A DNA stretch of 64,000 nt from Gammaproteobacteria bacterium. GTDB taxonomy: Bacteria; Pseudomonadota; Gammaproteobacteria; Pseudomonadales; Pseudohongiellaceae. The notes under the pieces were generated by a model, which saw nothing but the letters and a program-made list of their open reading frames with translations, was not told the DNA's origin and did no database searches. Made by a program: the position numbers and the translations under genes. Location of the stretch: NCBI GenBank assembly GCA_017853205.1, contig JAFMKB010000007.1:1-64000 (forward strand). Direction: 5' to 3'. Below, one piece after another: positions 1 through 64,000 of the stretch; positions within the stretch are counted from its first letter, which is position 1; each line of letters starts with the position of its first letter.

Positions 1-4
1 AACA

Positions 5-586
5 ATGACAAACGCCGAGCTTAACAGACGAGCCTTCCTAAGAGCCGGCGGCGATGCGATGAAGACATCCTTTATCGCCCTCTCCTTCCCTGCGGTCTTA
101 ACAGCTTGCGGTCGCGCCCAACAGGCGCGGCTTTTGGGAGAAGGCTTCACCTCATTAAGCGCCGATGAAGCAAGGGAATACGACGCAATTGCCGCCCGAA
201 TAATACCCTCCGACGATAGCCCCGGCGCGCGCGAAGCAGGTGCCGTCTATTTCATTGACAATGTTATTAGCGACGCGTTCGAGGATCAAAAACAGCAGCT
301 TCGCTCTGGCCTCGAAGATCTTCAAGCTAAAACCGCTAACCTTTATGGCAAGACCCAGTTCGCTGACCTTACCCCCATCCAACAGGACAGCCTTCTCACA
401 CAAAGTGAAGGGACTGATTTTTTCGCAACAATCCGCTTTCTCGTCATTGCCGCCATGTTTTCGTTACCTGAATACGGCGGCAATAAAGACAAGATTGGTT
501 GGCAGCTTATAGGCTTTGAAGACCGCCATGCATGGACACAGCCATTTGGCTATTACGATTCAGAGTATCTACAGAAAGGAGAGTAA
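5..586 (+). CDS. Gluconate 2-dehydrogenase subunit 3-like Tat lipoprotein
   Basis: A 193-residue protein resembling the small subunit 3 of membrane-bound flavin dehydrogenases (gluconate/sorbitol type). The N-terminus carries a twin-arginine-like signal (NRRAFLR, residues 7-13), a hydrophobic stretch and a lipobox-like LTAC ending at Cys35. This suggests folded export by Tat and lipid anchoring on the periplasmic side of a membrane. The mature part, from about residue 50, matches the family pattern around SADEAREYDAIAARIIPSDD. The gene ends 5 bp before the likely ATG of the GMC flavoprotein, so the two are almost certainly co-transcribed and form one enzyme. In known members the small subunit supports export and assembly of the catalytic subunit. 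A cytochrome c subunit, usual in such complexes, is not seen and could lie before base 1. The substrate is unknown. Confidence 0.82.
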   Translation: MTNAELNRRAFLRAGGDAMKTSFIALSFPAVLTACGRAQQARLLGEGFTSLSADEAREYDAIAARIIPSDDSPGAREAGAVYFIDNVISDAFEDQKQQLRSGLEDLQAKTANLYGKTQFADLTPIQQDSLLTQSEGTDFFATIRFLVIAAMFSLPEYGGNKDKIGWQLIGFEDRHAWTQPFGYYDSEYLQKGE

Positions 587-591
587 TCCGC

Positions 592-2262
592 ATGGCTGAA
601 CAGGAAACGTCGGTTACTTATCCTACTCGCGAAGCGGTCGACTTCGTCATCGTTGGCTCTGGCGCAGCCGGTGGCGTGATGGCGAAAGAACTTTCCGTCG
701 CAGGCTTCTCAGTCGTCGTTTTGGAACAGGGCCCGCATCTTAAAGCGAGCGATTTTAAACATGATGAATGGAGTTACGACTACAATGGCGGCCTTATCTG
801 GGGCAGCAAACAAGGACACCCTCAGACTTTTAGAAAGGCTGCGGACCAAACCGCAAGGCCGGCTGAAGCGGCACTAGGCTATGCCCATAACGTTGGGGGC
901 AGCAGCGTTCACTTCTCAGGAAATTTCTGGCGCTTCAGGCCTATCGATTTTATCGAGGCGAGCGTTCGCGGGACTATCTCAGGTACTAACTTTGCCGACT
1001 GGCCAATCACTTATCAAGAGTTAGAGCCCTACTATACCAAGGTCGATTGGGAGGTCGGAGTATCGGGGCTACAGGGGCCGTGGGACCCACCTCGAACACG
1101 AGATTATCCCTGTGAGCCTATGCCCATCAAAGGCTCGGATGTACTACTCGAGCGCGCGGCCAAGAAACTAGGTCTTAATCCCTACCCTGCGCCCGTGGCG
1201 ATACTCTCACAGCCTCATAATGGTCGTCCCGCCTGCATTCACTGCGGCTTCTGCAATGGCTTTGGCTGCGAGGTAAACGCAAAGTCATCATCGATGGCGA
1301 CAATGATTCCCCTAGCGCTCGCAAGCGGGCGCTGCGAACTACGCACCGGCTGCACAGTCTCTAGGGTATCAACCCGTCCCGACGGCAAAGTTGACGAGGT
1401 CGTGTACTGGAATGCCGAGGGCGAGGAACACGCTCAGCGCGCTAAGGCTGTGGTCCTTTGCGCGAATGGCGCTGAAACACCGCGACTATTGCTTCTATCG
1501 GCCTCCGCGCAACATCCACAGGGGCTCGGCAATTCAAGCGGCTTTGTTGGTCAGAATTTGATGTTTAACGGCTACACATCGGTTGTCGGCCTGTTTCCTG
1601 AACCCGTAAATGCCTATAAAAGCATCCCCGCCACGCGCGTTATTCATGACTTCTATGAACTAGACAGGACTGTTGGCTTTTACGGCGGCGGGGGCATAGA
1701 CGGCAGGCACTACGCACGCGGGACACCGCTTAACTCTGCGCTGATGAGCGGCATGTTCGGCGGCCCTAAATGGGGAGCTGATTACAAAAGGAGTCTTGAA
1801 CAAGAATTTACGCATACCGCGGCGTTTGATGGACACACAACATCACTTCCGCTTGCGACGAACACGGTGACTCTAGACCCGACACTTAAAGATAAATGGG
1901 GGCGCCCCGCGCTTCGCTGCACCTACATGGATCACCCTGACGACCTCGCTACCATGAAATTTTTCTTCGATAAAACCAACGAACTCATGGAGGCTGCAGG
2001 CGCCTTGAGTCAAGCGGGAAGCTATCCTGAAAACGGCCAAGAGGGAAACGTGCATCTGCTGGGAACATGCAGAATGGGAAACGATCCTACGAGCTCAGTT
2101 ATCGACAAATACCACCGCTCGCATGATGTGCCTAATTTGTTTATCTGTGATGGCTCAAGCCTTGTGACGTCGGGTCGCGGCCAGCCAACGATGACAATTA
2201 TGGCACTAGCTTTTAGAGCAGCAGATCATCTGATTCAGTCGGCTCGACGCGGTGAGATCTGA
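592..2262 (+). CDS. GMC-family FAD-dependent oxidoreductase, catalytic subunit
   Basis: A glucose-methanol-choline family flavoprotein of 556 residues, probably a dehydrogenase of a sugar, sugar acid or alcohol that works with the preceding subunit. The start at 592 is chosen because AAAGGAGAG lies just upstream; an upstream in-frame ATG at 532 would overlap the previous gene by 55 bp and has no clear ribosome site. The FAD-binding GSGAAGG motif sits near residue 23. The C-terminus has the family HLLGTCRMG segment and the terminal signature near ICDGSSLVTSGRGQPT. A cysteine-rich segment, CIHCGFCNGFGC (about residues 220-232), is typical of the gluconate-dehydrogenase-like branch. It could bind an iron-sulfur cluster, as reported for FAD-dependent glucose dehydrogenase, but that is inference. 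No Tat signal is seen on this subunit, so it may be exported with its lipoprotein partner. Confidence 0.86.
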   Translation: MAEQETSVTYPTREAVDFVIVGSGAAGGVMAKELSVAGFSVVVLEQGPHLKASDFKHDEWSYDYNGGLIWGSKQGHPQTFRKAADQTARPAEAALGYAHNVGGSSVHFSGNFWRFRPIDFIEASVRGTISGTNFADWPITYQELEPYYTKVDWEVGVSGLQGPWDPPRTRDYPCEPMPIKGSDVLLERAAKKLGLNPYPAPVAILSQPHNGRPACIHCGFCNGFGCEVNAKSSSMATMIPLALASGRCELRTGCTVSRVSTRPDGKVDEVVYWNAEGEEHAQRAKAVVLCANGAETPRLLLLSASAQHPQGLGNSSGFVGQNLMFNGYTSVVGLFPEPVNAYKSIPATRVIHDFYELDRTVGFYGGGGIDGRHYARGTPLNSALMSGMFGGPKWGADYKRSLEQEFTHTAAFDGHTTSLPLATNTVTLDPTLKDKWGRPALRCTYMDHPDDLATMKFFFDKTNELMEAAGALSQAGSYPENGQEGNVHLLGTCRMGNDPTSSVIDKYHRSHDVPNLFICDGSSLVTSGRGQPTMTIMALAFRAADHLIQSARRGEI

Positions 2263-2402
2263 GTTCCTCTTTCTGTCCTTGAAATTTGGTGAGCGACATT
2301 AGATCTCAGACCACCTGGCAGGCGTTACCTCTATCAAATAAACCGAGCAAGATTCGAACGTGACGGCTCGGATCCACAGATTACAGGACGATAAAATACT
2401 CA

Positions 2403-3221
2403 ATGGATCTTATTTTTTTTGATTTAGATGGCACACTTCTTAACGAATCCTCCGTAATCTCACCGTTTACCAAAGAAACACTCGGACTACTTAAAGATAA
2501 AAACATAGCCTTCACAGTCGCCACTGGGCGCACCATGCTCTCAGCTAGAACGATTCTGCAGGGACATGATTTTGATCTCCCGCAAATCTATACCAATGGC
2601 GTGACTATATGGGACCCCCTCAATAGCCAACTCACACTCGAGAATTTGCTTACAACCGCTGAGATTGAAATGGTCGTCGACACAACCTTGAGGCAAGGTG
2701 TTACCCCATTCGTGCATGCAATCGATCCGAGTAATCACTTTATTTATCATGCTGCGCCGCAGCATCGCGTCGAGAGGGAGTTGATTGCTACCCACTACGC
2801 AGGAACAGAGGCCAAACTTCTTCCTTTAGAGGTGCTGCCAAAAGACAGCCAAGTTACCAACATAAGTATGATCGGCTCGGAAGCAGACATTACCAACATT
2901 TGGAGAAGCGTAAATTATCATCCCAACCTCGTAACCTATTCAGGCCCAGCTATTGAAGGCGAATCCTATCGCTGGATGGACATCCATCATTGTCTAGCGA
3001 GCAAGGGCGCGGCGGTTAACACCCTCAAAAAGCAGCTTGGCGCGAGCAATATAATCTGCTTTGGCGATGGAGATAATGACCTAAGCATGTTCCAACTTGC
3101 TGATGAAAGCTATGCGCCTCAGAACGCACGCGAAGAGGTAAAAGAGGCAGCTAGCGCGGTAATTGGGCACAACCACAAAGATGGCATCGCCCACTTCCTG
3201 CGCGAACGATTTGCGCTCTGA
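2403..3221 (+). CDS. Cof-type HAD-family hydrolase (sugar-phosphate phosphatase-like)
   Basis: A 272-residue cytosolic haloacid-dehalogenase-superfamily phosphatase of the Cof/YidA type. HAD motif I is FFDLDGTLL (Asp7 nucleophile, Asp9 acid/base), motif II is TVATGRT near residue 40, the motif III lysine is in SKGAAVN, and motif IV is FGDGDNDLSMF near residue 222. The IIB cap domain lies between motifs II and III, as is usual for Cof proteins. Length fits the family (about 265-275). Family members dephosphorylate various sugar phosphates or pyridoxal/FMN; the substrate cannot be told from sequence. The gene stands alone, 140 bp after the GMC gene and on the same strand. A weak AGGA lies about 15 bases before the ATG. 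Confidence 0.85.
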   Translation: MDLIFFDLDGTLLNESSVISPFTKETLGLLKDKNIAFTVATGRTMLSARTILQGHDFDLPQIYTNGVTIWDPLNSQLTLENLLTTAEIEMVVDTTLRQGVTPFVHAIDPSNHFIYHAAPQHRVERELIATHYAGTEAKLLPLEVLPKDSQVTNISMIGSEADITNIWRSVNYHPNLVTYSGPAIEGESYRWMDIHHCLASKGAAVNTLKKQLGASNIICFGDGDNDLSMFQLADESYAPQNAREEVKEAASAVIGHNHKDGIAHFLRERFAL

Positions 3222-3420
3222 TTGATTCTTAGAATTTCAGAGCCCTGACCTGCGATAATCCGCGGAGAAGTCCGCTATTACAGTGATGTCGAACTGCTTT
3301 TTGACGACGTTGATGGTTACGCCGTAATCAGCGAAACGAACCTACCCTGAGCCAAGAATTTTAATTCCGGCAACTATCCTATCGATATAAATGGGTTTGT
3401 GATTAGTTTAAGGTACAAGA
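3222..3420. other. Intergenic region beside tRNA-Leu with an orphan reading-frame fragment
   Basis: No complete gene is visible here. From 3249 to 3350 the plus strand holds a start-less open frame of 33 codons that looks protein-like (contains YYSDVELLFDDVDGYAVIS) and ends in TGA. It may be the tail of a decayed gene. It lies directly beyond the 3' end of the tRNA-Leu gene, a position where integrating elements often insert and leave debris. No matching attachment-site repeat was found. Confidence 0.3.
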
Positions 3421-3507
3421 TGGTGCCCGGGGCCGGAATCGAACCGGCACGGTGTTTCCACCGAGGGATTTTAAGTCCCTTGCGTCTACCAATTTCGCCA
3501 CCCGGGC
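3421..3507 (-). tRNA. tRNA-Leu (anticodon TAA)
   Basis: Reading the minus strand gives an 87-nt class II tRNA with encoded CCA. The acceptor arm GCCCGGG (3501-3507) pairs with CCCGGGC (3425-3431), followed by ACCA. The T-arm GGTTCGATTCC is intact. The anticodon loop CTTAAAA gives anticodon TAA. The long variable arm is as expected for tRNA-Leu. It is the last of three clustered tRNAs, in the order Gly-Cys-Leu downstream of pgsA. This matches the E. coli glyW-cysT-leuZ arrangement. Confidence 0.96.
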
Positions 3508-3609
3508 TGGGGGCTTGAGTTGCAGTGTAGATGAAGCCTAAGTGTAGGCTAGCGGCAAACCGTGCAATTCGGTTTTCCCACGATCACTGCAAAAACATAG
3601 AAGTGTGTA

Positions 3610-3683
3610 TGGAGGCTGGGGTCGGAATCGAACCGGCGTTAACGGAGTTGCAGTCCGCTGCATGACCACTCTGCCACCCAGCC
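3610..3683 (-). tRNA. tRNA-Cys (anticodon GCA)
   Basis: On the minus strand a 74-nt tRNA starts GGCTGGG (3677-3683), pairs with CCCAGCC near the 3' end and has an encoded CCA. The anticodon loop CTGCAAC gives GCA, and the T-loop GGTTCGATTCC is standard. It lies between tRNA-Leu and tRNA-Gly in the conserved three-gene cluster. Confidence 0.96.
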
Positions 3684-3816
3684 CTATCACGTTCTTATGC
3701 GAGGCCGAACTATAACAAAACACATCCGGAGAGGCATTCTTTTTCTGCTACAGTGCGAATACTAATTCAAACCCAAACCTGGCGACGATTTAGTTGATAT
3801 GGGAGAGAAAAAAGAT

Positions 3817-3892
<76 letters not shown>

Positions 3893-3964
3893 TTTATCTG
3901 GTCACCTAGTCTTGTGTCTAGGCAGTGATTCGGCTACTCAACAAGAGTGCTTCCTCGACTCTGT

Positions 3965-3985
3965 GAATAACCTTTCCGGTTATTC
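3965..3985. repeat. Perfect hairpin in the pgsA-tRNA-Gly spacer
   Basis: GAATAACC (3965-3972) and GGTTATTC (3978-3985) form an 8-bp perfect stem around a 5-base loop, within the 178-bp spacer between pgsA and tRNA-Gly. There is no U-tract after it on the minus strand, so it is not a standard terminator. It could be an RNA-processing signal in a pgsA-tRNA transcript. Confidence 0.4.
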
Positions 3986-4070
3986 CGATGACAGGGGCCT
4001 GTTGCCATCCAGAGAGAGCGTATTTTAATGCCAAACCGTGGCAAGTCAAGCGCTGATCGCACTGTATTAT

Positions 4071-4628
4071 TTACTCGCCGCTAAACATCTCGCTCCGTGC
4101 CGCCCTGAAATAAGACACCATTGACCACAAGCCGAGAGCCGCAGCCACCCAAATCAGGGCAAGACCTAAATGGAAGAACAACGGCATCACAGATGGACTT
4201 GCGCCCAACAGCAAGGTTATTGCGATCATTTGCAGCGTCGTCTTTAACTTGCCAATCCAAGCCACCGCGACAAGATCCCTCAAGCCCTTTGCCGCCATCC
4301 ATTCTCGCAGCGCAGAGATAGTAATTTCGCGCCCAACAATAAGTAGCGCTGGGACCAATAGATCTTCATAGGAAGCGAGTAGCAAAATGAGAATTGCCGT
4401 GACAAACAGCTTATCGGCAACAGGGTCAAGAAAAGCACCGAAAGGCGAACCCAAGCTGAGCCGTCTCGCAAGAAAGCCATCGAGCCAATCGGTGATACTG
4501 CCTATGATAAAGAAGCCAGCCGCGACAAGCTGCGCAAGGGCAAAATCAGCCTGATAAAAAAGCACGATTATGGGAATTAGTGCGATGCGGCTGAGAGACG
4601 CAAGGTTGGCCCAATTAGTCATTTTCAT
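4071..4628 (-). CDS. pgsA: CDP-diacylglycerol--glycerol-3-phosphate 3-phosphatidyltransferase
   Basis: This inner-membrane enzyme makes phosphatidylglycerophosphate, the committed step to phosphatidylglycerol and cardiolipin. The 185-residue protein shows the complete CDP-alcohol phosphatidyltransferase motif D-G-x2-A-R-x8-G-x3-D-x3-D, with Asp50, Gly51, Ala54, Arg55, Gly64, Asp68 and Asp72, plus several hydrophobic membrane segments. Length is close to E. coli PgsA (182). The start may be Met1 or Met3 (4622). It follows uvrC on the same strand with a gap of about 120 bp and precedes tRNA-Gly, the order known from E. coli, which strengthens the call. Confidence 0.93.
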   Translation of the reverse strand: MKMTNWANLASLSRIALIPIIVLFYQADFALAQLVAAGFFIIGSITDWLDGFLARRLSLGSPFGAFLDPVADKLFVTAILILLLASYEDLLVPALLIVGREITISALREWMAAKGLRDLVAVAWIGKLKTTLQMIAITLLLGASPSVMPLFFHLGLALIWVAAALGLWSMVSYFRAARSEMFSGE

Positions 4629-4749
4629 TCTCGTCTTACATGGCTCGAAAACAGGTGTTGCGACACGCTATTCTACACAAGGTTTCATGACTATGCTTTA
4701 TCCTGAGCTGTTACCGCTAGCAGAGTGCGCGACCAAACGCACAACAGCC

Positions 4750-6594
4750 TTAGCTGACATGGAAATGTTCGTAAATTGCCGCAGCGAGTTTTCCACTTAT
4801 CCCTGCTACTTTGGCAATCTCCGACTCTGCCGCGCGTTTTAGCCCTTGCTGACCACCAAAATGCTTCAGCAGATCGCGTCGCCGCTTAGGGCCTAGTCCA
4901 GGGATATCTTCTAGCTGCGAGCGTTTTCTCGTATTGCCACGACGCTGCCGATGAGAAGTGATGGCAAAACGATGCGCCTCATCACGAATCTGTTGCAAAA
5001 GGTGCAATGCAGGCGACTCTGTAGCGATTGCGATTTCACTGACCCGCTCGCCCTCTTTCAGAAACAGCGTCTCCTGTCCTGCGCGACGGCTTATTCCCTT
5101 AGCAATACCTAGTAATAAAAGCGAATCAAGTTCAAATCGTGCGAGCACCTTGGCTGCTTGCGATAGCTGCCCCTTGCCACCGTCAATCAGGAGAATATCG
5201 GGAAGCTTACCCTCCCCCTTCTTCAATCGTTCGAAACGTCGATTCAACACCTGCTCCATCGCCGCATAGTCATCGCCCGGCGTGATGCCCTCGATATTAA
5301 AACGGCGGTAATCGTTCTTTACTGCCCCATCGGCATCAAATACAACACAGGAAGCGACCGTCCCCTCGCCCCCGGTATGACTTATATCGAAACACTCAAT
5401 TCTTGCTGGTAGCTCATCGAGGGCAAGCGCTTGTTGCAGATGCGCGAACCGACGTTTGCTGTTTTGTTTACTCGCCAAATGAGCGCCCAAGGCTTCGGTA
5501 GCATTTGTTAGTGCCATCTTGAGCCATTTTGCGCGATGTCCACGCACATTCGACACAAGGCGAACCTTCCTGCCAGCAACATATTCCATCGCCTCGATAA
5601 GTGCGCCACTCTCGGAGAGAGCATCTGAAATAAGTAATTCTGCTGGTAAATTTGCACCGTTCTCCTCGCCGAGATAACTTTGAGAAATAAAATCGCTGAG
5701 CAACTCATCAGCATCCGAGGCGAGCCTGTGTTTCGGAAAGAAATTTTTGCTACCAAGAATGCGCCCACCCCGCACGTAGATTACATGAACACAAACACCC
5801 GCCGGCTGCATCGCCACAGCTATGACGTCTGCATCCTCGCCTTGGTTTGCGACAACTTGATCTTCCTGAATTCGCCGCAGCACGCCGATCTGATCGCGTA
5901 TTTTCGCCGCCTTTTCGAATTCTAGAGCCTCAGCAGCCGCCTCCATGTTCTTGGTCAATTCAGACGTCAGCTGAGTGCTTTTGCCCTGAAGAAAAAGCGT
6001 GGAATAACGCACATCGCGCGCATACTCCTCAGGCGAGATAAGCCCTACACAAGGCGCAGTACAGCGATCAATCTGATATTGTAGACAGGGTCTGGTGCGA
6101 TTTTTAAAGTAACTTTCCTGGCATTGGCGCACTTTAAAAACTTTCTGCATAAGCTGCAGCGTATCTCGCGTTGCAAGCGCACTAGGATAGGGACCAAAAT
6201 ATTTTCCTTTGCGCGACTTGCGACCGCGGTAAAACATCAGCCTAGGGTAGTCGGCATGATCCGTTAGCAGAATAAATGGATAGGATTTATCATCCCTAAG
6301 CTGAATATTGTAGGGCGGCTTAAGTTCTTTGATTAAGCTCTGTTCAAGCAGCAATGCCTCGGTTTCACTATGCGTGATGCTAATTTCAATGCGTGCGATT
6401 TTCGCGACCATCGCCATGGTCTTAGTCGTCAACCCCGACGCCCTAAAGTAGCTCCCAACGCGTTTTTTAAGGTTTCTCGCCTTACCGACGTAAATAACTC
6501 GTTCGTCGCCGTCAACCATTCGATAAACGCCAGGCCGACTGCTGAGATTGCTTACAAAATCTTTGTGATCAAACGGTTCGGATGATTGTGACAT
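4750..6594 (-). CDS. uvrC: UvrABC excinuclease subunit C
   Basis: UvrC makes both incisions in nucleotide excision repair. The chosen ATG at 6594 gives 614 residues (E. coli 610); an upstream in-frame TTG at 6624 would add ten residues but has no better ribosome site. Visible domains: N-terminal GIY-YIG nuclease (SRPGVYRMVD, then VIYVGKARNLKKRV), central cysteine region, UVR motif around EALEFEKAAKIRDQIGVLRR, the C-terminal RNase H-like nuclease, and a tandem helix-hairpin-helix end (LEDIPGLGPKRRRDLLKHFG). It precedes pgsA, as in enterics, but the uvrY/gacA response-regulator gene often found before uvrC is absent: murB lies there instead. No LexA box was noticed in its 155-bp upstream region. 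Confidence 0.96.
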   Translation of the reverse strand: MSQSSEPFDHKDFVSNLSSRPGVYRMVDGDERVIYVGKARNLKKRVGSYFRASGLTTKTMAMVAKIARIEISITHSETEALLLEQSLIKELKPPYNIQLRDDKSYPFILLTDHADYPRLMFYRGRKSRKGKYFGPYPSALATRDTLQLMQKVFKVRQCQESYFKNRTRPCLQYQIDRCTAPCVGLISPEEYARDVRYSTLFLQGKSTQLTSELTKNMEAAAEALEFEKAAKIRDQIGVLRRIQEDQVVANQGEDADVIAVAMQPAGVCVHVIYVRGGRILGSKNFFPKHRLASDADELLSDFISQSYLGEENGANLPAELLISDALSESGALIEAMEYVAGRKVRLVSNVRGHRAKWLKMALTNATEALGAHLASKQNSKRRFAHLQQALALDELPARIECFDISHTGGEGTVASCVVFDADGAVKNDYRRFNIEGITPGDDYAAMEQVLNRRFERLKKGEGKLPDILLIDGGKGQLSQAAKVLARFELDSLLLLGIAKGISRRAGQETLFLKEGERVSEIAIATESPALHLLQQIRDEAHRFAITSHRQRRGNTRKRSQLEDIPGLGPKRRRDLLKHFGGQQGLKRAAESEIAKVAGISGKLAAAIYEHFHVS

Positions 6595-6749
6595 AAGCGA
6601 AGCAAAAGCTAAGATTGAGCTCAACGATGACTCAAGAAGGGTTGAGAGCGAATAAATGTTCCACTAGTGCCGCGAAGACTAGCCTAAGGCGGAAGCCCAC
6701 TCAAGTACGGTGACGCTACCCTGCTCCCAGCTTAAGGAAGTTTAGAGTG

Positions 6750-7769
6750 CTAGACGATGAGAACTTCCGGCTGGAGTGCGATACCAAACTTATGCAAAAC
6801 AGAGCTGCTCATTTCCTGCGCAAGAAGAAAAATCTCTTCTCCCGTCGCCCCCCCATGATTAACTAGCACGAGTGCGTGATGATCAAATACGCCCGCTAAT
6901 CCCTTTTTACGCCCCTTCCATCCTGCCGTATCGAGAAGCCATGCCGCAGAGACCTTATAGAAATCGCCGTTTTCTAAGGGAAAGGCAGGCACGCCGTCAT
7001 GTTTCTCACTAATCTTACGAAACTTTTCTGCGGAGATAACTGGATTTTTAAAGAAACTCCCCGCATTACCAACCACCTTCGGATCTGGCAGTTTGCTCCG
7101 CCTGATTTCACATACCGCATGGTAGACCTGCTCTGCAGTTACCTTTTCATCTGCGTCAAATCGTTCAGCTAACGCAGGATAAGTAAGAACAGGCGCATCG
7201 CTATCAGACAAGTCAAGCTCGACCTCAAGCACGATATACCTTCCACGCGGCGCACGCTTAAAAAGACTATCTCGATAAGCAAAATCGCAAGCCTCACGCT
7301 CGAATTCGAGGTTTTTAGCCAAGTGGGTATCAAAGACGTGAACTCTCTTCACGAAGCGCTCAATCTCGACGCCATATGCCCCGATATTCTGTATCGGCGC
7401 TGCACCCACGGTGCCCGGGATTAGCGCCAGATTTTCGAGGCCGAACAGATTATTCGCAAGTGTCCACTTTACAAGAGCATGCCAATCCTCACCGGCTCCA
7501 ATACGCAGCCGTGTTGGACTCTCTTGTACGATGCCGGTGAGCTTAACGATGATTATCAACCCCGGGAAATCGCGTACAAACAGGACATTACTTCCACTGC
7601 CAAGCACCATCAGCTCTAGATGATTGTCACGAGCAAACTCAACAGCCTCATAAAGCGCGGGTAAATCAGTCACTTCGATCAAAAAGTGAGAATATTGTTT
7701 CACACCGAACGTTGTATAGGCTTCGAGCGGTGCATTCTCTATAAGATTCGACAAACGTGCCTCGCTCAT
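6750..7769 (-). CDS. murB: UDP-N-acetylenolpyruvoylglucosamine reductase
   Basis: MurB is the cytosolic FAD/NADPH enzyme that reduces enolpyruvyl-UDP-GlcNAc to UDP-MurNAc in peptidoglycan synthesis. The 339-residue protein fits the E. coli-type family (342). Visible signatures: the FAD-binding VLGSGSNVLF near residue 55, the IPGTVGAAPIQNIGAYG loop near residue 122, the catalytic serine in VGNAGSFFKNP near residue 234, and the terminal QPEVLIV containing the conserved glutamate. It overlaps kdsB by 4 bp (ATGA), so it is the last gene of the long minus-strand envelope operon. Confidence 0.96.
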   Translation of the reverse strand: MSEARLSNLIENAPLEAYTTFGVKQYSHFLIEVTDLPALYEAVEFARDNHLELMVLGSGSNVLFVRDFPGLIIIVKLTGIVQESPTRLRIGAGEDWHALVKWTLANNLFGLENLALIPGTVGAAPIQNIGAYGVEIERFVKRVHVFDTHLAKNLEFEREACDFAYRDSLFKRAPRGRYIVLEVELDLSDSDAPVLTYPALAERFDADEKVTAEQVYHAVCEIRRSKLPDPKVVGNAGSFFKNPVISAEKFRKISEKHDGVPAFPLENGDFYKVSAAWLLDTAGWKGRKKGLAGVFDHHALVLVNHGGATGEEIFLLAQEMSSSVLHKFGIALQPEVLIV

Positions 7770-8491
7770 TTAAGGAACGCTCGCACTGCCATGAGGTCTT
7801 CAGGCGTGTCGACTCCCGGCGGAATACGCGCAGGCGCAATCGATACGTGAATAGCAACACCATTATAAAGCGCACGCAATTGCTCCAGCCTCTCAACGGC
7901 TTCGATCGGAGCCACGGGCCATGTAACGAATTTGCGTAGGACACCTACTCGGTAAGCATAGATACCTATGTGGCGGTAGCATCCATCAGGTAGCGATACA
8001 CTAGCGGGTATAGGCGCGCGACTAAAATAAAGTGCTCGCCCAAACTTATCCATGACCACTTTCACGGAACTCGATTCTATATACTCGCGCTCATTCTCAA
8101 TTGGCTCACAGAGCGTTGCCAAGCCGTAATCTGCATTGTGCTTTAGACATTCGGCTACCTGATCGATTGCCTCTGAGGGGATAAGCGGTTCATCTGCCTG
8201 CACATTGACCACACAGTCTGAATCATGAAAACCTAACGCATCTACCACTTCGCAAATTCGATCGCTACCGGACTGATGAGAGGCTGAAGTCATCAGAGCC
8301 TCGGCACCAAAGGCGTTTGCCACCTCGAGAATACGTTCATCATCCGTCGCAATCACCACACGCGTTGCGCCACTCAGCAATGCCCGCTCCCAAGTGTGCT
8401 GGATCATGGGTTTACCCGAAATGTCTAGCAAGGGCTTACCTGGTAGTCGTGTCGACGCATAGCGCGCTGGGATTACAACAGAAAAGCTCAT
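7766..8491 (-). CDS. kdsB: 3-deoxy-manno-octulosonate cytidylyltransferase (CMP-KDO synthetase)
   Basis: KdsB activates KDO with CTP for the lipopolysaccharide inner core. The 241-residue protein begins with the nucleotidyltransferase signature [15 protein letters not shown] (residues 7-21). The QADEPLI segment near residue 99 carries a metal-binding aspartate, and the GIYAYR region is also conserved. It overlaps both neighbours by 4 bp (ycaR before, murB after), indicating translational coupling in one transcript. Length and order are typical of gammaproteobacteria. Confidence 0.96.
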
Positions 8492-8700
8492 CGGTACGAC
8501 TCGACCTCTTCCAGTGTTAACTCTCGCGCTTCATTTATAAGCATTACAGGTACGCCGTCCTTAACCGGATACGCGAGCGCGTCTATTCGGCAAATAAGCT
8601 CTCCAACCACATCTTCGGCGGGCCTCGATTCTTTATCGAAAACGAGTTCGCCATGACACTGGGGACATGCCAGAAGAGTTAATAATTTTTGGTCTACCAT
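8488..8700 (-). CDS. ycaR: Trm112/YcaR family small zinc-binding-like protein
   Basis: A 70-residue protein of the Trm112/YcaR family, conserved between lpxK and kdsB in many gammaproteobacteria. The start [14 protein letters not shown] carries the paired cysteines CPQC (12-15), and [22 protein letters not shown] is the usual core. One further cysteine (C37) is kept, so full zinc binding is uncertain. The role is not established; in eukaryotes and archaea Trm112 activates methyltransferases, but that should not be assumed here. A strong GAGGTAAG precedes the ATG. The gene overlaps kdsB by 4 bp and follows lpxK by 25 bp. Confidence 0.88.
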
Positions 8701-8725
8701 AATCTTACCTCATTGCGAGTAACCA

Positions 8726-9853
8726 CTAATTGGCGTTTTGCACTTTCTCCGCTCGGGCCGTTGCGAGACATCTATCGAAAGCGGCGAGAAAGTTTTCAGA
8801 TAATCTGCACCGGATGCTCAGATACCAGAAATTATTCTGCGCAAAATGCTCAATTTTCACAGCATCCTTTTCTGTCATAACTATCGGCTGCTTATCATCT
8901 AAACCAAGCGCTTCAAAGTCTTCTTTTTTAAACCAATGATGGTCTCGAAAGCTAAATCGCGACACCTTATGCGGTAATTCGTCTAGAATCGAGTAAAAGC
9001 GTTCGGGGTTTCCAAGGCCCGAAACTGCTTGCAGACGGCTACCCATCTTAAAAGGCGCACCACCGTAAGGACGTCGCTCACCACTTAACACATTGATAAA
9101 GCAATCAGGCTCAATAGTCATCGCGAACCCTTGTGCAGAATAGCGGTATCCGGTCGTTCCATTCACTTGGAGCGGCTGAGACGATGTTTGCTTTTCCTCG
9201 TTGCTTGACCATGACACACTGTTGTTCAACAACGTCGCTCGCACCTCTGGTGACATAGCTTTCGCACCGTTCACAACAACGAGATCGGCTTCGCCTAGTC
9301 GACTGAGCGGCTCACGCAGCGGCCCTGCGGGCAAGCAAAGCTCATTCCCGAACTGTCTTTCACCATCGACAACGATCAATTCAATATCACGCGCCATTGC
9401 ATAGTGTTGCAAACCATCATCACAAAGCACGACGTCAACAGAATACCGATCCAATAGGCACGTGATAGCTGAGACGCGGTCTGGATCGATGACGACTGGA
9501 CATCCACAGTGCCTCGCGATGAGCAGCGCTTCATCGCCAGACTCTTGCACTGCCGTATCGCCAGTCACATTAACTGGAAAGTCTTCAGACTTGCCGCCGT
9601 AACCGCGACTAACTACACCTGGATTTATGCCTTGATTCTTTAAATGTGCGACCAGGGCAATAAGCAATGGAGTCTTCCCCGTTCCGCCAACACTTATATT
9701 GCCGACCACTACTACCGGCACAGGCCATTTCTCTGCTTTTACCGAGAGTCGCTTACGCCTTCGCGCAGCAAGCTTTGTAAAAAGCCAATGCAGAGGCCAA
9801 AGAGCATAGAGCCACTTCGCCTTGTGGTACCAGGCTCGTTCAATAAATGTCAT
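8726..9853 (-). CDS. lpxK: Tetraacyldisaccharide 4'-kinase
   Basis: LpxK phosphorylates the 4' position of the lipid A disaccharide precursor at the inner face of the cytoplasmic membrane. The 375-residue protein has the typical N-terminus with an amphipathic/hydrophobic anchor and the P-loop VGNISVGGTGKTP near residues 51-63. The VVSRGYGGKS segment and the catalytic CDDGLQHY near residue 143 (the DDGLQ motif) are also visible. Length is at the upper end of the family (about 330-345), with a C-terminal tail of roughly 20 extra residues. It overlaps exbD by 4 bp. Confidence 0.95.
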   Translation of the reverse strand: MTFIERAWYHKAKWLYALWPLHWLFTKLAARRRKRLSVKAEKWPVPVVVVGNISVGGTGKTPLLIALVAHLKNQGINPGVVSRGYGGKSEDFPVNVTGDTAVQESGDEALLIARHCGCPVVIDPDRVSAITCLLDRYSVDVVLCDDGLQHYAMARDIELIVVDGERQFGNELCLPAGPLREPLSRLGEADLVVVNGAKAMSPEVRATLLNNSVSWSSNEEKQTSSQPLQVNGTTGYRYSAQGFAMTIEPDCFINVLSGERRPYGGAPFKMGSRLQAVSGLGNPERFYSILDELPHKVSRFSFRDHHWFKKEDFEALGLDDKQPIVMTEKDAVKIEHFAQNNFWYLSIRCRLSENFLAAFDRCLATARAEKVQNAN

Positions 9854-10272
9854 TCCGTTCTCTCTAAAGGCTCTCGCGTTGCGATACTTAAGCCTACGAA
9901 CCCTGCACGACCGATTGCTTCCATTGCAGAGACTACAGCCTGATGTCGCACTTCCGCGTCAGCGACAAGTACCACCAGCCGAGAAACATCACCACCAGAT
10001 TCTAGCTCAAGCCCCCGAACCAGACTCTCCACCTCAGAATTGATCAGGCGGCGTCCGTTGATTGCATAACCTCCTTCTCTATCAACCAACACTTCGATCG
10101 ATTCAATAGAACTCTCGGGACTTCCTGATGCCTCAGGCAAAGACACAAGAAGTCTCGTTTCACGACTGAATGTTGTTGTCACCATAAAAAAGATGAGCAA
10201 CAGGAAGACGATATCAATCAGCGGTGTTAGATTTAATGCTGGCAACTCTCGTCGAGCCTGCCTAAATTTCAT
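9850..10272 (-). CDS. exbD: ExbD/TolR-family biopolymer transport protein
   Basis: A 140-residue single-pass inner-membrane protein of the ExbD/TolR family, which energises outer-membrane processes with ExbB using the proton gradient. The transmembrane segment at residues 18-37 includes the functional aspartate (Asp20 in LTPLIDIVFLLLIFFM). A periplasmic domain follows (LVSLPEASG, then VLVDREGGYAINGR). It overlaps exbB and lpxK by 4 bp each. No TonB gene is adjacent. The exbBD pair between comEC and lpxK is common in Pseudomonas-like genomes, and its specific client is not known here. Confidence 0.9.
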   Translation of the reverse strand: MKFRQARRELPALNLTPLIDIVFLLLIFFMVTTTFSRETRLLVSLPEASGSPESSIESIEVLVDREGGYAINGRRLINSEVESLVRGLELESGGDVSRLVVLVADAEVRHQAVVSAMEAIGRAGFVGLSIATREPLERTE

Positions 10273-10901
10273 GATCCGCTACTCCTTACCTCAACAGTCT
10301 TATCACTGTGCAAGGCATCCACTAGTTTTAGCGATTCTTGTTCGAGACCCAATACCAAAGCATCAACTTTACGCAAAAAGAATCGATGTGCAGCGTAAGC
10401 AGGGATCGCTACACAAAGACCAGCTGCGGTCGACACCAAAGCCTCTGAAATACCGCCGGCGAGAGCATTTGCGTCACCCGTGCCAACGAGCATTATCTGT
10501 CCGAAGACACGAATCATTCCCACTACAGTCCCCAGCAAACCTAGCAGCGGAGTCACCGCTGCTATTGTTCCCAGCGTTTCAAGATAGCGTTCTAATTCAT
10601 GGACTATCTGCGCGGCTGTTAATTCGATAGATTCGATCATCGCAGCACGCCCAAACTTGCTATTCGACAAGCCGACAACTAACAGCCGCCCTAGGGGGGA
10701 TGCTCGTCTCACCTCTCGTAGACGCGACGAATCGAGCTGCCCATTCTTGATCCAAGTCCAGACCTGAGCCAGCGCGTATTTGGGTATGACACGCGTAGTA
10801 CTGAGTGTCCAAGAGCGCTCGATAACTATAGCAATAGCGATAACTGAACAGAGTAAAATGGGCAGCATTAATATTCCGCCCGAATTAAGTATGTCGAACA
10901 C
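10269..10901 (-). CDS. exbB: MotA/TolQ/ExbB proton-channel family protein
   Basis: A 210-residue inner-membrane protein of the TolQ/ExbB family, partner of the ExbD encoded next. Three membrane segments are visible: residues 9-28, about 103-125 (TIAAVTPLLGLLGTVVGM, the family signature), and about 145-165. It forms the proton channel with ExbD. The genes overlap by 4 bp. It follows comEC by 84 bp. It could equally be called a TolQ-like paralogue; the absence of tolA, tolB or pal nearby favours ExbB. Confidence 0.9.
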   Translation of the reverse strand: MFDILNSGGILMLPILLCSVIAIAIVIERSWTLSTTRVIPKYALAQVWTWIKNGQLDSSRLREVRRASPLGRLLVVGLSNSKFGRAAMIESIELTAAQIVHELERYLETLGTIAAVTPLLGLLGTVVGMIRVFGQIMLVGTGDANALAGGISEALVSTAAGLCVAIPAYAAHRFFLRKVDALVLGLEQESLKLVDALHSDKTVEVRSSGS

Positions 10902-10925
10902 TGCTTAAACTCCTGCGCTTGCGGA

Positions 10926-10943
10926 GCGACGACCTCTCGTCGC
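10926..10943. repeat. Short perfect hairpin between comEC and exbB
   Basis: GCGACGA and TCGTCGC form a 7-bp perfect stem with a 4-base loop in the 84-bp comEC-exbB gap. There is no T-tract on the minus strand, so it may attenuate or stabilise the polycistronic message rather than end it. Confidence 0.4.
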
Positions 10944-10985
10944 ACCTCTCTTTCACCCAAGGGGTAAGGGCTATTTCTAATCTTA

Positions 10986-13655
10986 TCATAGGCGTTTGGC
11001 TATGGGTCTCCAATAGCGGCGGTGTGTCTCTCGATAAGCGCGCGGAAACGACATGCGCCCTTGCCGATTCAATTCCACGGTGAGCATTCCTCGTGTTGCA
11101 GTGTTAAATGCCTCTATCCCAAGTAGCGCATAGCGAGATAGAACTTCGGAGTGCGGATGTCCAAACGAATTTTTATAGCCGGCAGCAATGAATACTACTT
11201 CAGGTGTTGCGCGTTTGAGCAATGCATAGCTAGAAGACGTTTTGCTGCCATGGTGCGGCGCGATCAGAAGCGTTGTCTTTAATTCGTGCTCATAGCGCAG
11301 CGCCAGTTCCACCTCATCATTTCGCTCAATATCCCCTGTAAGGAGAATCACGGATTCTCCTAGAGCTATTCTGAGGACGCACGACTGAGAATTCTTAGTC
11401 CTATCTCTGCTCGACGCCTCTCCATCGCTAGCGATGGCTGTCGGGCTTAGGTAAGAGAAAACTACACCGTCCCAACGCCATGACTCACCCGCGCGGCACG
11501 AACGCAGCGTCATCGCGCGCTTACCGAGAAATTCCGCGTAAGCCTCGGTATTTTCGGCGTAGCCACCCGCATGAATATCCGCTATGGGAATCGAAGCTAG
11601 AACGCCTGCTGCGCCGCCAGCGTGGTCATTGTCGGCATGACTTATAACGAGTCGATCTAGCTTTTTTATACCTAACGCTCGTAGAGCGGGCTTGATCACG
11701 ACACTACCCATTTCAAAGTCCGCACTAAGGCTTGCGCCAGTATCATAGAGAAGTGTGTGGCAATTGGTTCTTATTACAAGGGAAAGACCTTGTCCCACAT
11801 CGAGCAAATTAAGACGCAGAGAGGCTGGAACTTTACTGCATTTGTTTTCATGGGTCTCTGCGCGCCAGTCTGTAGCAGTAAGAGCTATTGCAGTGACCCA
11901 AAACCCACAAACACAGCGAGTTCGCCAAGCGACAGGAAAAAGACAAATACAAAGACAAACCACAAGAAGGAGGTAGCGCGCGGAAGAAAGGGTGACTTGC
12001 GGAGCCCAGACGAACTCAAATTCGGCAACTGCCGCAAGCAACAAAAATAACTGATCACATAGTCGTTCAGCGAGTAAAAACACGCCCAGTGCGTTCTCTT
12101 CGAATAGAGCCAAATCAAGTACTGCGAGAAGTGAAGCCGGCAGCAATGCGAAGGTAAGAAGAGGAATCGCCAGCAAATTGACTAGTGGTGCTATCAAAGA
12201 CACATCGATACCCAAAACAAGCAAAGGCAGAAAGAGCGCCAGCGCCACAATGAGTTGAGGTAAGACCAATCGCTTTGCTTGACGCGATAACCAAGAAAGC
12301 GTTGGGGAGTCGCCGTTATTCCCCTCGTCGGAGAACTTGTTACTTTGTGGCGAGGCAATGGCGAGTACTAACGCCAACACGGCGGCGAAGCTAAGCCAAA
12401 ACCCTGAGCCTGTCGCGGCGAGCGGGGAACCAATAAGAACAAAGGTGAGTGCGAGCAACAGACCAGAGACTACGCCAAGGCGTCGCGAAGTAAGCTTAGC
12501 GCTTGCGAATACCGCGAGCATCACAACCGCACGCTGCGCCGGCAGGCCCCATCCTGAGAGCAAGGCAAATACCGTAGTGCCAACCACACTAGAACAAAGA
12601 CTGAATACCTGACGACTCGGCACAAGAGGCGCGAGTAGAGGTAAAAAGAAAAGCATGAGTCGCCATAGCGCACGGGATAACAATAGTAAGAACACGGCGA
12701 TCATTCCTACATGCAGCCCTGACACCACGAGGAGATGGGTTGTTCCGGTTTCACGAAGCTGATTCCAAACCGCTTGAGTTATAAGGCTAGAATCGCCCAA
12801 CCCTAACGCCAGAATTACCCCTGTGTGCCGCATGCTGTCGCTGTTATCTAAAACTCTTTTACGTATCTCGAAGCGAAGCTGTTCGATTAATAAAAACAAG
12901 GATGGGATACCATTACCTTGTTTCTCAACTGACCTCACCTCAAGTGCTCCGCGGACATAACCCTTCGCGAGAATTTTGTTTCGAAATAAAAGCGCCTCGT
13001 AATCGAATCCTCCCGGATTAGAGAAACCATGGGGCCTATTCAGCTTCACGGTAAGTTGCAGTCTTGAGCCTGGCCTCAACTCCGCAGGATAATAGAGCGG
13101 CCTTTCTTCGCGCTCTGCTTCTCCTCCAGTTCTATCGTCGGAACTAGGCATGTAATAACTCAATAGAATTCTGCCGCTAAAAGGAATTTGATTGCCACAG
13201 GCTGAATGTCCAGCGGATTTAGTGCGCATCGACGGTAATCGCTCGTGAACGCTTGCTGTGTCTTTATTTGGCATGGGACTAGCAAGCAGACAGGCGGCTT
13301 TTACCGCGAATTCGAACCGGTATGCCTCGCCGGCAACAGAGGGTAGATTAAGCACAACGCCCTCGATGAAGAGAGGTATGCCCTCGAATTCTTGCGGCAA
13401 CTGATGATCGAGTTGTTTTTCTGCCGTCACCGCATGAAACAAGGCGCCACAGCAGAATACAATGCAGACAGAGAGCCATAGTCCCACCCGAGCTCTCTGT
13501 TTTACGGCTAGAATTCTACGAATACACAGAGACGAGGTCGCTATCAGAATGAGCAAAGCGCACAGCGCTAGCAAAAAAGACCTGATAAGTGCTAAGTCCG
13601 ACGCGCGGGTTACGCAGAGTATGCCAAGACAAAAAGCGGAAAGAAAAAATCGCAT
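10986..13655 (-). CDS. comEC: DNA internalization/competence membrane protein ComEC (Rec2)
   Basis: ComEC forms the inner-membrane channel through which single-stranded DNA enters during natural transformation. The 889-residue protein is longer than most (about 750-800). Three parts are seen: N-terminal membrane helices with the DUF4131 region, the central multi-helix Competence domain beginning near HLLVVSGLHVGMIAVF, and a C-terminal metallo-beta-lactamase-like domain with ISHADNDHAGG (His673, His678) and a later APHHGSKTSSS. The extra length is mainly in the DUF4131 region, where a Ser/Glu-rich insert is seen. A ribosome site (AAGG) precedes the ATG. Whether the cell is competent cannot be told from this gene alone. 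Confidence 0.94.
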   Translation of the reverse strand: MRFFLSAFCLGILCVTRASDLALIRSFLLALCALLILIATSSLCIRRILAVKQRARVGLWLSVCIVFCCGALFHAVTAEKQLDHQLPQEFEGIPLFIEGVVLNLPSVAGEAYRFEFAVKAACLLASPMPNKDTASVHERLPSMRTKSAGHSACGNQIPFSGRILLSYYMPSSDDRTGGEAEREERPLYYPAELRPGSRLQLTVKLNRPHGFSNPGGFDYEALLFRNKILAKGYVRGALEVRSVEKQGNGIPSLFLLIEQLRFEIRKRVLDNSDSMRHTGVILALGLGDSSLITQAVWNQLRETGTTHLLVVSGLHVGMIAVFLLLLSRALWRLMLFFLPLLAPLVPSRQVFSLCSSVVGTTVFALLSGWGLPAQRAVVMLAVFASAKLTSRRLGVVSGLLLALTFVLIGSPLAATGSGFWLSFAAVLALVLAIASPQSNKFSDEGNNGDSPTLSWLSRQAKRLVLPQLIVALALFLPLLVLGIDVSLIAPLVNLLAIPLLTFALLPASLLAVLDLALFEENALGVFLLAERLCDQLFLLLAAVAEFEFVWAPQVTLSSARYLLLVVCLCICLFPVAWRTRCVCGFWVTAIALTATDWRAETHENKCSKVPASLRLNLLDVGQGLSLVIRTNCHTLLYDTGASLSADFEMGSVVIKPALRALGIKKLDRLVISHADNDHAGGAAGVLASIPIADIHAGGYAENTEAYAEFLGKRAMTLRSCRAGESWRWDGVVFSYLSPTAIASDGEASSRDRTKNSQSCVLRIALGESVILLTGDIERNDEVELALRYEHELKTTLLIAPHHGSKTSSSYALLKRATPEVVFIAAGYKNSFGHPHSEVLSRYALLGIEAFNTATRGMLTVELNRQGRMSFPRAYRETHRRYWRPIAKRL

Positions 13656-13725
13656 GAGCCACCTTTGCAGTGGCCCTTAACTTTAGTTCGATACTGCTGA
13701 AGAGGCGAATTTGTGTCAGTTTTTG

Positions 13726-14985
13726 CTAATCGCCCCGCAGGACTGATGCTGGTCGCAGAGATGCTGCTTGGCGCGCCGGATAAAGCGAAGCAAGGACAGA
13801 GAGAATCAAAACCCCAGCCGCAATCCCGACTATGTCAGACATGAGAACTTGCGAAGGTAGAAAATCAATCGGATATATTTCGGGATTCAAAAGCACCACG
13901 CCGGTTGCTGTTTCGAAGGCAGAAGCGATCTCCCCTATCCATAGTGCGCCGAGCACACCCAACACAACACCGGCAGCGATACCAAACAGAGCAATCGCAG
14001 CGCCTTGCCAAAGAAAAATTGTTTGAACAGTTTGCGTATTAGCGCCTAGCGTCATCAGTATCGCAACATCATCACGCTTATCTCGTACAATCATCACTAA
14101 GCTGACAACTAAATTGAACGCGGCGATTGAAATTAACAACCACAGCATGAAGCTGACAATACTCCGAGAGAACTGGATATTTCTATAAATAGCACCCAAG
14201 TTGGTGGTCCAACTTTCGATGACGATTTCGTCACCGAATTTACTGCTCAACCTATTTCGTATGCTATCTGCTACTAATACATCTTGGGTAACGAGAGTAA
14301 ACGCTGATTGAGATGCCCGCATCCGGAGTAGCGCCCGAGCATCGGCAAGTGTCAGCGTGATCAATTTTGCATCGAGCTCTTCGCTTCCAACACGGGTTAT
14401 AGCGGCTATTTCGAACGATCTAAAGGTGGGCATCGTTGCTAATGGGTTCGGTGTAAGCTTGGGCGAGAACACGTCGATCGAGTCACCCACCTCGACGCCG
14501 AGGTCGCGAGCCAACGTCGCACCAACAACGACTCGCCAGCGTGAATCAGCGAGTCGATCTAGGCTCCCCGAAACTGCATACTTCGAAAGTCTAGCGAATG
14601 ATTCACTCTCAATATCAACACCGTTTATAGCGACCGCACGACTGGCCGTCGGCGTTGCAACAACACCGAGACTCGTGACGACTCGAGAAAGAGCGATTAC
14701 ATCGCTTTCGGACAACAGAGTCGCGCCCAGTGAAGTCCACTGCTCGGTACTGAGATCTTGTTCGCTGCTAACCGTTAGGTGTGGAATGATCCCTAGAACG
14801 TTCTCGCGCACTTCTCGCTCGAAGCCATTCATGACAGACAAAACAACAATTAAAAGCGATACACCGAGAGCCAGTCCTGCCACTGAGATGAGCGACATGA
14901 ACGAAACCAAAGAGCTCGACGAGCCTACGCGAACGTAGCGCGAGCCGATACGACGGGCTAGGCTTAGCGATCTAAGCAGCGGCAT
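13726..14985 (-). CDS. lolE: Lipoprotein-releasing ABC transporter permease LolE (LolC/E family)
   Basis: Inner-membrane permease of LolCDE, which extracts outer-membrane lipoproteins and hands them to LolA. The start at 14985 (MPLLRSLSLARRIGSRYVR) is preferred: it gives 419 residues, close to the family, and aligns with the LolE N-terminus. A start at 15021 would add 12 residues and overlap lolD by 14 bp. Topology is one N-terminal helix (SLISVAGLALGVSLLIVVL), a large periplasmic domain (about residues 50-265), then three C-terminal helices ending SLYPARQAASLRPASVLRGD, the FtsX-like pattern. By gene order (third after lolC and lolD) it is named lolE; the two permeases are homologous. Confidence 0.9.
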   Translation of the reverse strand: MPLLRSLSLARRIGSRYVRVGSSSSLVSFMSLISVAGLALGVSLLIVVLSVMNGFEREVRENVLGIIPHLTVSSEQDLSTEQWTSLGATLLSESDVIALSRVVTSLGVVATPTASRAVAINGVDIESESFARLSKYAVSGSLDRLADSRWRVVVGATLARDLGVEVGDSIDVFSPKLTPNPLATMPTFRSFEIAAITRVGSEELDAKLITLTLADARALLRMRASQSAFTLVTQDVLVADSIRNRLSSKFGDEIVIESWTTNLGAIYRNIQFSRSIVSFMLWLLISIAAFNLVVSLVMIVRDKRDDVAILMTLGANTQTVQTIFLWQGAAIALFGIAAGVVLGVLGALWIGEIASAFETATGVVLLNPEIYPIDFLPSQVLMSDIVGIAAGVLILSVLASLYPARQAASLRPASVLRGD

Positions 14986-15007
14986 AACGCCTGCCGCAAT
15001 GAGAGGG

Positions 15008-15691
15008 TCAGGCTTCGACATGGAGTTTCCCAGCGACCAGTGATAGTCGCCGATCCATGGCCGCGGCAAGCGCCACATCATGGGTAACAACGATAAAACT
15101 CGTTGCCAGACTTATGCTGAGCTCTTTCATCAGCACATGAATCTCCAGCGCCGTTTGTCGATCGAGGTTTCCCGTCGGCTCGTCCATCAATACACACTTA
15201 GGTTCACTGACGAGAGCCCTCGCAATTGCCACTCGCTGCCTTTCCCCACCCGACAATTCCGCAGGCTTGTGTGTAAGCCTTTCACCCAAACCTACGCGGT
15301 CGAGTAGCGACGCCGCGCGCGCGGAAGCCTCTTTATCTGAAATACCGGCTATATATAGCGGCATGCAGACGTTTTCCAGCGCAGAGAACTCAGCAAGTAA
15401 ATGATGAAATTGATAGACGAACCCAATGAAGCGATTTCGAAGAATTCCTCGCTGCACTTCAGAGACACCCGCGAGATCAAAGCCAGCAACGCTCACTACG
15501 CCTGAGGTCGGCGAATCCAATCCACCCAGTAGATTCAGCAATGTCGTCTTCCCCGAACCTGAGCTGCCGACAATTGCTATTCGCTCCCCCGCCTTCACAG
15601 TGAAGTCTAATTCGTCCAGTACCACAATCTTTCGAGAGCCCTGCTGATAGCATTTAACTAGGCGTTTAGCCTCCATTACCGGCTCATTCAT
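15008..15691 (-). CDS. lolD: Lipoprotein-releasing ABC transporter ATP-binding protein LolD
   Basis: A 227-residue ABC ATPase that powers LolCDE. Walker A is [10 protein letters not shown] (residues 38-47), the Q-loop is in [10 protein letters not shown], the signature is [15 protein letters not shown] near residue 146, and Walker B with catalytic Glu is [11 protein letters not shown], followed by the switch histidine in IVVTHD. It overlaps lolC by 8 bp and nearly abuts lolE, so the three are one operon. Confidence 0.97.
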
Positions 15692-16925
15692 AACGTAATA
15701 CCTCTGCCGGTTCTATTTTACTCGCCCGATAGGCAGGATAGAGTGTGGCGATGAGACTGATCAAAAGCGCAGCTAAACAGACTAGAGCAACTTCGCTCCA
15801 TACCACCTGCGTTTGAAGATGAGAAACAAATACGATGTTGCTATTACCCGTCGCCCAGCCTACTGCTCGCTCGAGGGCGAGACTAATTCCAGCCAAATTA
15901 TTTGCGATAAGGACACCCAAAAACGCCCCCAGTCCAGTGCCCATAATGCCGCTCACACCACCCTGCACTATGAATACTCGCATGATGACGCCCCGAGAAG
16001 CACCCATGGTGCGCAATATTGCGATATCGGGCCCCTTTTCAGCCACGGCCATGACCAGTGTTGACACAATGTTTACCGCACCAACCGCAACAATGGTAAG
16101 AAGCATGAGTCCCGTAAGAAATTTTTCCATCGCGAGCGCACCAAACAAGCTAGATTGCGCCTCTCGCCACGTCTCAATTTCTGTCGAAGGGAGTTCAAGC
16201 ATCTTGCTGCTAGCAAGTAAATCTCGCTTAACGTTGTCTGCAGAAAAGGCATCATCCAAGCTTAGTCGCAGGAGTGTCTCCGCGTTGACATCCAGCGCCA
16301 GCGCCTCTTCTCGTTTCATGAGAACTATATTGCCGCCGCCATAGGCGCCAAAATCGACATAACCGAGGACACTAAACCCCTGCGGCGCGCTTTTCGAGCG
16401 CCTAAGGAGCCTGTCAAGTGCCGCAATGCTCAGCTCATCGCCGGAACGTATACCCAACCGACTTGCCAGGCGCGTATCAAGCAGCACCCCGTTGCGACTC
16501 TCTTCAAGTGCTTGCAGCGCCTGTGCTGCGCGATCGCCCGCCTGGCCCGCAATCGCCTGCTCGAGCGCGGGCTCGATACCCCTGACCTGAACGAATTCTG
16601 TCAGGCCATTGATCGTCAACACCGCCTCTAATTCTGCGTAGGGGGCGACTGCTTTGACGGAAGGGTTTTCTGAGAATACCTTGGCCAAACGCTGCCACTC
16701 CTTGGACATCGTTTCGTTAGTTACCGTGAGATGAGGAACAGATTTGAGGGCTTCGTTGCGCAGAAAAGAGATAGAACCGTTCATCACCGACAGGGCAATA
16801 ATTAGAATCATTACACCGAGGAGAACGCCAAGCATCGAAATGCTTGAGACAAATGACAGCAAACCCGAATGTTTGCGCGCGCGGCTGAATCGCACGCCGA
16901 TAAAGATCGAAAGCATTTTGCGCAT
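15684..16925 (-). CDS. lolC: Lipoprotein-releasing ABC transporter permease LolC (LolC/E family)
   Basis: A 413-residue permease of the lipoprotein exporter. The start [18 protein letters not shown] and the [19 protein letters not shown] helix are typical of LolC/E. A periplasmic domain follows, then three membrane helices (near residues 270, 320 and 380), ending [21 protein letters not shown]. It is the first of lolC-lolD-lolE. Only 31 bp separate it from the recombinase-like gene upstream, so the promoter may lie before that gene or inside it. Confidence 0.93.
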
Positions 16926-16956
16926 TTGAGACTCTATATCCGAATGGGGAGACCGG

Positions 16957-17628
16957 CTAGTCTGCGGACCGTTGCAGTACTCTTTGCACCGTTTTAAAAC
17001 TGATCGGTGTCATAGGCGTCGATACCGCTGCCGAAATCGCCCTGAGCGACTTACCTTGACGCTTCAGCTCAAATATTTTTTGCAGCGTTCGTTGCTCAGA
17101 AGGGTTCTCGATCAGCTTTCCGTTGTCGTGGACACTAAAACCAAAGGGCCGACTGCCACCCAAAAAACGCCCCTTCTCTTTTTGCTTATATTTCACCCTC
17201 TTAATCCTCTCGGCACTGCGGCGTGACTCAAGGGCTGCAAAAAGTGCGGAGGCGTCGCTGAAGGTAGTCACGGTGGCTGAGTCTGTCAGTTCTGCTCCTA
17301 CTTCACAGCAATGCAGGGAGATGCCCCGTTCGCATAGGTCTTTTACTAACGTACTGAACTCTACGGTGGAGCTACATAATCGCTGGATTTGTGCGCAAAG
17401 CAGGACATCACCCTCTTTCATTGCAGCCAGTAATGCTGAACCATGGGGGCGTTCGCCTAAACTTTGATCCCAACGGCAGCCCCTATCGATGAGACTTTGA
17501 GAGATGAACCAGCCGCGCGCGAGGCCATAGGTCTGCATTGCCAAAGCGTCGGTTTCCAGCGCAGCAGTAAGTGTCGCGTCATCCGCCTCCTCAAGCTGCG
17601 TTGTCCTCGAATAGGCGTATACTGTCAT
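16957..17628 (-). CDS. Serine-recombinase-like protein with altered active site
   Basis: A 223-residue protein with the fold pattern of a resolvase/invertase. The N-terminus reads YAYSRTT where family members have Y-x-R-V-S-T. Arg8 is kept, but the nucleophile position (Ser10 in gamma-delta resolvase) is Thr10. Arg60 (in GERPHG) and Arg83 are kept, while the usual RLxRS reads RLCSS, so a second active-site Arg is Ser86. The long helix (SRRSAERIKR) and a Hin-like DNA-binding end (GGSRPFGFS, then ELKRQGKSLRAISAAV) look intact. It probably binds DNA but may not recombine it; Thr could retain weak activity. No terminal repeats, transposase or cargo flank it. It lies 31 bp before lolC on the same strand, so it may share the lolCDE transcript. 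Confidence 0.78.
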   Translation of the reverse strand: MTVYAYSRTTQLEEADDATLTAALETDALAMQTYGLARGWFISQSLIDRGCRWDQSLGERPHGSALLAAMKEGDVLLCAQIQRLCSSTVEFSTLVKDLCERGISLHCCEVGAELTDSATVTTFSDASALFAALESRRSAERIKRVKYKQKEKGRFLGGSRPFGFSVHDNGKLIENPSEQRTLQKIFELKRQGKSLRAISAAVSTPMTPISFKTVQRVLQRSAD

Positions 17629-17835
17629 CGTTCAAATGATCCGCTGAATTCTGGCAAATTACTGATTTTAAAATGAAAATTGCATTCTTTGGAGAGAGCA
17701 ATCAGGAGTGGTTATCATTCTACGCATAGGCGTTCGCATGAAGCAAGCGGCGAAGGAATGCCTGCACAACTGGCTCAATTAGCAATTTACTTAGTATCTG
17801 TTCACGAGAGCACTCAAGAAATGCCTCGTAAGTAA

Positions 17836-17864
17836 TTGAGTATAGGCGTTTTTACTGTTATATT
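17836..17864 (+). promoter_or_regulatory. Candidate sigma-70 promoter for rne
   Basis: TTGAGT (17836-17841) is separated by exactly 17 bp from TATATT (17859-17864). Transcription would start near 17871 and produce a leader of about 746 nt before rne. A copy of the ATAGGCGT motif lies inside the spacer (17842-17849), so a protein binding there would control the promoter. Confidence 0.4.
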
Positions 17865-18468
17865 CCATCGCTAAGACTTGGGAGAACTATCCCGCAAACA
17901 GAATTCATAAGGTAAACGCGCAGTAATTCCAGCAAGGGCTGGAGCGCGCCATTCAAGCATCGGCGCCGGTTTGATCTACTGCGAAAAAGGAAAACGATCA
18001 GGTTTTCCGCAATAAGTAAAAGAGTGAGTTTAAGTAGTAAACAAAGCGAGGGTGACAGAACGAGCAATATAAGACTTTCGACTGCAGCGGCATGACCCTA
18101 CAGACAAAAGCCACAGCTCAACTGATTACCGCAACAACATCTCCGCAGCGCGTTAAGGGAGCAACAGCCCCCCGCAGTCGGAAATCCAGAGAGATCTAGG
18201 AAACAAGATTCAACACACCAACTGAGTAAATGCCGAGAACAACCGCCTCAAAGCGACGAGATAAACGGCAGCAAATTTGGTGAGTAAACGATACACGACA
18301 AGTTTAGCTTTTTGTAATTTGTTAACGAGACCGTACAAAAGACAATGTCAAACTACGCACACAATGCATGTTCGATGGGCCAATCCTCTAGGATCGGCTG
18401 TCTACGCGGCATCTACGACACCTTAGAAGCATTAAAGACAAAAAGGCACGCCTTCAAACGGCCGTCCC

Positions 18469-18559
18469 TTCGCCTCGAGCGAATGTCCTAGTCCACTGTA
18501 TTGGCTGCGGGTCACGTTTGCGTGTACGCCGCAGGTAGCAAGATACCCTAAACGGTATC
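18469..18559 (+). promoter_or_regulatory. Hairpin array in the rne 5' leader (candidate autoregulatory element)
   Basis: Three hairpins lie within 150 nt upstream of the rne ATG. The first is TTCGC/GCGAA (18469-18483). The second and strongest (18505-18534) has CTGCGG pairing with CCGCAG, continued by GT/AC and CACG/CGTG around a TTTG loop with two one-base bulges. The third is GATACC/GGTATC (18542-18559). In enterics the rne leader is cleaved by RNase E through structured hairpins to lower its own synthesis; similarity of role here is inferred, not shown. Confidence 0.45.
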
Positions 18560-18616
18560 CGCCTCTTGAGAATCATTTCCTAGCTCACTCTCTGGCAATT
18601 TAAGGATAGTGAACTA

Positions 18617-21514
18617 ATGAAAAGAATGCTTATCAATGCAACGCAAGAAGAAGAACTTCGCGTTGCCCTCGTTGATGGACAGCGTCTCTACGACCTCGAC
18701 ATCGAAAACCGCACCCGAATCCAGAAAAAAGCAAATATTTACAAAGGCAAAGTGACCCGCGTTGAGCCAAGCCTCGAAGCGGCATTTGTAGATTTTGGCG
18801 CCGAACGACATGGTTTCCTCCCGCTCAAAGAAATTTCAAGCGAGTATTATGCTAAGGATGTAAAGAGTAACGGTGAACGCACGAACCTCAAGGAGTTAAT
18901 CCCGGAAGGCACGCAGGTGATCGTGCAGGTAGAAAAAGAGGAGCGAGGCAATAAAGGCGCCGCGCTGACTACTTATATCAGCCTAGCCGGCCGCTACCTG
19001 GTATTGATGCCTAATAACCCAAAAGCAGGAGGCATCTCTCGTCGCATTGAAGGCGAGGAACGCAACGAATTACGCGAAGCTCTGCGTGGACTAAATATCC
19101 CAGATGGCATGGGCATAATCGTCCGCACGGCAGGCATTGGGAAAGGCCAGAAAGAGCTTCAGTGGGATTTAGATTACCTCCTCGCGCTCTGGCAAGCCAT
19201 CGGTGAAGCGTCTGAAGCCAAGCGCGCCCCCTTCTTGATTTACCAAGAAAGCAACGTAATTATTCGCATGATTCGCGATTATCTCAGAAAAGATATCGGT
19301 GAAGTGCTATTCGATACGCAAGAGGCTTTTGATGAGGCTATGACTTTCGTCAAGCAAGTCATGCCTCAATACGAAAGCCGCATCAAACTCTACTCCGACG
19401 CGCTTCCTCTGTTTAATCGCTACCAGATAGAAAGCCAAATCGAGAGCGCTTTCGAGCGCGAAGTAAAACTTCCCTCCGGTGGATCTGTTGTTATCGACCC
19501 TACCGAGGCTCTCATCTCAATTGATATTAACTCCTCCCGGGCAACGCGAGGCGCCGATATTGAAGAAACGGCATTAAATACAAATCTCGAAGCAGCCGAC
19601 GAAATCGCGCGCCAACTGCGCCTTCGCGACATGGGTGGACTCGTTGTAATCGATTTCATTGACATGGGGTCCAACCGCAACCAACGCGAAGTCGAAAATC
19701 GCATGAGAGACGCTCTCGAAGCAGATCGCGCGCGAGTTCAGGTGGGACGAATCTCCCGTTTTGGCCTACTAGAGATGTCTCGCCAACGTCTTCGCCCATC
19801 ACTGGGCGAGACCAGTGCGATCACTTGCCCGCGCTGCAGTGGCCAAGGCAGTATTCGCGATGTCGAATCTCTGGCACTCTCGATTTTGCGTATTATCCAA
19901 GAGGAAGCGAACAAGCAGAAATGCGCCGAAGTACGAGTTGACGTACCCTTAGTCGTCTCTTCTTACCTTCTGAATGAGAAGCGAACAACACTGGCGGAAA
20001 TTGAAAAACAAAGTGAAACCAAGGTAATTATTTTCGCGAATCCAGAATTGGAAACCCCGCATTACAAGATCACTGGCCTTAATCAAGCGGCAGAGGTTTA
20101 TGATGTGGATATTACCGCCACACCGGAGCCCATAAACAGCGCCAAAAACGCAGCACCTGTGGCAGCGGTTCAACGCCCCTCTGTCGAAAGCGTTCCTATT
20201 CCTCAAGCACCGGCAGGCGCAAATGTTCGTTCGGGTAAAAAAGAGGGTGACAAGCCAGGACTGCTCGCTGGCTTATTCGCGGCACTCGCCAGCATTTTCG
20301 GCAGCGCTAAGAAAGAGGAAGCTAATAAGCCGAAACGAGGTGGAAATAGCAACCGTGGCGGCCGAGGTCGATCTGGCTCTAGAGGCCAGCGTGGCCAACA
20401 GAATAGAAATCGCGGTGAGCGCGCCACGAAGGGCGAAACAGAAATCAACGCCTCAGCGAATAATCTTAGCGACTCGGATGATAAGGCCGAACGCGGGGAA
20501 CGACGCTCACGAGGCGGCCGCCGCGGCGGACGCAACCGAGACAACGCGCAGGACAACCCGACAACCTCTGGCAACGACAGTACGACTGCTGACAACCGCA
20601 GTGCAAGTGACGAAAATCGCCGACGCCGCTCGCGATCACGTAACGGCGACCGAAAAATCGAGGCCCGAGGCGATCAGGATTTAAGCGAGAATACCGCAGC
20701 AACAGAAGACAGCGGAACATCCGAGTTTTCTCGTCGCCCAGCGAGCCAGCGTCCCAAAAACACAACCCCTCGTAATCGCGGACCTCGACCTGACTTAGAG
20801 AAAGCTGCAGAAGAACTCGTTGTTATTGCAGAAGCAAACGAGCAACAAGGTGAACCCACTGTTACAAAAGCCACCGCAGAGCCGGAGTCATCTAACGCGC
20901 CAAACCTTGCAGAGGCGCTTGGTGTAATTAGCGCATCGAGTCCAAATACTGTCGCGACTGAGCACGCTGCACAGTCCGAAACAGAAGTAGAAGCAGTTCC
21001 AATATCTAAAGAGAATGAACCCTCAGAGAATGCTGGAATAAGCGCTGAGGAAAGCGCTAGAGAGAGCACCGAGGAGAACCCAAAAGAGGACATTGACGCA
21101 GCTACTGAAACTGAATCTGCCGCACCTAAAGACGATCAACCTCGCGAGCGAAAAACGCGCGAAAGACGCCCGCGGCGACCACGCAAACGTGCACAGCGAG
21201 ATGAGGCAGCAAGCGCGGACACAGCACATATAGGCGGCGCTGAGGATGCGGATAACTTCGCAGAAGCGGCGATTGATGAAGCGCCTGTCGTGATTTCTGA
21301 AGCACCAGAGAAGCCAGAGTCAGTAACAGCATCGCAGGAGTCTGGCGAGACACCGGCAACGAATGCCGAGGTTGCAACAGTCACAGATGAGGGAGTAGTC
21401 GAGAGCGCTACAGACTCCCAAGTTGCGACTGAATCAGAGGCGCAGGAAATTGAAATTGCTAAGCCTAAGCAGCGCAGACGCGCGCCTAACGATCCGCGTC
21501 ACAAGCGAGGTTAG
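18617..21514 (+). CDS. rne: Ribonuclease E
   Basis: The main endoribonuclease of mRNA decay and rRNA/tRNA processing, and scaffold of the degradosome at the inner membrane. Length is 965 residues. The catalytic half shows the S1 domain ([20 protein letters not shown], from residue 35), the 5'-sensor/RNase H region, the magnesium aspartates in [13 protein letters not shown] and [11 protein letters not shown] (DNase I-like domain), and the zinc-link CPRCSGQG near residue 405. From about residue 510 the protein is low-complexity: Arg/Gly-rich blocks ([30 protein letters not shown]) alternate with a long Glu/Ala/Ser acidic region and end in a basic tail. This half is expected to be disordered and bind RNA or partners. 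AAGGA lies ten bases before the ATG. A bidirectional terminator follows. Confidence 0.97.
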
Positions 21515-21530
21515 GTAGAATAAGAAGCAA

Positions 21531-21573
21531 AAAAAATACCCCGGCCGCTCAAAGCGCCTGGGGTATTTTTTTA
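21531..21573. terminator. Bidirectional intrinsic terminator between rne and etfA
   Basis: An A-rich arm ending AAATACCCC pairs perfectly with GGGGTATTT followed by T residues. An inner GGCCGC/GCG-CC part surrounds a short loop. T-tracts are available on both strands, so it can stop rne (plus) and etfBA (minus), which converge here. Confidence 0.88.
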
Positions 21574-21627
21574 TAGCATCTAAAGAGAGCGTGGCTGAAG
21601 ACCCTGCTCTCACTGCCGGCGGTTGTC

Positions 21628-22557
21628 TTAGAGTGCTGCCTCTAGCTCTGGCAGAGCGACAAATAAATCGGCTACGAGTCCATAATCGGCGACCTGGAAA
21701 ATTGGCGCCTCTTCATCTTTATTAATCGCAACGATGACTTTACTGTCTTTCATACCAGCAAGATGCTGAATCGCGCCCGAGATACCCACAGCGATGTAGA
21801 GGTCCGGTGCGACGATCTTGCCCGTCTGACCTACTTGATAATCATTAGGTACGAAACCTGCGTCAACAGCAGCGCGCGAAGCGCCAATGCCAGCACCCAA
21901 TTTATCTGCCACTTTTTCGAGCAATACAAAATTTTCACCACTCTGCATGCCACGGCCTCCAGAAATGATGATGCTCGCAGAAGACAGACTTGGGCGTTCT
22001 GAGACCGAAAGTTCCTCTGATACGAAGCTCGCAACGCTTTGCTCGATAACAGTATTTAACGCTTCTATTGAAGCAGAACCGCCCTCTGAGGCAGCCTCGG
22101 CGAAAGCAGTCGTTCTTACAGTGATCACTTTGACAGAATCCGCACTTTGCACCGTCGCTAATGCGTTACCCGCATAAATCGGACGTACGAAGGTATCAGC
22201 CGACTTTATCGCTACAATATCAGAGACCTGTGCAACATCGAGAAGTGCTGCAACGCGAGGCATTAGATTCTTGCCTGTTGTTGTTGCCGGCGCCAAAACG
22301 TGGGCAAATCCGCCAGCTGCTTGCGCAACAAGCGGTGCAACAGCTTCGGGCAGCTGGTGCAAGTAGGCTTGCGAATCTGCGACGATGACATTCGATACAC
22401 CCGCAATACTTGCTGCCTCAGCGGCAGCAGCCTGACAATCCGATCCCACTACCAAAAGTGTGATTGGCGCCCCTAATTCAACTGCCGCGGTGACCGTATT
22501 TCTTGTCGAAGATTTGATGCTAGCGTTATCGTGCTCTGCAATTACTAAAGTTGTCAT
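21628..22557 (-). CDS. etfA: Electron transfer flavoprotein alpha subunit
   Basis: ETF-alpha binds FAD and, with EtfB, passes electrons from acyl-CoA and other dehydrogenases to ETF-ubiquinone oxidoreductase. The ATG at 22557 (309 residues) is chosen because AGGTGG lies just ahead; an in-frame GTG three codons upstream is possible. The C-terminal FAD-binding signature is seen as ISGGRGMQSGENF near residue 200, GASRAAVDAGFVPNDYQVGQTGKIVAPDLYIA around residue 230 and GISGAIQHLAGM near 268. The etfB stop codon lies about ten bases upstream. Confidence 0.95.
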   Translation of the reverse strand: MTTLVIAEHDNASIKSSTRNTVTAAVELGAPITLLVVGSDCQAAAAEAASIAGVSNVIVADSQAYLHQLPEAVAPLVAQAAGGFAHVLAPATTTGKNLMPRVAALLDVAQVSDIVAIKSADTFVRPIYAGNALATVQSADSVKVITVRTTAFAEAASEGGSASIEALNTVIEQSVASFVSEELSVSERPSLSSASIIISGGRGMQSGENFVLLEKVADKLGAGIGASRAAVDAGFVPNDYQVGQTGKIVAPDLYIAVGISGAIQHLAGMKDSKVIVAINKDEEAPIFQVADYGLVADLFVALPELEAAL

Positions 22558-22566
22558 CGTATCCAC

Positions 22567-23316
22567 CTATATTACTTTGGCTTCGGTCTTGAGCTTAGCG
22601 ACCAATTCGTCGATTGACTCAACCATGATTCCGGCAGAGCGTTCTGCAGGCGCCTCGACGCTCAGCGTCTTGAGATTGGAGCTTACGTCTACGCCGAGAT
22701 CCTCAGGCGTAGTTGTATCGATAGGCTTCTTTTTTGCCTTCATAATATTAGGCAATGAGGCATAGCGCGGCTCGTTAAGACGAAGGTCAGTGGTTACCAC
22801 TGCGGGCAGGTTAAGGAGCACTGTCTGCTCGCCGCCATCAATCTCCCTAGTGACTTCGATTTTTCCGTCGCGAATTTCAGCGTTACAGGCAAAAGTCCCT
22901 TGCGGCCAGTTACAAAGCGCAGCTAGCATCTGACCCGTTTGGTTGTTATCGGTATCAATGGATTGTTTCCCGAGAATAACTAGGTCTATTCCCTCTTTAT
23001 CAATTACCGCTTTGAGGAGTTTGGCTATCGCGAGTGGCTCAAGCGCTTCGTTGTTTTCGATAAGAATGCCGCGATCAGCCCCAAGCGCGAGCGCAGTGCG
23101 AATCTGCTCTTGGCATTGAGTAGCACCTATCGACACGGCAATTACTTCATCGGCAGAGCCGGCTTCCTTCATGCGGATAGCTTCTTCTACAGCTATCTCG
23201 CAAAAAGGGTTAATCGCCATTTTTGCATTAGCGAGGTCGACACCCGTACCATCGGACTTCACTCTAACTTTTACATATGCGTCGACGACGCGCTTAATAG
23301 CTACAAGAACCTTCAT
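22567..23316 (-). CDS. etfB: Electron transfer flavoprotein beta subunit
   Basis: The AMP-binding partner of EtfA in fatty-acid and amino-acid beta-oxidation electron flow. The ATG at 23316 (249 residues, starting [12 protein letters not shown]) is chosen over one four codons upstream because GGGAGAA is correctly placed for it. The signature [18 protein letters not shown] near residue 36 and the [24 protein letters not shown] region near residue 117 are typical. It is the first gene of etfBA; its promoter must lie in 23329-23560. Confidence 0.96.
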
Positions 23317-23374
23317 GGATTCTCCCATTGGAAGCTGCGCTGGTATCGCAAACTTCGGTCTGATTTACGAGGTG

Positions 23375-23392
23375 GTATACAGAAAAGTATAC
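23375..23392. promoter_or_regulatory. Repeated GTATAC palindromes upstream of etfB
   Basis: GTATAC (23375-23380) and GTATAC (23387-23392) are separated by six bases, about 60 bp before the etfB start. On the minus strand each contains a TATAC -10-like hexamer, so the element may be a promoter, an operator, or both. No regulator is encoded nearby. Confidence 0.3.
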
Positions 23393-23560
23393 GAGTTGAT
23401 CCGCGGCATTCTGCGGGGCAAGGCACAATCCGTAGCGCCCTGAAACAGCCGCCAATCATGCCGCTTTTACAGCCTTAGGTCAAATTAGATGCTCATCATG
23501 ACAGCAAAGTGTCAACATGCTTAGAATGAGTCGAGATGACAGTGAGATAGACGCTCAGAT

Positions 23561-24151
23561 TTAAACCAAGGGAAAGAAAACACCGTCGCTCCATACACCG
23601 AAAACCTCATTCTCCCGCTCGCCTGCATTGGACTCGACCAATTCAGCCAATTGATAGAAGACTGAGCGGGACACCAAGCCGAGAAGCCCTGCTCTGACAT
23701 CAACAGTAGGATGAGGCTCGGCGCTACCGCCTGAGTCGGTTCGATTACCCCCGATGACTAGAGGATGCTCACGCCCTGCCGCAACCTCTTCGCCCAAGCT
23801 CGTACGTAATAGAAGCCGCTGGCTCGAAGGATCACTCGCATTTTCAACGCGAAGCTCCGTGAGCAAAAACGGACAGTCCTCAACACGAATACGGACTTTC
23901 TCTGCAGGCGTTACCAAAAAGTGTTCGCCCTTTTCGTACAAAAGAATCGAGGCAAAAAGCTCAGCCATACCCTTGCGTCTAATGGGACGACCCTCGTGCC
24001 ACCAACTACCGTCTCGGCGAATTTCAATATCGATATCACCACAGAAAGGAGGATCCCATAGGTGAACGGGCGCGGCACCTCTCCACTGACCGGATTGCGC
24101 AGCAGCCTCCAAGGACCTGATATCACTTTTTTTAGGAAAATTAATGGCCAT
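23561..24151 (-). CDS. DUF1285-family protein
   Basis: A 196-residue soluble protein matching the DUF1285 pattern: PVHLWDPPFCGDIDIEIRRD near residue 27, a Trp-rich turn (GSWWHEGRPIRRKGM), and HFLVTPAEKVRIRVEDCPFL near residue 77. The function is not known. It is divergent from mnmH with 72 bp between, and its 3' end points toward etfBA. GGAGGA abuts the ATG with almost no spacing, which is unusual; a short leader or a slightly different start is possible but none is better. Confidence 0.85.
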   Translation of the reverse strand: MAINFPKKSDIRSLEAAAQSGQWRGAAPVHLWDPPFCGDIDIEIRRDGSWWHEGRPIRRKGMAELFASILLYEKGEHFLVTPAEKVRIRVEDCPFLLTELRVENASDPSSQRLLLRTSLGEEVAAGREHPLVIGGNRTDSGGSAEPHPTVDVRAGLLGLVSRSVFYQLAELVESNAGERENEVFGVWSDGVFFPLV

Positions 24152-24223
24152 TCCTCCAATTTAGCATAGAGCTGATACACTACACGACAATCAATTCTGG
24201 GCAGCTGAACGGACAAAAGAACA

Positions 24224-25357
24224 ATGGTTACAACAGCATCAAACACAGGTTCAGCACCTCAGCCAGAGCAAGTGACCTCGGACCACTTCACTGAATTATT
24301 ACTCGATTCAACCCCGCTTATCGATGTAAGAGCTGAATGCGAGTATCTCGACGGACATATTCCTAACTCTCATAATCTCCCTTTGCTCACCGATCCTGAA
24401 CGCGCCCAAGTCGGCACCTGTTATAAAAATAAAGGACAAGAGGCCGCAATTGCTCTTGGCCATGAACTCGTCTGTGGAGACGTTAAACGACGAAGAGTCG
24501 ATGCTTGGGTCGAATTTATAACTGCAAACCCTTCTGCCGTAATTCTATGCTTTCGCGGCGGCCTCCGTTCTCGGACAGCACAAACGTGGCTTGCCCAGAG
24601 AGGATTTGAGCTACCGCGAATACGTGGTGGCTATAAGGCACTGCGTCGTCACCTTTTACAAACGACGATACGCGTCGCGGATGAAAAAAAGATTATTATT
24701 CTCGCTGGTAAAACCGGATCGGGAAAAACACATCTTGTAAACAAAATCAGGGACTCAGTCGATCTCGAGGGGATCGCTAATCATCGAGGCTCTGCCTTTG
24801 GTAAACGGGTGTCCGCGCAACCCTCACAGGTTGTTTTCGAAAACCGGTTAGCTCTTAAACTTCTTAAGCAAGAACAGCGAGACACCACCGCCCTATTCCT
24901 CGAAGATGAGAGCAGAGCGATTGGCTCACTATCACTCCCTCTAGAACTTCACAGAGCAATGAGCCTAGCGCCGATAATTCAGGTGGAAGAGACTTTAGAG
25001 TTTCGCGTCGAGACCATTCTCAACGATTATATCGTGTCGAATCTTACAGACTTCGTACACCTTGACGCAGACAGAGGGAAAGACTTGTTCGCAGAGTCCC
25101 TGCTCGACAGTCTAGACAAAATTAGAAAAAGGCTTGGTGGTGAACGCCATTTGGCGCTGCGTCTATTGATGTTAGCCGCACTTAACAACGACAACGATCT
25201 CGATCAACATCGCGCTTGGATCCGTGACCTTCTTGCCGATTACTACGACCCGATGTATGAATATCAAATGACAAAAAAGCAGCAGCGCGTCGTATTTAGG
25301 GGAGACAGTCGCGCAGTTCTTGATTGGGCTGCGGAATTTGTTGAACTCCAAAAGTAG
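24224..25357 (+). CDS. mnmH: tRNA 2-selenouridine synthase
   Basis: MnmH (YbbB/SelU) replaces sulfur by selenium in the wobble 2-thiouridine of certain tRNAs, through a geranylated intermediate. The 377-residue protein has an N-terminal rhodanese domain with the catalytic cysteine in LCFRGGLRSRTAQ (Cys109) and a P-loop domain with ILAGKTGSGKTH near residue 160. Both are diagnostic. The reaction needs selenophosphate from SelD; selD is often next to mnmH but is not in this window. The gene is followed after 37 bp by the AddB-like gene on the same strand, so a shared transcript is likely although no functional link is known. Confidence 0.93.
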   Translation: MVTTASNTGSAPQPEQVTSDHFTELLLDSTPLIDVRAECEYLDGHIPNSHNLPLLTDPERAQVGTCYKNKGQEAAIALGHELVCGDVKRRRVDAWVEFITANPSAVILCFRGGLRSRTAQTWLAQRGFELPRIRGGYKALRRHLLQTTIRVADEKKIIILAGKTGSGKTHLVNKIRDSVDLEGIANHRGSAFGKRVSAQPSQVVFENRLALKLLKQEQRDTTALFLEDESRAIGSLSLPLELHRAMSLAPIIQVEETLEFRVETILNDYIVSNLTDFVHLDADRGKDLFAESLLDSLDKIRKRLGGERHLALRLLMLAALNNDNDLDQHRAWIRDLLADYYDPMYEYQMTKKQQRVVFRGDSRAVLDWAAEFVELQK

Positions 25358-25394
25358 CAATTGGAACCTGTTTACGTAAGGCGGCACAAAGCCC

Positions 25395-28232
25395 ATGGCA
25401 ATAACACGATTTAAGTTAGACCAAGCTCTTAGACAAACACTTAGTTCTGGCGTCACCCTACTCACACCTAATTATCGTCTCGCTGCGTCTGTACTCGAAG
25501 CGTATGGCAGTTCCTCTCCTACAGTCAGTTGGCGTGAGCCAACTGTCGTTCCAGTTGATATCTGGGTTGCTCAGATTTGGGAAATGCTCTCTACCCGCGG
25601 ACTTCGACCTTTCGTTGACTGGGATATCCTCGAACCGAGCCTTGAAAGAGAGATCTGGCTCGAGGCCATCGAGGAGACACGGAATGACCATCCATTGATC
25701 GATACATCCGCAATGGCGCGTATCGCTGCACGCGCATTTCAAGATCTGCGCCGAGCCTCTGCAGACAGCGACGTGCACTGGCTTCGTGACTTTGACTATC
25801 TACCAGATGTCGCGCTCTTCAATCTCTGGCAACAGCATTTTTCCAGGCTTTGTGAATCCTTAGGTCGCATTACACTCGTCGAAGCGATTACGCTGCTCGC
25901 ACTCAATTTAGACAGCGCATCAGCAAAGCTCATTGGTAATATCGCCACACTTAATTTCTATGAAACGCCGGAGAACTACGGCGCACTATTCAACAGCCTC
26001 TCAAAATTTGGGAAGTTACAAGCGTTTTTTACTCTCGATAAAACTAAATTTACCGAGACGCCAGCTGTACTGCTGAACGAGAGAAATGTTGCTGCTTATC
26101 GAACGGAATTTAAAGATCAGGCATCAGAAATTCAGGCAGCGGCAAGCTGGGCACTTACTCTGCAGAAGCAAGATCCCACGGCACACATTGGGATCATAAC
26201 CCCAACTCCGGCTCGAGTTCAGCCAGATCTCGAGCGTGCGCTACGCCGCATCAAGGATGAACACGCGCCGCTACGAGTTTTCGAGAAACCGCATTTAATC
26301 AACTCGAGTAGCACAGGAACGACGCTAGCGAAGACGGCTATTGTAAAAGATGCACTCATCATCTTAGGACTCAATAGAGAGAAGCAATCGCTCGTCGACT
26401 TTTGTCGGCTGCTGCGATCGCCGTTTATTATTGGTGCGGATGAAGAAAGCGAAGAAAGGATAAAGTGCGAGAGGATTCTAAGGCGGCACTTGCAAACGAT
26501 CACCACCCGCAACGCCATTACGCGACTCACTGGCGCTAAAGACAAGGACTACGCATGCCCCGTACTACACAATGCGATGCTGGAAGCCCGAACGTTTGCT
26601 CGAAGCCGGCACAGCATAGGCGTCAAAGCAAATACCCGTATTTGGGCCACTCTTTTCCGCGAACAACTCGCTCTCTTGGGCTGGCCCGGAGAAAGAAATC
26701 GTCTTCTCGAGAAAGCGTCGCTCAACGCCTGGGAAGAGGTGCTTAACCTCTTTGAGCAAAACAGCGAGCTCGGGCGAGAATTCAGCCTAGAGGCAGCTCT
26801 TAACGCATTAAAACGCTTAATCGACGACCACAGGGGGCAGAACGTCTATCGCCAGCAATGCTCTTTGTCGCTCTATTCACCTGCAGAGGCGGTGGGCATG
26901 AACTTTGCGCATCTATGGCTTCTTAGTTTTGATGACCAGAGCTGGCCTCAGGCTGCACACCCTAACCCACTAATCCCTCATCCGTTACAGCGCGAATTAA
27001 ATATTCCGGGCTCTAATGCCGCCCTGCAGTATTCTGTAGCGAGAAGTGATCTGGCGGTGCTGTGCGCGAATGTGAGTGAGACTCTCGTGGCGAGTTATTT
27101 TTCACAAGGCGACGATTCTCAGCTTCGAATGAGTAATTTACTCGCAAGCTTACCGCAGGTTGAAATCAAGCAGCTACCTTACCTCTCTACAAACGACTCG
27201 CTCATGCGCACAAATCATGAGTGTATGGAACAGATAGTCGATCAAAGACGGGTACCGGTTTCGCCGGCGGAGAAAATAAAAGGCGGGCAGGCACTGATTA
27301 CGTCGCAGTCCCAATGTCCATTTCAAGCATTTATCAAAAGAAGACTCAACACCGAAACTCTCGAACCGTTTAAGAATGGCCTTGATCATCGAGAACGCGG
27401 GCAAGCAATCCATCTCGCTCTAGAGAGTTTGTATACGCACATTCCCGATAAGGCTGCGCTTATGGCGCTATTGGAATCACCCCAGTCACTCCTTGACTAT
27501 AGACTTAATGAAGCTGTGTCAGTTGCTATCAACGCGTTAAAAAAGCTCGCACCAGAGTTTATGGGGCCTGCTTTTTCAGCAATCGAATCGGCACGTATTC
27601 GGCGCATACTGTCACGTTTTCTTTTTCGAGATAGTCAGCGCGGGGATTTTAAGTCTAGTTCGCAAGAGAAGCACTTCACGCTCGCACTAGAAGGGTTCGA
27701 CCTTAGTCTTAAGATCGACAGAATCGATGAATTAAACGATGGTAGCTACGCACTAATCGATTACAAAACTGGCGGCACGATTAAAGCAATCAGCTCGCTG
27801 CAGAGCGCTCGACCAGAAGAAATGCAGCTTCCAGTTTATTCAACTGCGGTCACGCGAGAGTCACAACTCGATATTTCAGCGCTAGCAATTGCGCAAGTTA
27901 ACGTAAAGTCTATCGACTATAAAGCCTTGGCACGCGGCGCAAATTTTGATCCGAACATAGCACCGTTAACTGGGGCGAAGTCGACTGCTAAGGACAAAAT
28001 AAGCGTGCGAGATGCCGAGGCCGATGCTGCCGAATGGACTCAGAAAACGCAGCGATGGGCAACATTAGTGGATGAGCTCGCAGCCGAGTTTGCTTCCGGC
28101 GAGTGCCGAGTTGCACCAATAAAATCGCCATCCGTCTGTGAATATTGCCGACTGCAAAGCGTCTGCCGGATAAGCGAACTGAGATCAGACGATGGGTTCA
28201 GCAGCGATGACGACGATGGAGTGGAACCATGA
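25395..28232 (+). CDS. AddB-like PD-(D/E)XK nuclease (probable double-strand-break repair protein)
   Basis: A 945-residue protein resembling AddB, in the branch annotated as probable DNA repair protein (TIGR03623 as I recall). The N-terminal helicase-like part starts VTLLTPNYRLAASV and has no Walker A motif, so it is not an active motor. The C-terminal RecB-type nuclease has LIDYKTG (Asp789, Lys791). The iron-sulfur staple is complete: Cys641 (SQCPFQAF), then Cys915, Cys918 and Cys924 (CEYCRLQSVC). It overlaps the AddA-like helicase by 4 bp, so the two form a complex that should process DNA ends for RecA loading. Whether recBCD also exists in this genome cannot be seen. Confidence 0.88.
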   Translation: MAITRFKLDQALRQTLSSGVTLLTPNYRLAASVLEAYGSSSPTVSWREPTVVPVDIWVAQIWEMLSTRGLRPFVDWDILEPSLEREIWLEAIEETRNDHPLIDTSAMARIAARAFQDLRRASADSDVHWLRDFDYLPDVALFNLWQQHFSRLCESLGRITLVEAITLLALNLDSASAKLIGNIATLNFYETPENYGALFNSLSKFGKLQAFFTLDKTKFTETPAVLLNERNVAAYRTEFKDQASEIQAAASWALTLQKQDPTAHIGIITPTPARVQPDLERALRRIKDEHAPLRVFEKPHLINSSSTGTTLAKTAIVKDALIILGLNREKQSLVDFCRLLRSPFIIGADEESEERIKCERILRRHLQTITTRNAITRLTGAKDKDYACPVLHNAMLEARTFARSRHSIGVKANTRIWATLFREQLALLGWPGERNRLLEKASLNAWEEVLNLFEQNSELGREFSLEAALNALKRLIDDHRGQNVYRQQCSLSLYSPAEAVGMNFAHLWLLSFDDQSWPQAAHPNPLIPHPLQRELNIPGSNAALQYSVARSDLAVLCANVSETLVASYFSQGDDSQLRMSNLLASLPQVEIKQLPYLSTNDSLMRTNHECMEQIVDQRRVPVSPAEKIKGGQALITSQSQCPFQAFIKRRLNTETLEPFKNGLDHRERGQAIHLALESLYTHIPDKAALMALLESPQSLLDYRLNEAVSVAINALKKLAPEFMGPAFSAIESARIRRILSRFLFRDSQRGDFKSSSQEKHFTLALEGFDLSLKIDRIDELNDGSYALIDYKTGGTIKAISSLQSARPEEMQLPVYSTAVTRESQLDISALAIAQVNVKSIDYKALARGANFDPNIAPLTGAKSTAKDKISVRDAEADAAEWTQKTQRWATLVDELAAEFASGECRVAPIKSPSVCEYCRLQSVCRISELRSDDGFSSDDDDGVEP

Positions 28233-31200
28233 ATTTCACCGTGCAAGACAGCGCTGAGCGCGCAAGAGCGCTAGACCATAGACAGAGCTATATCGTTCAG
28301 GCACCGGCAGGATCAGGGAAAACCGAGCTTTTAACTCTCCGCTATATGAGCCTGCTAGCACGCTGCGAGGAGCCCGAGGAAGTCCTCGCCATTACTTTTA
28401 CTCGAAAAGCTGCCTCAGAAATGCGTGCGAGAATTATAGGGTCACTTCAAACGGCTAAGGCGCTGCGAGGAGAGCATAGTATTTCCCTACTAACCAGTGA
28501 TGACGACACCAATCCCATCAAAGATCCTCTAAAACGAGACAATTTTAGAATAGCAAACAACGTCATCGAGGCAGACATCGACAAAGGCTGGAACCTAGAT
28601 CGGCATCCAGGCAGACTGCGAATACAAACGATTGACAGTTTTAATATCTATCTTGCCAATCAGTTGCCTATAAGCTCCCGAGTAGGCGGCGATTTAAACG
28701 TCACTACAGATGTTGCACCTCTATTCCAAGCTGCTATTCGTACAACGCTCTCGATCATCGAAGAAGAGAGTGACGAAGGCGCGAGTGTGAGAACACTATT
28801 CTCACATCTAGATAATGACCTTTCACGCATCGAGCCATTGTTGCTGAGTTTGATGCATAAAAGGGATCAGTGGAGTGATTCACTCTCAGTCCTACTTTCC
28901 AATCCCCTCGATGCACGGAATACCCTTAAACATTTTATCGATGAACTCGCAGCTGAAACGTTAGAATCCCTTTCTGTTTACTTAGCGCCGTATACCGGCA
29001 CACTGATTGAGTTAAACAACTACGCTGCGGAAAATTGGTTATCTAAAAACGGTCAGGGGCCACTTACGCTTGACCGCATGCCGGGTGTTGATAGCGAAGA
29101 CCTAAAATACTGGAAGCAATTTACACGTTTACTACTAACAGGCTCTGGCGGATGGCGAGCCCGAATAACTGCAACCGAAGGCTTTCCAAGCCCCAAAAGC
29201 GGACCGAAAGACCGCATCGAACACGCCACAAGAGCGATTCAAGAAATCAAGAACCTCATTATAGAATTAGGCGCGAATCCGAAAGGGGAACTGATTCGCA
29301 AATCTCTTCATGCGTTAGCGGAACTCCCCTCTGCGGAATCAATTGACAGTCAGTGGCCTCTCCTGTCTGCACTGCTAAAAACGTTACAACGACTAAACCA
29401 AGAACTCATCTTAGAGTTTACACGCCGCGGCGTTATCGATCATACGCAGGCAGGTGGTGCAGCTGTCGCTGCACTCGCCGATATTGATGGGCCAACCGAG
29501 CTCGCTCTCGCACTCGACAACAAGCTCTCGCATATTCTCATCGATGAGTTTCAGGACACTTCGGAGCGCCAAATAGAACTGCTCAAGCGACTAATCAGTG
29601 GCTGGACACCAGGGGATGGACGCACACTGTTTGTGGTCGGAGATGCAATGCAGTCCTGCTATAATTTCCGAAATGCCAATGTCGGCATTTATTTGAATGT
29701 CCGAGCTAACGGCGTCGAAGATCACCCAGTGATTCCGCTGGATCTTAAGATGAACTTCCGCTCGCAAGCCCCTCTAGTAACATTAATCAATAAACTCTTC
29801 TCCAAGGCTTTCCCTTCCTACGAGGATATTTCCCAGGGTGCCGTTCGTTATTCAAAGTCAGCTGCAGGGAAAGAAGCGTCAGGAATAGAACCTTTAACAG
29901 CGACCTGGATCAGCTATCGAGATTCTGAGCATGCAACCGATGCAAAGATACTTGAAGCACAAAAAATCGCTGAGAAGGTCAAACAACTGAGAAAAGCTGA
30001 TCCCACTTCATCGATCGCCATACTCGCGAGAACGCGTAATCAGTTCAAATATATTGTTAAGGAGTTAAGAGCGGCGAACATTCAATGGATCGCCACTGAC
30101 ATCGATCGGTTGAGCACTGTCACGATTATCAGCGACCTGATCGCATTACTCAAAGCCTTGATGAACCTCGCTGATAAAGCCGCCTGGCTTGCGACACTTC
30201 GCGCTCCTTGGTGCGGACTCGACAGTGCAGATCTCTTTTTTCTCGCGAATACGGATCCAGAGGCTAGTGTCTGGCGAAATATACAAACCCTCGTAGAGTC
30301 TGTCGCAGAAGACAATAGGAGCGACATATCCGAAGACGGCCTGAAGCGCATTAAGGCCATTCATTCGAAAATAACGATTTTACTTCAGGCACGGATGCAT
30401 TGCTCTGTACGCGAACTGATGGAGTATGCGTGGCACCTACTCGGCGGAGATACGCTTATGGCTAACAGTGTGGAGGAACGTTCTGTTGCTTATTTTTTCG
30501 CACAGTGTGATGAACACGACAACTGCTATGGAATAGACGACGTTGACTCATTTAGCGAAACTGTTCAACAGAGTTTTATCCCTGGCGAAAGCAATGAAAC
30601 TTCTGGTGATACCAGTAACGATAATGGCACAGTCCACCTGCTGACAATACACAAGTCGAAGGGGCTCCAGTACGATCACGTCATTATCCCCCAGCTTAAC
30701 GGCCGAAGTCGTGCTAATGAGAAAGACCTAGTCATTATGCATCAAAGACTCAATAGAGAGGGTATAGCAAGGCTCTTTATTGCTGCATTACCTGAACTCG
30801 ATGGCGGGAACGACTCACAACCTAATCCTGGGGAACTGCTTTACAAATTCGTCAAGAACGAGCACAAACAGAAAGATCTCTTTGAAGAGACTCGCTTGAT
30901 CTACATCGCGATGACACGCGCAAAGCAAAGCGTTAGCCTTTATGCAACGCTACCAGAGAACACCGACGATGAGGGCAACGTAAAACCCCTCATGCCCGCA
31001 ACAAACTGTCTTTTAGCGCGCATATGGAAGCCCTTAACTGAGCTAGAAGACTTTTCTCCGGAGCAGATAGCAGTCAACCCACAGGAGAAAAAAATAAATA
31101 GCGAGACAACTGGTGAGTATCCAATACTCACGCCGATCAGACGTCTGCGCAAGGTATCTAGACTCTCTGAGGAGCAAACAGCTGTAATCCATGAACAGTT

Positions 31201-31777
31201 TAACCGCGAGGCTGATCTGGAAAATGTATTGGAGAACACCCTCGACCAAGAGCGCCAACTCGCTAAGCTTTTAGGAACGCTAAGCCACACCTTTCTAGAA
31301 GCCTATTCTCTTGAAACGTTTGACGCAAAGAAGACACTGGAAGCTATTGCTCCGCGCTGGCTGCGAAAACTCATGAGACTTGGGGCAGATAAAGCACTCG
31401 CCACTAAGCGAATTAAAGAAACCCAGAGCGAACTTCTGCGCTGCATTACTGGCTGTAATAGCTGGATTTTCGAAAGCAAAAACACTGAGGCGGAATGTGA
31501 ATTGAAACTCGCTACAAGCCAGCGGCAAAGCGGCGAAGAGTTTCACAAACACCGAATTGTCGACCGCACGCTAGTCGTCGATGGAGAACGTTGGATTATC
31601 GATTTCAAAACATCGCGTAAAAATGAGACACAATCCGAAGAGGAATTTATCGCCACGCAGATAGAGGAGTATCGCACCCAACTAGAAAGTTATGGTTCAC
31701 TTTTTGAAGGACTTGAAAATAAACCCCAGCGACTTGCGCTTTTGCTAACGTCGATTGATAAACTCGTCGAATTGTAA
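28229..31777 (+). CDS. AddA-like UvrD/Rep-family helicase-nuclease
   Basis: A 1182-residue superfamily 1A helicase with a C-terminal RecB-like nuclease. Walker A is APAGSGKTE (residues 25-33). Motif Ia is in ITFTRKAASEM, motif II is LIDEFQDTSERQ near residue 440, motif III is VVGDAMQS, motif IV is KMNFRSQ, motif V is TIHKSKGLQYDHV, and motif VI is LIYIAMTRAKQ. The nuclease keeps IVDRTLVVDGERW and IIDFKTS (Asp1125, Lys1127). The architecture equals AddA (about 1150-1250). With the AddB-like partner it should resect double-strand breaks in an ATP-driven manner. It ends 7 bp from the convergent hpt gene, with no terminator between. Confidence 0.91.
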   Translation: MNFTVQDSAERARALDHRQSYIVQAPAGSGKTELLTLRYMSLLARCEEPEEVLAITFTRKAASEMRARIIGSLQTAKALRGEHSISLLTSDDDTNPIKDPLKRDNFRIANNVIEADIDKGWNLDRHPGRLRIQTIDSFNIYLANQLPISSRVGGDLNVTTDVAPLFQAAIRTTLSIIEEESDEGASVRTLFSHLDNDLSRIEPLLLSLMHKRDQWSDSLSVLLSNPLDARNTLKHFIDELAAETLESLSVYLAPYTGTLIELNNYAAENWLSKNGQGPLTLDRMPGVDSEDLKYWKQFTRLLLTGSGGWRARITATEGFPSPKSGPKDRIEHATRAIQEIKNLIIELGANPKGELIRKSLHALAELPSAESIDSQWPLLSALLKTLQRLNQELILEFTRRGVIDHTQAGGAAVAALADIDGPTELALALDNKLSHILIDEFQDTSERQIELLKRLISGWTPGDGRTLFVVGDAMQSCYNFRNANVGIYLNVRANGVEDHPVIPLDLKMNFRSQAPLVTLINKLFSKAFPSYEDISQGAVRYSKSAAGKEASGIEPLTATWISYRDSEHATDAKILEAQKIAEKVKQLRKADPTSSIAILARTRNQFKYIVKELRAANIQWIATDIDRLSTVTIISDLIALLKALMNLADKAAWLATLRAPWCGLDSADLFFLANTDPEASVWRNIQTLVESVAEDNRSDISEDGLKRIKAIHSKITILLQARMHCSVRELMEYAWHLLGGDTLMANSVEERSVAYFFAQCDEHDNCYGIDDVDSFSETVQQSFIPGESNETSGDTSNDNGTVHLLTIHKSKGLQYDHVIIPQLNGRSRANEKDLVIMHQRLNREGIARLFIAALPELDGGNDSQPNPGELLYKFVKNEHKQKDLFEETRLIYIAMTRAKQSVSLYATLPENTDDEGNVKPLMPATNCLLARIWKPLTELEDFSPEQIAVNPQEKKINSETTGEYPILTPIRRLRKVSRLSEEQTAVIHEQFNREADLENVLENTLDQERQLAKLLGTLSHTFLEAYSLETFDAKKTLEAIAPRWLRKLMRLGADKALATKRIKETQSELLRCITGCNSWIFESKNTEAECELKLATSQRQSGEEFHKHRIVDRTLVVDGERWIIDFKTSRKNETQSEEEFIATQIEEYRTQLESYGSLFEGLENKPQRLALLLTSIDKLVEL

Positions 31778-31784
31778 AAACCGG

Positions 31785-32363
31785 TCACTCTAAGTCGACG
31801 TCAGAAACGGCAAAAATTCCTGGTGCATTTCTAAGATAGCCTTTGTAGTCTAGACCGTATCCAAAGACGAACTTATCTTCGATTTGCAACCCTAGACACT
31901 CCGCCCGGGCGCCTTCGATGCGACGATCATGAATCTTTTCGACGAGCACAACGCTATAAGTTCTCACTGCGCCCTGCTCAAGACAATAATCGCAAACAGA
32001 TTTCAGGGTATTGCCTTCGTCCAGGATATCGTCGACGACAATAACTGTCCTACCGTCCAAGCGCTCTTTTGGATAGCTAAGCCAATTAAGCGCGCCACCA
32101 CGAACTTTATCTCGATAGCGAGTGGCATGCAGATAGTCGATCTGCAGAGGGAAATCTAGCAGTGGCGCCAGCCGGCCAGTGAGTATTAACCCGCCATTCA
32201 TAACACACAGCAACAGCGGATCGCTGCCAGCAAGCTCTCGTGTAATCTGCTTGGCCATTCCCGCTATAGCTGCCTCGACGGCCTGTGCATCGTAAAGGCA
32301 AACTGCGGTACGGCGAATGTGTTCAATGTCTGCAGTAGCAGCAGTCAACGCACTTAATTCCAT
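31785..32363 (-). CDS. hpt: Hypoxanthine/guanine phosphoribosyltransferase
   Basis: A purine-salvage enzyme converting hypoxanthine and guanine to IMP and GMP with PRPP. The 192-residue protein has the PRPP-binding motif VIVVDDILDEGNTL near residue 110 and the early CVMNGGLILTGRL flexible-loop region. The pattern is of the hypoxanthine-guanine type rather than adenine or orotate enzymes. Its ATG shares a base with the mscS stop (TGATG), so it is translationally coupled in the nagZ-mscS-hpt operon. Confidence 0.88.
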   Translation of the reverse strand: MELSALTAATADIEHIRRTAVCLYDAQAVEAAIAGMAKQITRELAGSDPLLLCVMNGGLILTGRLAPLLDFPLQIDYLHATRYRDKVRGGALNWLSYPKERLDGRTVIVVDDILDEGNTLKSVCDYCLEQGAVRTYSVVLVEKIHDRRIEGARAECLGLQIEDKFVFGYGLDYKGYLRNAPGIFAVSDVDLE

Positions 32364-33472
32364 CAGCGCGAATCCTGCATAAGTTGGATTTTTTCTAATC
32401 CGTCGAGAGTCCGCGTTGGAAACGCAAAATCAGCGCCATGCTTATGCACAATATCAATGATTTTCAGCATCACGTCTTGCTTTATCTCGTGGAATTCAAT
32501 CCAGTTTGTTGTCTTGGTAAAAGTGTAGATGAAGAAGTCTAATGAAGACGACGAGTAGGAAACGAAATTCACGATCAGCGTTTGCGAGGTATCGATCGCT
32601 TCATGAGAATGCAGCATGGCTTTCACTTCTTCTACGATCACGCCCATCTTAGCGGCATCACTGTAGCGAATTCCAATCGTCTCTTTTATACGACGATTCG
32701 TCATCCGCGAAGGGTTCTCCAGCGCAAGTTTGTTAAATACCGAATTGGGGATATACAGAGGCCGTTTATCGAATGTTCTAACGACTGTCAGACGCCAACC
32801 GATCGTTTCGACCGTTCCTTCGATTTCTCTATCCGGCGAACGAATCCAGTCCCCGATCGCGAAAGGCCTGTCGAGGTAAATCATTAGGCCACCGAAAAAA
32901 TTGGCTAGTAAGTCTTGTGCGGCAAAGCCCACTGCAATACCACCGACGCCACCAAATGCCAGTAGCGCTGTGATCTGTATCCCTAGAGTGGGTAATAAAA
33001 CCAGTATCGCTGATATCACAACCGATAAACGCAATAACTTTGCAAGAGCAATTAGGGTCGTGGGGTCTAATGAGGTTTGAGTAGCATTTTCACCTGAGAG
33101 AATTTTACGTCTTATGCGCTCTTCAGCGAGCGAGATAAATCGAACAAGAAACCAAGCCATTAATACAACTAGTGCAACCTGACGAGCGAGGGTAATGTTT
33201 TCAGCAGAAAATAAAGAGTTGTCTATATAACCATCGCTTACACCAATCGCAGTGAGAACACCGAGAACTAGGATGAGAGAGCTAAGTGGCCGCTTTGCCG
33301 CTTCAAGCAGCGCATCGTCCCAGACGTTAGTAGTCTTCTCGAAATGTCGAGCTAGTACTATCAATGCTCGCATTGCGATGAATCGAATCAGAAGTGTTAA
33401 CGTGATTATAAGAAAAAGCTCTGCTCCCCAGTCTAGTTCACGAAGCGCCTCTACTGAAAAATACTCTTGCAT
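32363..33472 (-). CDS. MscS-family mechanosensitive ion channel
   Basis: A 369-residue inner-membrane channel that likely releases solutes on hypo-osmotic shock. The ATG at 33472 has AGAAGG correctly spaced; an in-frame TTG six codons upstream is rejected. Four hydrophobic segments lie in residues 10-190. The pore helix is the Gly/Ala-rich FGGVGGIAVGFAAQDLLANF, followed by the beta domain (DRPFAIGDWIRSPDREIEGTVETIGWR) and the cytoplasmic vestibule. It is longer than MscS (286) because of extra N-terminal helices. It lies 29 bp after nagZ. Confidence 0.9.
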   Translation of the reverse strand: MQEYFSVEALRELDWGAELFLIITLTLLIRFIAMRALIVLARHFEKTTNVWDDALLEAAKRPLSSLILVLGVLTAIGVSDGYIDNSLFSAENITLARQVALVVLMAWFLVRFISLAEERIRRKILSGENATQTSLDPTTLIALAKLLRLSVVISAILVLLPTLGIQITALLAFGGVGGIAVGFAAQDLLANFFGGLMIYLDRPFAIGDWIRSPDREIEGTVETIGWRLTVVRTFDKRPLYIPNSVFNKLALENPSRMTNRRIKETIGIRYSDAAKMGVIVEEVKAMLHSHEAIDTSQTLIVNFVSYSSSSLDFFIYTFTKTTNWIEFHEIKQDVMLKIIDIVHKHGADFAFPTRTLDGLEKIQLMQDSR

Positions 33473-33501
33473 TTTTAAACCTTCTATCAAGAATCTGTTT
33501 A

Positions 33502-34533
33502 CTACGTTGGTAATGCATCAATTATTTGAATCGCTCGAGACCACCTCGCAGAGTGATCAAATTGGTAATCGATCACCTCAGTATTACGCGCCATCAAAGA
33601 AAGCCGAAGATCGGAGGCGTTATCTCTGCGCTCCGGATTACGCTCAAGAAAATCGGCGACGCGAGTGGCAGCCTCGCCGTCGTTACACACAAGGACCATA
33701 TCGCAGCCAGCAAGAAGTGCGAGGTCTGCTCTTTCCTCGATGCTGCCGGCACTGTGCGCTGCATCCATCGTTAAATCATCACTAAAGATAACGCCACTAA
33801 ATTTCAGTTGGGCTCGCAGAATTTTTTTCAGCCACAATGGCGAGAAGCCAGCACATAAAGAATCCACTTCTGGGTAAAGCACATGAGCCGGCATTATTCC
33901 GCCGAGTGATTTTGCGAGCGCACTAAATGGAATAAGGTCATGCGCGGTAATCTCCTCGAGAGAACGCCGATCAATAGGCAGCTCTACGTGTGAGTCAGCA
34001 TCAACTGTCCCGTGACCTGGAAAATGCTTTCCTGTTGCAGCCATCCCTGCCGAATTCATTCCTTTTACATAGCTCAGAGCAAGCTCACTTAACCCCGCGG
34101 GATTTGGTGAGAACGCTCTATCACCGATAACGCGACTGGTTTCGCTATAAACATCGAGTACCGGAGCAAAACTAAAGTCGACTCCTAGAGCGACCAGTTC
34201 CGCTGCCATCGCCCAGCCGCACTCTTCCGCTGCTGCAAGACCGGCCGACCTATCTTCGCGGTATAGAGCACCCAGTCGTGCTAAAGCGGGTAACGAAAGA
34301 AACCCTTCCCGAAAGCGCTGCACACGCCCCCCTTCTTGGTCTACTGCGATTAGGATATTCGGGTTGATGCGCCGAACAGCCTGAATTAGTTTGCTAGCCT
34401 GTGATTTGCTTTGGTAATTGCGGGAAAACAATATGAGGCCGCCCACACTTTGGCGGCCGAGGAGGCTCTCATCAGCCGTATTTAATTCAGTTCCCTCAAT
34501 ACTCACCATGAGAGCACCCCGAGTAAGAGGCAT
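33502..34533 (-). CDS. nagZ: Beta-N-acetylhexosaminidase
   Basis: NagZ is a cytosolic glycoside hydrolase family 3 enzyme that removes GlcNAc from anhydro-muropeptides in cell-wall recycling and so influences AmpC induction where present. The 343-residue protein has GGLILFSRNY near residue 31, the IAVDQEGGRVQRF segment near residue 62, the signature KHFPGHG near residue 164 (catalytic His-containing loop), and the nucleophile Asp in VIFSDDLTM near residue 243. An alternative start at 34509 is preceded by a better GGGGTG. It is divergent from lexA and leads nagZ-mscS-hpt. Confidence 0.94.
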   Translation of the reverse strand: MPLTRGALMVSIEGTELNTADESLLGRQSVGGLILFSRNYQSKSQASKLIQAVRRINPNILIAVDQEGGRVQRFREGFLSLPALARLGALYREDRSAGLAAAEECGWAMAAELVALGVDFSFAPVLDVYSETSRVIGDRAFSPNPAGLSELALSYVKGMNSAGMAATGKHFPGHGTVDADSHVELPIDRRSLEEITAHDLIPFSALAKSLGGIMPAHVLYPEVDSLCAGFSPLWLKKILRAQLKFSGVIFSDDLTMDAAHSAGSIEERADLALLAGCDMVLVCNDGEAATRVADFLERNPERRDNASDLRLSLMARNTEVIDYQFDHSARWSRAIQIIDALPT

Positions 34534-34652
34534 TGAGGATGCATGTAGCGAGGTTGAAGCGATTATGTCGTAGCTCTCCGAATGTCACTGAAGCGAAGAT
34601 TATCCCATAGGGCTGCGCCGAGTTGAACGTAAAGCTCAGTTCAATTAATTGC

Positions 34653-34680
34653 TTGCAAAAGAACGTTTACTGTATATAAT
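34653..34680 (+). promoter_or_regulatory. lexA promoter
   Basis: TTGCAA (34653-34658) and a perfect TATAAT (34675-34680) are separated by 16 bp. The -10 hexamer lies inside the first LexA box, so LexA binding directly blocks RNA polymerase. Confidence 0.75.
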
Positions 34681-34685
34681 CACAG
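34670..34685. promoter_or_regulatory. LexA box 1 (SOS operator)
   Basis: CTGT-N8-ACAG with an AT-rich centre (ATATAATC), close to the enterobacterial consensus. It overlaps the lexA -10 element. Confidence 0.93.
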
Positions 34686-34701
34686 CTGTTGATAAATACA
34701 G
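34686..34701. promoter_or_regulatory. LexA box 2 (SOS operator)
   Basis: A second CTGT-N8-ACAG starts at the base after box 1 ends, ten bases before the lexA ATG. Two operators allow tight autoregulation, as in E. coli lexA, but here they directly abut with zero spacing. Confidence 0.9.
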
Positions 34702-34710
34702 GGGCGAATC

Positions 34711-35316
34711 ATGTTAAAACTTACTCTCCGACAGCAACAAATACTTAACTACATCAAAGATTATCTCTCTGAAACAGGCTACCCACCTACTCGTTCAGAA
34801 ATCGCGCAAAAAATGGGCTTCCGCTCGCCGAACGCTGCAGAAGACCACCTGCGCGCGCTAGCCCGGAAAGGTGCTATCGAAATCCAGCCAGGTGCGTCTC
34901 GGGGGTTACGACTGCCGATCAATGAGCAATTAGGACTACCAATAATCGGTCAGGTTGCCGCAGGTAGCCCTATCCTTGCTCAGGAATCTATTTCCGAATA
35001 TTGCGATATTCCCCCGACACTCTTCACCCCCAGCGCAGATTACCTGCTCACTGTTAAAGGTATGAGTATGATCAATGTGGGTATTTTCGAGGACGATCTG
35101 CTCGCGGTGCATAAGACAGACAGAGCGAACGACGGAGATATCATCGTCGCGCGAATCGACGAGGAAGTGACGGTAAAGCGCCTCAAAAAAGGCAAGACTC
35201 CCTACACGCTCAGCCTCATTGCCGAGAATCCGGACTTCGAGCCTATCGAGGTAGATGTGAGACTCAACGATTTCGCAATCGAAGGCATAAGCGTAGGCGT
35301 GATTCGTCGCCACTAG
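34711..35316 (+). CDS. lexA: SOS-response repressor and self-cleaving protease LexA
   Basis: Repressor of the DNA-damage regulon. The 201-residue protein has a winged-helix N-terminus ([20 protein letters not shown], then SRSP-like recognition helix [14 protein letters not shown]), a cleavage site Ala84-Gly85, and the Ser119/Lys156 catalytic pair (GMSM and VTVKRL). All of these sit at the same residue numbers as E. coli LexA. The two boxes before it show autoregulation. A sulA-type or dinF gene does not follow; topA converges instead. GGGGCGA is the ribosome site. Confidence 0.98.
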
Positions 35317-35348
35317 CGACCTTCAGTTCGCAACCTGTGTTTTAAAGA

Positions 35349-35392
35349 CCGGCGAAGATCTACTGCAGTATCAAGGTTTCTTCGCCGCTTTT
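35349..35392 (+). terminator. Candidate intrinsic terminator after lexA
   Basis: CGGCGAAG (35350-35357) pairs with CTTCGCCG (35380-35387), followed by CTTTT. The 22-base loop contains its own GATAC/GTA-ATC pairing. It lies between the convergent lexA and topA genes. Confidence 0.55.
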
Positions 35393-35400
35393 GCGGTTTC

Positions 35401-38127
35401 TTAAGTCGCGGCCTTTTTGGCAACTTTCTTCACGGCTTTCTTAACCGTCTTTTTAGCTGCCTTCTTAACCGTTTTCTTGACCGTTTTCTTAGCTCCGGCT
35501 TTGCCGCTACCCTCTGACTTCCATGCGCCATCAGTATAAAAAGCCTTCCAGCCGGAAGCCTTTTTGTCAATTTCACTCTGAACGTAGATTTCGGCTGTCT
35601 TTCTGCTATAGCGAACAATGCTTGGGTTACCGGCATCATCTGCAACTGGTGCTTCCATCAAATACGCATATTTGGGATCTATCTCGGCAGCATGGGGCAA
35701 CAGTTCCGATACAAGCGGCGCTCGTGTCTCGCGATTTCGTGGGAATTGACTCGCCGCTAAAAACAGGCCTGCCGCCCCATCGCGCAGAATATAATGATCG
35801 TCAACAGTCTCACATTGAAGTTCTGGCATTGGCACCGGATCCATTTTCGGCGGCGCTGCTTGGCCATTCCTGAGCAATTTACGGGTATTTTTGCAGGACT
35901 CATTGCTGCAGCCAAAATACTTACCAAAGCGGCCAGTTTTAAGCTGCATATCCTGTGAGCATTTGTCGCATTCGATAACTGGGCCATCGTAGCCACGAAT
36001 TTTAAATTCACCATTTTCGATTTCGAATCCACTACAGTCCGGATTGTTGCCACAGACGTGTAGTTTACGACTTTCATCAATGAGATAGCTATCCATCGCA
36101 GTATTGCAGAGCTTGCAGCGGTGCTTCTTTCGAAGCAATACGTTCTCTGCAGCCTCGGCTTCTTCCGCCGTGTCTGTGCGAATAGCGTCCTCACCCGGAG
36201 TCAAATTAATCGTTTGCTTGCAACGCTCTTTAGGAGGTAATGCATACCCCGAACAGCCAAGGAAGACTCCCGTGGACGCAGTACGAATCTGCATGTTGCG
36301 ACCACAGTTCGGACATTCGATGTCAGTTTCGGTTGGATCGTTAGCGCGCATTCCACCCTCGGAGGCTTCGGCTAGCGCCAATTCAATGGTGAAGCGCTCA
36401 TAGAACTCGTTGAGCAGTTCTTTCCAATCCTTCTCACCCGAGGCGACTGCGTCGAGAGACTCCTCCATCTTTGCGGTGAAATCATAGTCCATTAGATCAG
36501 CAAAACTTTCGATCAAACGCTCAGCAACGATATCGCCCATCTTGAGCGCATAGAACCGTTTGTTCTCGACCCGTGCATAGCCTCGATCCTGGATGGTAGA
36601 AATGATTGCGGCATAGGTCGAAGGACGGCCGATGGCTTTCTTCTCTAATTCTTTTACGAGGCTTGCCTCTGTATATCGCGGTGGCGGCTTGGTAAAGTTT
36701 TGATGTGGTGTTAGCTCATTGAGAGTTAGCCTGTCTCCTTCGCCAACTGCTGGCAGGACCACGTCTTCGTCCTTAGACGGCATCGCGCGAAGGTAACCAT
36801 CGAACTGCATTATTCGACCTTTTACCCGTAACTCAAAATCAGCAGCGCCAATGGTGATGCTCGAACTCAAGTAGCGCGCAGGCGGCATTTGACAGGCAAC
36901 GAAATATTGCCAAATAAGTGTATAAAGCCGCACCGCGTCTGGCTCCATTTGATTCAGCAACGTTTCAGTCATACGCACATCTGTCGGCCGAATCGCTTCG
37001 TGAGCCTCTTGAGCACCCTCTTTCGAGCTGTAGTATAAGGGCTTCTCTGGCAGATACTCAGGTCCAAATTTTTTGCCGATATACTCGCGACACATCGCGA
37101 TCGCATCGCCACTTAGGTGCGTGGAGTCTGTTCGCATATAAGTAATGTAGCCTGCCTCATACAGGCGCTGCGCCATCATCATGGTCTTCTTAACGCCGAA
37201 GCCGAGACGTGTGCTTGCTGCCTGTTGGAGAGTTGATGTAATGAGAGGGGCTTTGGGCTTCGATGAGGTTGGCTTATCGTCGCGCTTTAGCACAGTGAAA
37301 TCGCTTGCGTTGAGCACCTCTAACGCAGAGTCCGTTTCTTGCTTACTTGTCGGGCGGAAATTAGCACCCGCTTGCTTTACCACCTGACAACGAAGCGCCT
37401 CAGCCTTGCTCGTTTCGAGTGACGCAAATACCTCCCAAAACTCATCGGGGATAAACGCTCTAATTTCACGCTCCCGTTCGACGACCAGTCGCACGGCTAC
37501 CGATTGCACACGTCCTGCAGACAGACCACGTGCGATTTTGGCCCAAAGTAGTGGTGAAACCATGAATCCTACGACGCGATCGAGGAAGCGCCTGGCTTGC
37601 TGCGCCTCGACATAGCGCATATCTAGCTCGCCAGGCTTGGAAAAAGCGTCCTGAATTGCACGCTGTGTAATCTCGTTGAATACAACTCGTTTATATCGGC
37701 TCTCGTCGCCACCAATAGATTCTTTAAGATGCCAGGCGATTGCCTCTCCCTCGCGGTCCAAATCCGTTGCGAGATAGATTGTGTCGGCTGTCTTAGCGAG
37801 CTTTTGCAGTTCCGATACAACTTTTTCTTTACCGGGCAGTACTTCGTATCTCGCGGCCCAGTCATGGTCAGGGTCAATACCCATGCGTTTTACGAGTTGC
37901 TCTCTAGCTTTTTTCTTTTTATAAGCTACTTTCTCATCAGGTGCGAGTTTTCGTGTCTTTGCCGCCGCAGCTGCGCGCGCCTTTGGATCGACGGGAGTCG
38001 CAGATCCGGAAGTAGGCAGATCGCGGATATGTCCCACACTCGATTTGACGATAAAGTCAGAACCGAGGTACTTATTAATAGTTTTCGCCTTGGCGGGCGA
38101 TTCGACTATTACTAATGATTTGGACAT
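35401..38127 (-). CDS. topA: DNA topoisomerase I
   Basis: Type IA topoisomerase that relaxes negative supercoils. The 908-residue protein has the Toprim domain ([13 protein letters not shown] at the start, then [15 protein letters not shown]), the catalytic tyrosine in [10 protein letters not shown] (Tyr330), and three C-terminal four-cysteine zinc modules beginning [16 protein letters not shown] and CDKCSQDM. A winged acidic/aromatic region follows. The last 30 residues are almost only Lys, Ala, Val and Thr in KKTVKK-type repeats, a histone H1-like tail that likely adds nonspecific DNA binding. It is convergent with lexA. Confidence 0.97.
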
Positions 38128-38172
38128 AAACGCAACTCTTAGGGCATTGGGCCGAGGCCGGAAGTGCGCGAG

Positions 38173-38201
38173 TATATAAGGAAGGGTCGTGGGTCGGTCA
38201 A
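38173..38201 (-). promoter_or_regulatory. Candidate topA promoter
   Basis: On the minus strand TTGACC (38196-38201) is followed after 17 bp by TATATA (38173-38178). A TATACT two bases further is an alternative -10. It lies about 45 bp before the topA ATG. Confidence 0.55.
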
Positions 38202-38230
38202 GTCTTTACGCAAATTAGCTAACAACCAAT

Positions 38231-38281
38231 TGCTAAAAAGGCGGGCCATCTATCGCAAAAATCACGCTAAATGGCCCGCCT
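38231..38281 (-). terminator. Intrinsic terminator of ilvE
   Basis: AGGCGGGCCAT (38239-38249) and ATGGCCCGCCT (38271-38281) form a perfect 11-bp stem. On the minus strand it is followed by TTTTTAGC, so it ends the ilvE transcript before the topA promoter. Confidence 0.88.
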
Positions 38282-38326
38282 CGGTCTAAGACTCGGACGA
38301 ATAGAACTCGAAAGCGCTTCGGACCC

Positions 38327-39367
38327 TCACGCTACATCGACGGTCCAGCCAAACTCGTCATCAGCTTCACCCTTTTGAATCCCAACCAGCAAATCATAGA
38401 GCTGCTGCATAACAGGCCCCACGTGTTCGGGATTTCCGACATCATGCCAGTCGCCATCAAACCAGATACTACCGACAGGAGAAAGAACCGCGGCGGTTCC
38501 GCACGCTGCCGCTTCGCTGAAATTAACAATTTCCTTGCGCAGCTCGATTGGTCGCTCTTGGGTGACGAGGCCGAGTTTCTTCTCAGCGAGCGTCATAATC
38601 GAGCGCCGCGTAATACTAGGTAAGATCGCGTCAGACTTTGGCGTAACCACTGTGCCGTCGCGCATAACAACAACGATATTGGCCGAACCTGCTTCGTCGA
38701 TGAACCGACGCTCTCTAGAATCAAGGTATAACGCCTCGTTAGCGCCAAGTTCTTGAGCCCGTTTGGTGGCTAACAAACCGCCTGCATAATTAGCCCCTGC
38801 TTTATAACTTCCTGTACCACTTGGTGCTGCTCGGTCCATCTCTGAGACCGCCAATTTGATCGTGCCGAGACCGGCCGTCTTGTAGTAAGGACCGACGGGC
38901 GACACAAACACTCTAAACTCATAAGATTGCGCCGGTTTTAGACCCAGGTTCTCACCAACGCCAATTAGCATTGGACGAATATAGAGAGAAGCACCTGACC
39001 CATAGGGCGGAACCCATGAAGCATTAGCCCGAACCGTGTCTCGCACAGCGCGCACGAACATTTCTTCAGGAACCTGTGGCATCAGTAGACGCTCAGCAGT
39101 GCGTTCCATCCTCTTAGCATTAAGATCTGGCCTAAACAAAAGAATGCGGCCGTCTGGCGCGGTTTGCGCTTTCATGCCTTCGAAGCACTGCTGTGCATAG
39201 TGTATGGAGGGCGCGCCTTCGTGAATCGCGATGAATTCATCGCTAATCATTTCACCCTCGCGCCAGACTCCGTCTCGCCAAACCGCGCGGAAGCGATAAT
39301 CTGTTTTCTTGTACTGGAATCCTAACTCTGACCAATTGAGAGACTGCTTTTGATCGCTTGCGTTCAC
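38327..39367 (-). CDS. ilvE: Branched-chain-amino-acid aminotransferase
   Basis: A PLP enzyme (fold class IV) transferring amino groups between glutamate and the keto acids of Leu, Ile and Val. It has 346 residues and a GTG start with AGGAA seven bases ahead. The family pattern includes HYAQQCFEGMKAQ near residue 57, the PLP lysine in TGSYKAGANYAGGL near residue 190, and RRFIDEAGSANI near residue 220. The length and the YIRPMLIG segment fit the eukaryote-like type II branch, longer than E. coli IlvE (309). Monocistronic between its terminator and the divergent tatD. Confidence 0.93.
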   Translation of the reverse strand: MNASDQKQSLNWSELGFQYKKTDYRFRAVWRDGVWREGEMISDEFIAIHEGAPSIHYAQQCFEGMKAQTAPDGRILLFRPDLNAKRMERTAERLLMPQVPEEMFVRAVRDTVRANASWVPPYGSGASLYIRPMLIGVGENLGLKPAQSYEFRVFVSPVGPYYKTAGLGTIKLAVSEMDRAAPSGTGSYKAGANYAGGLLATKRAQELGANEALYLDSRERRFIDEAGSANIVVVMRDGTVVTPKSDAILPSITRRSIMTLAEKKLGLVTQERPIELRKEIVNFSEAAACGTAAVLSPVGSIWFDGDWHDVGNPEHVGPVMQQLYDLLVGIQKGEADDEFGWTVDVA

Positions 39368-39565
39368 GCTTAATTCCTACTCGTTGCTTGTTTATTATCA
39401 ACTTATTATCAGCTATCAATCACTCAAACGCTAGCCACCCTAACTAACGAATCTTAACACGTCAGCAGCGCCTGATAGGTTTCGTATGGCGCCCCTCTGG
39501 GCTAAACTAGCCGCAAATTCGGACTGCAGGCGCGTCCAAGCTAATAACCTGATCGAGCTAACACC

Positions 39566-40369
39566 ATGCCCCCCCCGCTTCTCTCTCTTATCGATATCGG
39601 CGCTAACCTCACGCATGATTCATTCGATCATGATTTCGATCAGGTTATCGAGCGAGCTCAGGCTGCGGGCGTGGATACAATCGTGCTTACAGGCACCGAC
39701 CTGAGTAGTTCTCACAGAGCGGCTAGGTACAGCCAGAACAAACCGCACCTATTTAAGAGTACCGCTGGTTTACACCCGCATGCTGCAAGTGAGTGGACCG
39801 CAGAGATTGCTAATGAGATCCAGCAATTATTGAATCATGATGAAGTAATAGCGGTAGGCGAATGCGGCCTCGATTATAACCGCGATTTTTCGCCCCGTCA
39901 GTCGCAGCGAGTAGTATTCGAAGAGCAACTTAAACTGGCTGCACGAGTAGAGAAGCCTCTTTTCTTACATCAAAGAGAAGCGCACGAACCTTTCTTTGAA
40001 TTGCTCAAAAAGTACCGACATCAAATTGTCGGCGGTGTTGTGCATTGTTTTACTGATACAAAAGAGGCGCTCGAAGATTATCTGTCCTTAGATATGTATA
40101 TTGGGATAACAGGCTGGGTATGCGATGAAAGAAGAGGTGCTGAGCTGCAAGAAATCGTCAAGCACATCCCAGCCGACAGGTTATTAGTAGAAACCGATGC
40201 GCCTTACTTACTCCCTAGGACACTCAAACCAAAGCCAAAAACTCGGCGCAATGAACCATGCCATCTTATTGAGGTCGTCAGAACGCTCGCGCAGTGTACC
40301 GGAAGGGACATCGAAGAATTGGCGGTAGAAACGTCGGAGAATGCGCGCAGGCTTTTCAACCTCACTTGA
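39566..40369 (+). CDS. tatD: TatD-family metal-dependent DNase
   Basis: A 267-residue TIM-barrel hydrolase. Visible metal ligands are IDIGANLTH (in place of the usual DxHxH), the GECGLDYNRDF glutamate near residue 97, FLHQREAH near residue 135, HCFTD near residue 157, and the ETDAPYLLPR aspartate near residue 210. The IGANLT start and the RTLKPKPKTRRNEPCHL region mark the TatD subgroup rather than YcfH or YjjV. TatD is a 3'-5' exonuclease linked to DNA repair and not part of the Tat translocon. It is divergent from ilvE and convergent with the glutaredoxin-like gene. Confidence 0.92.
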   Translation: MPPPLLSLIDIGANLTHDSFDHDFDQVIERAQAAGVDTIVLTGTDLSSSHRAARYSQNKPHLFKSTAGLHPHAASEWTAEIANEIQQLLNHDEVIAVGECGLDYNRDFSPRQSQRVVFEEQLKLAARVEKPLFLHQREAHEPFFELLKKYRHQIVGGVVHCFTDTKEALEDYLSLDMYIGITGWVCDERRGAELQEIVKHIPADRLLVETDAPYLLPRTLKPKPKTRRNEPCHLIEVVRTLAQCTGRDIEELAVETSENARRLFNLT

Positions 40370-40394
40370 CGCGTGAAGCGCGCTACTCTTTTGA

Positions 40395-40688
40395 TTAGCC
40401 TAGTGGATTAATGAAACGTGCTAGCAGCTCTTCATCGAAAGGCCATCCAAGCTCCTCTCCGTCGCGTGCTCTTTTTAAAACCGGTATAAGGATTCCGTAT
40501 TTCTCCACAAGCGCTTCGTCGTCGGCGATGTCTATCGCATCAACAGTCAAGGTGAACGACTGAGAGCAGGCAACCGTAGCGAGCATTCTTTCCGCTTCCT
40601 CGCAAAGATGGCAGCCAAGCGTTGTGAACAACAGAAGATCTGCTGGCTCGTCGAATGGCGATTGATTCGCGTCAGCCTTCTCTCTCAT
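40395..40688 (-). CDS. Glutaredoxin-like (DUF836) thioredoxin-fold protein
   Basis: A 97-residue protein with FTTLGCHLCEEAERML, the CxxC active site (Cys26, Cys29) and a cis-proline-like region near GILIPVLKR. It matches the short glutaredoxin-family/DUF836 proteins found beside pyrD in many gammaproteobacteria. A redox role is likely from the motif but the partner is unknown. It overlaps pyrD by 4 bp. Confidence 0.85.
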   Translation of the reverse strand: MREKADANQSPFDEPADLLLFTTLGCHLCEEAERMLATVACSQSFTLTVDAIDIADDEALVEKYGILIPVLKRARDGEELGWPFDEELLARFINPLG

Positions 40689-41749
40689 CCTTTACGCTCT
40701 GCAGCTCTCTCTTCAGACGCGCTAACGCTTGCTTGTGCGATCTCTTTTAGCGCACTTTCTATCAATGCAGGCCCTTCATAAATGAAGCCAGAATAGAGCT
40801 GAATGAGATCTGCACCGGCCTCAAAACGCGCAGCGGCATCGCGACCAGTCATGATTCCACCCACACCGATGATCGCCATTCTGTCACCAACCTGATTTTT
40901 GATCTTAGCAAGCGTCGAACAGGCTTTCTCAGTTAAAGGCGCCCCACTCAACCCGCCTGTTTCTCCTGCGTAACGACTACTCGCCACACGCTCACGATCA
41001 AATGTGGTATTGGTTGCGATAACACCATCAATCTTATGAGCAAGCAGCTTAGAGCAGCAGAGGGTTAGCTCCTCGTCGGACATGTCGGGCGCGAGTTTCA
41101 CGGCAAGGGGAACATAGCGTGCATGAGCTTTCTGAAGAGCCTCACGCTCAGCCACCAAGACACCTAACAGACTATCAAGCTCCTCTCCATACTGCAGAGA
41201 CCGGAGTCCAGGCGTGTTGGGTGACGAGATATTGATAGCGATATAATCTGCAACCGGATAGCTTTTCCGAAGACCAATGAGATAATCTTCATTTGCATCA
41301 CTTAACGGAGTATCCGCATTCTTGCCTATGTTGACACCTACGACGCCACGTCTTTTGCGATTCGACAACTGAGAAAGCAGATGGTCGATTCCTTTATTAT
41401 TAAAGCCGAGGCGATTTATAATTCCTCTCTCGCTCGCTAAGCGAAACATTCTCGGCTTGGGATTACCAGGCTGCGGTCTCGGCGTAACCGTGCCCAGCTC
41501 AAGCCATCCAAAGCCTAGTTCCTGCAATGCATCGGCGTAATCAGCATTTTTGTCTAGCCCGGCTGCAAGCCCTACGGCATGTGGAAACTCAATCCCCATG
41601 ACGGTTTTCGGGGTTGAATTGAGTTTTGTATTTGCCGCAATAATCCCTAAGACCCCCATTTGCTCGCAAATGCGCATAGCCTTCAACGCGATATCATGCG
41701 AGAACTCCGCGGGAAACCTGAAAAGCAGGCTTCTAATCAATTTGTACAC
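40685..41749 (-). CDS. pyrD: Dihydroorotate dehydrogenase (quinone), class 2
   Basis: A membrane-associated FMN enzyme of pyrimidine synthesis, passing electrons to quinone. The 354-residue protein (GTG start, AGGGGAA ahead) has the class 2 N-terminal amphipathic extension (SLLFRFPAEFSHDIALKAM), the AVGLAAGLDKNADY FMN region near residue 60, the catalytic serine in YIAINISSPNTPGLR near residue 178, and the phosphate-binding GVGGIMTGRDA near residue 298. It follows gdhB by 46 bp on the same strand. Confidence 0.96.
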   Translation of the reverse strand: MYKLIRSLLFRFPAEFSHDIALKAMRICEQMGVLGIIAANTKLNSTPKTVMGIEFPHAVGLAAGLDKNADYADALQELGFGWLELGTVTPRPQPGNPKPRMFRLASERGIINRLGFNNKGIDHLLSQLSNRKRRGVVGVNIGKNADTPLSDANEDYLIGLRKSYPVADYIAINISSPNTPGLRSLQYGEELDSLLGVLVAEREALQKAHARYVPLAVKLAPDMSDEELTLCCSKLLAHKIDGVIATNTTFDRERVASSRYAGETGGLSGAPLTEKACSTLAKIKNQVGDRMAIIGVGGIMTGRDAAARFEAGADLIQLYSGFIYEGPALIESALKEIAQASVSASEERAAERKG

Positions 41750-41795
41750 ACTATTCCCCTATACCAACTGCGACAATGTATAAAACTCTAGACGG

Positions 41796-44700
41796 CTAGG
41801 CCAAGCGCTTAAGTTCACGTAGCGCAACGGTTATCATCGCGAGATCTGGCGTACTCTCAGCACGTAGCTGGGCGAGCACATTTTGCGCTCTTTTGACCGC
41901 GACTAAATTGCTTTGTAGCCAGTTCTCAACTCTTTTAGTTACGGTCTTTTGCCCGCGCGTGTCTTCAAGCACCGTTTTTGCAAGCACTCTTTGCCGCCAG
42001 GACAAATCATCAATTGCAGTCGACTTTAAACGCGACTCCCAACTACTAGTCGGCACTATGTCTTGAATTAACTCACCAAGCCAATCAAGCCTCAGCGTTT
42101 CACCAACCAGATAGTAGGTTCGCACCATCGTCTCTAGGGTTTCAGACACCTTCTGAGACGCTTCAATCAAGCCGAAGGCGGGTGACAAAAACGCGTTTCT
42201 AGCGACGATCTCTGCGAGCTCTGAGGACAAGCCTTCGCCCATAAATGCATCTCGCTTCTTAATAAACCTACTCTCAATATTCTGCGGGAACCCCGAAGGT
42301 AGCATCGCACACATCGCTTTCACCCCATGAGCATAGGTCTCTATTTCTCTGGCTAAATCGCCGCCATCGGAATGATTGCGTAACACCCAGCGCGTTGCGT
42401 CTCTTACGAGTTTAACTAATGCAAGCATAATCTCGTCCTGGCAGGACGACGCCACCAAATGATCGAGAGATTCAATAGCTTGCCATTGCGACTCCGCGTC
42501 GAAAGCCTCAATAGTGAGAATAGACGCCCTGACGACCTGAGCCGGACTCGCCGATGAGGAAGTAACTAATTCGAAGATAAAGTAGGCACCCACCCTATTC
42601 ACAAGGTAATTGGCTAGTTGAGTAGCAATCAATTCGCTACGCAGAGGGTGCTGATCAATCGCGTCGGCGTAGCCCTTTATCAATGAACTCGGAAACGCTT
42701 TGAATAAATGCTTTCGAAGAAGTGGATCTTTCAAGTAAGTGGCTGAGACAAGCTGCTCTTTGAGAAACATTTTCATGTACGACGTAACGACTGCTAGTTC
42801 TGGTCGCGTTGGAGCAAGACGAGAACTCGCTCTTTGTTCGAGTTGGTCAGTGCTAGGCAGAAATTCAATTTCCCGATCAAGTCCAGCGCTAGTCTCAAGG
42901 AAGCTAACGAGCTCATTGAATTCTTTACATCCGAGCTCTGGGTCAGCAAACGTTAGTGCGAGTGTTTGAACTTGGCGGTAATTATTCTCTAAAACTAATG
43001 CAGAAACCTCATCAGTCATACCTTCGAGCAGCGCGCTTCGCTTTGCGTTGACATCGGATTGTGCTTTCTCAGAGCGAGCGGGCGACTTATTCGCAACCTC
43101 ATTGAGCAGAATTTTTATATTTACCTCATGATCCGAACAGTCCACGCCAGCCGAATTATCGACAAAGTCAGTGAAGGACGCTCCGCCCTTCAATCCGTAC
43201 TCTATTCTCGATAATTGCGTCATGCCGAGGTTACCACCCTCACCTATTGCCACGCAGCGAAGATCACGTGCATCAACACGCAGCGAGTCATTAGCCTTGT
43301 CTCCGACTGCAGAATTGCTTTCAGAAAAACTTTTTATATAGGTGCCAATGCCCCCGTTCCAGAGAAGATCTACGGGCGCCTTCAACATTACCGAAATGAG
43401 TTGATCTGGCGTCAGTGATTTGGCATCAGTGGCGAAAGCGATGCGCATCTCGTCCGTCAATACGATTGATTTCGAACTTCTATCGAATACGCCACCACCT
43501 GATGAAATCAATTCTCTTTGATAATCGCCCCACGACGACCCGACTTGTTTAAAAAGACGCTTTCGCTCTTTAAAACTTACCGATGCATTTGGTGTAGGGT
43601 CGACAAAAATATGTAAGTGGTTAAATGCACCCTTTAGCAGTATCTTTGGCGAGAGCAGCATTCCGTTACCGAACACGTCACCCGACATATCGCCGATTCC
43701 TACAACACTAAACTCCTCTCTTTGAATATCAATGCCACGCTCTCGAAAATGGCGTTGTACAGAGATCCACGCCCCTTTTGCGGTGATACCCATAGCCTTG
43801 TGATCGTAGCCATTACTTCCCCCAGAGGCGAAGCCATCGCCTAACCAAAAATCATAGCGGGCTGCGATTCCGTTCGCGATATCAGAGAAGGTTGCTGTGC
43901 CTTTGTCCGCGGCAACTACCAAATAGGGATCATCTTCATCCAGACGGACCACGCGCTCGGGCGCAATAAGTGTTCCGTCTTTCAAATTGTCAGTAATATC
44001 TAATAAGCCGGCAATAAACGTTTCGTAGGCGCGAATGCCCCGTGCCTGAAATTCAGCACGAGTGGCAACAGGGGCCGTATCCTTAACAACAAAACCACCC
44101 TTTGCTCCAACAGGTACAATGACTGAGTTTTTGACCTGCTGAGCTTTGACCAACCCTAAAATTTCTGTACGGTAATCTTCACGCCTATCCGACCAACGCA
44201 GGCCACCTCGAGCCACTTTTCCACCACGCAGATGAACGCCTTCGACTTTGCTCGAGTAAACGAAAATTTCATACTTTGGTAACGGCTTTGGCACTCCATC
44301 GATTCGCTGCGGCTCAAATTTAAACGAGAAGTAGTCTTTTAATTCTCCAGCTAAATCAAATTGAAAGAAGTTCGTTCTCAGCGTCGCATCAATGAGTCCG
44401 AGATAGGCTCGCAGGACGCTATCTTCAGACAAGTTCGACACAGCATCAATCGCCTTAATAATTCTGTTTCGACACATTGCCGATCGACGCTTACTCTTGT
44501 TTGGCTCAAATAGTTCAGTGAAAAGCGTCATGAGATCACTTGTAATCTGCGCATGAGAAGACAGCGTCTTGGCTATATAACCTTGTGAATAGTCGAATCG
44601 GATTTGTTTTAGATAGGCGCCTAAAGCCCGCATCAAAGCAGCTTCGCGCCAGGTAAGGCCTGAACTAAGCACCAACGCATTGAAGGCGTCATCCTCGACT

Positions 44701-46688
44701 CTTGCAGACCAGATGGCATAGAAGGCCTGCTCAAAGCATTCTCTTCCCTTATCATTCAGTGGCGAAGAGGCATTGCTGCGATAAACCAAGAAATCGTGAA
44801 GCCAAATACGCGGGCCGAGCTCGTCGGATTCGATCGCACTATTACCGCGCAGAGGATAAGTACTCTCACTTGTGATGCGAAGACCGAGATTTTCCAAAAT
44901 CGGCACCACATCAGACAGCATAAGCTGGCATTCTAAGCTAAAGAGCTTAAAGCTAAACTCAGCGCGTTCGACCTTTGATTCACGCAAATTAACGGCGATA
45001 TCACCAGAACTTGCGACTGCGTTAATAAACTTAACATCTTCGACGGCTTCGGCAGCGGTGTAAGCCTCTTTGTAGGCAGTTGAGAAGCAGTCTGCGTATT
45101 GACGGTATTGCTGCTGCGCTTCGTCCTCGGAACCAGTTTCGCGCAGGCGCTCCATAAAGTCCTCTTCCCACGGACGAATGAGCTCGACAATTTCTCTCTC
45201 AAGAGCACTTTGATCAATCTTGAGCGCTCGAATGGTTGGCACCTTAAAAACTAAGTGAATCCGCGCTTGGGAGGATTCGGACAAATAGGTATTAAAATCG
45301 ACATCTTCTGCCTGCAACCTGTTCTGAAGCAAAGACTGAATAGCAACACGTGATTTGGTATTAAACAATTCGCGGGGAATGTAGACGAGACAAGAAACAA
45401 AACGGCCATAGAAATCTTTACGGACGAAGAGCTTACTTGTTTCAGTGTCGCGAATTTTAGTAATTCCGATAGCTATATCTAATAATGACTTGCTGCTGAT
45501 CTGAAAGAGCTCGTCTCGCGGAAACGTATTAATGACCTGCATGAGGTCTTTCATGTTGTGTCCGTTTTTTGTGTAGCCGGAATTTTCGAGCGCACGGCTC
45601 ACTTTTTTTCGAATTAAAGGTATCGAAAGCGCTTCTCTAAAATAAACTGACGAAGTGTACAGTCCAAGGAAGCGGTGCATGTGCGTCACTCGACCCGCCT
45701 TATCGAATTCTTTTATCAAGACATAATCATAATAAGCGGGACGATGTACTTTCGAGCGCTTCGAAGATTTTGCAAAGCTCAATAATTTGGGCCGGCTGAT
45801 GAAATCAGCCGCCGCTCCGGGCAGCGAACTTACCTTGGTTTGAGATTTGAGCTGAGATTTATAGCGCGAGACGCCTAAGAGCGTACCTGGTTCGAGTTCA
45901 ATAATATTCTCGCCGGATTTTTCACGTATACGATACTTTTCGTATCCCAAAAATGTGAAATGATTATCAATAAGCCATCCGATAAATTCTATCGACTCGG
46001 CGACATTTTCCTCAGAAACAGGCAGGTATTCAGCGTTCGTGAGTAGGTTGCGGCGAAGGTTTGCTGCAGCTGAGGTCATTTCTTTATAGCTGCTAACAGC
46101 TGCACTGACATGATTAAGCGCATCGCGAAGCTCAGATTCTATATCCTTAGAATGCTCGCTTGGCCATCTAGCGCAGGTAATGCTACAGAAGGATTCAGCG
46201 CTAAAATCATCGTCGCTACGAGCAGCCAAATCAACCAATTTACCAAAGCGTCCTAGACTATCCCTCGCAGCACCTGGTTTGCGTCTACCGCTGAAGAGCA
46301 CAGTGTTACGTACCACTTTGATTGTTGCGCCTGACCTCAGCAGTGCTTGGCGTAGCGAGTCCACGATAAAGGGCTTGTCATCGAGCAGCACGCGAACAAC
46401 TGTGGTGGGTAACTGCCTGCCATTCTCTTCGAGCAGTGCCTCCTCGAAAGAAATGAGCGGCCGGCTGGATTTTCGCTCTTGGATAAAATGCCACGCTTGC
46501 GCGATATCTTTAACAACCTGTTCGGTGGCGTGTGTAGAAGAGATTGGCGCAGGGTTATTGCCAACATAGCGCTTGGTGAATCTGTGCAGAAGGTCGTCTT
46601 TCGCGGCCGATCTGCCGCCTATAGCCTGGGTAATTGCGGACAAAATTGTGTCTATCTGTAACTCACGAGTACGTGATTCCTTGCTCAT
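41796..46688 (-). CDS. gdhB: NAD-specific glutamate dehydrogenase, large (180-kDa) type
   Basis: A 1630-residue catabolic glutamate dehydrogenase of the L-GDH180 class known from Pseudomonas and Streptomyces, which deaminates glutamate to 2-oxoglutarate with NAD. The N-terminal half holds ACT-like regulatory regions. The catalytic core starts near residue 800 (VEGVHLRGGKVARGGLRWSD), has the lysine motif VIVPVGAKGGFVVK near residue 865, and a Rossmann NAD region (FSVVGIGDMSGDVFGNG near residue 985). The C-terminal helical part is typical. It lies between pyrD and the divergent moxR gene, the order I recall from Pseudomonas-like genomes. Confidence 0.95.
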   Translation of the reverse strand: MSKESRTRELQIDTILSAITQAIGGRSAAKDDLLHRFTKRYVGNNPAPISSTHATEQVVKDIAQAWHFIQERKSSRPLISFEEALLEENGRQLPTTVVRVLLDDKPFIVDSLRQALLRSGATIKVVRNTVLFSGRRKPGAARDSLGRFGKLVDLAARSDDDFSAESFCSITCARWPSEHSKDIESELRDALNHVSAAVSSYKEMTSAAANLRRNLLTNAEYLPVSEENVAESIEFIGWLIDNHFTFLGYEKYRIREKSGENIIELEPGTLLGVSRYKSQLKSQTKVSSLPGAAADFISRPKLLSFAKSSKRSKVHRPAYYDYVLIKEFDKAGRVTHMHRFLGLYTSSVYFREALSIPLIRKKVSRALENSGYTKNGHNMKDLMQVINTFPRDELFQISSKSLLDIAIGITKIRDTETSKLFVRKDFYGRFVSCLVYIPRELFNTKSRVAIQSLLQNRLQAEDVDFNTYLSESSQARIHLVFKVPTIRALKIDQSALEREIVELIRPWEEDFMERLRETGSEDEAQQQYRQYADCFSTAYKEAYTAAEAVEDVKFINAVASSGDIAVNLRESKVERAEFSFKLFSLECQLMLSDVVPILENLGLRITSESTYPLRGNSAIESDELGPRIWLHDFLVYRSNASSPLNDKGRECFEQAFYAIWSARVEDDAFNALVLSSGLTWREAALMRALGAYLKQIRFDYSQGYIAKTLSSHAQITSDLMTLFTELFEPNKSKRRSAMCRNRIIKAIDAVSNLSEDSVLRAYLGLIDATLRTNFFQFDLAGELKDYFSFKFEPQRIDGVPKPLPKYEIFVYSSKVEGVHLRGGKVARGGLRWSDRREDYRTEILGLVKAQQVKNSVIVPVGAKGGFVVKDTAPVATRAEFQARGIRAYETFIAGLLDITDNLKDGTLIAPERVVRLDEDDPYLVVAADKGTATFSDIANGIAARYDFWLGDGFASGGSNGYDHKAMGITAKGAWISVQRHFRERGIDIQREEFSVVGIGDMSGDVFGNGMLLSPKILLKGAFNHLHIFVDPTPNASVSFKERKRLFKQVGSSWGDYQRELISSGGGVFDRSSKSIVLTDEMRIAFATDAKSLTPDQLISVMLKAPVDLLWNGGIGTYIKSFSESNSAVGDKANDSLRVDARDLRCVAIGEGGNLGMTQLSRIEYGLKGGASFTDFVDNSAGVDCSDHEVNIKILLNEVANKSPARSEKAQSDVNAKRSALLEGMTDEVSALVLENNYRQVQTLALTFADPELGCKEFNELVSFLETSAGLDREIEFLPSTDQLEQRASSRLAPTRPELAVVTSYMKMFLKEQLVSATYLKDPLLRKHLFKAFPSSLIKGYADAIDQHPLRSELIATQLANYLVNRVGAYFIFELVTSSSASPAQVVRASILTIEAFDAESQWQAIESLDHLVASSCQDEIMLALVKLVRDATRWVLRNHSDGGDLAREIETYAHGVKAMCAMLPSGFPQNIESRFIKKRDAFMGEGLSSELAEIVARNAFLSPAFGLIEASQKVSETLETMVRTYYLVGETLRLDWLGELIQDIVPTSSWESRLKSTAIDDLSWRQRVLAKTVLEDTRGQKTVTKRVENWLQSNLVAVKRAQNVLAQLRAESTPDLAMITVALRELKRLA

Positions 46689-46838
46689 TGCCTACCTTCT
46701 CCACAACTTAGTAAGACCCAGACGCGTAACACAGTCGGTACTCACGCACTCGGATTAGAGGCGCGCCTAGACATCCAGTTGAAAACGGTTAAAATCGATG
46801 ACCTTGCAAAAAAGCCCCACTATTTGAGACTTTAAACT

Positions 46839-47798
46839 ATGAGCCACCACGGAATAATAACAGAACTCAGGGAATGGTTATCGAAGCAGATTATAGGCCA
46901 AGAGCGCCTCATAGATCGCCTCCTTATTGCTCTTCTCGCCGATGGCCATCTGCTCGTGGAGGGCGCGCCAGGACTCGCGAAAACTAAGGCTATTAAAGAC
47001 CTGTCAAAAGCTGTTGAAGGCGACTTTCACCGAATCCAATTTACGCCTGATCTACTGCCGAGCGATATAACTGGCACAGAAGTTTTCCGACCCGAAGACG
47101 GGTCTTTCCGCTTCCAGAAGGGCCCAATCTTCCACAATTTGGTACTCGCTGACGAAATCAACAGAGCACCAGCGAAGGTTCAATCCGCACTCCTCGAGGC
47201 AATGGCAGAGCATCAGGTCAGTGTCGGTCGCGAATCATTCACTCTGCCACCCCTTTTCCTTGTTATGGCGACACAAAACCCAATTGAACAAGAAGGCACC
47301 TATCCGCTTCCCGAAGCGCAGCTCGATCGCTTCCTCATGCATGTCGCGATCGGTTATCCCGCTGCGTCTGCTGAACGAGATATTCTCAAGCTTGTGCGCG
47401 ACGAAGCTGCCAACGTGGCGACTGATGTACCAAAGGAAATTTCTCAAGATAGCCTCTTTGCTGCTCGGCAAGAGATCCTTGCCATGCACATGGCCCCCGA
47501 AGTCGAGGAGTACATCATTCAGCTGATCATGGCGACACGAGAACCAGCGCAATACGGCGAAGACCTTGATGGCTGGCTCGAGTATGGCGCCAGCCCTCGC
47601 GGCACAATCTCTCTAGATCGGTGCGCGCGGGCCCACGCATGGATTCAAGGAAGAGATTTCGTCAGCCCTGACGACGTCCAAGAAGTTCTTTTCGATGTGC
47701 TACGCCATCGAATTTTGCTTAGCTTCGAGGCTGAAGCGAGCGGCATTACTCCCGACCAAGTGTTGGAGACGATTCGTCAGCGCGTACCATCCGCTTAA
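46839..47798 (+). CDS. moxR: MoxR-family AAA+ ATPase
   Basis: A 319-residue AAA+ chaperone-like ATPase. Walker A is VEGAPGLAKTKA near residue 40, Walker B is LVLADEINRAPAK near residue 104, sensor 1 is MATQNPIEQEGTYPLPEAQ and the arginine finger lies in LDRFLMH. MoxR proteins work with von Willebrand factor A partners in assembling or activating complexes. Here it heads moxR-DUF58-DUF4381-batA-batB-batD. No clear Shine-Dalgarno precedes the ATG. Confidence 0.93.
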   Translation: MSHHGIITELREWLSKQIIGQERLIDRLLIALLADGHLLVEGAPGLAKTKAIKDLSKAVEGDFHRIQFTPDLLPSDITGTEVFRPEDGSFRFQKGPIFHNLVLADEINRAPAKVQSALLEAMAEHQVSVGRESFTLPPLFLVMATQNPIEQEGTYPLPEAQLDRFLMHVAIGYPAASAERDILKLVRDEAANVATDVPKEISQDSLFAARQEILAMHMAPEVEEYIIQLIMATREPAQYGEDLDGWLEYGASPRGTISLDRCARAHAWIQGRDFVSPDDVQEVLFDVLRHRILLSFEAEASGITPDQVLETIRQRVPSA

Positions 47799-47823
47799 GC
47801 ACTGAGTCTCAGAGAGCTAACCT

Positions 47824-48804
47824 ATGGTCGCTAAATCGAAACTCGACCCGCAGCACGAGCGATACCGAAGCCGAGGCGCGTTAATCACACTACCGCAGAT
47901 GCTGATACAAAGGCAGGCAGCGAAGGCTCTGGCGTATGTATCCCACGCGCGCTCGATTGCGGGCATTTCAGGTCTGCATCTATCCAAAATACGCGGTCGA
48001 GGCATCGATTTCGAAGAGTTTAGACCCTATCAAGCCGGAGACGACATAAGGCTGATCGATTGGCGAGCCACCGCGCGCACCGGCCGCGCGGTGACAAAAG
48101 TCTTTCGAGAAGAGCGTGAGCGACCAGTTATTATCGCGGTCGATCAATGCTCAAGTATGTTTTTCGGCAGCCAAGTGGCTTTTAAGTCTGTTATCGCAGC
48201 ACAGGCCGCCGCACTCTTTTGTTGGCTCGCCATTGATAACGGCGATCGCGTTGGGGGGCTGGTCTTTTCAGATAGCAATTCTAGTCTCGTGAGACCAAAG
48301 CGATCTCGCCGTTCGGCACTCCATTTACTCAATCAGATTTTTACTTTCAATCAGAAGCTAAGTAAGAAAACCAAGAGCACTGTCGAAGAACCAATCGCCG
48401 TGGATTTTAAGCCTGGTCTCGCGCATGCTTTAGGTCAGATTCGTCGTATAACGAAACCAGGCAGCACGCTCTACGTGATTTCAGACTTCGCAACTCTCGA
48501 TGACACAGCACTACAATACCTTAATCAGCTGTCACGTCATAACAACGTTGTTTGCTGCATGGTTTACGATGCGCTAGAAGAAAGCCTTCCGATGCCAGGT
48601 GTATACAGCATTACCGATGGCGCAAGCAAAGGCTCGATTAACACGCATAGCAGCAAGACTCGATCGCGTTACAAGCAACAATTCGAAGAGCGTGTTGCAG
48701 GAATCGAATCAGATCTCGAACGCCTCAAAATTCGTTTGATTAAATTACGAACCAATCAACTCGTCGTGGAGCAAATCCGAGAATGGATAGCGAAGAACTC
48801 TTAG
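47824..48804 (+). CDS. DUF58 domain protein
   Basis: A 326-residue protein with the DUF58 core: GRGIDFEEFRPYQAGDDIRLIDWRATARTG near residue 60 and a vWA-like fold with a degenerate metal site (VDQCSSMFFG rather than DxSxS). DUF58 proteins accompany MoxR and may recruit the ATPase to its vWA partners; the exact role is unknown. The 3' end overlaps the DUF4381 gene by 22 bp. Confidence 0.9.
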   Translation: MVAKSKLDPQHERYRSRGALITLPQMLIQRQAAKALAYVSHARSIAGISGLHLSKIRGRGIDFEEFRPYQAGDDIRLIDWRATARTGRAVTKVFREERERPVIIAVDQCSSMFFGSQVAFKSVIAAQAAALFCWLAIDNGDRVGGLVFSDSNSSLVRPKRSRRSALHLLNQIFTFNQKLSKKTKSTVEEPIAVDFKPGLAHALGQIRRITKPGSTLYVISDFATLDDTALQYLNQLSRHNNVVCCMVYDALEESLPMPGVYSITDGASKGSINTHSSKTRSRYKQQFEERVAGIESDLERLKIRLIKLRTNQLVVEQIREWIAKNS

Positions 48805-49352
48805 CACAGCTCGCCGACATACGACTGCCTAGTGAGATTAGCTGGTGGCCGCCCGCACCGGGCTGGTGGTTGCTCGCGGTAATAATTCTAGTCGCCATTG
48901 TCTTCGCCTGGCGCGCCTACGCTCGCGCCCGCGACGCAAAATTACTGCTAAGCTTCGCGCTGGCAGAACTCGAACGATGCATGACTACTTACAATGAACA
49001 CGTTAGCCGTGGCGACCAACTGGCCGGACTGAATTTACTGAATGGGGCGAACACCGTCTTACGCCGGGTTGCGCTCTTTCACAATCAGCATTCAGAGATT
49101 GCAAGTTTGAGCGGTGAAGAATGGGTTCAATTCCTGCGTGCGTCATCGAAAAGCGCGGAGCCTCTTTTAGACGATCAACTAGCCAGCGGTTTTGCCCGCG
49201 GGCGATTTCAGCGCGAGCTAGCGGTGGATTCAGAGAAACTTCATGCCTTTGCAACCGCTTGGATTATCGAGCAATATCGTCAAGCAGTCACGACTAAGCA
49301 GCGATTAGATACCACGCAAAATGCGCCCCGAAGCGCGGAGGCAAACGCGTAA
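48783..49352 (+). CDS. DUF4381 membrane protein
   Basis: A 189-residue protein with the family start LADIRLPSEISWWPPAPGWW, one membrane helix (LLAVIILVAIVFAWRAY, residues 30-46) and a C-terminal cytoplasmic helical domain. It is the usual fourth partner in gammaproteobacterial moxR-bat clusters. It overlaps DUF58 by 22 bp, and its stop shares a base with the batA start (TAATG), so it is translationally coupled. Confidence 0.86.
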   Translation: MDSEELLAQLADIRLPSEISWWPPAPGWWLLAVIILVAIVFAWRAYARARDAKLLLSFALAELERCMTTYNEHVSRGDQLAGLNLLNGANTVLRRVALFHNQHSEIASLSGEEWVQFLRASSKSAEPLLDDQLASGFARGRFQRELAVDSEKLHAFATAWIIEQYRQAVTTKQRLDTTQNAPRSAEANA

Positions 49353-50395
49353 TGTTAGAGCTAACATGGCCATGGGTCGCAGCCATACTTCCCCTGCCTT
49401 ATCTCGTTTATAAATTCGCTATGCGTGCGCCACGGCAAGACGCAGCACTCTACGTTCCGTTTTTTACTATGCTGACGCGCCTTCAATCAGACAGTGAAAA
49501 CATCAGCAACGGTCGCACTCTCTCGGTTATTTTGTGCACACTAATCTGGCTACTTTTAGTAGCCGCAGGTACGCGTCCCCAATGGCTTGGTGACCCCGTG
49601 GAATTACCCTCAACTGGTCGCGATCTCATGCTCTCGGTTGATATTTCAGGGTCAATGGAGGCGCAAGATATGGTGATTGGTAATCGCCAGGTCTCACGTA
49701 TCTCGGTTGTTAAGCGCGTTATTAGCGACTTCGTCGAGCGCCGAGAGGGAGATCGCCTCGGCCTGATTCTGTTTGCAGCGCACGCTTACATTCAAGCCCC
49801 ACTTACATTCGATCGAGAAACGGTAGGCACCCTTCTCGAAGAGGCCGACATCGGGATCATCGAAGAATCGGCAACAGCGATTGGCGAATCTATCGGGCTC
49901 GGTGTTAAACATCTGCGCACTCGACCGGAAAACAGTCGAGTCCTCGTATTACTTACAGATGGCGTGAATAACTCAGGTGAAATCGACCCCCTTCAGGCAG
50001 GTCAGCTCGCGGCTATCGAAGGCATTAAAATCTACACAATCGGCATTGGCGCAGATCAGGTTATCCAACGCTCGTTTTTTGGGGCACGGGCAATAAATCC
50101 CTCTGCCGAACTTGACGAGGCTGTGTTGACGCAAATAGCTGAGGCAACCGGTGGGAGGTATTTTCGCGCGCGCGATGTCAATGACCTCGTTGAAATCTAC
50201 GAAGAACTCGATAGACTCGAAGCGATAGAACAAGACGATCAAACCTACAGGCCTACCAAGGTATTGTTCTATTGGCCTCTAGGCGCAGCACTCCTCCTAA
50301 GCTTCTTACTTGCCCTGCTTTCTATCCCGTGGAGCCTACTATTTGGTATCAATCCGCGTGGACGAGAGGAAGAACTCTCTCAGGAGCCTCACTAG
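49352..50395 (+). CDS. batA: von Willebrand factor A membrane protein (BatA-like)
   Basis: A 347-residue protein with two N-terminal membrane helices, a vWA domain with a complete metal-ion-dependent adhesion site (DISGSMEAQD near residue 97, then the threonine and LLTDGVNNSGE near residue 205), and a C-terminal helix pair (FYWPLGAALLLSFLLALL). Bat proteins were named for Bacteroides aerotolerance; the molecular role is not settled. It is followed by batB after one base. Confidence 0.9.
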   Translation: MLELTWPWVAAILPLPYLVYKFAMRAPRQDAALYVPFFTMLTRLQSDSENISNGRTLSVILCTLIWLLLVAAGTRPQWLGDPVELPSTGRDLMLSVDISGSMEAQDMVIGNRQVSRISVVKRVISDFVERREGDRLGLILFAAHAYIQAPLTFDRETVGTLLEEADIGIIEESATAIGESIGLGVKHLRTRPENSRVLVLLTDGVNNSGEIDPLQAGQLAAIEGIKIYTIGIGADQVIQRSFFGARAINPSAELDEAVLTQIAEATGGRYFRARDVNDLVEIYEELDRLEAIEQDDQTYRPTKVLFYWPLGAALLLSFLLALLSIPWSLLFGINPRGREEELSQEPH

Positions 50396-50396
50396 T

Positions 50397-52277
50397 ATGG
50401 AGTTTATATTCCCCTCGAGTCTGCTTGAGAATTTCCACTTCCTGCGTCCCCTGTGGCTGCTCGCCTTGGTTCCCGCACTCATGCTGCTAACCGCTCTCTG
50501 GCGCCTCAACAGCAATGTCACGGCCTGGGACAGAGCAATTGATAAAGAACTTCTCCCTTATCTTCTCGATCGCAGCAAGAACGCGTCCCAGCGCACACCC
50601 CTTATTTTGCTGCTTATAGTTTGGTCGCTAACAAGTATCGCTCTTGCAGGCCCGGTGTGGGAAAAACTGCCACAGCCGGTACAGAAGCGCGAAGACGCGC
50701 TAGTTATCGTGCTCGATCTCTCACTATCGATGTTTGCGCCCGATCATAGTCCTAGCCGCGTCGATCTCGCTAAACGCAAACTGCGCGATGTACTCGCTCT
50801 GCGCAGTGAAGGACAAACCGCTCTTGTCGTTTACGCCGGCGACGCACATACAGTGACCCCACTCACCGACGACGTAGTCACGATAGAAGCACTGGTACCT
50901 TCATTAAACCCCAATATCATGCCTTTGTTCGGTAGCAACCCTGTCGCGGCTCTCGAACTTGCCATTGGCCTCCTCAAGAATACCGATGGTGGCAGCGGCA
51001 AGATCTTACTGATGACGGATGGCATCGCAGGCTTCGACGAAGAGCAGCGCATCGCTGACTTACTCGCAGGCACTGACAATGAGCTTTTAGTCATGGGAAT
51101 TGGTACCGAAGAAGGTGCACCAATTCGCACCAACGACGGCAATTTTTTAACCGACGAACGCGGCACCATAATCGTTCCTCGACTCAACAAAAACCTACTA
51201 ACCTCGCTAGCTAACCGCGTTGGTGGACGCTATCACGACATTCAACTCGCCGACTCAGACTTAGCTTACCTGCTTAGCGATATCAATCCACTCGATGACG
51301 AGTCTCTATCCGACGTCGAGGAAGAGTTTGATGTTTGGTACGAAATAGGTCCATTGCTTCTACTTTTAGTACTCCCTCTCTCTGCGCTAAGTTTCCGTAG
51401 AGGTTGGCTATTTCTGCTTCCACTTTCGGTAAGTCTTGCGCTACTAACACCACCGCAGCAGGTCTACGCAGCTGACTTCGGCCCAACTGTCGATATTCAG
51501 ATCAATGAAGAGGGCCTCCCCCTCCCTATCGAGGATGCAGCGCAACCATTTAGCCTCGCGGATGCTTGGAAAGGGTTGTGGATGACGCGAGACCAACGCG
51601 CAGCCGCCGCATTTAAACGCGAAGAACACAGCGAGGCCGCTAGTCTTTTTGAGAATACTGATTGGCGCGGGGCTGCATCTTATCGAGACGGCGATTATGA
51701 GGCGGCGATCGCAGCTTTCGCCGCGAATGGCAGCGCAGATGGTCATTACAACCGCGGAAATGCCCTTGCTCAGAGTGGCAACTATGCCGAGGCAATAACC
51801 GCTTACAACATAGCACTAGGGCTCGATGAGGCTCACGAGGACGCTATTAAGAACAAGGAAATCGTAGAACAGCTCTTAGAGCAACAGCAAGCCGAAGAAG
51901 GTGAGCAAGAAGAAGGCGAAAGCGAAGAAAGTGATTCAGAACAAAGCTCGGAAAGTGAATCTGACCAGCAAGAGGAAAACAGCGAACAGCAGGATCAGGA
52001 GAGCCAAGAAGGCAATCAAGACGAACAAGAACAACAGGAACAGCAGCAACAAGACACACCAGAGGAGCAGGAAAACTCGGAATCCAATAGCGAGCAGAAC
52101 ACACCGAACGAGACTGAAAATGATGAGTTCGAAGAACAACAAGCACTCGAGCAGTGGCTTCGCCGTATCGACGATGATCCGGGTGAACTTTTGCGCCGGA
52201 AGTTCCGCTATCAGTATCGTCAGCGTCAGCTAAACGGGACCGCTAATGCGAATCAGGGTGGTGGCCAAATATGGTAA
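50397..52277 (+). CDS. batB: von Willebrand factor A/TPR membrane protein (BatB-like, with BatC-type tail)
   Basis: The 626-residue protein starts at the ATG at 50397, which has CAGGAG upstream; an earlier in-frame start inside batA is rejected. Order of parts: two membrane helices, a vWA domain with DLSLSMFAPD near residue 108 and LMTDGIAGF, a membrane pair near residues 320-350, a TPR region (YNRGNALAQSGNYAEAITAY near residue 450), a strongly Glu/Gln/Ser-rich disordered stretch (about residues 495-590), and a conserved basic end (LEQWLRRIDDDPGELLRRKF). It equals a BatB-BatC fusion, as in Pseudomonas-like clusters. It overlaps batD by 7 bp. Confidence 0.9.
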   Translation: MEFIFPSSLLENFHFLRPLWLLALVPALMLLTALWRLNSNVTAWDRAIDKELLPYLLDRSKNASQRTPLILLLIVWSLTSIALAGPVWEKLPQPVQKREDALVIVLDLSLSMFAPDHSPSRVDLAKRKLRDVLALRSEGQTALVVYAGDAHTVTPLTDDVVTIEALVPSLNPNIMPLFGSNPVAALELAIGLLKNTDGGSGKILLMTDGIAGFDEEQRIADLLAGTDNELLVMGIGTEEGAPIRTNDGNFLTDERGTIIVPRLNKNLLTSLANRVGGRYHDIQLADSDLAYLLSDINPLDDESLSDVEEEFDVWYEIGPLLLLLVLPLSALSFRRGWLFLLPLSVSLALLTPPQQVYAADFGPTVDIQINEEGLPLPIEDAAQPFSLADAWKGLWMTRDQRAAAAFKREEHSEAASLFENTDWRGAASYRDGDYEAAIAAFAANGSADGHYNRGNALAQSGNYAEAITAYNIALGLDEAHEDAIKNKEIVEQLLEQQQAEEGEQEEGESEESDSEQSSESESDQQEENSEQQDQESQEGNQDEQEQQEQQQQDTPEEQENSESNSEQNTPNETENDEFEEQQALEQWLRRIDDDPGELLRRKFRYQYRQRQLNGTANANQGGGQIW

Positions 52278-54031
52278 GAATTTACTCACTCATTTTTTTA
52301 TTCTGCGCGTTATTTTCAACCTCGGTATTTGCTCAGCAAATTGAGCTCAGCGTCGATCGATATGAGCTTGCACGCGGTGAGACCCTAACTCTAACTATTA
52401 GGGTCTATGATCAACGTCAAGGTATGCAGCTCGATCTAACCCCATTGACTCAGGACTTCGATGTCCTTGGCACGCGTACTTCGAGTCAAATTCGTAGCAT
52501 CAATGGTGTTACGGAGTCCTGGACAGATTACGTCATCACCTTGTTTCCAGAGAAGGAAGGTGATCTCGTCATTCCTTCACTGTCGATCCTCAATCAAGCC
52601 ACCGATCCGATACCGATTAGTGTCGTAAACGCTGGGCCGCGCTCTAATCAAGGCAACAACGAGCTGTATCTAGAAATCGAAGTAAACAAAGACAGTGTCT
52701 ACGTTCAAGAGCAACTATTGTTCACTGTGCGCCTTTTTTACACGATTAACGGAATTCGCAATCCTGTATTCACCGAACTCGATATGGAAGACACCGTTAC
52801 TCAGCTAATTGGCTCGCCAAATCAGTACGAGCGCTTAATCGATGGTGAGCGCTTTGGTGTCTATGAGAAGCGTTACGTTATATTCCCTCAGCGTAGCGGA
52901 CCACTCGAAATTCCAGACATTTTATTCCGTGGAGAGGTCACAGACGGATCAAGTAATTTTGTTTTTAGGAACATGAATACTCGTCGCGTTACTGCATTTA
53001 TCGAAGGAATAACGATAGAGGTTAAGGAGCGACCAGCTTCAGTACCCAGAGACGATGATTGGCTACCTGTAACCGGTCTAACACTCGAAGAAACTTGGTC
53101 TGGTGATATCAACGCTCTGAAAGTTGGCGACAGCGTAGTACGCACGCTAATACTAAGAGCAGAAGGCCTGGATGGCGCGGTGCTACCTCCTTTTTCTCCT
53201 CAGGATATTGATGGCTTAAATCTCTACCCAGACCCTGCGGATATATCACGAACTTTCGTTGATGGCAGTATTGTAGGTACTCGAGTCGAAACTAGCACCT
53301 ACGTAGCACTCGAGGCCGGAACAATCGAAGTGCCTGCCCTGGAGATTCCCTGGTGGGATATCACTGCCGACTCCGCAAGAACAACAACACTGCCCGCTAC
53401 GCGTTTCGAAGTCGCAACAGTCGAGGGCGTGCTCCCCTCAGAGCAAGCTGTCGCGAGTACGCAAGAAATTCAGACTTTGTTAGCCCCTGAGCCGCTTGTC
53501 GATCAAGCAATGATAGACGCGCAGGCAGAGGCCGAAGTGATAGAAATTGATAGCGGGATTGTTCGATGGGCTCAGTGGCTAATGGTTGCATTAGTTATTT
53601 TTCTTCTCAGCGCGCTAGCCCGTCGCCGCTTTGGTGCGTTTACCCAACAACGCTTCGCCGAGTGGCGCGCAGCGCAAACACCTGAGGCTAATGAAAAGGC
53701 AGCGTATGGGATACTTAAGTCCGTCTGCCGTTCTGGTGATCACAAAGCAATTCGTGACGCACTTTTGACTTGGGCGAATCACTACTGCGCTTCAGATAGA
53801 GGCGGTCGAGTTCGAAGCATGGAAGATTTGGTGCGGTTAAGTCCCTCTCGAGAGCTAACAGAGCAAGCAAACGAACTCCAGTCGATGCTGTTTAACGCCC
53901 AGTCTAGCTCGGACTTTGACAGCGCTAAACTCATCGCCTTGGTTGCACTATTGCGAAAATCCAAGCGTTCGGCGTCCAAGCAGATGCGTCGCGAAGAAAA
54001 GTATCAGCTCCCCTCCCTCTACAAAAGCTAG
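52271..54031 (+). CDS. batD: BatD-like protein (oxygen tolerance family)
   Basis: A 586-residue exported membrane protein. It has a signal peptide (residues 1-21, cleavage near VFAQQIE), tandem beta-rich domains with the pattern YELARGETLTLTIRVYD, a single membrane helix near residue 430-450 (WLMVALVIFLLSALARRRFG), and a cytoplasmic helical tail. The family is found only with MoxR and BatA/B genes. Function is unknown; binding of periplasmic ligands is conjecture. Confidence 0.9.
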   Translation: MVRIYSLIFLFCALFSTSVFAQQIELSVDRYELARGETLTLTIRVYDQRQGMQLDLTPLTQDFDVLGTRTSSQIRSINGVTESWTDYVITLFPEKEGDLVIPSLSILNQATDPIPISVVNAGPRSNQGNNELYLEIEVNKDSVYVQEQLLFTVRLFYTINGIRNPVFTELDMEDTVTQLIGSPNQYERLIDGERFGVYEKRYVIFPQRSGPLEIPDILFRGEVTDGSSNFVFRNMNTRRVTAFIEGITIEVKERPASVPRDDDWLPVTGLTLEETWSGDINALKVGDSVVRTLILRAEGLDGAVLPPFSPQDIDGLNLYPDPADISRTFVDGSIVGTRVETSTYVALEAGTIEVPALEIPWWDITADSARTTTLPATRFEVATVEGVLPSEQAVASTQEIQTLLAPEPLVDQAMIDAQAEAEVIEIDSGIVRWAQWLMVALVIFLLSALARRRFGAFTQQRFAEWRAAQTPEANEKAAYGILKSVCRSGDHKAIRDALLTWANHYCASDRGGRVRSMEDLVRLSPSRELTEQANELQSMLFNAQSSSDFDSAKLIALVALLRKSKRSASKQMRREEKYQLPSLYKS

Positions 54032-54039
54032 ACGCATCG

Positions 54040-54399
54040 ATGAGCAACTCGCGATTAGTTTATTCGACCGCCGGTGGCTCCACCGAACAAACCTGTCCTA
54101 GATGCGGGAAACAATTACGAAAATGTCAGTGCGTTACATCAACGCAGACAATGCCTAACGATGGGGTAATACGCATTAGCCGCGAAACAAAGGGACGAAA
54201 AGGCAAAGGGGTATGCCTAATAAGCGGAGTACCCCTTGTGGGTGAAGAGCTTACGAAACTTGCAAAGGAACTCAAAGCTCAATGCGGTACTGGCGGTACA
54301 ATTAAGAACGGTGTAATCGAAATTCAGGGCGACCATCGAGCTATCTTAAAAGCCGCTCTCGAGAAACGCTTCGACAAGGTCAAACTTGCCGGCAGCTAG
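54040..54399 (+). CDS. yciH: SUI1/YciH-family translation factor-like protein
   Basis: A 119-residue protein with the SUI1 core ([13 protein letters not shown], then [18 protein letters not shown], near residues 60-95) homologous to eukaryotic eIF1. The N-terminus carries [13 protein letters not shown], a possible zinc site. YciH can influence start-site fidelity in bacteria but is not essential. It lies 8 bp after batD. Its stop codon overlaps the purF stop on the other strand. Confidence 0.9.
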
Positions 54400-55937
54400 A
54401 TATCATTATTAATGTCTGCGATCTGCGCTTCCTTGTTGGTCTCTTTCCCACCCCTCTTATCTGTCTTTGTGAGCTTCGCAAGATCGTTACGCTTAGACTC
54501 TAATCGCCGCAGATAGATCTCATCGACATCACCGGTTACATATTCGCCATTAAAGACCGAGCATTCGAAGTGAGATACCGCAGGGTTACCTTCCGAAGCA
54601 GACGAAATCAGGTCCTCTAGGTTCTGGTATATGAGCCAGTCTGCGCCTATCGCTTCCTGCACCTCTAGCTCAGTTTTCCCTGACGCGATCAATTCAGCCG
54701 CTGCCGGCATATCAATTCCGTACACGTTAGGATAGCGAATAGCAGGCGCTGCTGAAGCGAAATAAACTTTGTTAGCGCCGGCGTCTCGCGCCATTTGAAT
54801 AATTTGCTTGCATGTCGTTCCGCGGACAATAGAGTCATCGACTAGCAGGACGTTCTTACCCCTAAACTCGAGGTCTATGGCATTGAGTTTTTGCCTCACG
54901 CTTTTACGTCGCTGACTCTGGCCAGGCATGATGAACGTACGACCGATATAGCGGTTTTTTACGAAACCCTCGCGGTATTTCACGCCTAGCCTGTTTGCCA
55001 ACTCAAGAGCCGAAGTCCGGCTGGTGTCGGGTATCGGAATAACCACATCGATATCATGGTGAGGACGCTCAGCGATCAGTTTATCGGCAAGCTTTTCACC
55101 CATTCGCAACCGTGCCTTATAGACGGAAATGCCATCCATAAGCGAGTCAGGGCGCGCAAAATAAACGTGCTCGAAGATGCAAGGAGAATGTTCACCTGGC
55201 TCGGTACAGACCTGAGTATGCAGTACTCCCTTGGCATCAACATAGACGGCCTCGCCAGGCGCAACATCCCTCTCGAGAGTGAAGCCTTGCGAATCTAAAG
55301 CGACACTTTCAGACGCAATCATATAATCGCGACCGGTGCCGTCGGCTTTCTCTCGATACCCATAGACGAGTGGTCGGATTCCATTGCGATCGCGGAAACC
55401 GACTATGCCATAGCCAGTTATCATAACCAGAGCTGCAAATCCGCCACGGCAGCGATTGTGAACGCCAGCAACAGCAGCAAAGATATCTTCAGGGAGAGGC
55501 TTCATTTTGTTTCGACGCTGTAATTCATGCGCAAAAATATTGAGCAACACCTCGGAATCAGAGTCGGTATTTATGTGACGCAAATCCTCTTTAAAAAGGT
55601 CACGGCTTAACTCTTTAGTATTGGTGAGGTTGCCGTTATGGGCCAAGGCGAGTCCGTAGGGGCTGTTTACATAAAAAGGTTGTGCGAGAGCTGGGCTAGA
55701 GGAGCCCGCGGTCGGGTAACGCACATGGCCTATTCCCATCTGGCCCGTGAGTCTGCGCATATGTCGCGTTCGAAACACATCTTTGACCAGGCCATTATCT
55801 TTACGAAGATTCAACTTGCCCTTATCACAGGTCATAATCCCGGCTGCGTCCTGGCCTCTATGCTGGAGTACGGTTAACGTGTCGTAAAGACAGACACCGA
55901 TATCATTGTCGGAAACAACACCCACTAAGCCGCACAT
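54396..55937 (-). CDS. purF: Amidophosphoribosyltransferase
   Basis: First enzyme of de novo purine synthesis (PRPP plus glutamine to phosphoribosylamine). The start at 55937 is fixed by the mature N-terminus: Met is removed and Cys2 of [10 protein letters not shown] is the glutaminase nucleophile, and GGAGAA sits ahead. A longer start at 55991 would hide that cysteine. It has 513 residues with an NTN-glutaminase domain ([16 protein letters not shown]) and a phosphoribosyltransferase domain ([17 protein letters not shown] near residue 365). It follows cvpA, as in E. coli and Pseudomonas. Confidence 0.97.
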
Positions 55938-56020
55938 AGAATTCTCCAGAGACATCGACCGAAGGCCGAATTTTACACCACACACCCGCAAACCGCGCGT
56001 TTAAAAGTCTATAAAAAAAA

Positions 56021-56536
56021 CTAAATTACCTCGCCCTGCTCGGCCGGTACCGTCACCGGTTGCAAATACTCAGCGGCAGCAGCTATAGCCTCCCGCGCTA
56101 TAGTAATCGCAGAAGATTCAAGCCAAAACTTCTGTGTCCCTGCGAAAGGCTCAGCAAAATAAATAAGTACCATGAGAATCAGTACGCCTCGAGCAAGCCC
56201 GAATGCGCCACCAAGCACTCTATCGATGAGCCTGAGGCCTGTAAAAGTTAGAAATTTCTGCAGAAGCGCGATTGTCCAACTCCCAAAAACCATTACGCTG
56301 ATAAACAAAAAGGCGGAAGAAATGGCCAGCCTAACTACATTGCTATCAATAAGCCCCTCGAGTTGCGTAGCCGCGAGACTACTGTAGAGGCGCACAACTA
56401 CGATCGCGACAATCAGCGAGGCTAGGGAAAAAACCTCTTTAACAATGCCACGCCAAAGGCCGAATAGTCCCGACAACCCGATGAGTGCGAATAGGGCAAT
56501 ATCGATCTGCCCGAAGGACTCTCCTAGCGAACTCAT
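56021..56536 (-). CDS. cvpA: CvpA-family membrane protein
   Basis: A 171-residue inner-membrane protein of the colicin V production family, with four hydrophobic segments beginning IDIALFALIGLSGLFGLWRG. The start at 56536 avoids a 23-bp overlap with dedD and has GAGG upstream. CvpA is conserved before purF in gammaproteobacteria and is linked to envelope homeostasis and bile resistance in enterics. The direct function is unknown. Confidence 0.9.
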   Translation of the reverse strand: MSSLGESFGQIDIALFALIGLSGLFGLWRGIVKEVFSLASLIVAIVVVRLYSSLAATQLEGLIDSNVVRLAISSAFLFISVMVFGSWTIALLQKFLTFTGLRLIDRVLGGAFGLARGVLILMVLIYFAEPFAGTQKFWLESSAITIAREAIAAAAEYLQPVTVPAEQGEVI

Positions 56537-56537
56537 C

Positions 56538-57170
56538 TTATCTAAGTACCTCACGCTCATATCGTTTGATCAATGGCTTGAGATCCAGAGCTGCGGCCAG
56601 CTCTGTGAGTAAGCGTTCGGCCTCGGCTCTGACGATGACCGGTCCGACTAGAATTGTCGACATCTCTCGTTCATCTCGCAAAGAGCGCCGCTCATAAGCC
56701 TTATATCCTTTGGCCAAAAGATCAGTCAGCAGCTTTCTTGCGTTATCAAGATCCCCAAAAGTACCTAATTGGACTACCCATCCGTCCGGCAAGCCGGCGG
56801 CATTTAAGGTCGGCCTCGAGTCAGTATCGGTCGGCAAGTTCGCTACACTTGCCGCTGAATCCACCCTAGCGGGCTCGCTTTCATCGCTATCCACAGCACG
56901 TTCAGTCAGCTCAACGCTTTCAGCCTCAGCACCGACTGACGGAGTTTGTAAATCACCTACCATGACAGGGCGAACTTGTTGCGGCTCGGGCAACAGCGTG
57001 ATGATAGGACGCTCAGGGATACGACTTTGGACTTGAGGCTGGTAACTTCCTTCGCCATCGAAAAGCTGTGGCAAGATTATCAGGGCGAGTGCGAGGAGGA
57101 CGATGGTACCAACCACCCTTCTTTTGCGTCCTCTACTTAACTCTTGCGAATCCTGCTGCAATGCCTGCAC
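56538..57170 (-). CDS. dedD: SPOR-domain protein DedD-like
   Basis: A 210-residue protein with a short cytoplasmic start, one membrane helix (VVGTIVLLALALIILPQLF, residues 19-37), a Ser/Glu/Pro-rich periplasmic linker, and a C-terminal SPOR domain (GWVVQLGTFGDLDNARKLLTD, residues 129-149). SPOR domains bind denuded septal peptidoglycan, so it is a divisome accessory protein. The start appears to be GTG with only a weak ribosome site; a TTG three codons later with AGGTG ahead is an alternative. Confidence 0.9.
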   Translation of the reverse strand: MQALQQDSQELSRGRKRRVVGTIVLLALALIILPQLFDGEGSYQPQVQSRIPERPIITLLPEPQQVRPVMVGDLQTPSVGAEAESVELTERAVDSDESEPARVDSAASVANLPTDTDSRPTLNAAGLPDGWVVQLGTFGDLDNARKLLTDLLAKGYKAYERRSLRDEREMSTILVGPVIVRAEAERLLTELAAALDLKPLIKRYEREVLR

Positions 57171-57249
57171 CTCTTTAGACTAAATAATTTAAAATTATCT
57201 ACTTAGACGCTGAACCTTATTTCGATTCTAATTAAGTTGCGAGCCTCTC

Positions 57250-58590
57250 CTAATCGAGATCTGACAGCGCAGCCACCTCTGCAAGCGTATGAAACGAGCC
57301 GGTAACTACAATGATGGCAGGTTCATCCAGTTGATCATTACAAGCAGCCCGGTAGGCGGATAGAACCGAGTCATAAGGTCTAATCATCGCTTTCGGTAGC
57401 GCCGTGCTGACCCGCGTATGAATCTCCTGAGCGCCCGCAGCGCGCGACCCCTCAAAGGCGGCAATATACCAGATATCGACCAAGGGGTCTAAAGCTCGCA
57501 CTATATCTTCGATATTTTTGTCAGCCATGGCGGCAAGCACAAGGCGAATCGCAGGCGTCCTCCCGACTTCTATGGGCAAACGGGTGTCAGGAACAGAAAA
57601 AGCTGTCTTCAATCTTCGCGCTAGAAGCTCCGCTGCGGCAACATTGTGCGCGGCATCCAGAATCACCAGACGCCCGCTAACCAAGTCCTGGCGCTTTTCA
57701 AAGCGACCACCAAGACCTAAGTCTTTTAACGAACCCCTTAAAACCTCGTCAGGGGGCAGCAGGTCCAAACAGGCGAGCGCCTGCAACGCCCCAACAACGT
57801 TATCGAGAAAAAGGTTTGGAATAGGTAATGTGTCGCGCCGAATAACCTCACCGTCTCGGGCCTGCCCCTGAAAACTCCAATGATCGGCGCTTTCATGGGC
57901 ACTAAAATGCGTCTCTATAGCGATTGGCGTGAGTGCAAGGGACGACGCACGGGCCATAACGCTTGTGGGAGGATCGCGGTCACAAAGTACGAAGGGCGTG
58001 TCAGCGCGAAGTATGCCAGCTTTCTCAGCGCCGATGTTCTCTCGCCCTTTCCCCAACCAATCTTCATGATCGAGTGCGATGTTTGTGATAATGCAACAAT
58101 CGGGGTCGATGAGATTAACTGCATCGAGTCGTCCTCCGAGACCGACTTCAAGCAGCGCGAAGTCCACGCACTTGTCAGCAAATAACAGCAATGCAGCAAG
58201 TGTCGTAAACTCAAAATAACTTAGTGACTCGGGCTCACGCACCGCTTCAATACGAGCAAAACAGGCGACAATCTCTCCATCAGCCGCCTCCTCGCCCCGT
58301 ACACGAATTCTTTCGTTGAATCGAAGTATATGAGGGGAGGTATAGGCGCCTGTCGAATAACCCGATGCCGTCAACACAGCCTCAAGTGTCTTCACAGTCG
58401 AACCTTTGCCGTTGGTACCGGCTACGGTAATCACGACTGGTGCAGGCCTGGAGAGACCTAAGCGCTGCGCAACCTTGCTCAAGCGTTCGAGGCCGAGTTC
58501 GATCTCTCGAGGATGTATCTTCGAGATATAGGCTAGCCACGCGTCAAGGCTCGCATCACTACGAGGGGCAACATGATGAGAAGCGGTCAC
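57250..58590 (-). CDS. folC: Dihydrofolate/folylpolyglutamate synthase
   Basis: A bifunctional folate enzyme joining glutamate to dihydropteroate and adding further glutamates. The 446-residue protein (GTG start) has the Mur-ligase-like ATP loop TVAGTNGKGSTVKTL near residue 54, the Omega-loop YTSPHILRFNERI near residue 86, GLGGRLDAVN near residue 156, and the C-terminal domain with ILDAAHNVAAAELLA near residue 312. Eight bases separate it from accD. Confidence 0.95.
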   Translation of the reverse strand: MTASHHVAPRSDASLDAWLAYISKIHPREIELGLERLSKVAQRLGLSRPAPVVITVAGTNGKGSTVKTLEAVLTASGYSTGAYTSPHILRFNERIRVRGEEAADGEIVACFARIEAVREPESLSYFEFTTLAALLLFADKCVDFALLEVGLGGRLDAVNLIDPDCCIITNIALDHEDWLGKGRENIGAEKAGILRADTPFVLCDRDPPTSVMARASSLALTPIAIETHFSAHESADHWSFQGQARDGEVIRRDTLPIPNLFLDNVVGALQALACLDLLPPDEVLRGSLKDLGLGGRFEKRQDLVSGRLVILDAAHNVAAAELLARRLKTAFSVPDTRLPIEVGRTPAIRLVLAAMADKNIEDIVRALDPLVDIWYIAAFEGSRAAGAQEIHTRVSTALPKAMIRPYDSVLSAYRAACNDQLDEPAIIVVTGSFHTLAEVAALSDLD

Positions 58591-58598
58591 GGTCGCCT

Positions 58599-59543
58599 CT
58601 AATTGGCTACGTCAAGCGAATTCTCTTTTGGAGGAGCCTCATCACTCGTTTCGTCAGTGACTGACTCGGATTCAGCGGCATCTGCGCGCCGTGAGTGCAT
58701 CAGCTTGTCGAGCAGAGAAGCGACCTTCGCTGGAAGCTCGCCGCGGGACACAATCATATCAATTGCGCCGTGTTCGAGTAGAAATTCGCTGCGTTGAAAG
58801 CCTTCGGGGAGCTTTACGCGAACCGTTTGTCGAATAACGTCGGGGCCGGTAAATCCCACAAGCGCATTTGGCTCGGCAATATTAATGTCACCTAACATAG
58901 CAAGGCTGGCGGAAACACCACCATAGACCGGATCAACGAGAATGGAAATATACGGCAGCCTCATTTGCTTTAGTCGCTCAAGTGCAGCCGAAGTTTTGGC
59001 CATCTGCATTAGGGAAATCAGCGCCTCTTGCATGCGCGCACCGCCGCTTGTAGAAAAACATACGAGCGGCAAACCCTCTTCGATGCAGGTATTGACTGCC
59101 TGCGTGAATTTTTCCCCTACTACAGCACCCATCGAGCCACCGATGAAATTGAATTCGAATGCAACGGTGACCAACGGTTGGCCATTCAGAGTTCCTCGCA
59201 TTGCGATAAGCGCGTCTTTCTCACCCGTCGCTTTTTGCGCAGCACTCAGTCTGTCCTTGTAACGTTTAAGGTCTTTGAACTTCAATAAGTCGACCGGCGC
59301 AAGTTCAGCAAATAGCTCCACCTGACTGCCCTCGTCGAGGAATAGATCTAGACGCCGGCGAGCCGTGATGCGTAAATGGTGATCGCACTTAGGGCAAACG
59401 TCTGAATTTTCGCTGAGCGATTTTTCATAAAGCATCGCATCGCAGCGAGGGCATTTTTTCCAGACACCCTCGGGCACTGCTGATTTCTTGCCATCGCGCG
59501 GTCCGCTAGAAATCGACGGTAATATCTTATCTATCCAACTCAT
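58599..59543 (-). CDS. accD: Acetyl-CoA carboxylase carboxyltransferase subunit beta
   Basis: Half of the carboxyltransferase that makes malonyl-CoA for fatty-acid synthesis. The 314-residue protein has the zinc finger formed by CPRCDAMLY and [10 protein letters not shown] (residues 32-59), followed by the crotonase-like core with [12 protein letters not shown] near residue 134 and [12 protein letters not shown] near residue 162. A Glu/Asp-rich tail of about 25 residues ends the protein. accD-folC-dedD-cvpA-purF is a conserved gammaproteobacterial order. Confidence 0.96.
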
Positions 59544-59607
59544 CGACTCGTCCCTTATAAAAGTCTTCGTTGTGCTATTAATTCTGCTTATTCTGTTTTA
59601 TTGCCGC

Positions 59608-59619
59608 GCTGACGTCAGC
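59608..59619. promoter_or_regulatory. 12-bp palindrome upstream of accD
   Basis: GCTGACGTCAGC is a perfect 12-bp palindrome in the 117-bp gap between accD (minus) and the end of trpA. It is 65 bp before the accD start, so it could be an operator or part of a weak trpA terminator; no T-tract follows on the minus strand. Confidence 0.3.
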
Positions 59620-59660
59620 TTTTACTCTGCGCTTGTTTTTACTCAACCGCTGTCTTTGTG

Positions 59661-60476
59661 CTAAAGCGTATCAAGCGCTTCACGCGCTGTCTTTATTACC
59701 TCTGTGACCTGTGCCAACTGTTGCGCAGAGGCCGTGTCGTCTGAAGGCAATTTCTCGATGCGCTCAACCAATGCGCTGCCGATTATAACACCTTCAGATA
59801 ATGCCCCCATCGCGCGGGCACTCGCAGCGTCTTTTATGCCGAAGCCGATGACTATAGGAAGATCTGTCATTGTCCTTAATTTTTCGATACTTAAACGCAC
59901 TGACTCGGTATCGAGCAACGCGGCACCCGTAACACCTTTGAGCGACACGTAATAGAGATAGCCACTGCAGTTTGCTACGATCTGAGCACACCTAGACTCC
60001 GTCGTCGTCGGTGCCACAAGGAAAATAGTATCGATATGCTTCCCCTTTAAGAGGGGGGTTAAGACACTCGATTCACTCGGTGGCATGTCGACTATTAAAA
60101 CGCCATCGACGCCCGCATCGCTTGCGCGCGAAGCAAAAGCCTCATAACCCATAATTTCAACCGGATTTAGGTAGCCCATTAAGACAATGGGAGTGGAGTC
60201 ATTCTGAAGTCGAAATTCAGCAACCAGATCAAGCACCTTGGCAAGATTAGTACCCCCAGCGATCGCTCGCTCCACACCACGCTGAATGACAGGTCCGTCT
60301 GAGCTTGGGTCGCTGAATGGTACGCCTAGCTCTATCATGTCAGCGCCATCGGCTACGAGTTTATGCAAAAGTTTGAGAGTTGTTGGCAAGTCTGGGTCGC
60401 CAGCAACCAGGTAGGGAATTAGTAATTTACGTCCTTGTTGCGCAGCTACTGCGCTTACTTCGCTTATGCGACTCAT
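59661..60476 (-). CDS. trpA: Tryptophan synthase alpha subunit
   Basis: TrpA cleaves indole-3-glycerol phosphate and channels indole to TrpB. The 271-residue TIM barrel has the catalytic glutamate in MIELGVPFSDP near residue 48, the VLIVDMPP aspartate near residue 130 and phosphate-binding IVIGFGIKDA near residue 210. It follows trpB by 12 bp, as expected for a stoichiometric complex. Confidence 0.97.
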   Translation of the reverse strand: MSRISEVSAVAAQQGRKLLIPYLVAGDPDLPTTLKLLHKLVADGADMIELGVPFSDPSSDGPVIQRGVERAIAGGTNLAKVLDLVAEFRLQNDSTPIVLMGYLNPVEIMGYEAFASRASDAGVDGVLIVDMPPSESSVLTPLLKGKHIDTIFLVAPTTTESRCAQIVANCSGYLYYVSLKGVTGAALLDTESVRLSIEKLRTMTDLPIVIGFGIKDAASARAMGALSEGVIIGSALVERIEKLPSDDTASAQQLAQVTEVIKTAREALDTL

Positions 60477-60488
60477 GGTATTCCTATT

Positions 60489-61709
60489 TTACAGCGTAAG
60501 ACCTTCGAGTTTCGCGACCGTCTGAATATCTTTATCGCCGCGGCCCGACAAATTAATTACAACGGACTGCTCCGGCGCCATTGTCGCCGCTAACCGCATC
60601 GCATACGCGACGGCGTGCGCAGATTCCAGCGCAGGTATTATACCTTCGAGGCGAGTTAACTGATGAAATGCCTTCATGGCTTCCGTATCTGTCGCGTTAA
60701 CATAGTTAACGCGTTTAAGATCCTTTAGCCACGCATGCTCTGGTCCAACACCTGGGTAATCGAGCCCCGCTGAGACCGAGTGAGTTTCCATTATTTGCCC
60801 ACCCGAATCTGTCATCAGGTAGGTTCGATTGCCATGGAGCACACCTGGCACACCAGCGCTCAGGGGCGCGGCGTGACGCCCTGTCTCGACACCATCTCCG
60901 CCAGCTTCGACGCCATACATCGCCACCGATGAGTCGTTTAGGAACGGGTGGAACATGCCGATGGCGTTGGAGCCTCCTCCGACACAGGCGACCAGCGCGT
61001 CGGGCAGTTGCCCCAGCTGCGCAAGCGATTGCTCCCTCGTTTCGCGTCCGATAATGCATTGAAAGTCGCGAACGATTTGAGGATAGGGATGAGGCCCAGC
61101 AACGGTGCCAATTATGTAGTAGGTGGAATCCACGTTAGTTGCCCAGTCACGCAGCGCCTCATTCATCGCATCCTTCAAAGTACGCGAACCAGAATCTACA
61201 GAGACAACTGTCGCGCCCAACAGCTTCATGCGATAGACATTAGGTGCTTGGCGTTGAATATCCTCTGCACCCATGTAGACGAAACATTCGAGGCCAAGTC
61301 GAGCGGCAACAGTAGCGCTGGCGACACCGTGTTGACCGGCCCCCGTCTCCGCGATAATCCGCGTCTTGCCCATCCGCTTCGCTAGAAGCGCCTGACCGAT
61401 AGTATTGTTAACCTTATGCGCACCCGTGTGGTTAAGGTCTTCGCGCTTTAGATAAATCTTCGCCCCGCCTGCCTCTGCTGTCAGACGCTCAGCCAAATAG
61501 AGCGGAGAAGGTCGGCCCACGTAGTATTTCAGATCATGGTCGTACTCTGCCCAAAACTCAGGGTCTTTCGAGACTTCTTCATAGACTCTCGAGAGTTCTT
61601 CCACTGCGGCTATTAGAGTTTCTCCGACGAAGGTTCCGCCGTAGGGACCGAAATGGCCCAAGCTATCTGGACCTGCGAAACCGATTGAGTCTTGCTGCAT
61701 ATCAGGCAC
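60489..61709 (-). CDS. trpB: Tryptophan synthase beta subunit
   Basis: A PLP enzyme joining indole and serine. The 406-residue protein has the PLP lysine in [15 protein letters not shown] near residue 96, the glutamate in AETGAGQHG, and the phosphate loop [12 protein letters not shown] near residue 240. The GTG start at 61709 is chosen because AGGAG is six bases ahead; it overlaps trpF by 8 bp. ATG at 61700 is the alternative. Confidence 0.97.
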
Positions 61710-62340
61710 GTCTTACTCCTTCGTAAAACTGTTTCATCTTAATAATGTCTTTACGACCTTTGGCTGCCTCTATTCCGGAGCTAACATCCACACCGAATGG
61801 CTTCACGCGATTAATCGCGTCACCGACGTTTTGAGGGTTGAGCCCTCCGGCTAAAATCATTTTCTGCTTAACCTCAGCGCTTAGTGCAGAGGCTTGTCTC
61901 CAATCGAAACTATTACCTGTTCCCCCGTGCCCCTGCGCATCGAAGGTGTCGAGCAGAAAATAATGAGCGCTCTGGTAACGGTGTAAGCTGATCTCAAGTT
62001 CCTCTGTGTCGACCGACGCTTCGACGCCGACAGCTTTAAGATAAGGAATACCAAAACTTTCGCAAAATTCTGGCTCTTCACAGCCATGAAATTGTAATAA
62101 ATCGATACGGCCTGACGAAAGCACCGCCTCCACTTCCTCCCTCGAAGGATTCACAAAAAGGGCAACCACTTTTGTGCCCTTCAATTCACTAGGCAGTAAT
62201 TCTTCAATGTCGCTTATGCCGATACTCCTCACACTGGGTGCGTAGAAGACCAACCCTACGGCATCAACGCCGAGCTCTACGGCGATCTCAATTTCGGCGC
62301 GCTGTTTGAGACCACACATCTTGATCCAGGTATTCGACAT
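61702..62340 (-). CDS. trpF: Phosphoribosylanthranilate isomerase
   Basis: The third step of tryptophan synthesis from anthranilate. The 212-residue TIM barrel has the catalytic cysteine at the start (WIKMCGLK), the [11 protein letters not shown] region near residue 83, the general-acid aspartate in [14 protein letters not shown] near residue 133, and the phosphate-binding GVDVSSGIE near residue 184. It begins trpF-trpB-trpA six bases after truA. trpC, trpD and trpE are elsewhere. Confidence 0.96.
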
Positions 62341-62346
62341 CCGACA

Positions 62347-63246
62347 TTACTCCTGCAGGTCACTTCTCAATGCAGAGGACGGAGAGTCTAGGGCAAGAAA
62401 AGGCGGCGTCATTACCCCTACGGGCAACCCAAAGGCCACGGGGTACATTACCTGCACCAAATATAACCCGTGAGGCGCCGCAGTCATTGCTGCCTCACAT
62501 CTATTCCTCATCTCAAGGAGTTCCCGGATCCAAGTGACTGGCTTTAACCCACGCCCAATGACCAACAGACTGCCAACGATATTTCGCACCATATGTTGGA
62601 GAAACGCGTTGGCCTCGATATCGACAAGAACAAAATCGCAGAACGCACTAACCTTAATCTTATGTACGTTGCGATTGGGCGTGCTGGATTGACAACCCGC
62701 GGCTCTGAAACTAGTAAAGTCTTGCTCGCCTACCAAGGCTTGCGCAGCAGAGTTCATGGCTTCGACGTCTAGTTCAAAGGGGAAATGCGTGACTCGCCTG
62801 TCGAGGATAGCGCTGGCCTGCTTGCGTGTGTAAATCACATAGTGATAACGACGAGCTTCAGCTGTAAATCGAGCGTTAAAATCCTCTCCCACCTCGCGCG
62901 CCCAAAGCACACGAATTGAGCGCGGCAAAAGACTATTAACACCACGTGTCCACGCTTTTTCGCCCCTGTTCTGCTTGCAGTCAAAGTGTACGACCTGGCT
63001 GGTGGCATGGACACCTGCGTCAGTTCGTCCCGCGCAAGTAACGCTCACACTGTGGGCGGCGACCCTTGATAAGGCCCTCTCAACCTCTTGCTGCACTGTA
63101 GCCACAGCTGATCTGCCTTTCACACCCGCAGCTGATTGACGCTGCCATCCGCTGAAGCTGGAGCCATCGTATTCAATCGCTAGCGCAATTCGACACACTA
63201 CTGCGGAAGAGTCTTGATCGGAAAGGCTGGTTGGATCATCACTCAA
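62347..63246 (-). CDS. truA: tRNA pseudouridine synthase A
   Basis: TruA makes pseudouridine at positions 38-40 of the tRNA anticodon arm. The 299-residue protein shows EYDGSSFSGWQRQ near residue 27, the catalytic aspartate in CAGRTDAGVHATSQVVHF near residue 73, and FLQHMVRNIVGSLLVIGRG near residue 215. The start is a TTG that overlaps the fimV stop by 4 bp; an in-frame GTG at 63198 closer to the conserved core is possible. The N-terminal 17 residues are unconserved. Confidence 0.94.
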   Translation of the reverse strand: MSDDPTSLSDQDSSAVVCRIALAIEYDGSSFSGWQRQSAAGVKGRSAVATVQQEVERALSRVAAHSVSVTCAGRTDAGVHATSQVVHFDCKQNRGEKAWTRGVNSLLPRSIRVLWAREVGEDFNARFTAEARRYHYVIYTRKQASAILDRRVTHFPFELDVEAMNSAAQALVGEQDFTSFRAAGCQSSTPNRNVHKIKVSAFCDFVLVDIEANAFLQHMVRNIVGSLLVIGRGLKPVTWIRELLEMRNRCEAAMTAAPHGLYLVQVMYPVAFGLPVGVMTPPFLALDSPSSALRSDLQE

Positions 63247-64000
63247 GTGCTGCTGTCCCCGTCAACTTGCCCGCCAGAGGCATTAACCACGTCCAACAAT
63301 TTTTGCGCTTCGGCTTTGTGTTTAGATGAACCTTCTTCCAAGACTTCAAGCAATATCTCAGCAGCACCCTCGTTGTCGCCCATCTTATGGTAGGCATAGG
63401 CGAGCTCAAGTTTCGTCGCAGCCTCGTCTTCGTCTATCGGCTCGATAGGGACTGAGGTCGAGGTCTCAACAGCTGCTTCCTGCGCGCGGAAAGTTAGCTC
63501 TTCAGGATCGAAGGCAGGAGCGGATTTCACAGTCGCGATTCGGCGAGGCTTTTCTTCAACGTTGACCTCATTTCCATCTGCCAAAATCGCTAACAGCTCT
63601 CTGTCCAAGTCTTCTTGCTTGCGCATAGTGTCAGTGACAGGCTGCGCTGCTTCAGTTAACGTAATTTCACCCGGGCTCTCTTCTTCATGACTTTCCCTAT
63701 TACGTCGCAGCAGGAGCAACACAAGCAAGAGAACCGCAAGCCCAGCAGCGCCTGCGGCGATTAGGGGTTGTCCAAAGAAACCTGTCGCCTTATCCACTGT
63801 GTTACGCGCAGCGGGCGGAGTTTCGCGCTCTCGAGTTTCGGCAGCCGCTGCGAGCGATTGTGTTAACTCGGCGAGTTGCGCATCCTGCAGTTTGATTATT
63901 TCCTGAGCCGCCGTAATCTGACTCTCAATCGCCTCCAATCTTGCGATGAAATCGACTCTCTCCCGAGCCGCTTTCGCAAGCTCCTCTTGACTGATCGCGA
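63243..64000 (-). CDS. fimV: FimV-like pilus assembly/polarity protein, C-terminal part (partial)
   Basis: The reading frame is open to the window edge at 64000, so only the last 252 codons are present. Visible parts are a coiled-coil stretch (AARERVDFIARL, EAIESQITAAQEII), a membrane helix (LIAAGAAGLAVLLLVLLLLRR), an acidic cytoplasmic linker, and the FimV C-terminal domain (ATKLELAYAYHKMGDNEGAAEILLEV). FimV organises type IV pili and polar proteins, with an N-terminal LysM that would lie outside the window. It is followed by truA with a 4-bp overlap, as in Pseudomonas. Confidence 0.9.
   Translation of the reverse strand, partial: AISQEELAKAARERVDFIARLEAIESQITAAQEIIKLQDAQLAELTQSLAAAAETRERETPPAARNTVDKATGFFGQPLIAAGAAGLAVLLLVLLLLRRNRESHEEESPGEITLTEAAQPVTDTMRKQEDLDRELLAILADGNEVNVEEKPRRIATVKSAPAFDPEELTFRAQEAAVETSTSVPIEPIDEDEAATKLELAYAYHKMGDNEGAAEILLEVLEEGSSKHKAEAQKLLDVVNASGGQVDGDSST

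Follow-up and report, generated by a model that had tools for sequence, protein, structure and literature searches.

A serine-recombinase-like gene preceding lolC in the Pseudohongiellaceae: a probable recombination-dead resolvase predicted to repress its own promoter in most members

INTRODUCTION

The Tn3 and gamma-delta resolvases (TnpR) join a serine-recombinase catalytic domain to a helix-turn-helix end and recombine DNA at res; Tn3-type proteins keep Ser, Arg68, and Arg71. Hin-type DNA invertases share the fold and regulate by inverting DNA. According to the available part of one source, Tn3 resolvase bound at res also autoregulates tnpR and tnpA (PMC7157771). In the available passages of a review, a Hin-type recombinase shared with phages regulates host genes, host use of serine recombinases consists of DNA inversion, integration, and excision, and recombination-dead regulators are absent from those passages (PMC8987985). 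Resolvases that double as repressors are already known, as are recombinases recruited for the inversion of host DNA. Neither a dedicated regulator of lolCDE nor a lolC-linked recombinase-like protein of the kind described here appeared among the literature matches listed (titles and beginnings of abstracts).

Here we analyze a 64,000-nucleotide stretch of a gammaproteobacterial genome of the family Pseudohongiellaceae (the window), in which an earlier note, made from the sequence alone, had proposed that a serine-recombinase-like gene next to lolC encodes a recombinase turned into a DNA-binding regulator or structural protein. As with TnpR, the orthologous proteins have a catalytic-domain fold and a helix-turn-helix end, and most members (though not the window's genome) have a site at the gene's own promoter. 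They differ from TnpR in lacking Arg71, in having just one conserved site, and in their chromosomal locus shared with lolCDE; from the Hin-type invertases they differ in having neither a second exact site nor an intact active site.

RESULTS

The locus and the encoded protein

The gene lies 31 bp before the lolC start codon (which begins at 16925) on the same strand, as the earlier note had stated, and no mobile gene was seen in positions 10000 to 26000, in line with its remark that mobile DNA does not flank the gene (Table 1). The LolC product matched the lolCE model TIGR02212 with an E value of 3e-102 and 342.6 bits, slightly below the model cutoff of 362.45. The divergent upstream ORF, which we take to be rne-like, had a counterpart in 72 of the 94 loci having at least 1,450 bp of upstream sequence. 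A putative rne promoter (TTGAGT, 17 bp, TATATT; plus strand, in the region 17836 to 18616) was conserved in five genomes of the window's own clade, and an rne leader of about 750 nt would follow from it. A search of Rfam returned nothing in 13000 to 22000 at E values up to 1.

Table 1. Features of the recombinase-like locus in the window
Feature	Coordinates	Strand	Basis
Putative promoter: TTGCTT (17741-17746), 18 bp, TAGAAT (17717-17722)	17717..17746	-	5-genome upstream alignment, by eye
Location corresponding to the palindrome of most other members, without a significant copy in the window	17682..17704	-	Alignment, shuffles
Gene for the 223-aa serine-recombinase-like protein, heading a putative operon that includes lolCDE	16957..17628	-	ORF, Pfam, 105 aligned orthologs, AlphaFold model
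Catalytic-domain part, residues 1-134, incomplete active site	17227..17628	-	Column counts and alignment with intact relatives
DNA-binding part (residues 153-220), modeled with three helices and nearly invariant across the family	16969..17172	-	Alignment, AlphaFold model
Codon of Thr10, nucleophile position	17599..17601	-	Alignment
Codon of Gln82, in place of Asp of DRLxR	17383..17385	-	Alignment
Codon of Ser86, in place of the second Arg of RLxR	17371..17373	-	Alignment
lolC	15684..16925	-	ORF, family model
lolD	15008..15691	-	ORF, family search
lolE	13726..15021	-	Start codon inferred; ORF as listed begins at 15090
Presumed rne-like gene (RNase E/G), divergent, ~990 bp upstream of the recombinase-like gene	18617..21514	+	ORF

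The Pfam Resolvase N-terminal domain matched residues 4 to 154 of the window protein (E = 3e-14), and this domain (PF00239) was present in all 25 members scanned. A sequence-profile match to Tn3 resolvase was obtained with an E value of 4e-8. The earlier description of the DNA-binding end as Hin-like proved only loosely right, since no Pfam helix-turn-helix family matched the window protein significantly (the best was HTH_38, E = 0.042) and the PHROGs matches were to phage integrases (phrog_95, E = 5e-21) as well as DNA invertases (phrog_125, E = 2e-17); among the 25 members scanned, Pfam helix-turn-helix families gave weak matches in a few. An AlphaFold model built from 33 sequences had a mean pLDDT of 85.6 (an earlier model from 4 sequences, with a pLDDT of 46, was poor and was set aside). 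The model matched gamma-delta resolvase and other serine recombinase chains at Z scores of 12 to 16, namely the TP901-1 catalytic domain (Z = 15.9; rmsd, 5.8; 133 residues aligned), Bxb1 (Z = 15.4; rmsd, 12.2; 217 aligned), and gamma-delta 1gdt (Z = 12.2; rmsd, 10.1; 183 aligned), the rmsd being large where two domains were spanned; 1gdt_A and 5cy1_B were among the structural matches. Helices at residues 176 to 190, 195 to 202, and 211 to 222 make up a C-terminal helix-turn-helix in a block with a pLDDT of about 85 to 92. The serine-recombinase fold is intact in the model.

Distribution and synteny

Matches (E up to 1e-3) were found in 108 of 137 genomes of the window's family, in seven of its eight genera, and 106 of these 108 carried a true ortholog, of which 105 were aligned. 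Outside the aligned set were G133 (cut by a contig end), G156 (a remnant), and G081 (a weak match to another recombinase), and loci L028 to L030 (other families) and L109 to L111 (the same places as L002, L031, and L032) were excluded. Since 29 of the 137 genomes had no match (14 of 92 among the good assemblies), the gene is dispensable; some family genomes have lolC but no recombinase-like gene. No internal stop was present in any family match. A 25-member profile (E up to 1e-20) matched 13 of the 390 order genomes, all 13 of them in the window's family, and 1 of the 369 class genomes, which was the window's own; at this threshold, the order and class samples held no ortholog outside the family, and weaker matches in the order were other recombinases. 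The three named relatives found were MAGs, and one of them, OM182 bacterium BACL3, was 76% identical; OM182 is given as a genus of Pseudohongiellaceae in GTDB in the available part of PMC8371827.

The position beside lolC was conserved. In all 103 aligned loci with at least 700 bp of downstream sequence, lolC followed on the same strand, and in 99 it was the direct neighbor. The gap had a median of 81 bp and ranged from an 8-bp overlap to 662 bp, being 150 bp or less in 93 loci and 10 bp or less in 23. In four of the five members of genus g29 (gaps of 615 to 662 bp), an opposite-strand ORF of 153 to 163 codons intervenes although the upstream site described below is present, so that any self-control would not always include lolCDE. 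This ORF is alike in L070, L072, L077, and L081 (QHQ.FR..VFKSV); wherever else the gap exceeded 150 bp, the interval contained no ORF of 60 codons.

Active-site residues and selection

Thr10, Ser86, Arg8, Arg60, and Arg83, on which the earlier note had relied, were all confirmed in the window sequence. Thr10 is not the defining change, however: position 10 was Ser in 94 of the 105 orthologs, Thr in 9, Arg in 1 (L106), and a gap in 1. It was instead the change at position 86 (R71 of gamma-delta) that was universal, with Arg in none of the 105 (Ser in 93, Gly in 6, Asn in 4, and Thr in 2), and Asp was likewise absent from all 105 at position 82 (D67), which is Gln82 in the window protein. Arg60 (the R45 equivalent) was present in all 105 and Arg83 (the R68 equivalent) in 104. 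Ser135 of the window protein stands where relatives have Arg125. Arg8 has become Ala or Cys in eight members (L025, L026, L027, L068, L104, L106, L023, and L066), which form two groups on the tree, some of them with the site intact.

The phage recombinases of phrog_125 and phrog_95 (IMG/VR, L242 to L321) resemble the window protein in their full length, a GRYLGGxxPFG-like linker, and the DNA-binding end, but they lie on viral contigs and keep the active-site residues checked: Tyr6, Arg8, Ser10, Arg45, Asp67, Arg68, Arg71, and Glu124 were kept in 58 of 58 distinct relatives (drawn from 80 of 298 phage relatives). In a second set, made up of plasmid-encoded relatives, one phage protein, and proteins of viral contigs, Ser10, Asp67, Arg68, and Arg71 were kept in seven of seven, L212 and L213 being counted in both sets. 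On a quick tree with long outgroup branches (L019, L024, L067, and L108 excluded), the R71 loss was a single change among 108 rows, and position 10 needed three changes, counting the Arg of L106. Thr10 occurred at two places, in the window's clade of seven (L001, L002, L031, L032, L033, L023, and L066) and in L097 plus L099. Because residues lost throughout the family are kept in phage and plasmid relatives, the simplest history would be a single disruption of the active site, in the family ancestor, with Thr10 as a later addition. The residues lost here are needed for catalysis in resolvases, and since both the second Arg and the Asp of DRLxR are gone, DNA cleavage and strand exchange have presumably been lost. 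A role for Thr10 as a new nucleophile was rejected, since it arises in two parts of the tree and, in one of these clades, L023 and L066 have lost Arg8 as well.

The mean share of the commonest residue was 0.56 over residues 2 to 134 versus 0.84 over residues 135 to 220. The dN/dS comparison recommended in the earlier note (pairwise NG86, with many pairs saturated) indicated purifying selection, with values of 0.12 to 0.14 in three unsaturated window-clade pairs and of 0.04 to 0.08 in their DNA-binding part; the DNA-binding part had the higher value in 2 of 33 independent close pairs with values (L013/L058 and L007/L037). These results bear on the view that the gene is a recently degraded transposon resolvase, which the earlier note would have favored had close, intact homologs turned up in mobile elements. 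Relatives do exist in phages and plasmids, but the intact mobile homologs were all distant (22 to 34% identity to the window protein among 29 aligned phage relatives), so that recent degradation is not shown; together with the orthologous position across the family, the purifying selection, and the lack of internal stops and mobile flanks, this makes such an origin extremely improbable.

A palindrome behind the promoter

Upstream of the gene in most members lies an imperfect 24-bp palindrome with the consensus GTGGCWTTG-N6-CANRGRCAC. With a 26-column matrix, the score exceeded 10 in 89 of 105 upstream regions and 20 in 70, compared to 1 and 0 of 96 background segments, respectively; because the matrix was trained on the regions that it scored, the figure of 89 is descriptive. 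Whole-genome counts of the pattern provide a better test, although these same loci were also the source of the pattern. In the 137 genomes, the exact pattern occurred 50 times in 50 genomes, every copy lying within 900 bp upstream of the gene and on its strand, and none of these 50 genomes held a second exact site, which argues against recombination in present members. There were 32 one-mismatch copies, 14 upstream of the gene and 18 elsewhere, and the reversed-pattern control gave 4 copies in all with one mismatch allowed. Sixteen of the 18 distant copies were inspected; 13 lay in ORFs of at least 100 codons, and one of the other three is the near-perfect palindrome of G139 described below. 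The 18 may be due to base composition or may include a few genuine additional sites, and because 18 exceeds 4, the protein may have a regulon beyond its own promoter.

A still-active site-specific recombinase with an unusual active site would agree with the frequent Ser10, the nearly complete retention of the R45 and R68 equivalents, the fold of the model, and the inexact further sites. Such activity is nevertheless very unlikely, given the loss of the R71 and D67 equivalents from every member, of Arg8 from 8, and of Ser10 from 10, and given that none of the 50 genomes with an exact site has a second one.

In 79 of the 89 loci with a site, a -10-like hexamer stood within 26 bp before it (7.8 expected by shuffling), most commonly at a distance of 10 bp (41 loci). 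Proteins bound downstream of a -10 box usually block transcription. If the protein binds at its own promoter, it could still be an activator or a local architectural factor, since the evidence for predicted binding is the same and does not fix the sign of regulation; the location of the site downstream of the box makes this quite unlikely.

The palindrome could instead be an RNA feature (a hairpin at the transcript's 5' end) or an operator for some unrelated regulator, with the protein acting elsewhere. The site does begin about where the transcript would begin, its halves can pair in part, and in 16 of the 105 members no site above the cutoff accompanies the gene. Against an RNA feature, pair 4-21 was mismatched in 55 of 66 distinct sites and pair 7-18 in 27 of 66, and the right half is nearly constant while the left half drifts without compensation. 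Moreover, the site tracks the recombinase-like gene and not rne: it was retained where the upstream neighbor is not rne (L069 and L084), and among 17 loci where lolC is present but the gene is not intact, none scored above 10 in the upstream stretch scanned (1,500 bp each, except that L139 has just 598 bp before lolC). The 24-bp length and two-fold symmetry also suit a serine-recombinase dimer. We therefore consider an RNA feature or foreign operator unlikely and a target of the recombinase-like protein itself the better account of the palindrome.

The 16 members scoring 10 or less were L001, L002, L031, L032, L033, L103, L105, L107, L108, L106, L059, L066, L023, L038, L095, and L024 (which has only 153 bp of upstream sequence), and site presence needed seven changes on the tree. 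In genus g27, a candidate lying within the start of the coding region was dismissed as chance, since the best match in L105 and L107 was reached by 1 to 2% of shuffles and was absent from their sister L103.

Three genomes stood out individually. In G139, a near-perfect palindrome, GTGTCATTG-N6-CAAAGACAC, lies at C76:7379-7402 (L219, 2000 to 2023) with no ORF of at least 100 codons around it, and the genome's own recombinase promoter has no site. In G118, a second near-copy (C14:22581-22604; L179) stands directly before the start codon of the recombinase-like gene, about 144 bp from the usual site. G156 retains a degenerate piece of the DNA-binding part before lolC (L124, 1236 to 1421); just upstream, a TACAAT box is followed by what may be a decayed site (score of 4.5, not significant), and the gene and its site may be decaying together there.

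The window's own clade

The TAGAAT hexamer was kept in five of five genomes of the window's clade (L001, L002, L031, L032, and L033). A consensus promoter scan did not pick up the promoter of the recombinase-like gene, and its total of sites was no more than in shuffles. No clear palindrome was found in these five: the best score within 400 bp upstream of the window's gene (L001) was reached by 55% of shuffles, and the best of the clade, in L031, by 7%. Matches with three mismatches numbered 29, 26, 35, 25, and 29 per genome, with 19, 20, 17, 24, and 26 for the reversed control (144 versus 106 in total), and none of them lay at the promoter of the recombinase-like gene. At C-terminal positions 135, 151, 165, 177, 181, 183, and 221, the clade differs from nearly all site-bearing members. 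In this clade, where purifying selection on the gene persists without a recognizable canonical site, the target would seem to have moved or changed, or the role to have changed; alternatively, the regulatory role may have been lost and another function kept.

DISCUSSION

The protein is probably a resolvase that was domesticated and is dead for recombination, repressing its own promoter and, in most genera, lolCDE as well. This reading draws on the orthology and synteny of the gene, the residue loss, the selection acting on it, and the site with its position and genomic rarity, all of them observed. In the history that we envisage, the ancestor of the Pseudohongiellaceae would have captured a small serine recombinase of phage or plasmid type next to lolC; the second Arg of DRLxR would then have disappeared from this recombinase together with the Asp, while its fold and DNA-binding domain stayed. 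In most members, a dimer would bind the 24-bp palindrome immediately downstream of the gene's -10 box and, lying over the transcription start, block that promoter and with it lolCDE where these genes directly follow, in a manner resembling resolvase at res (PMC7157771); such negative feedback would set the level of lipoprotein export to the outer membrane. Binding, repression, and cotranscription of the gene with lolC are predicted here from comparative sequence data. The proposal of the earlier note that a recombinase had turned into a DNA-binding regulator fits the vertical inheritance, the residue loss, the near-invariant DNA-binding domain, and the palindrome at the promoter.

A more sweeping version is one that we hold tentatively, at somewhat below even chances: that the protein is a recombination-dead transcription factor in the whole family, exerting feedback on lolCDE through a single, formerly crossover-like site, and that the window's clade was retargeted as it lost the nucleophilic Ser and the ancestral site.

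The kind of molecule is not new, whereas a lineage-wide variant of this known theme is. If the probable reading is true, the family would offer a natural experiment in the conversion of a recombinase into a transcription factor, in which about 100 related proteins and about 90 sites can be compared, and the protein would be a candidate for a dedicated regulator of lolCDE.
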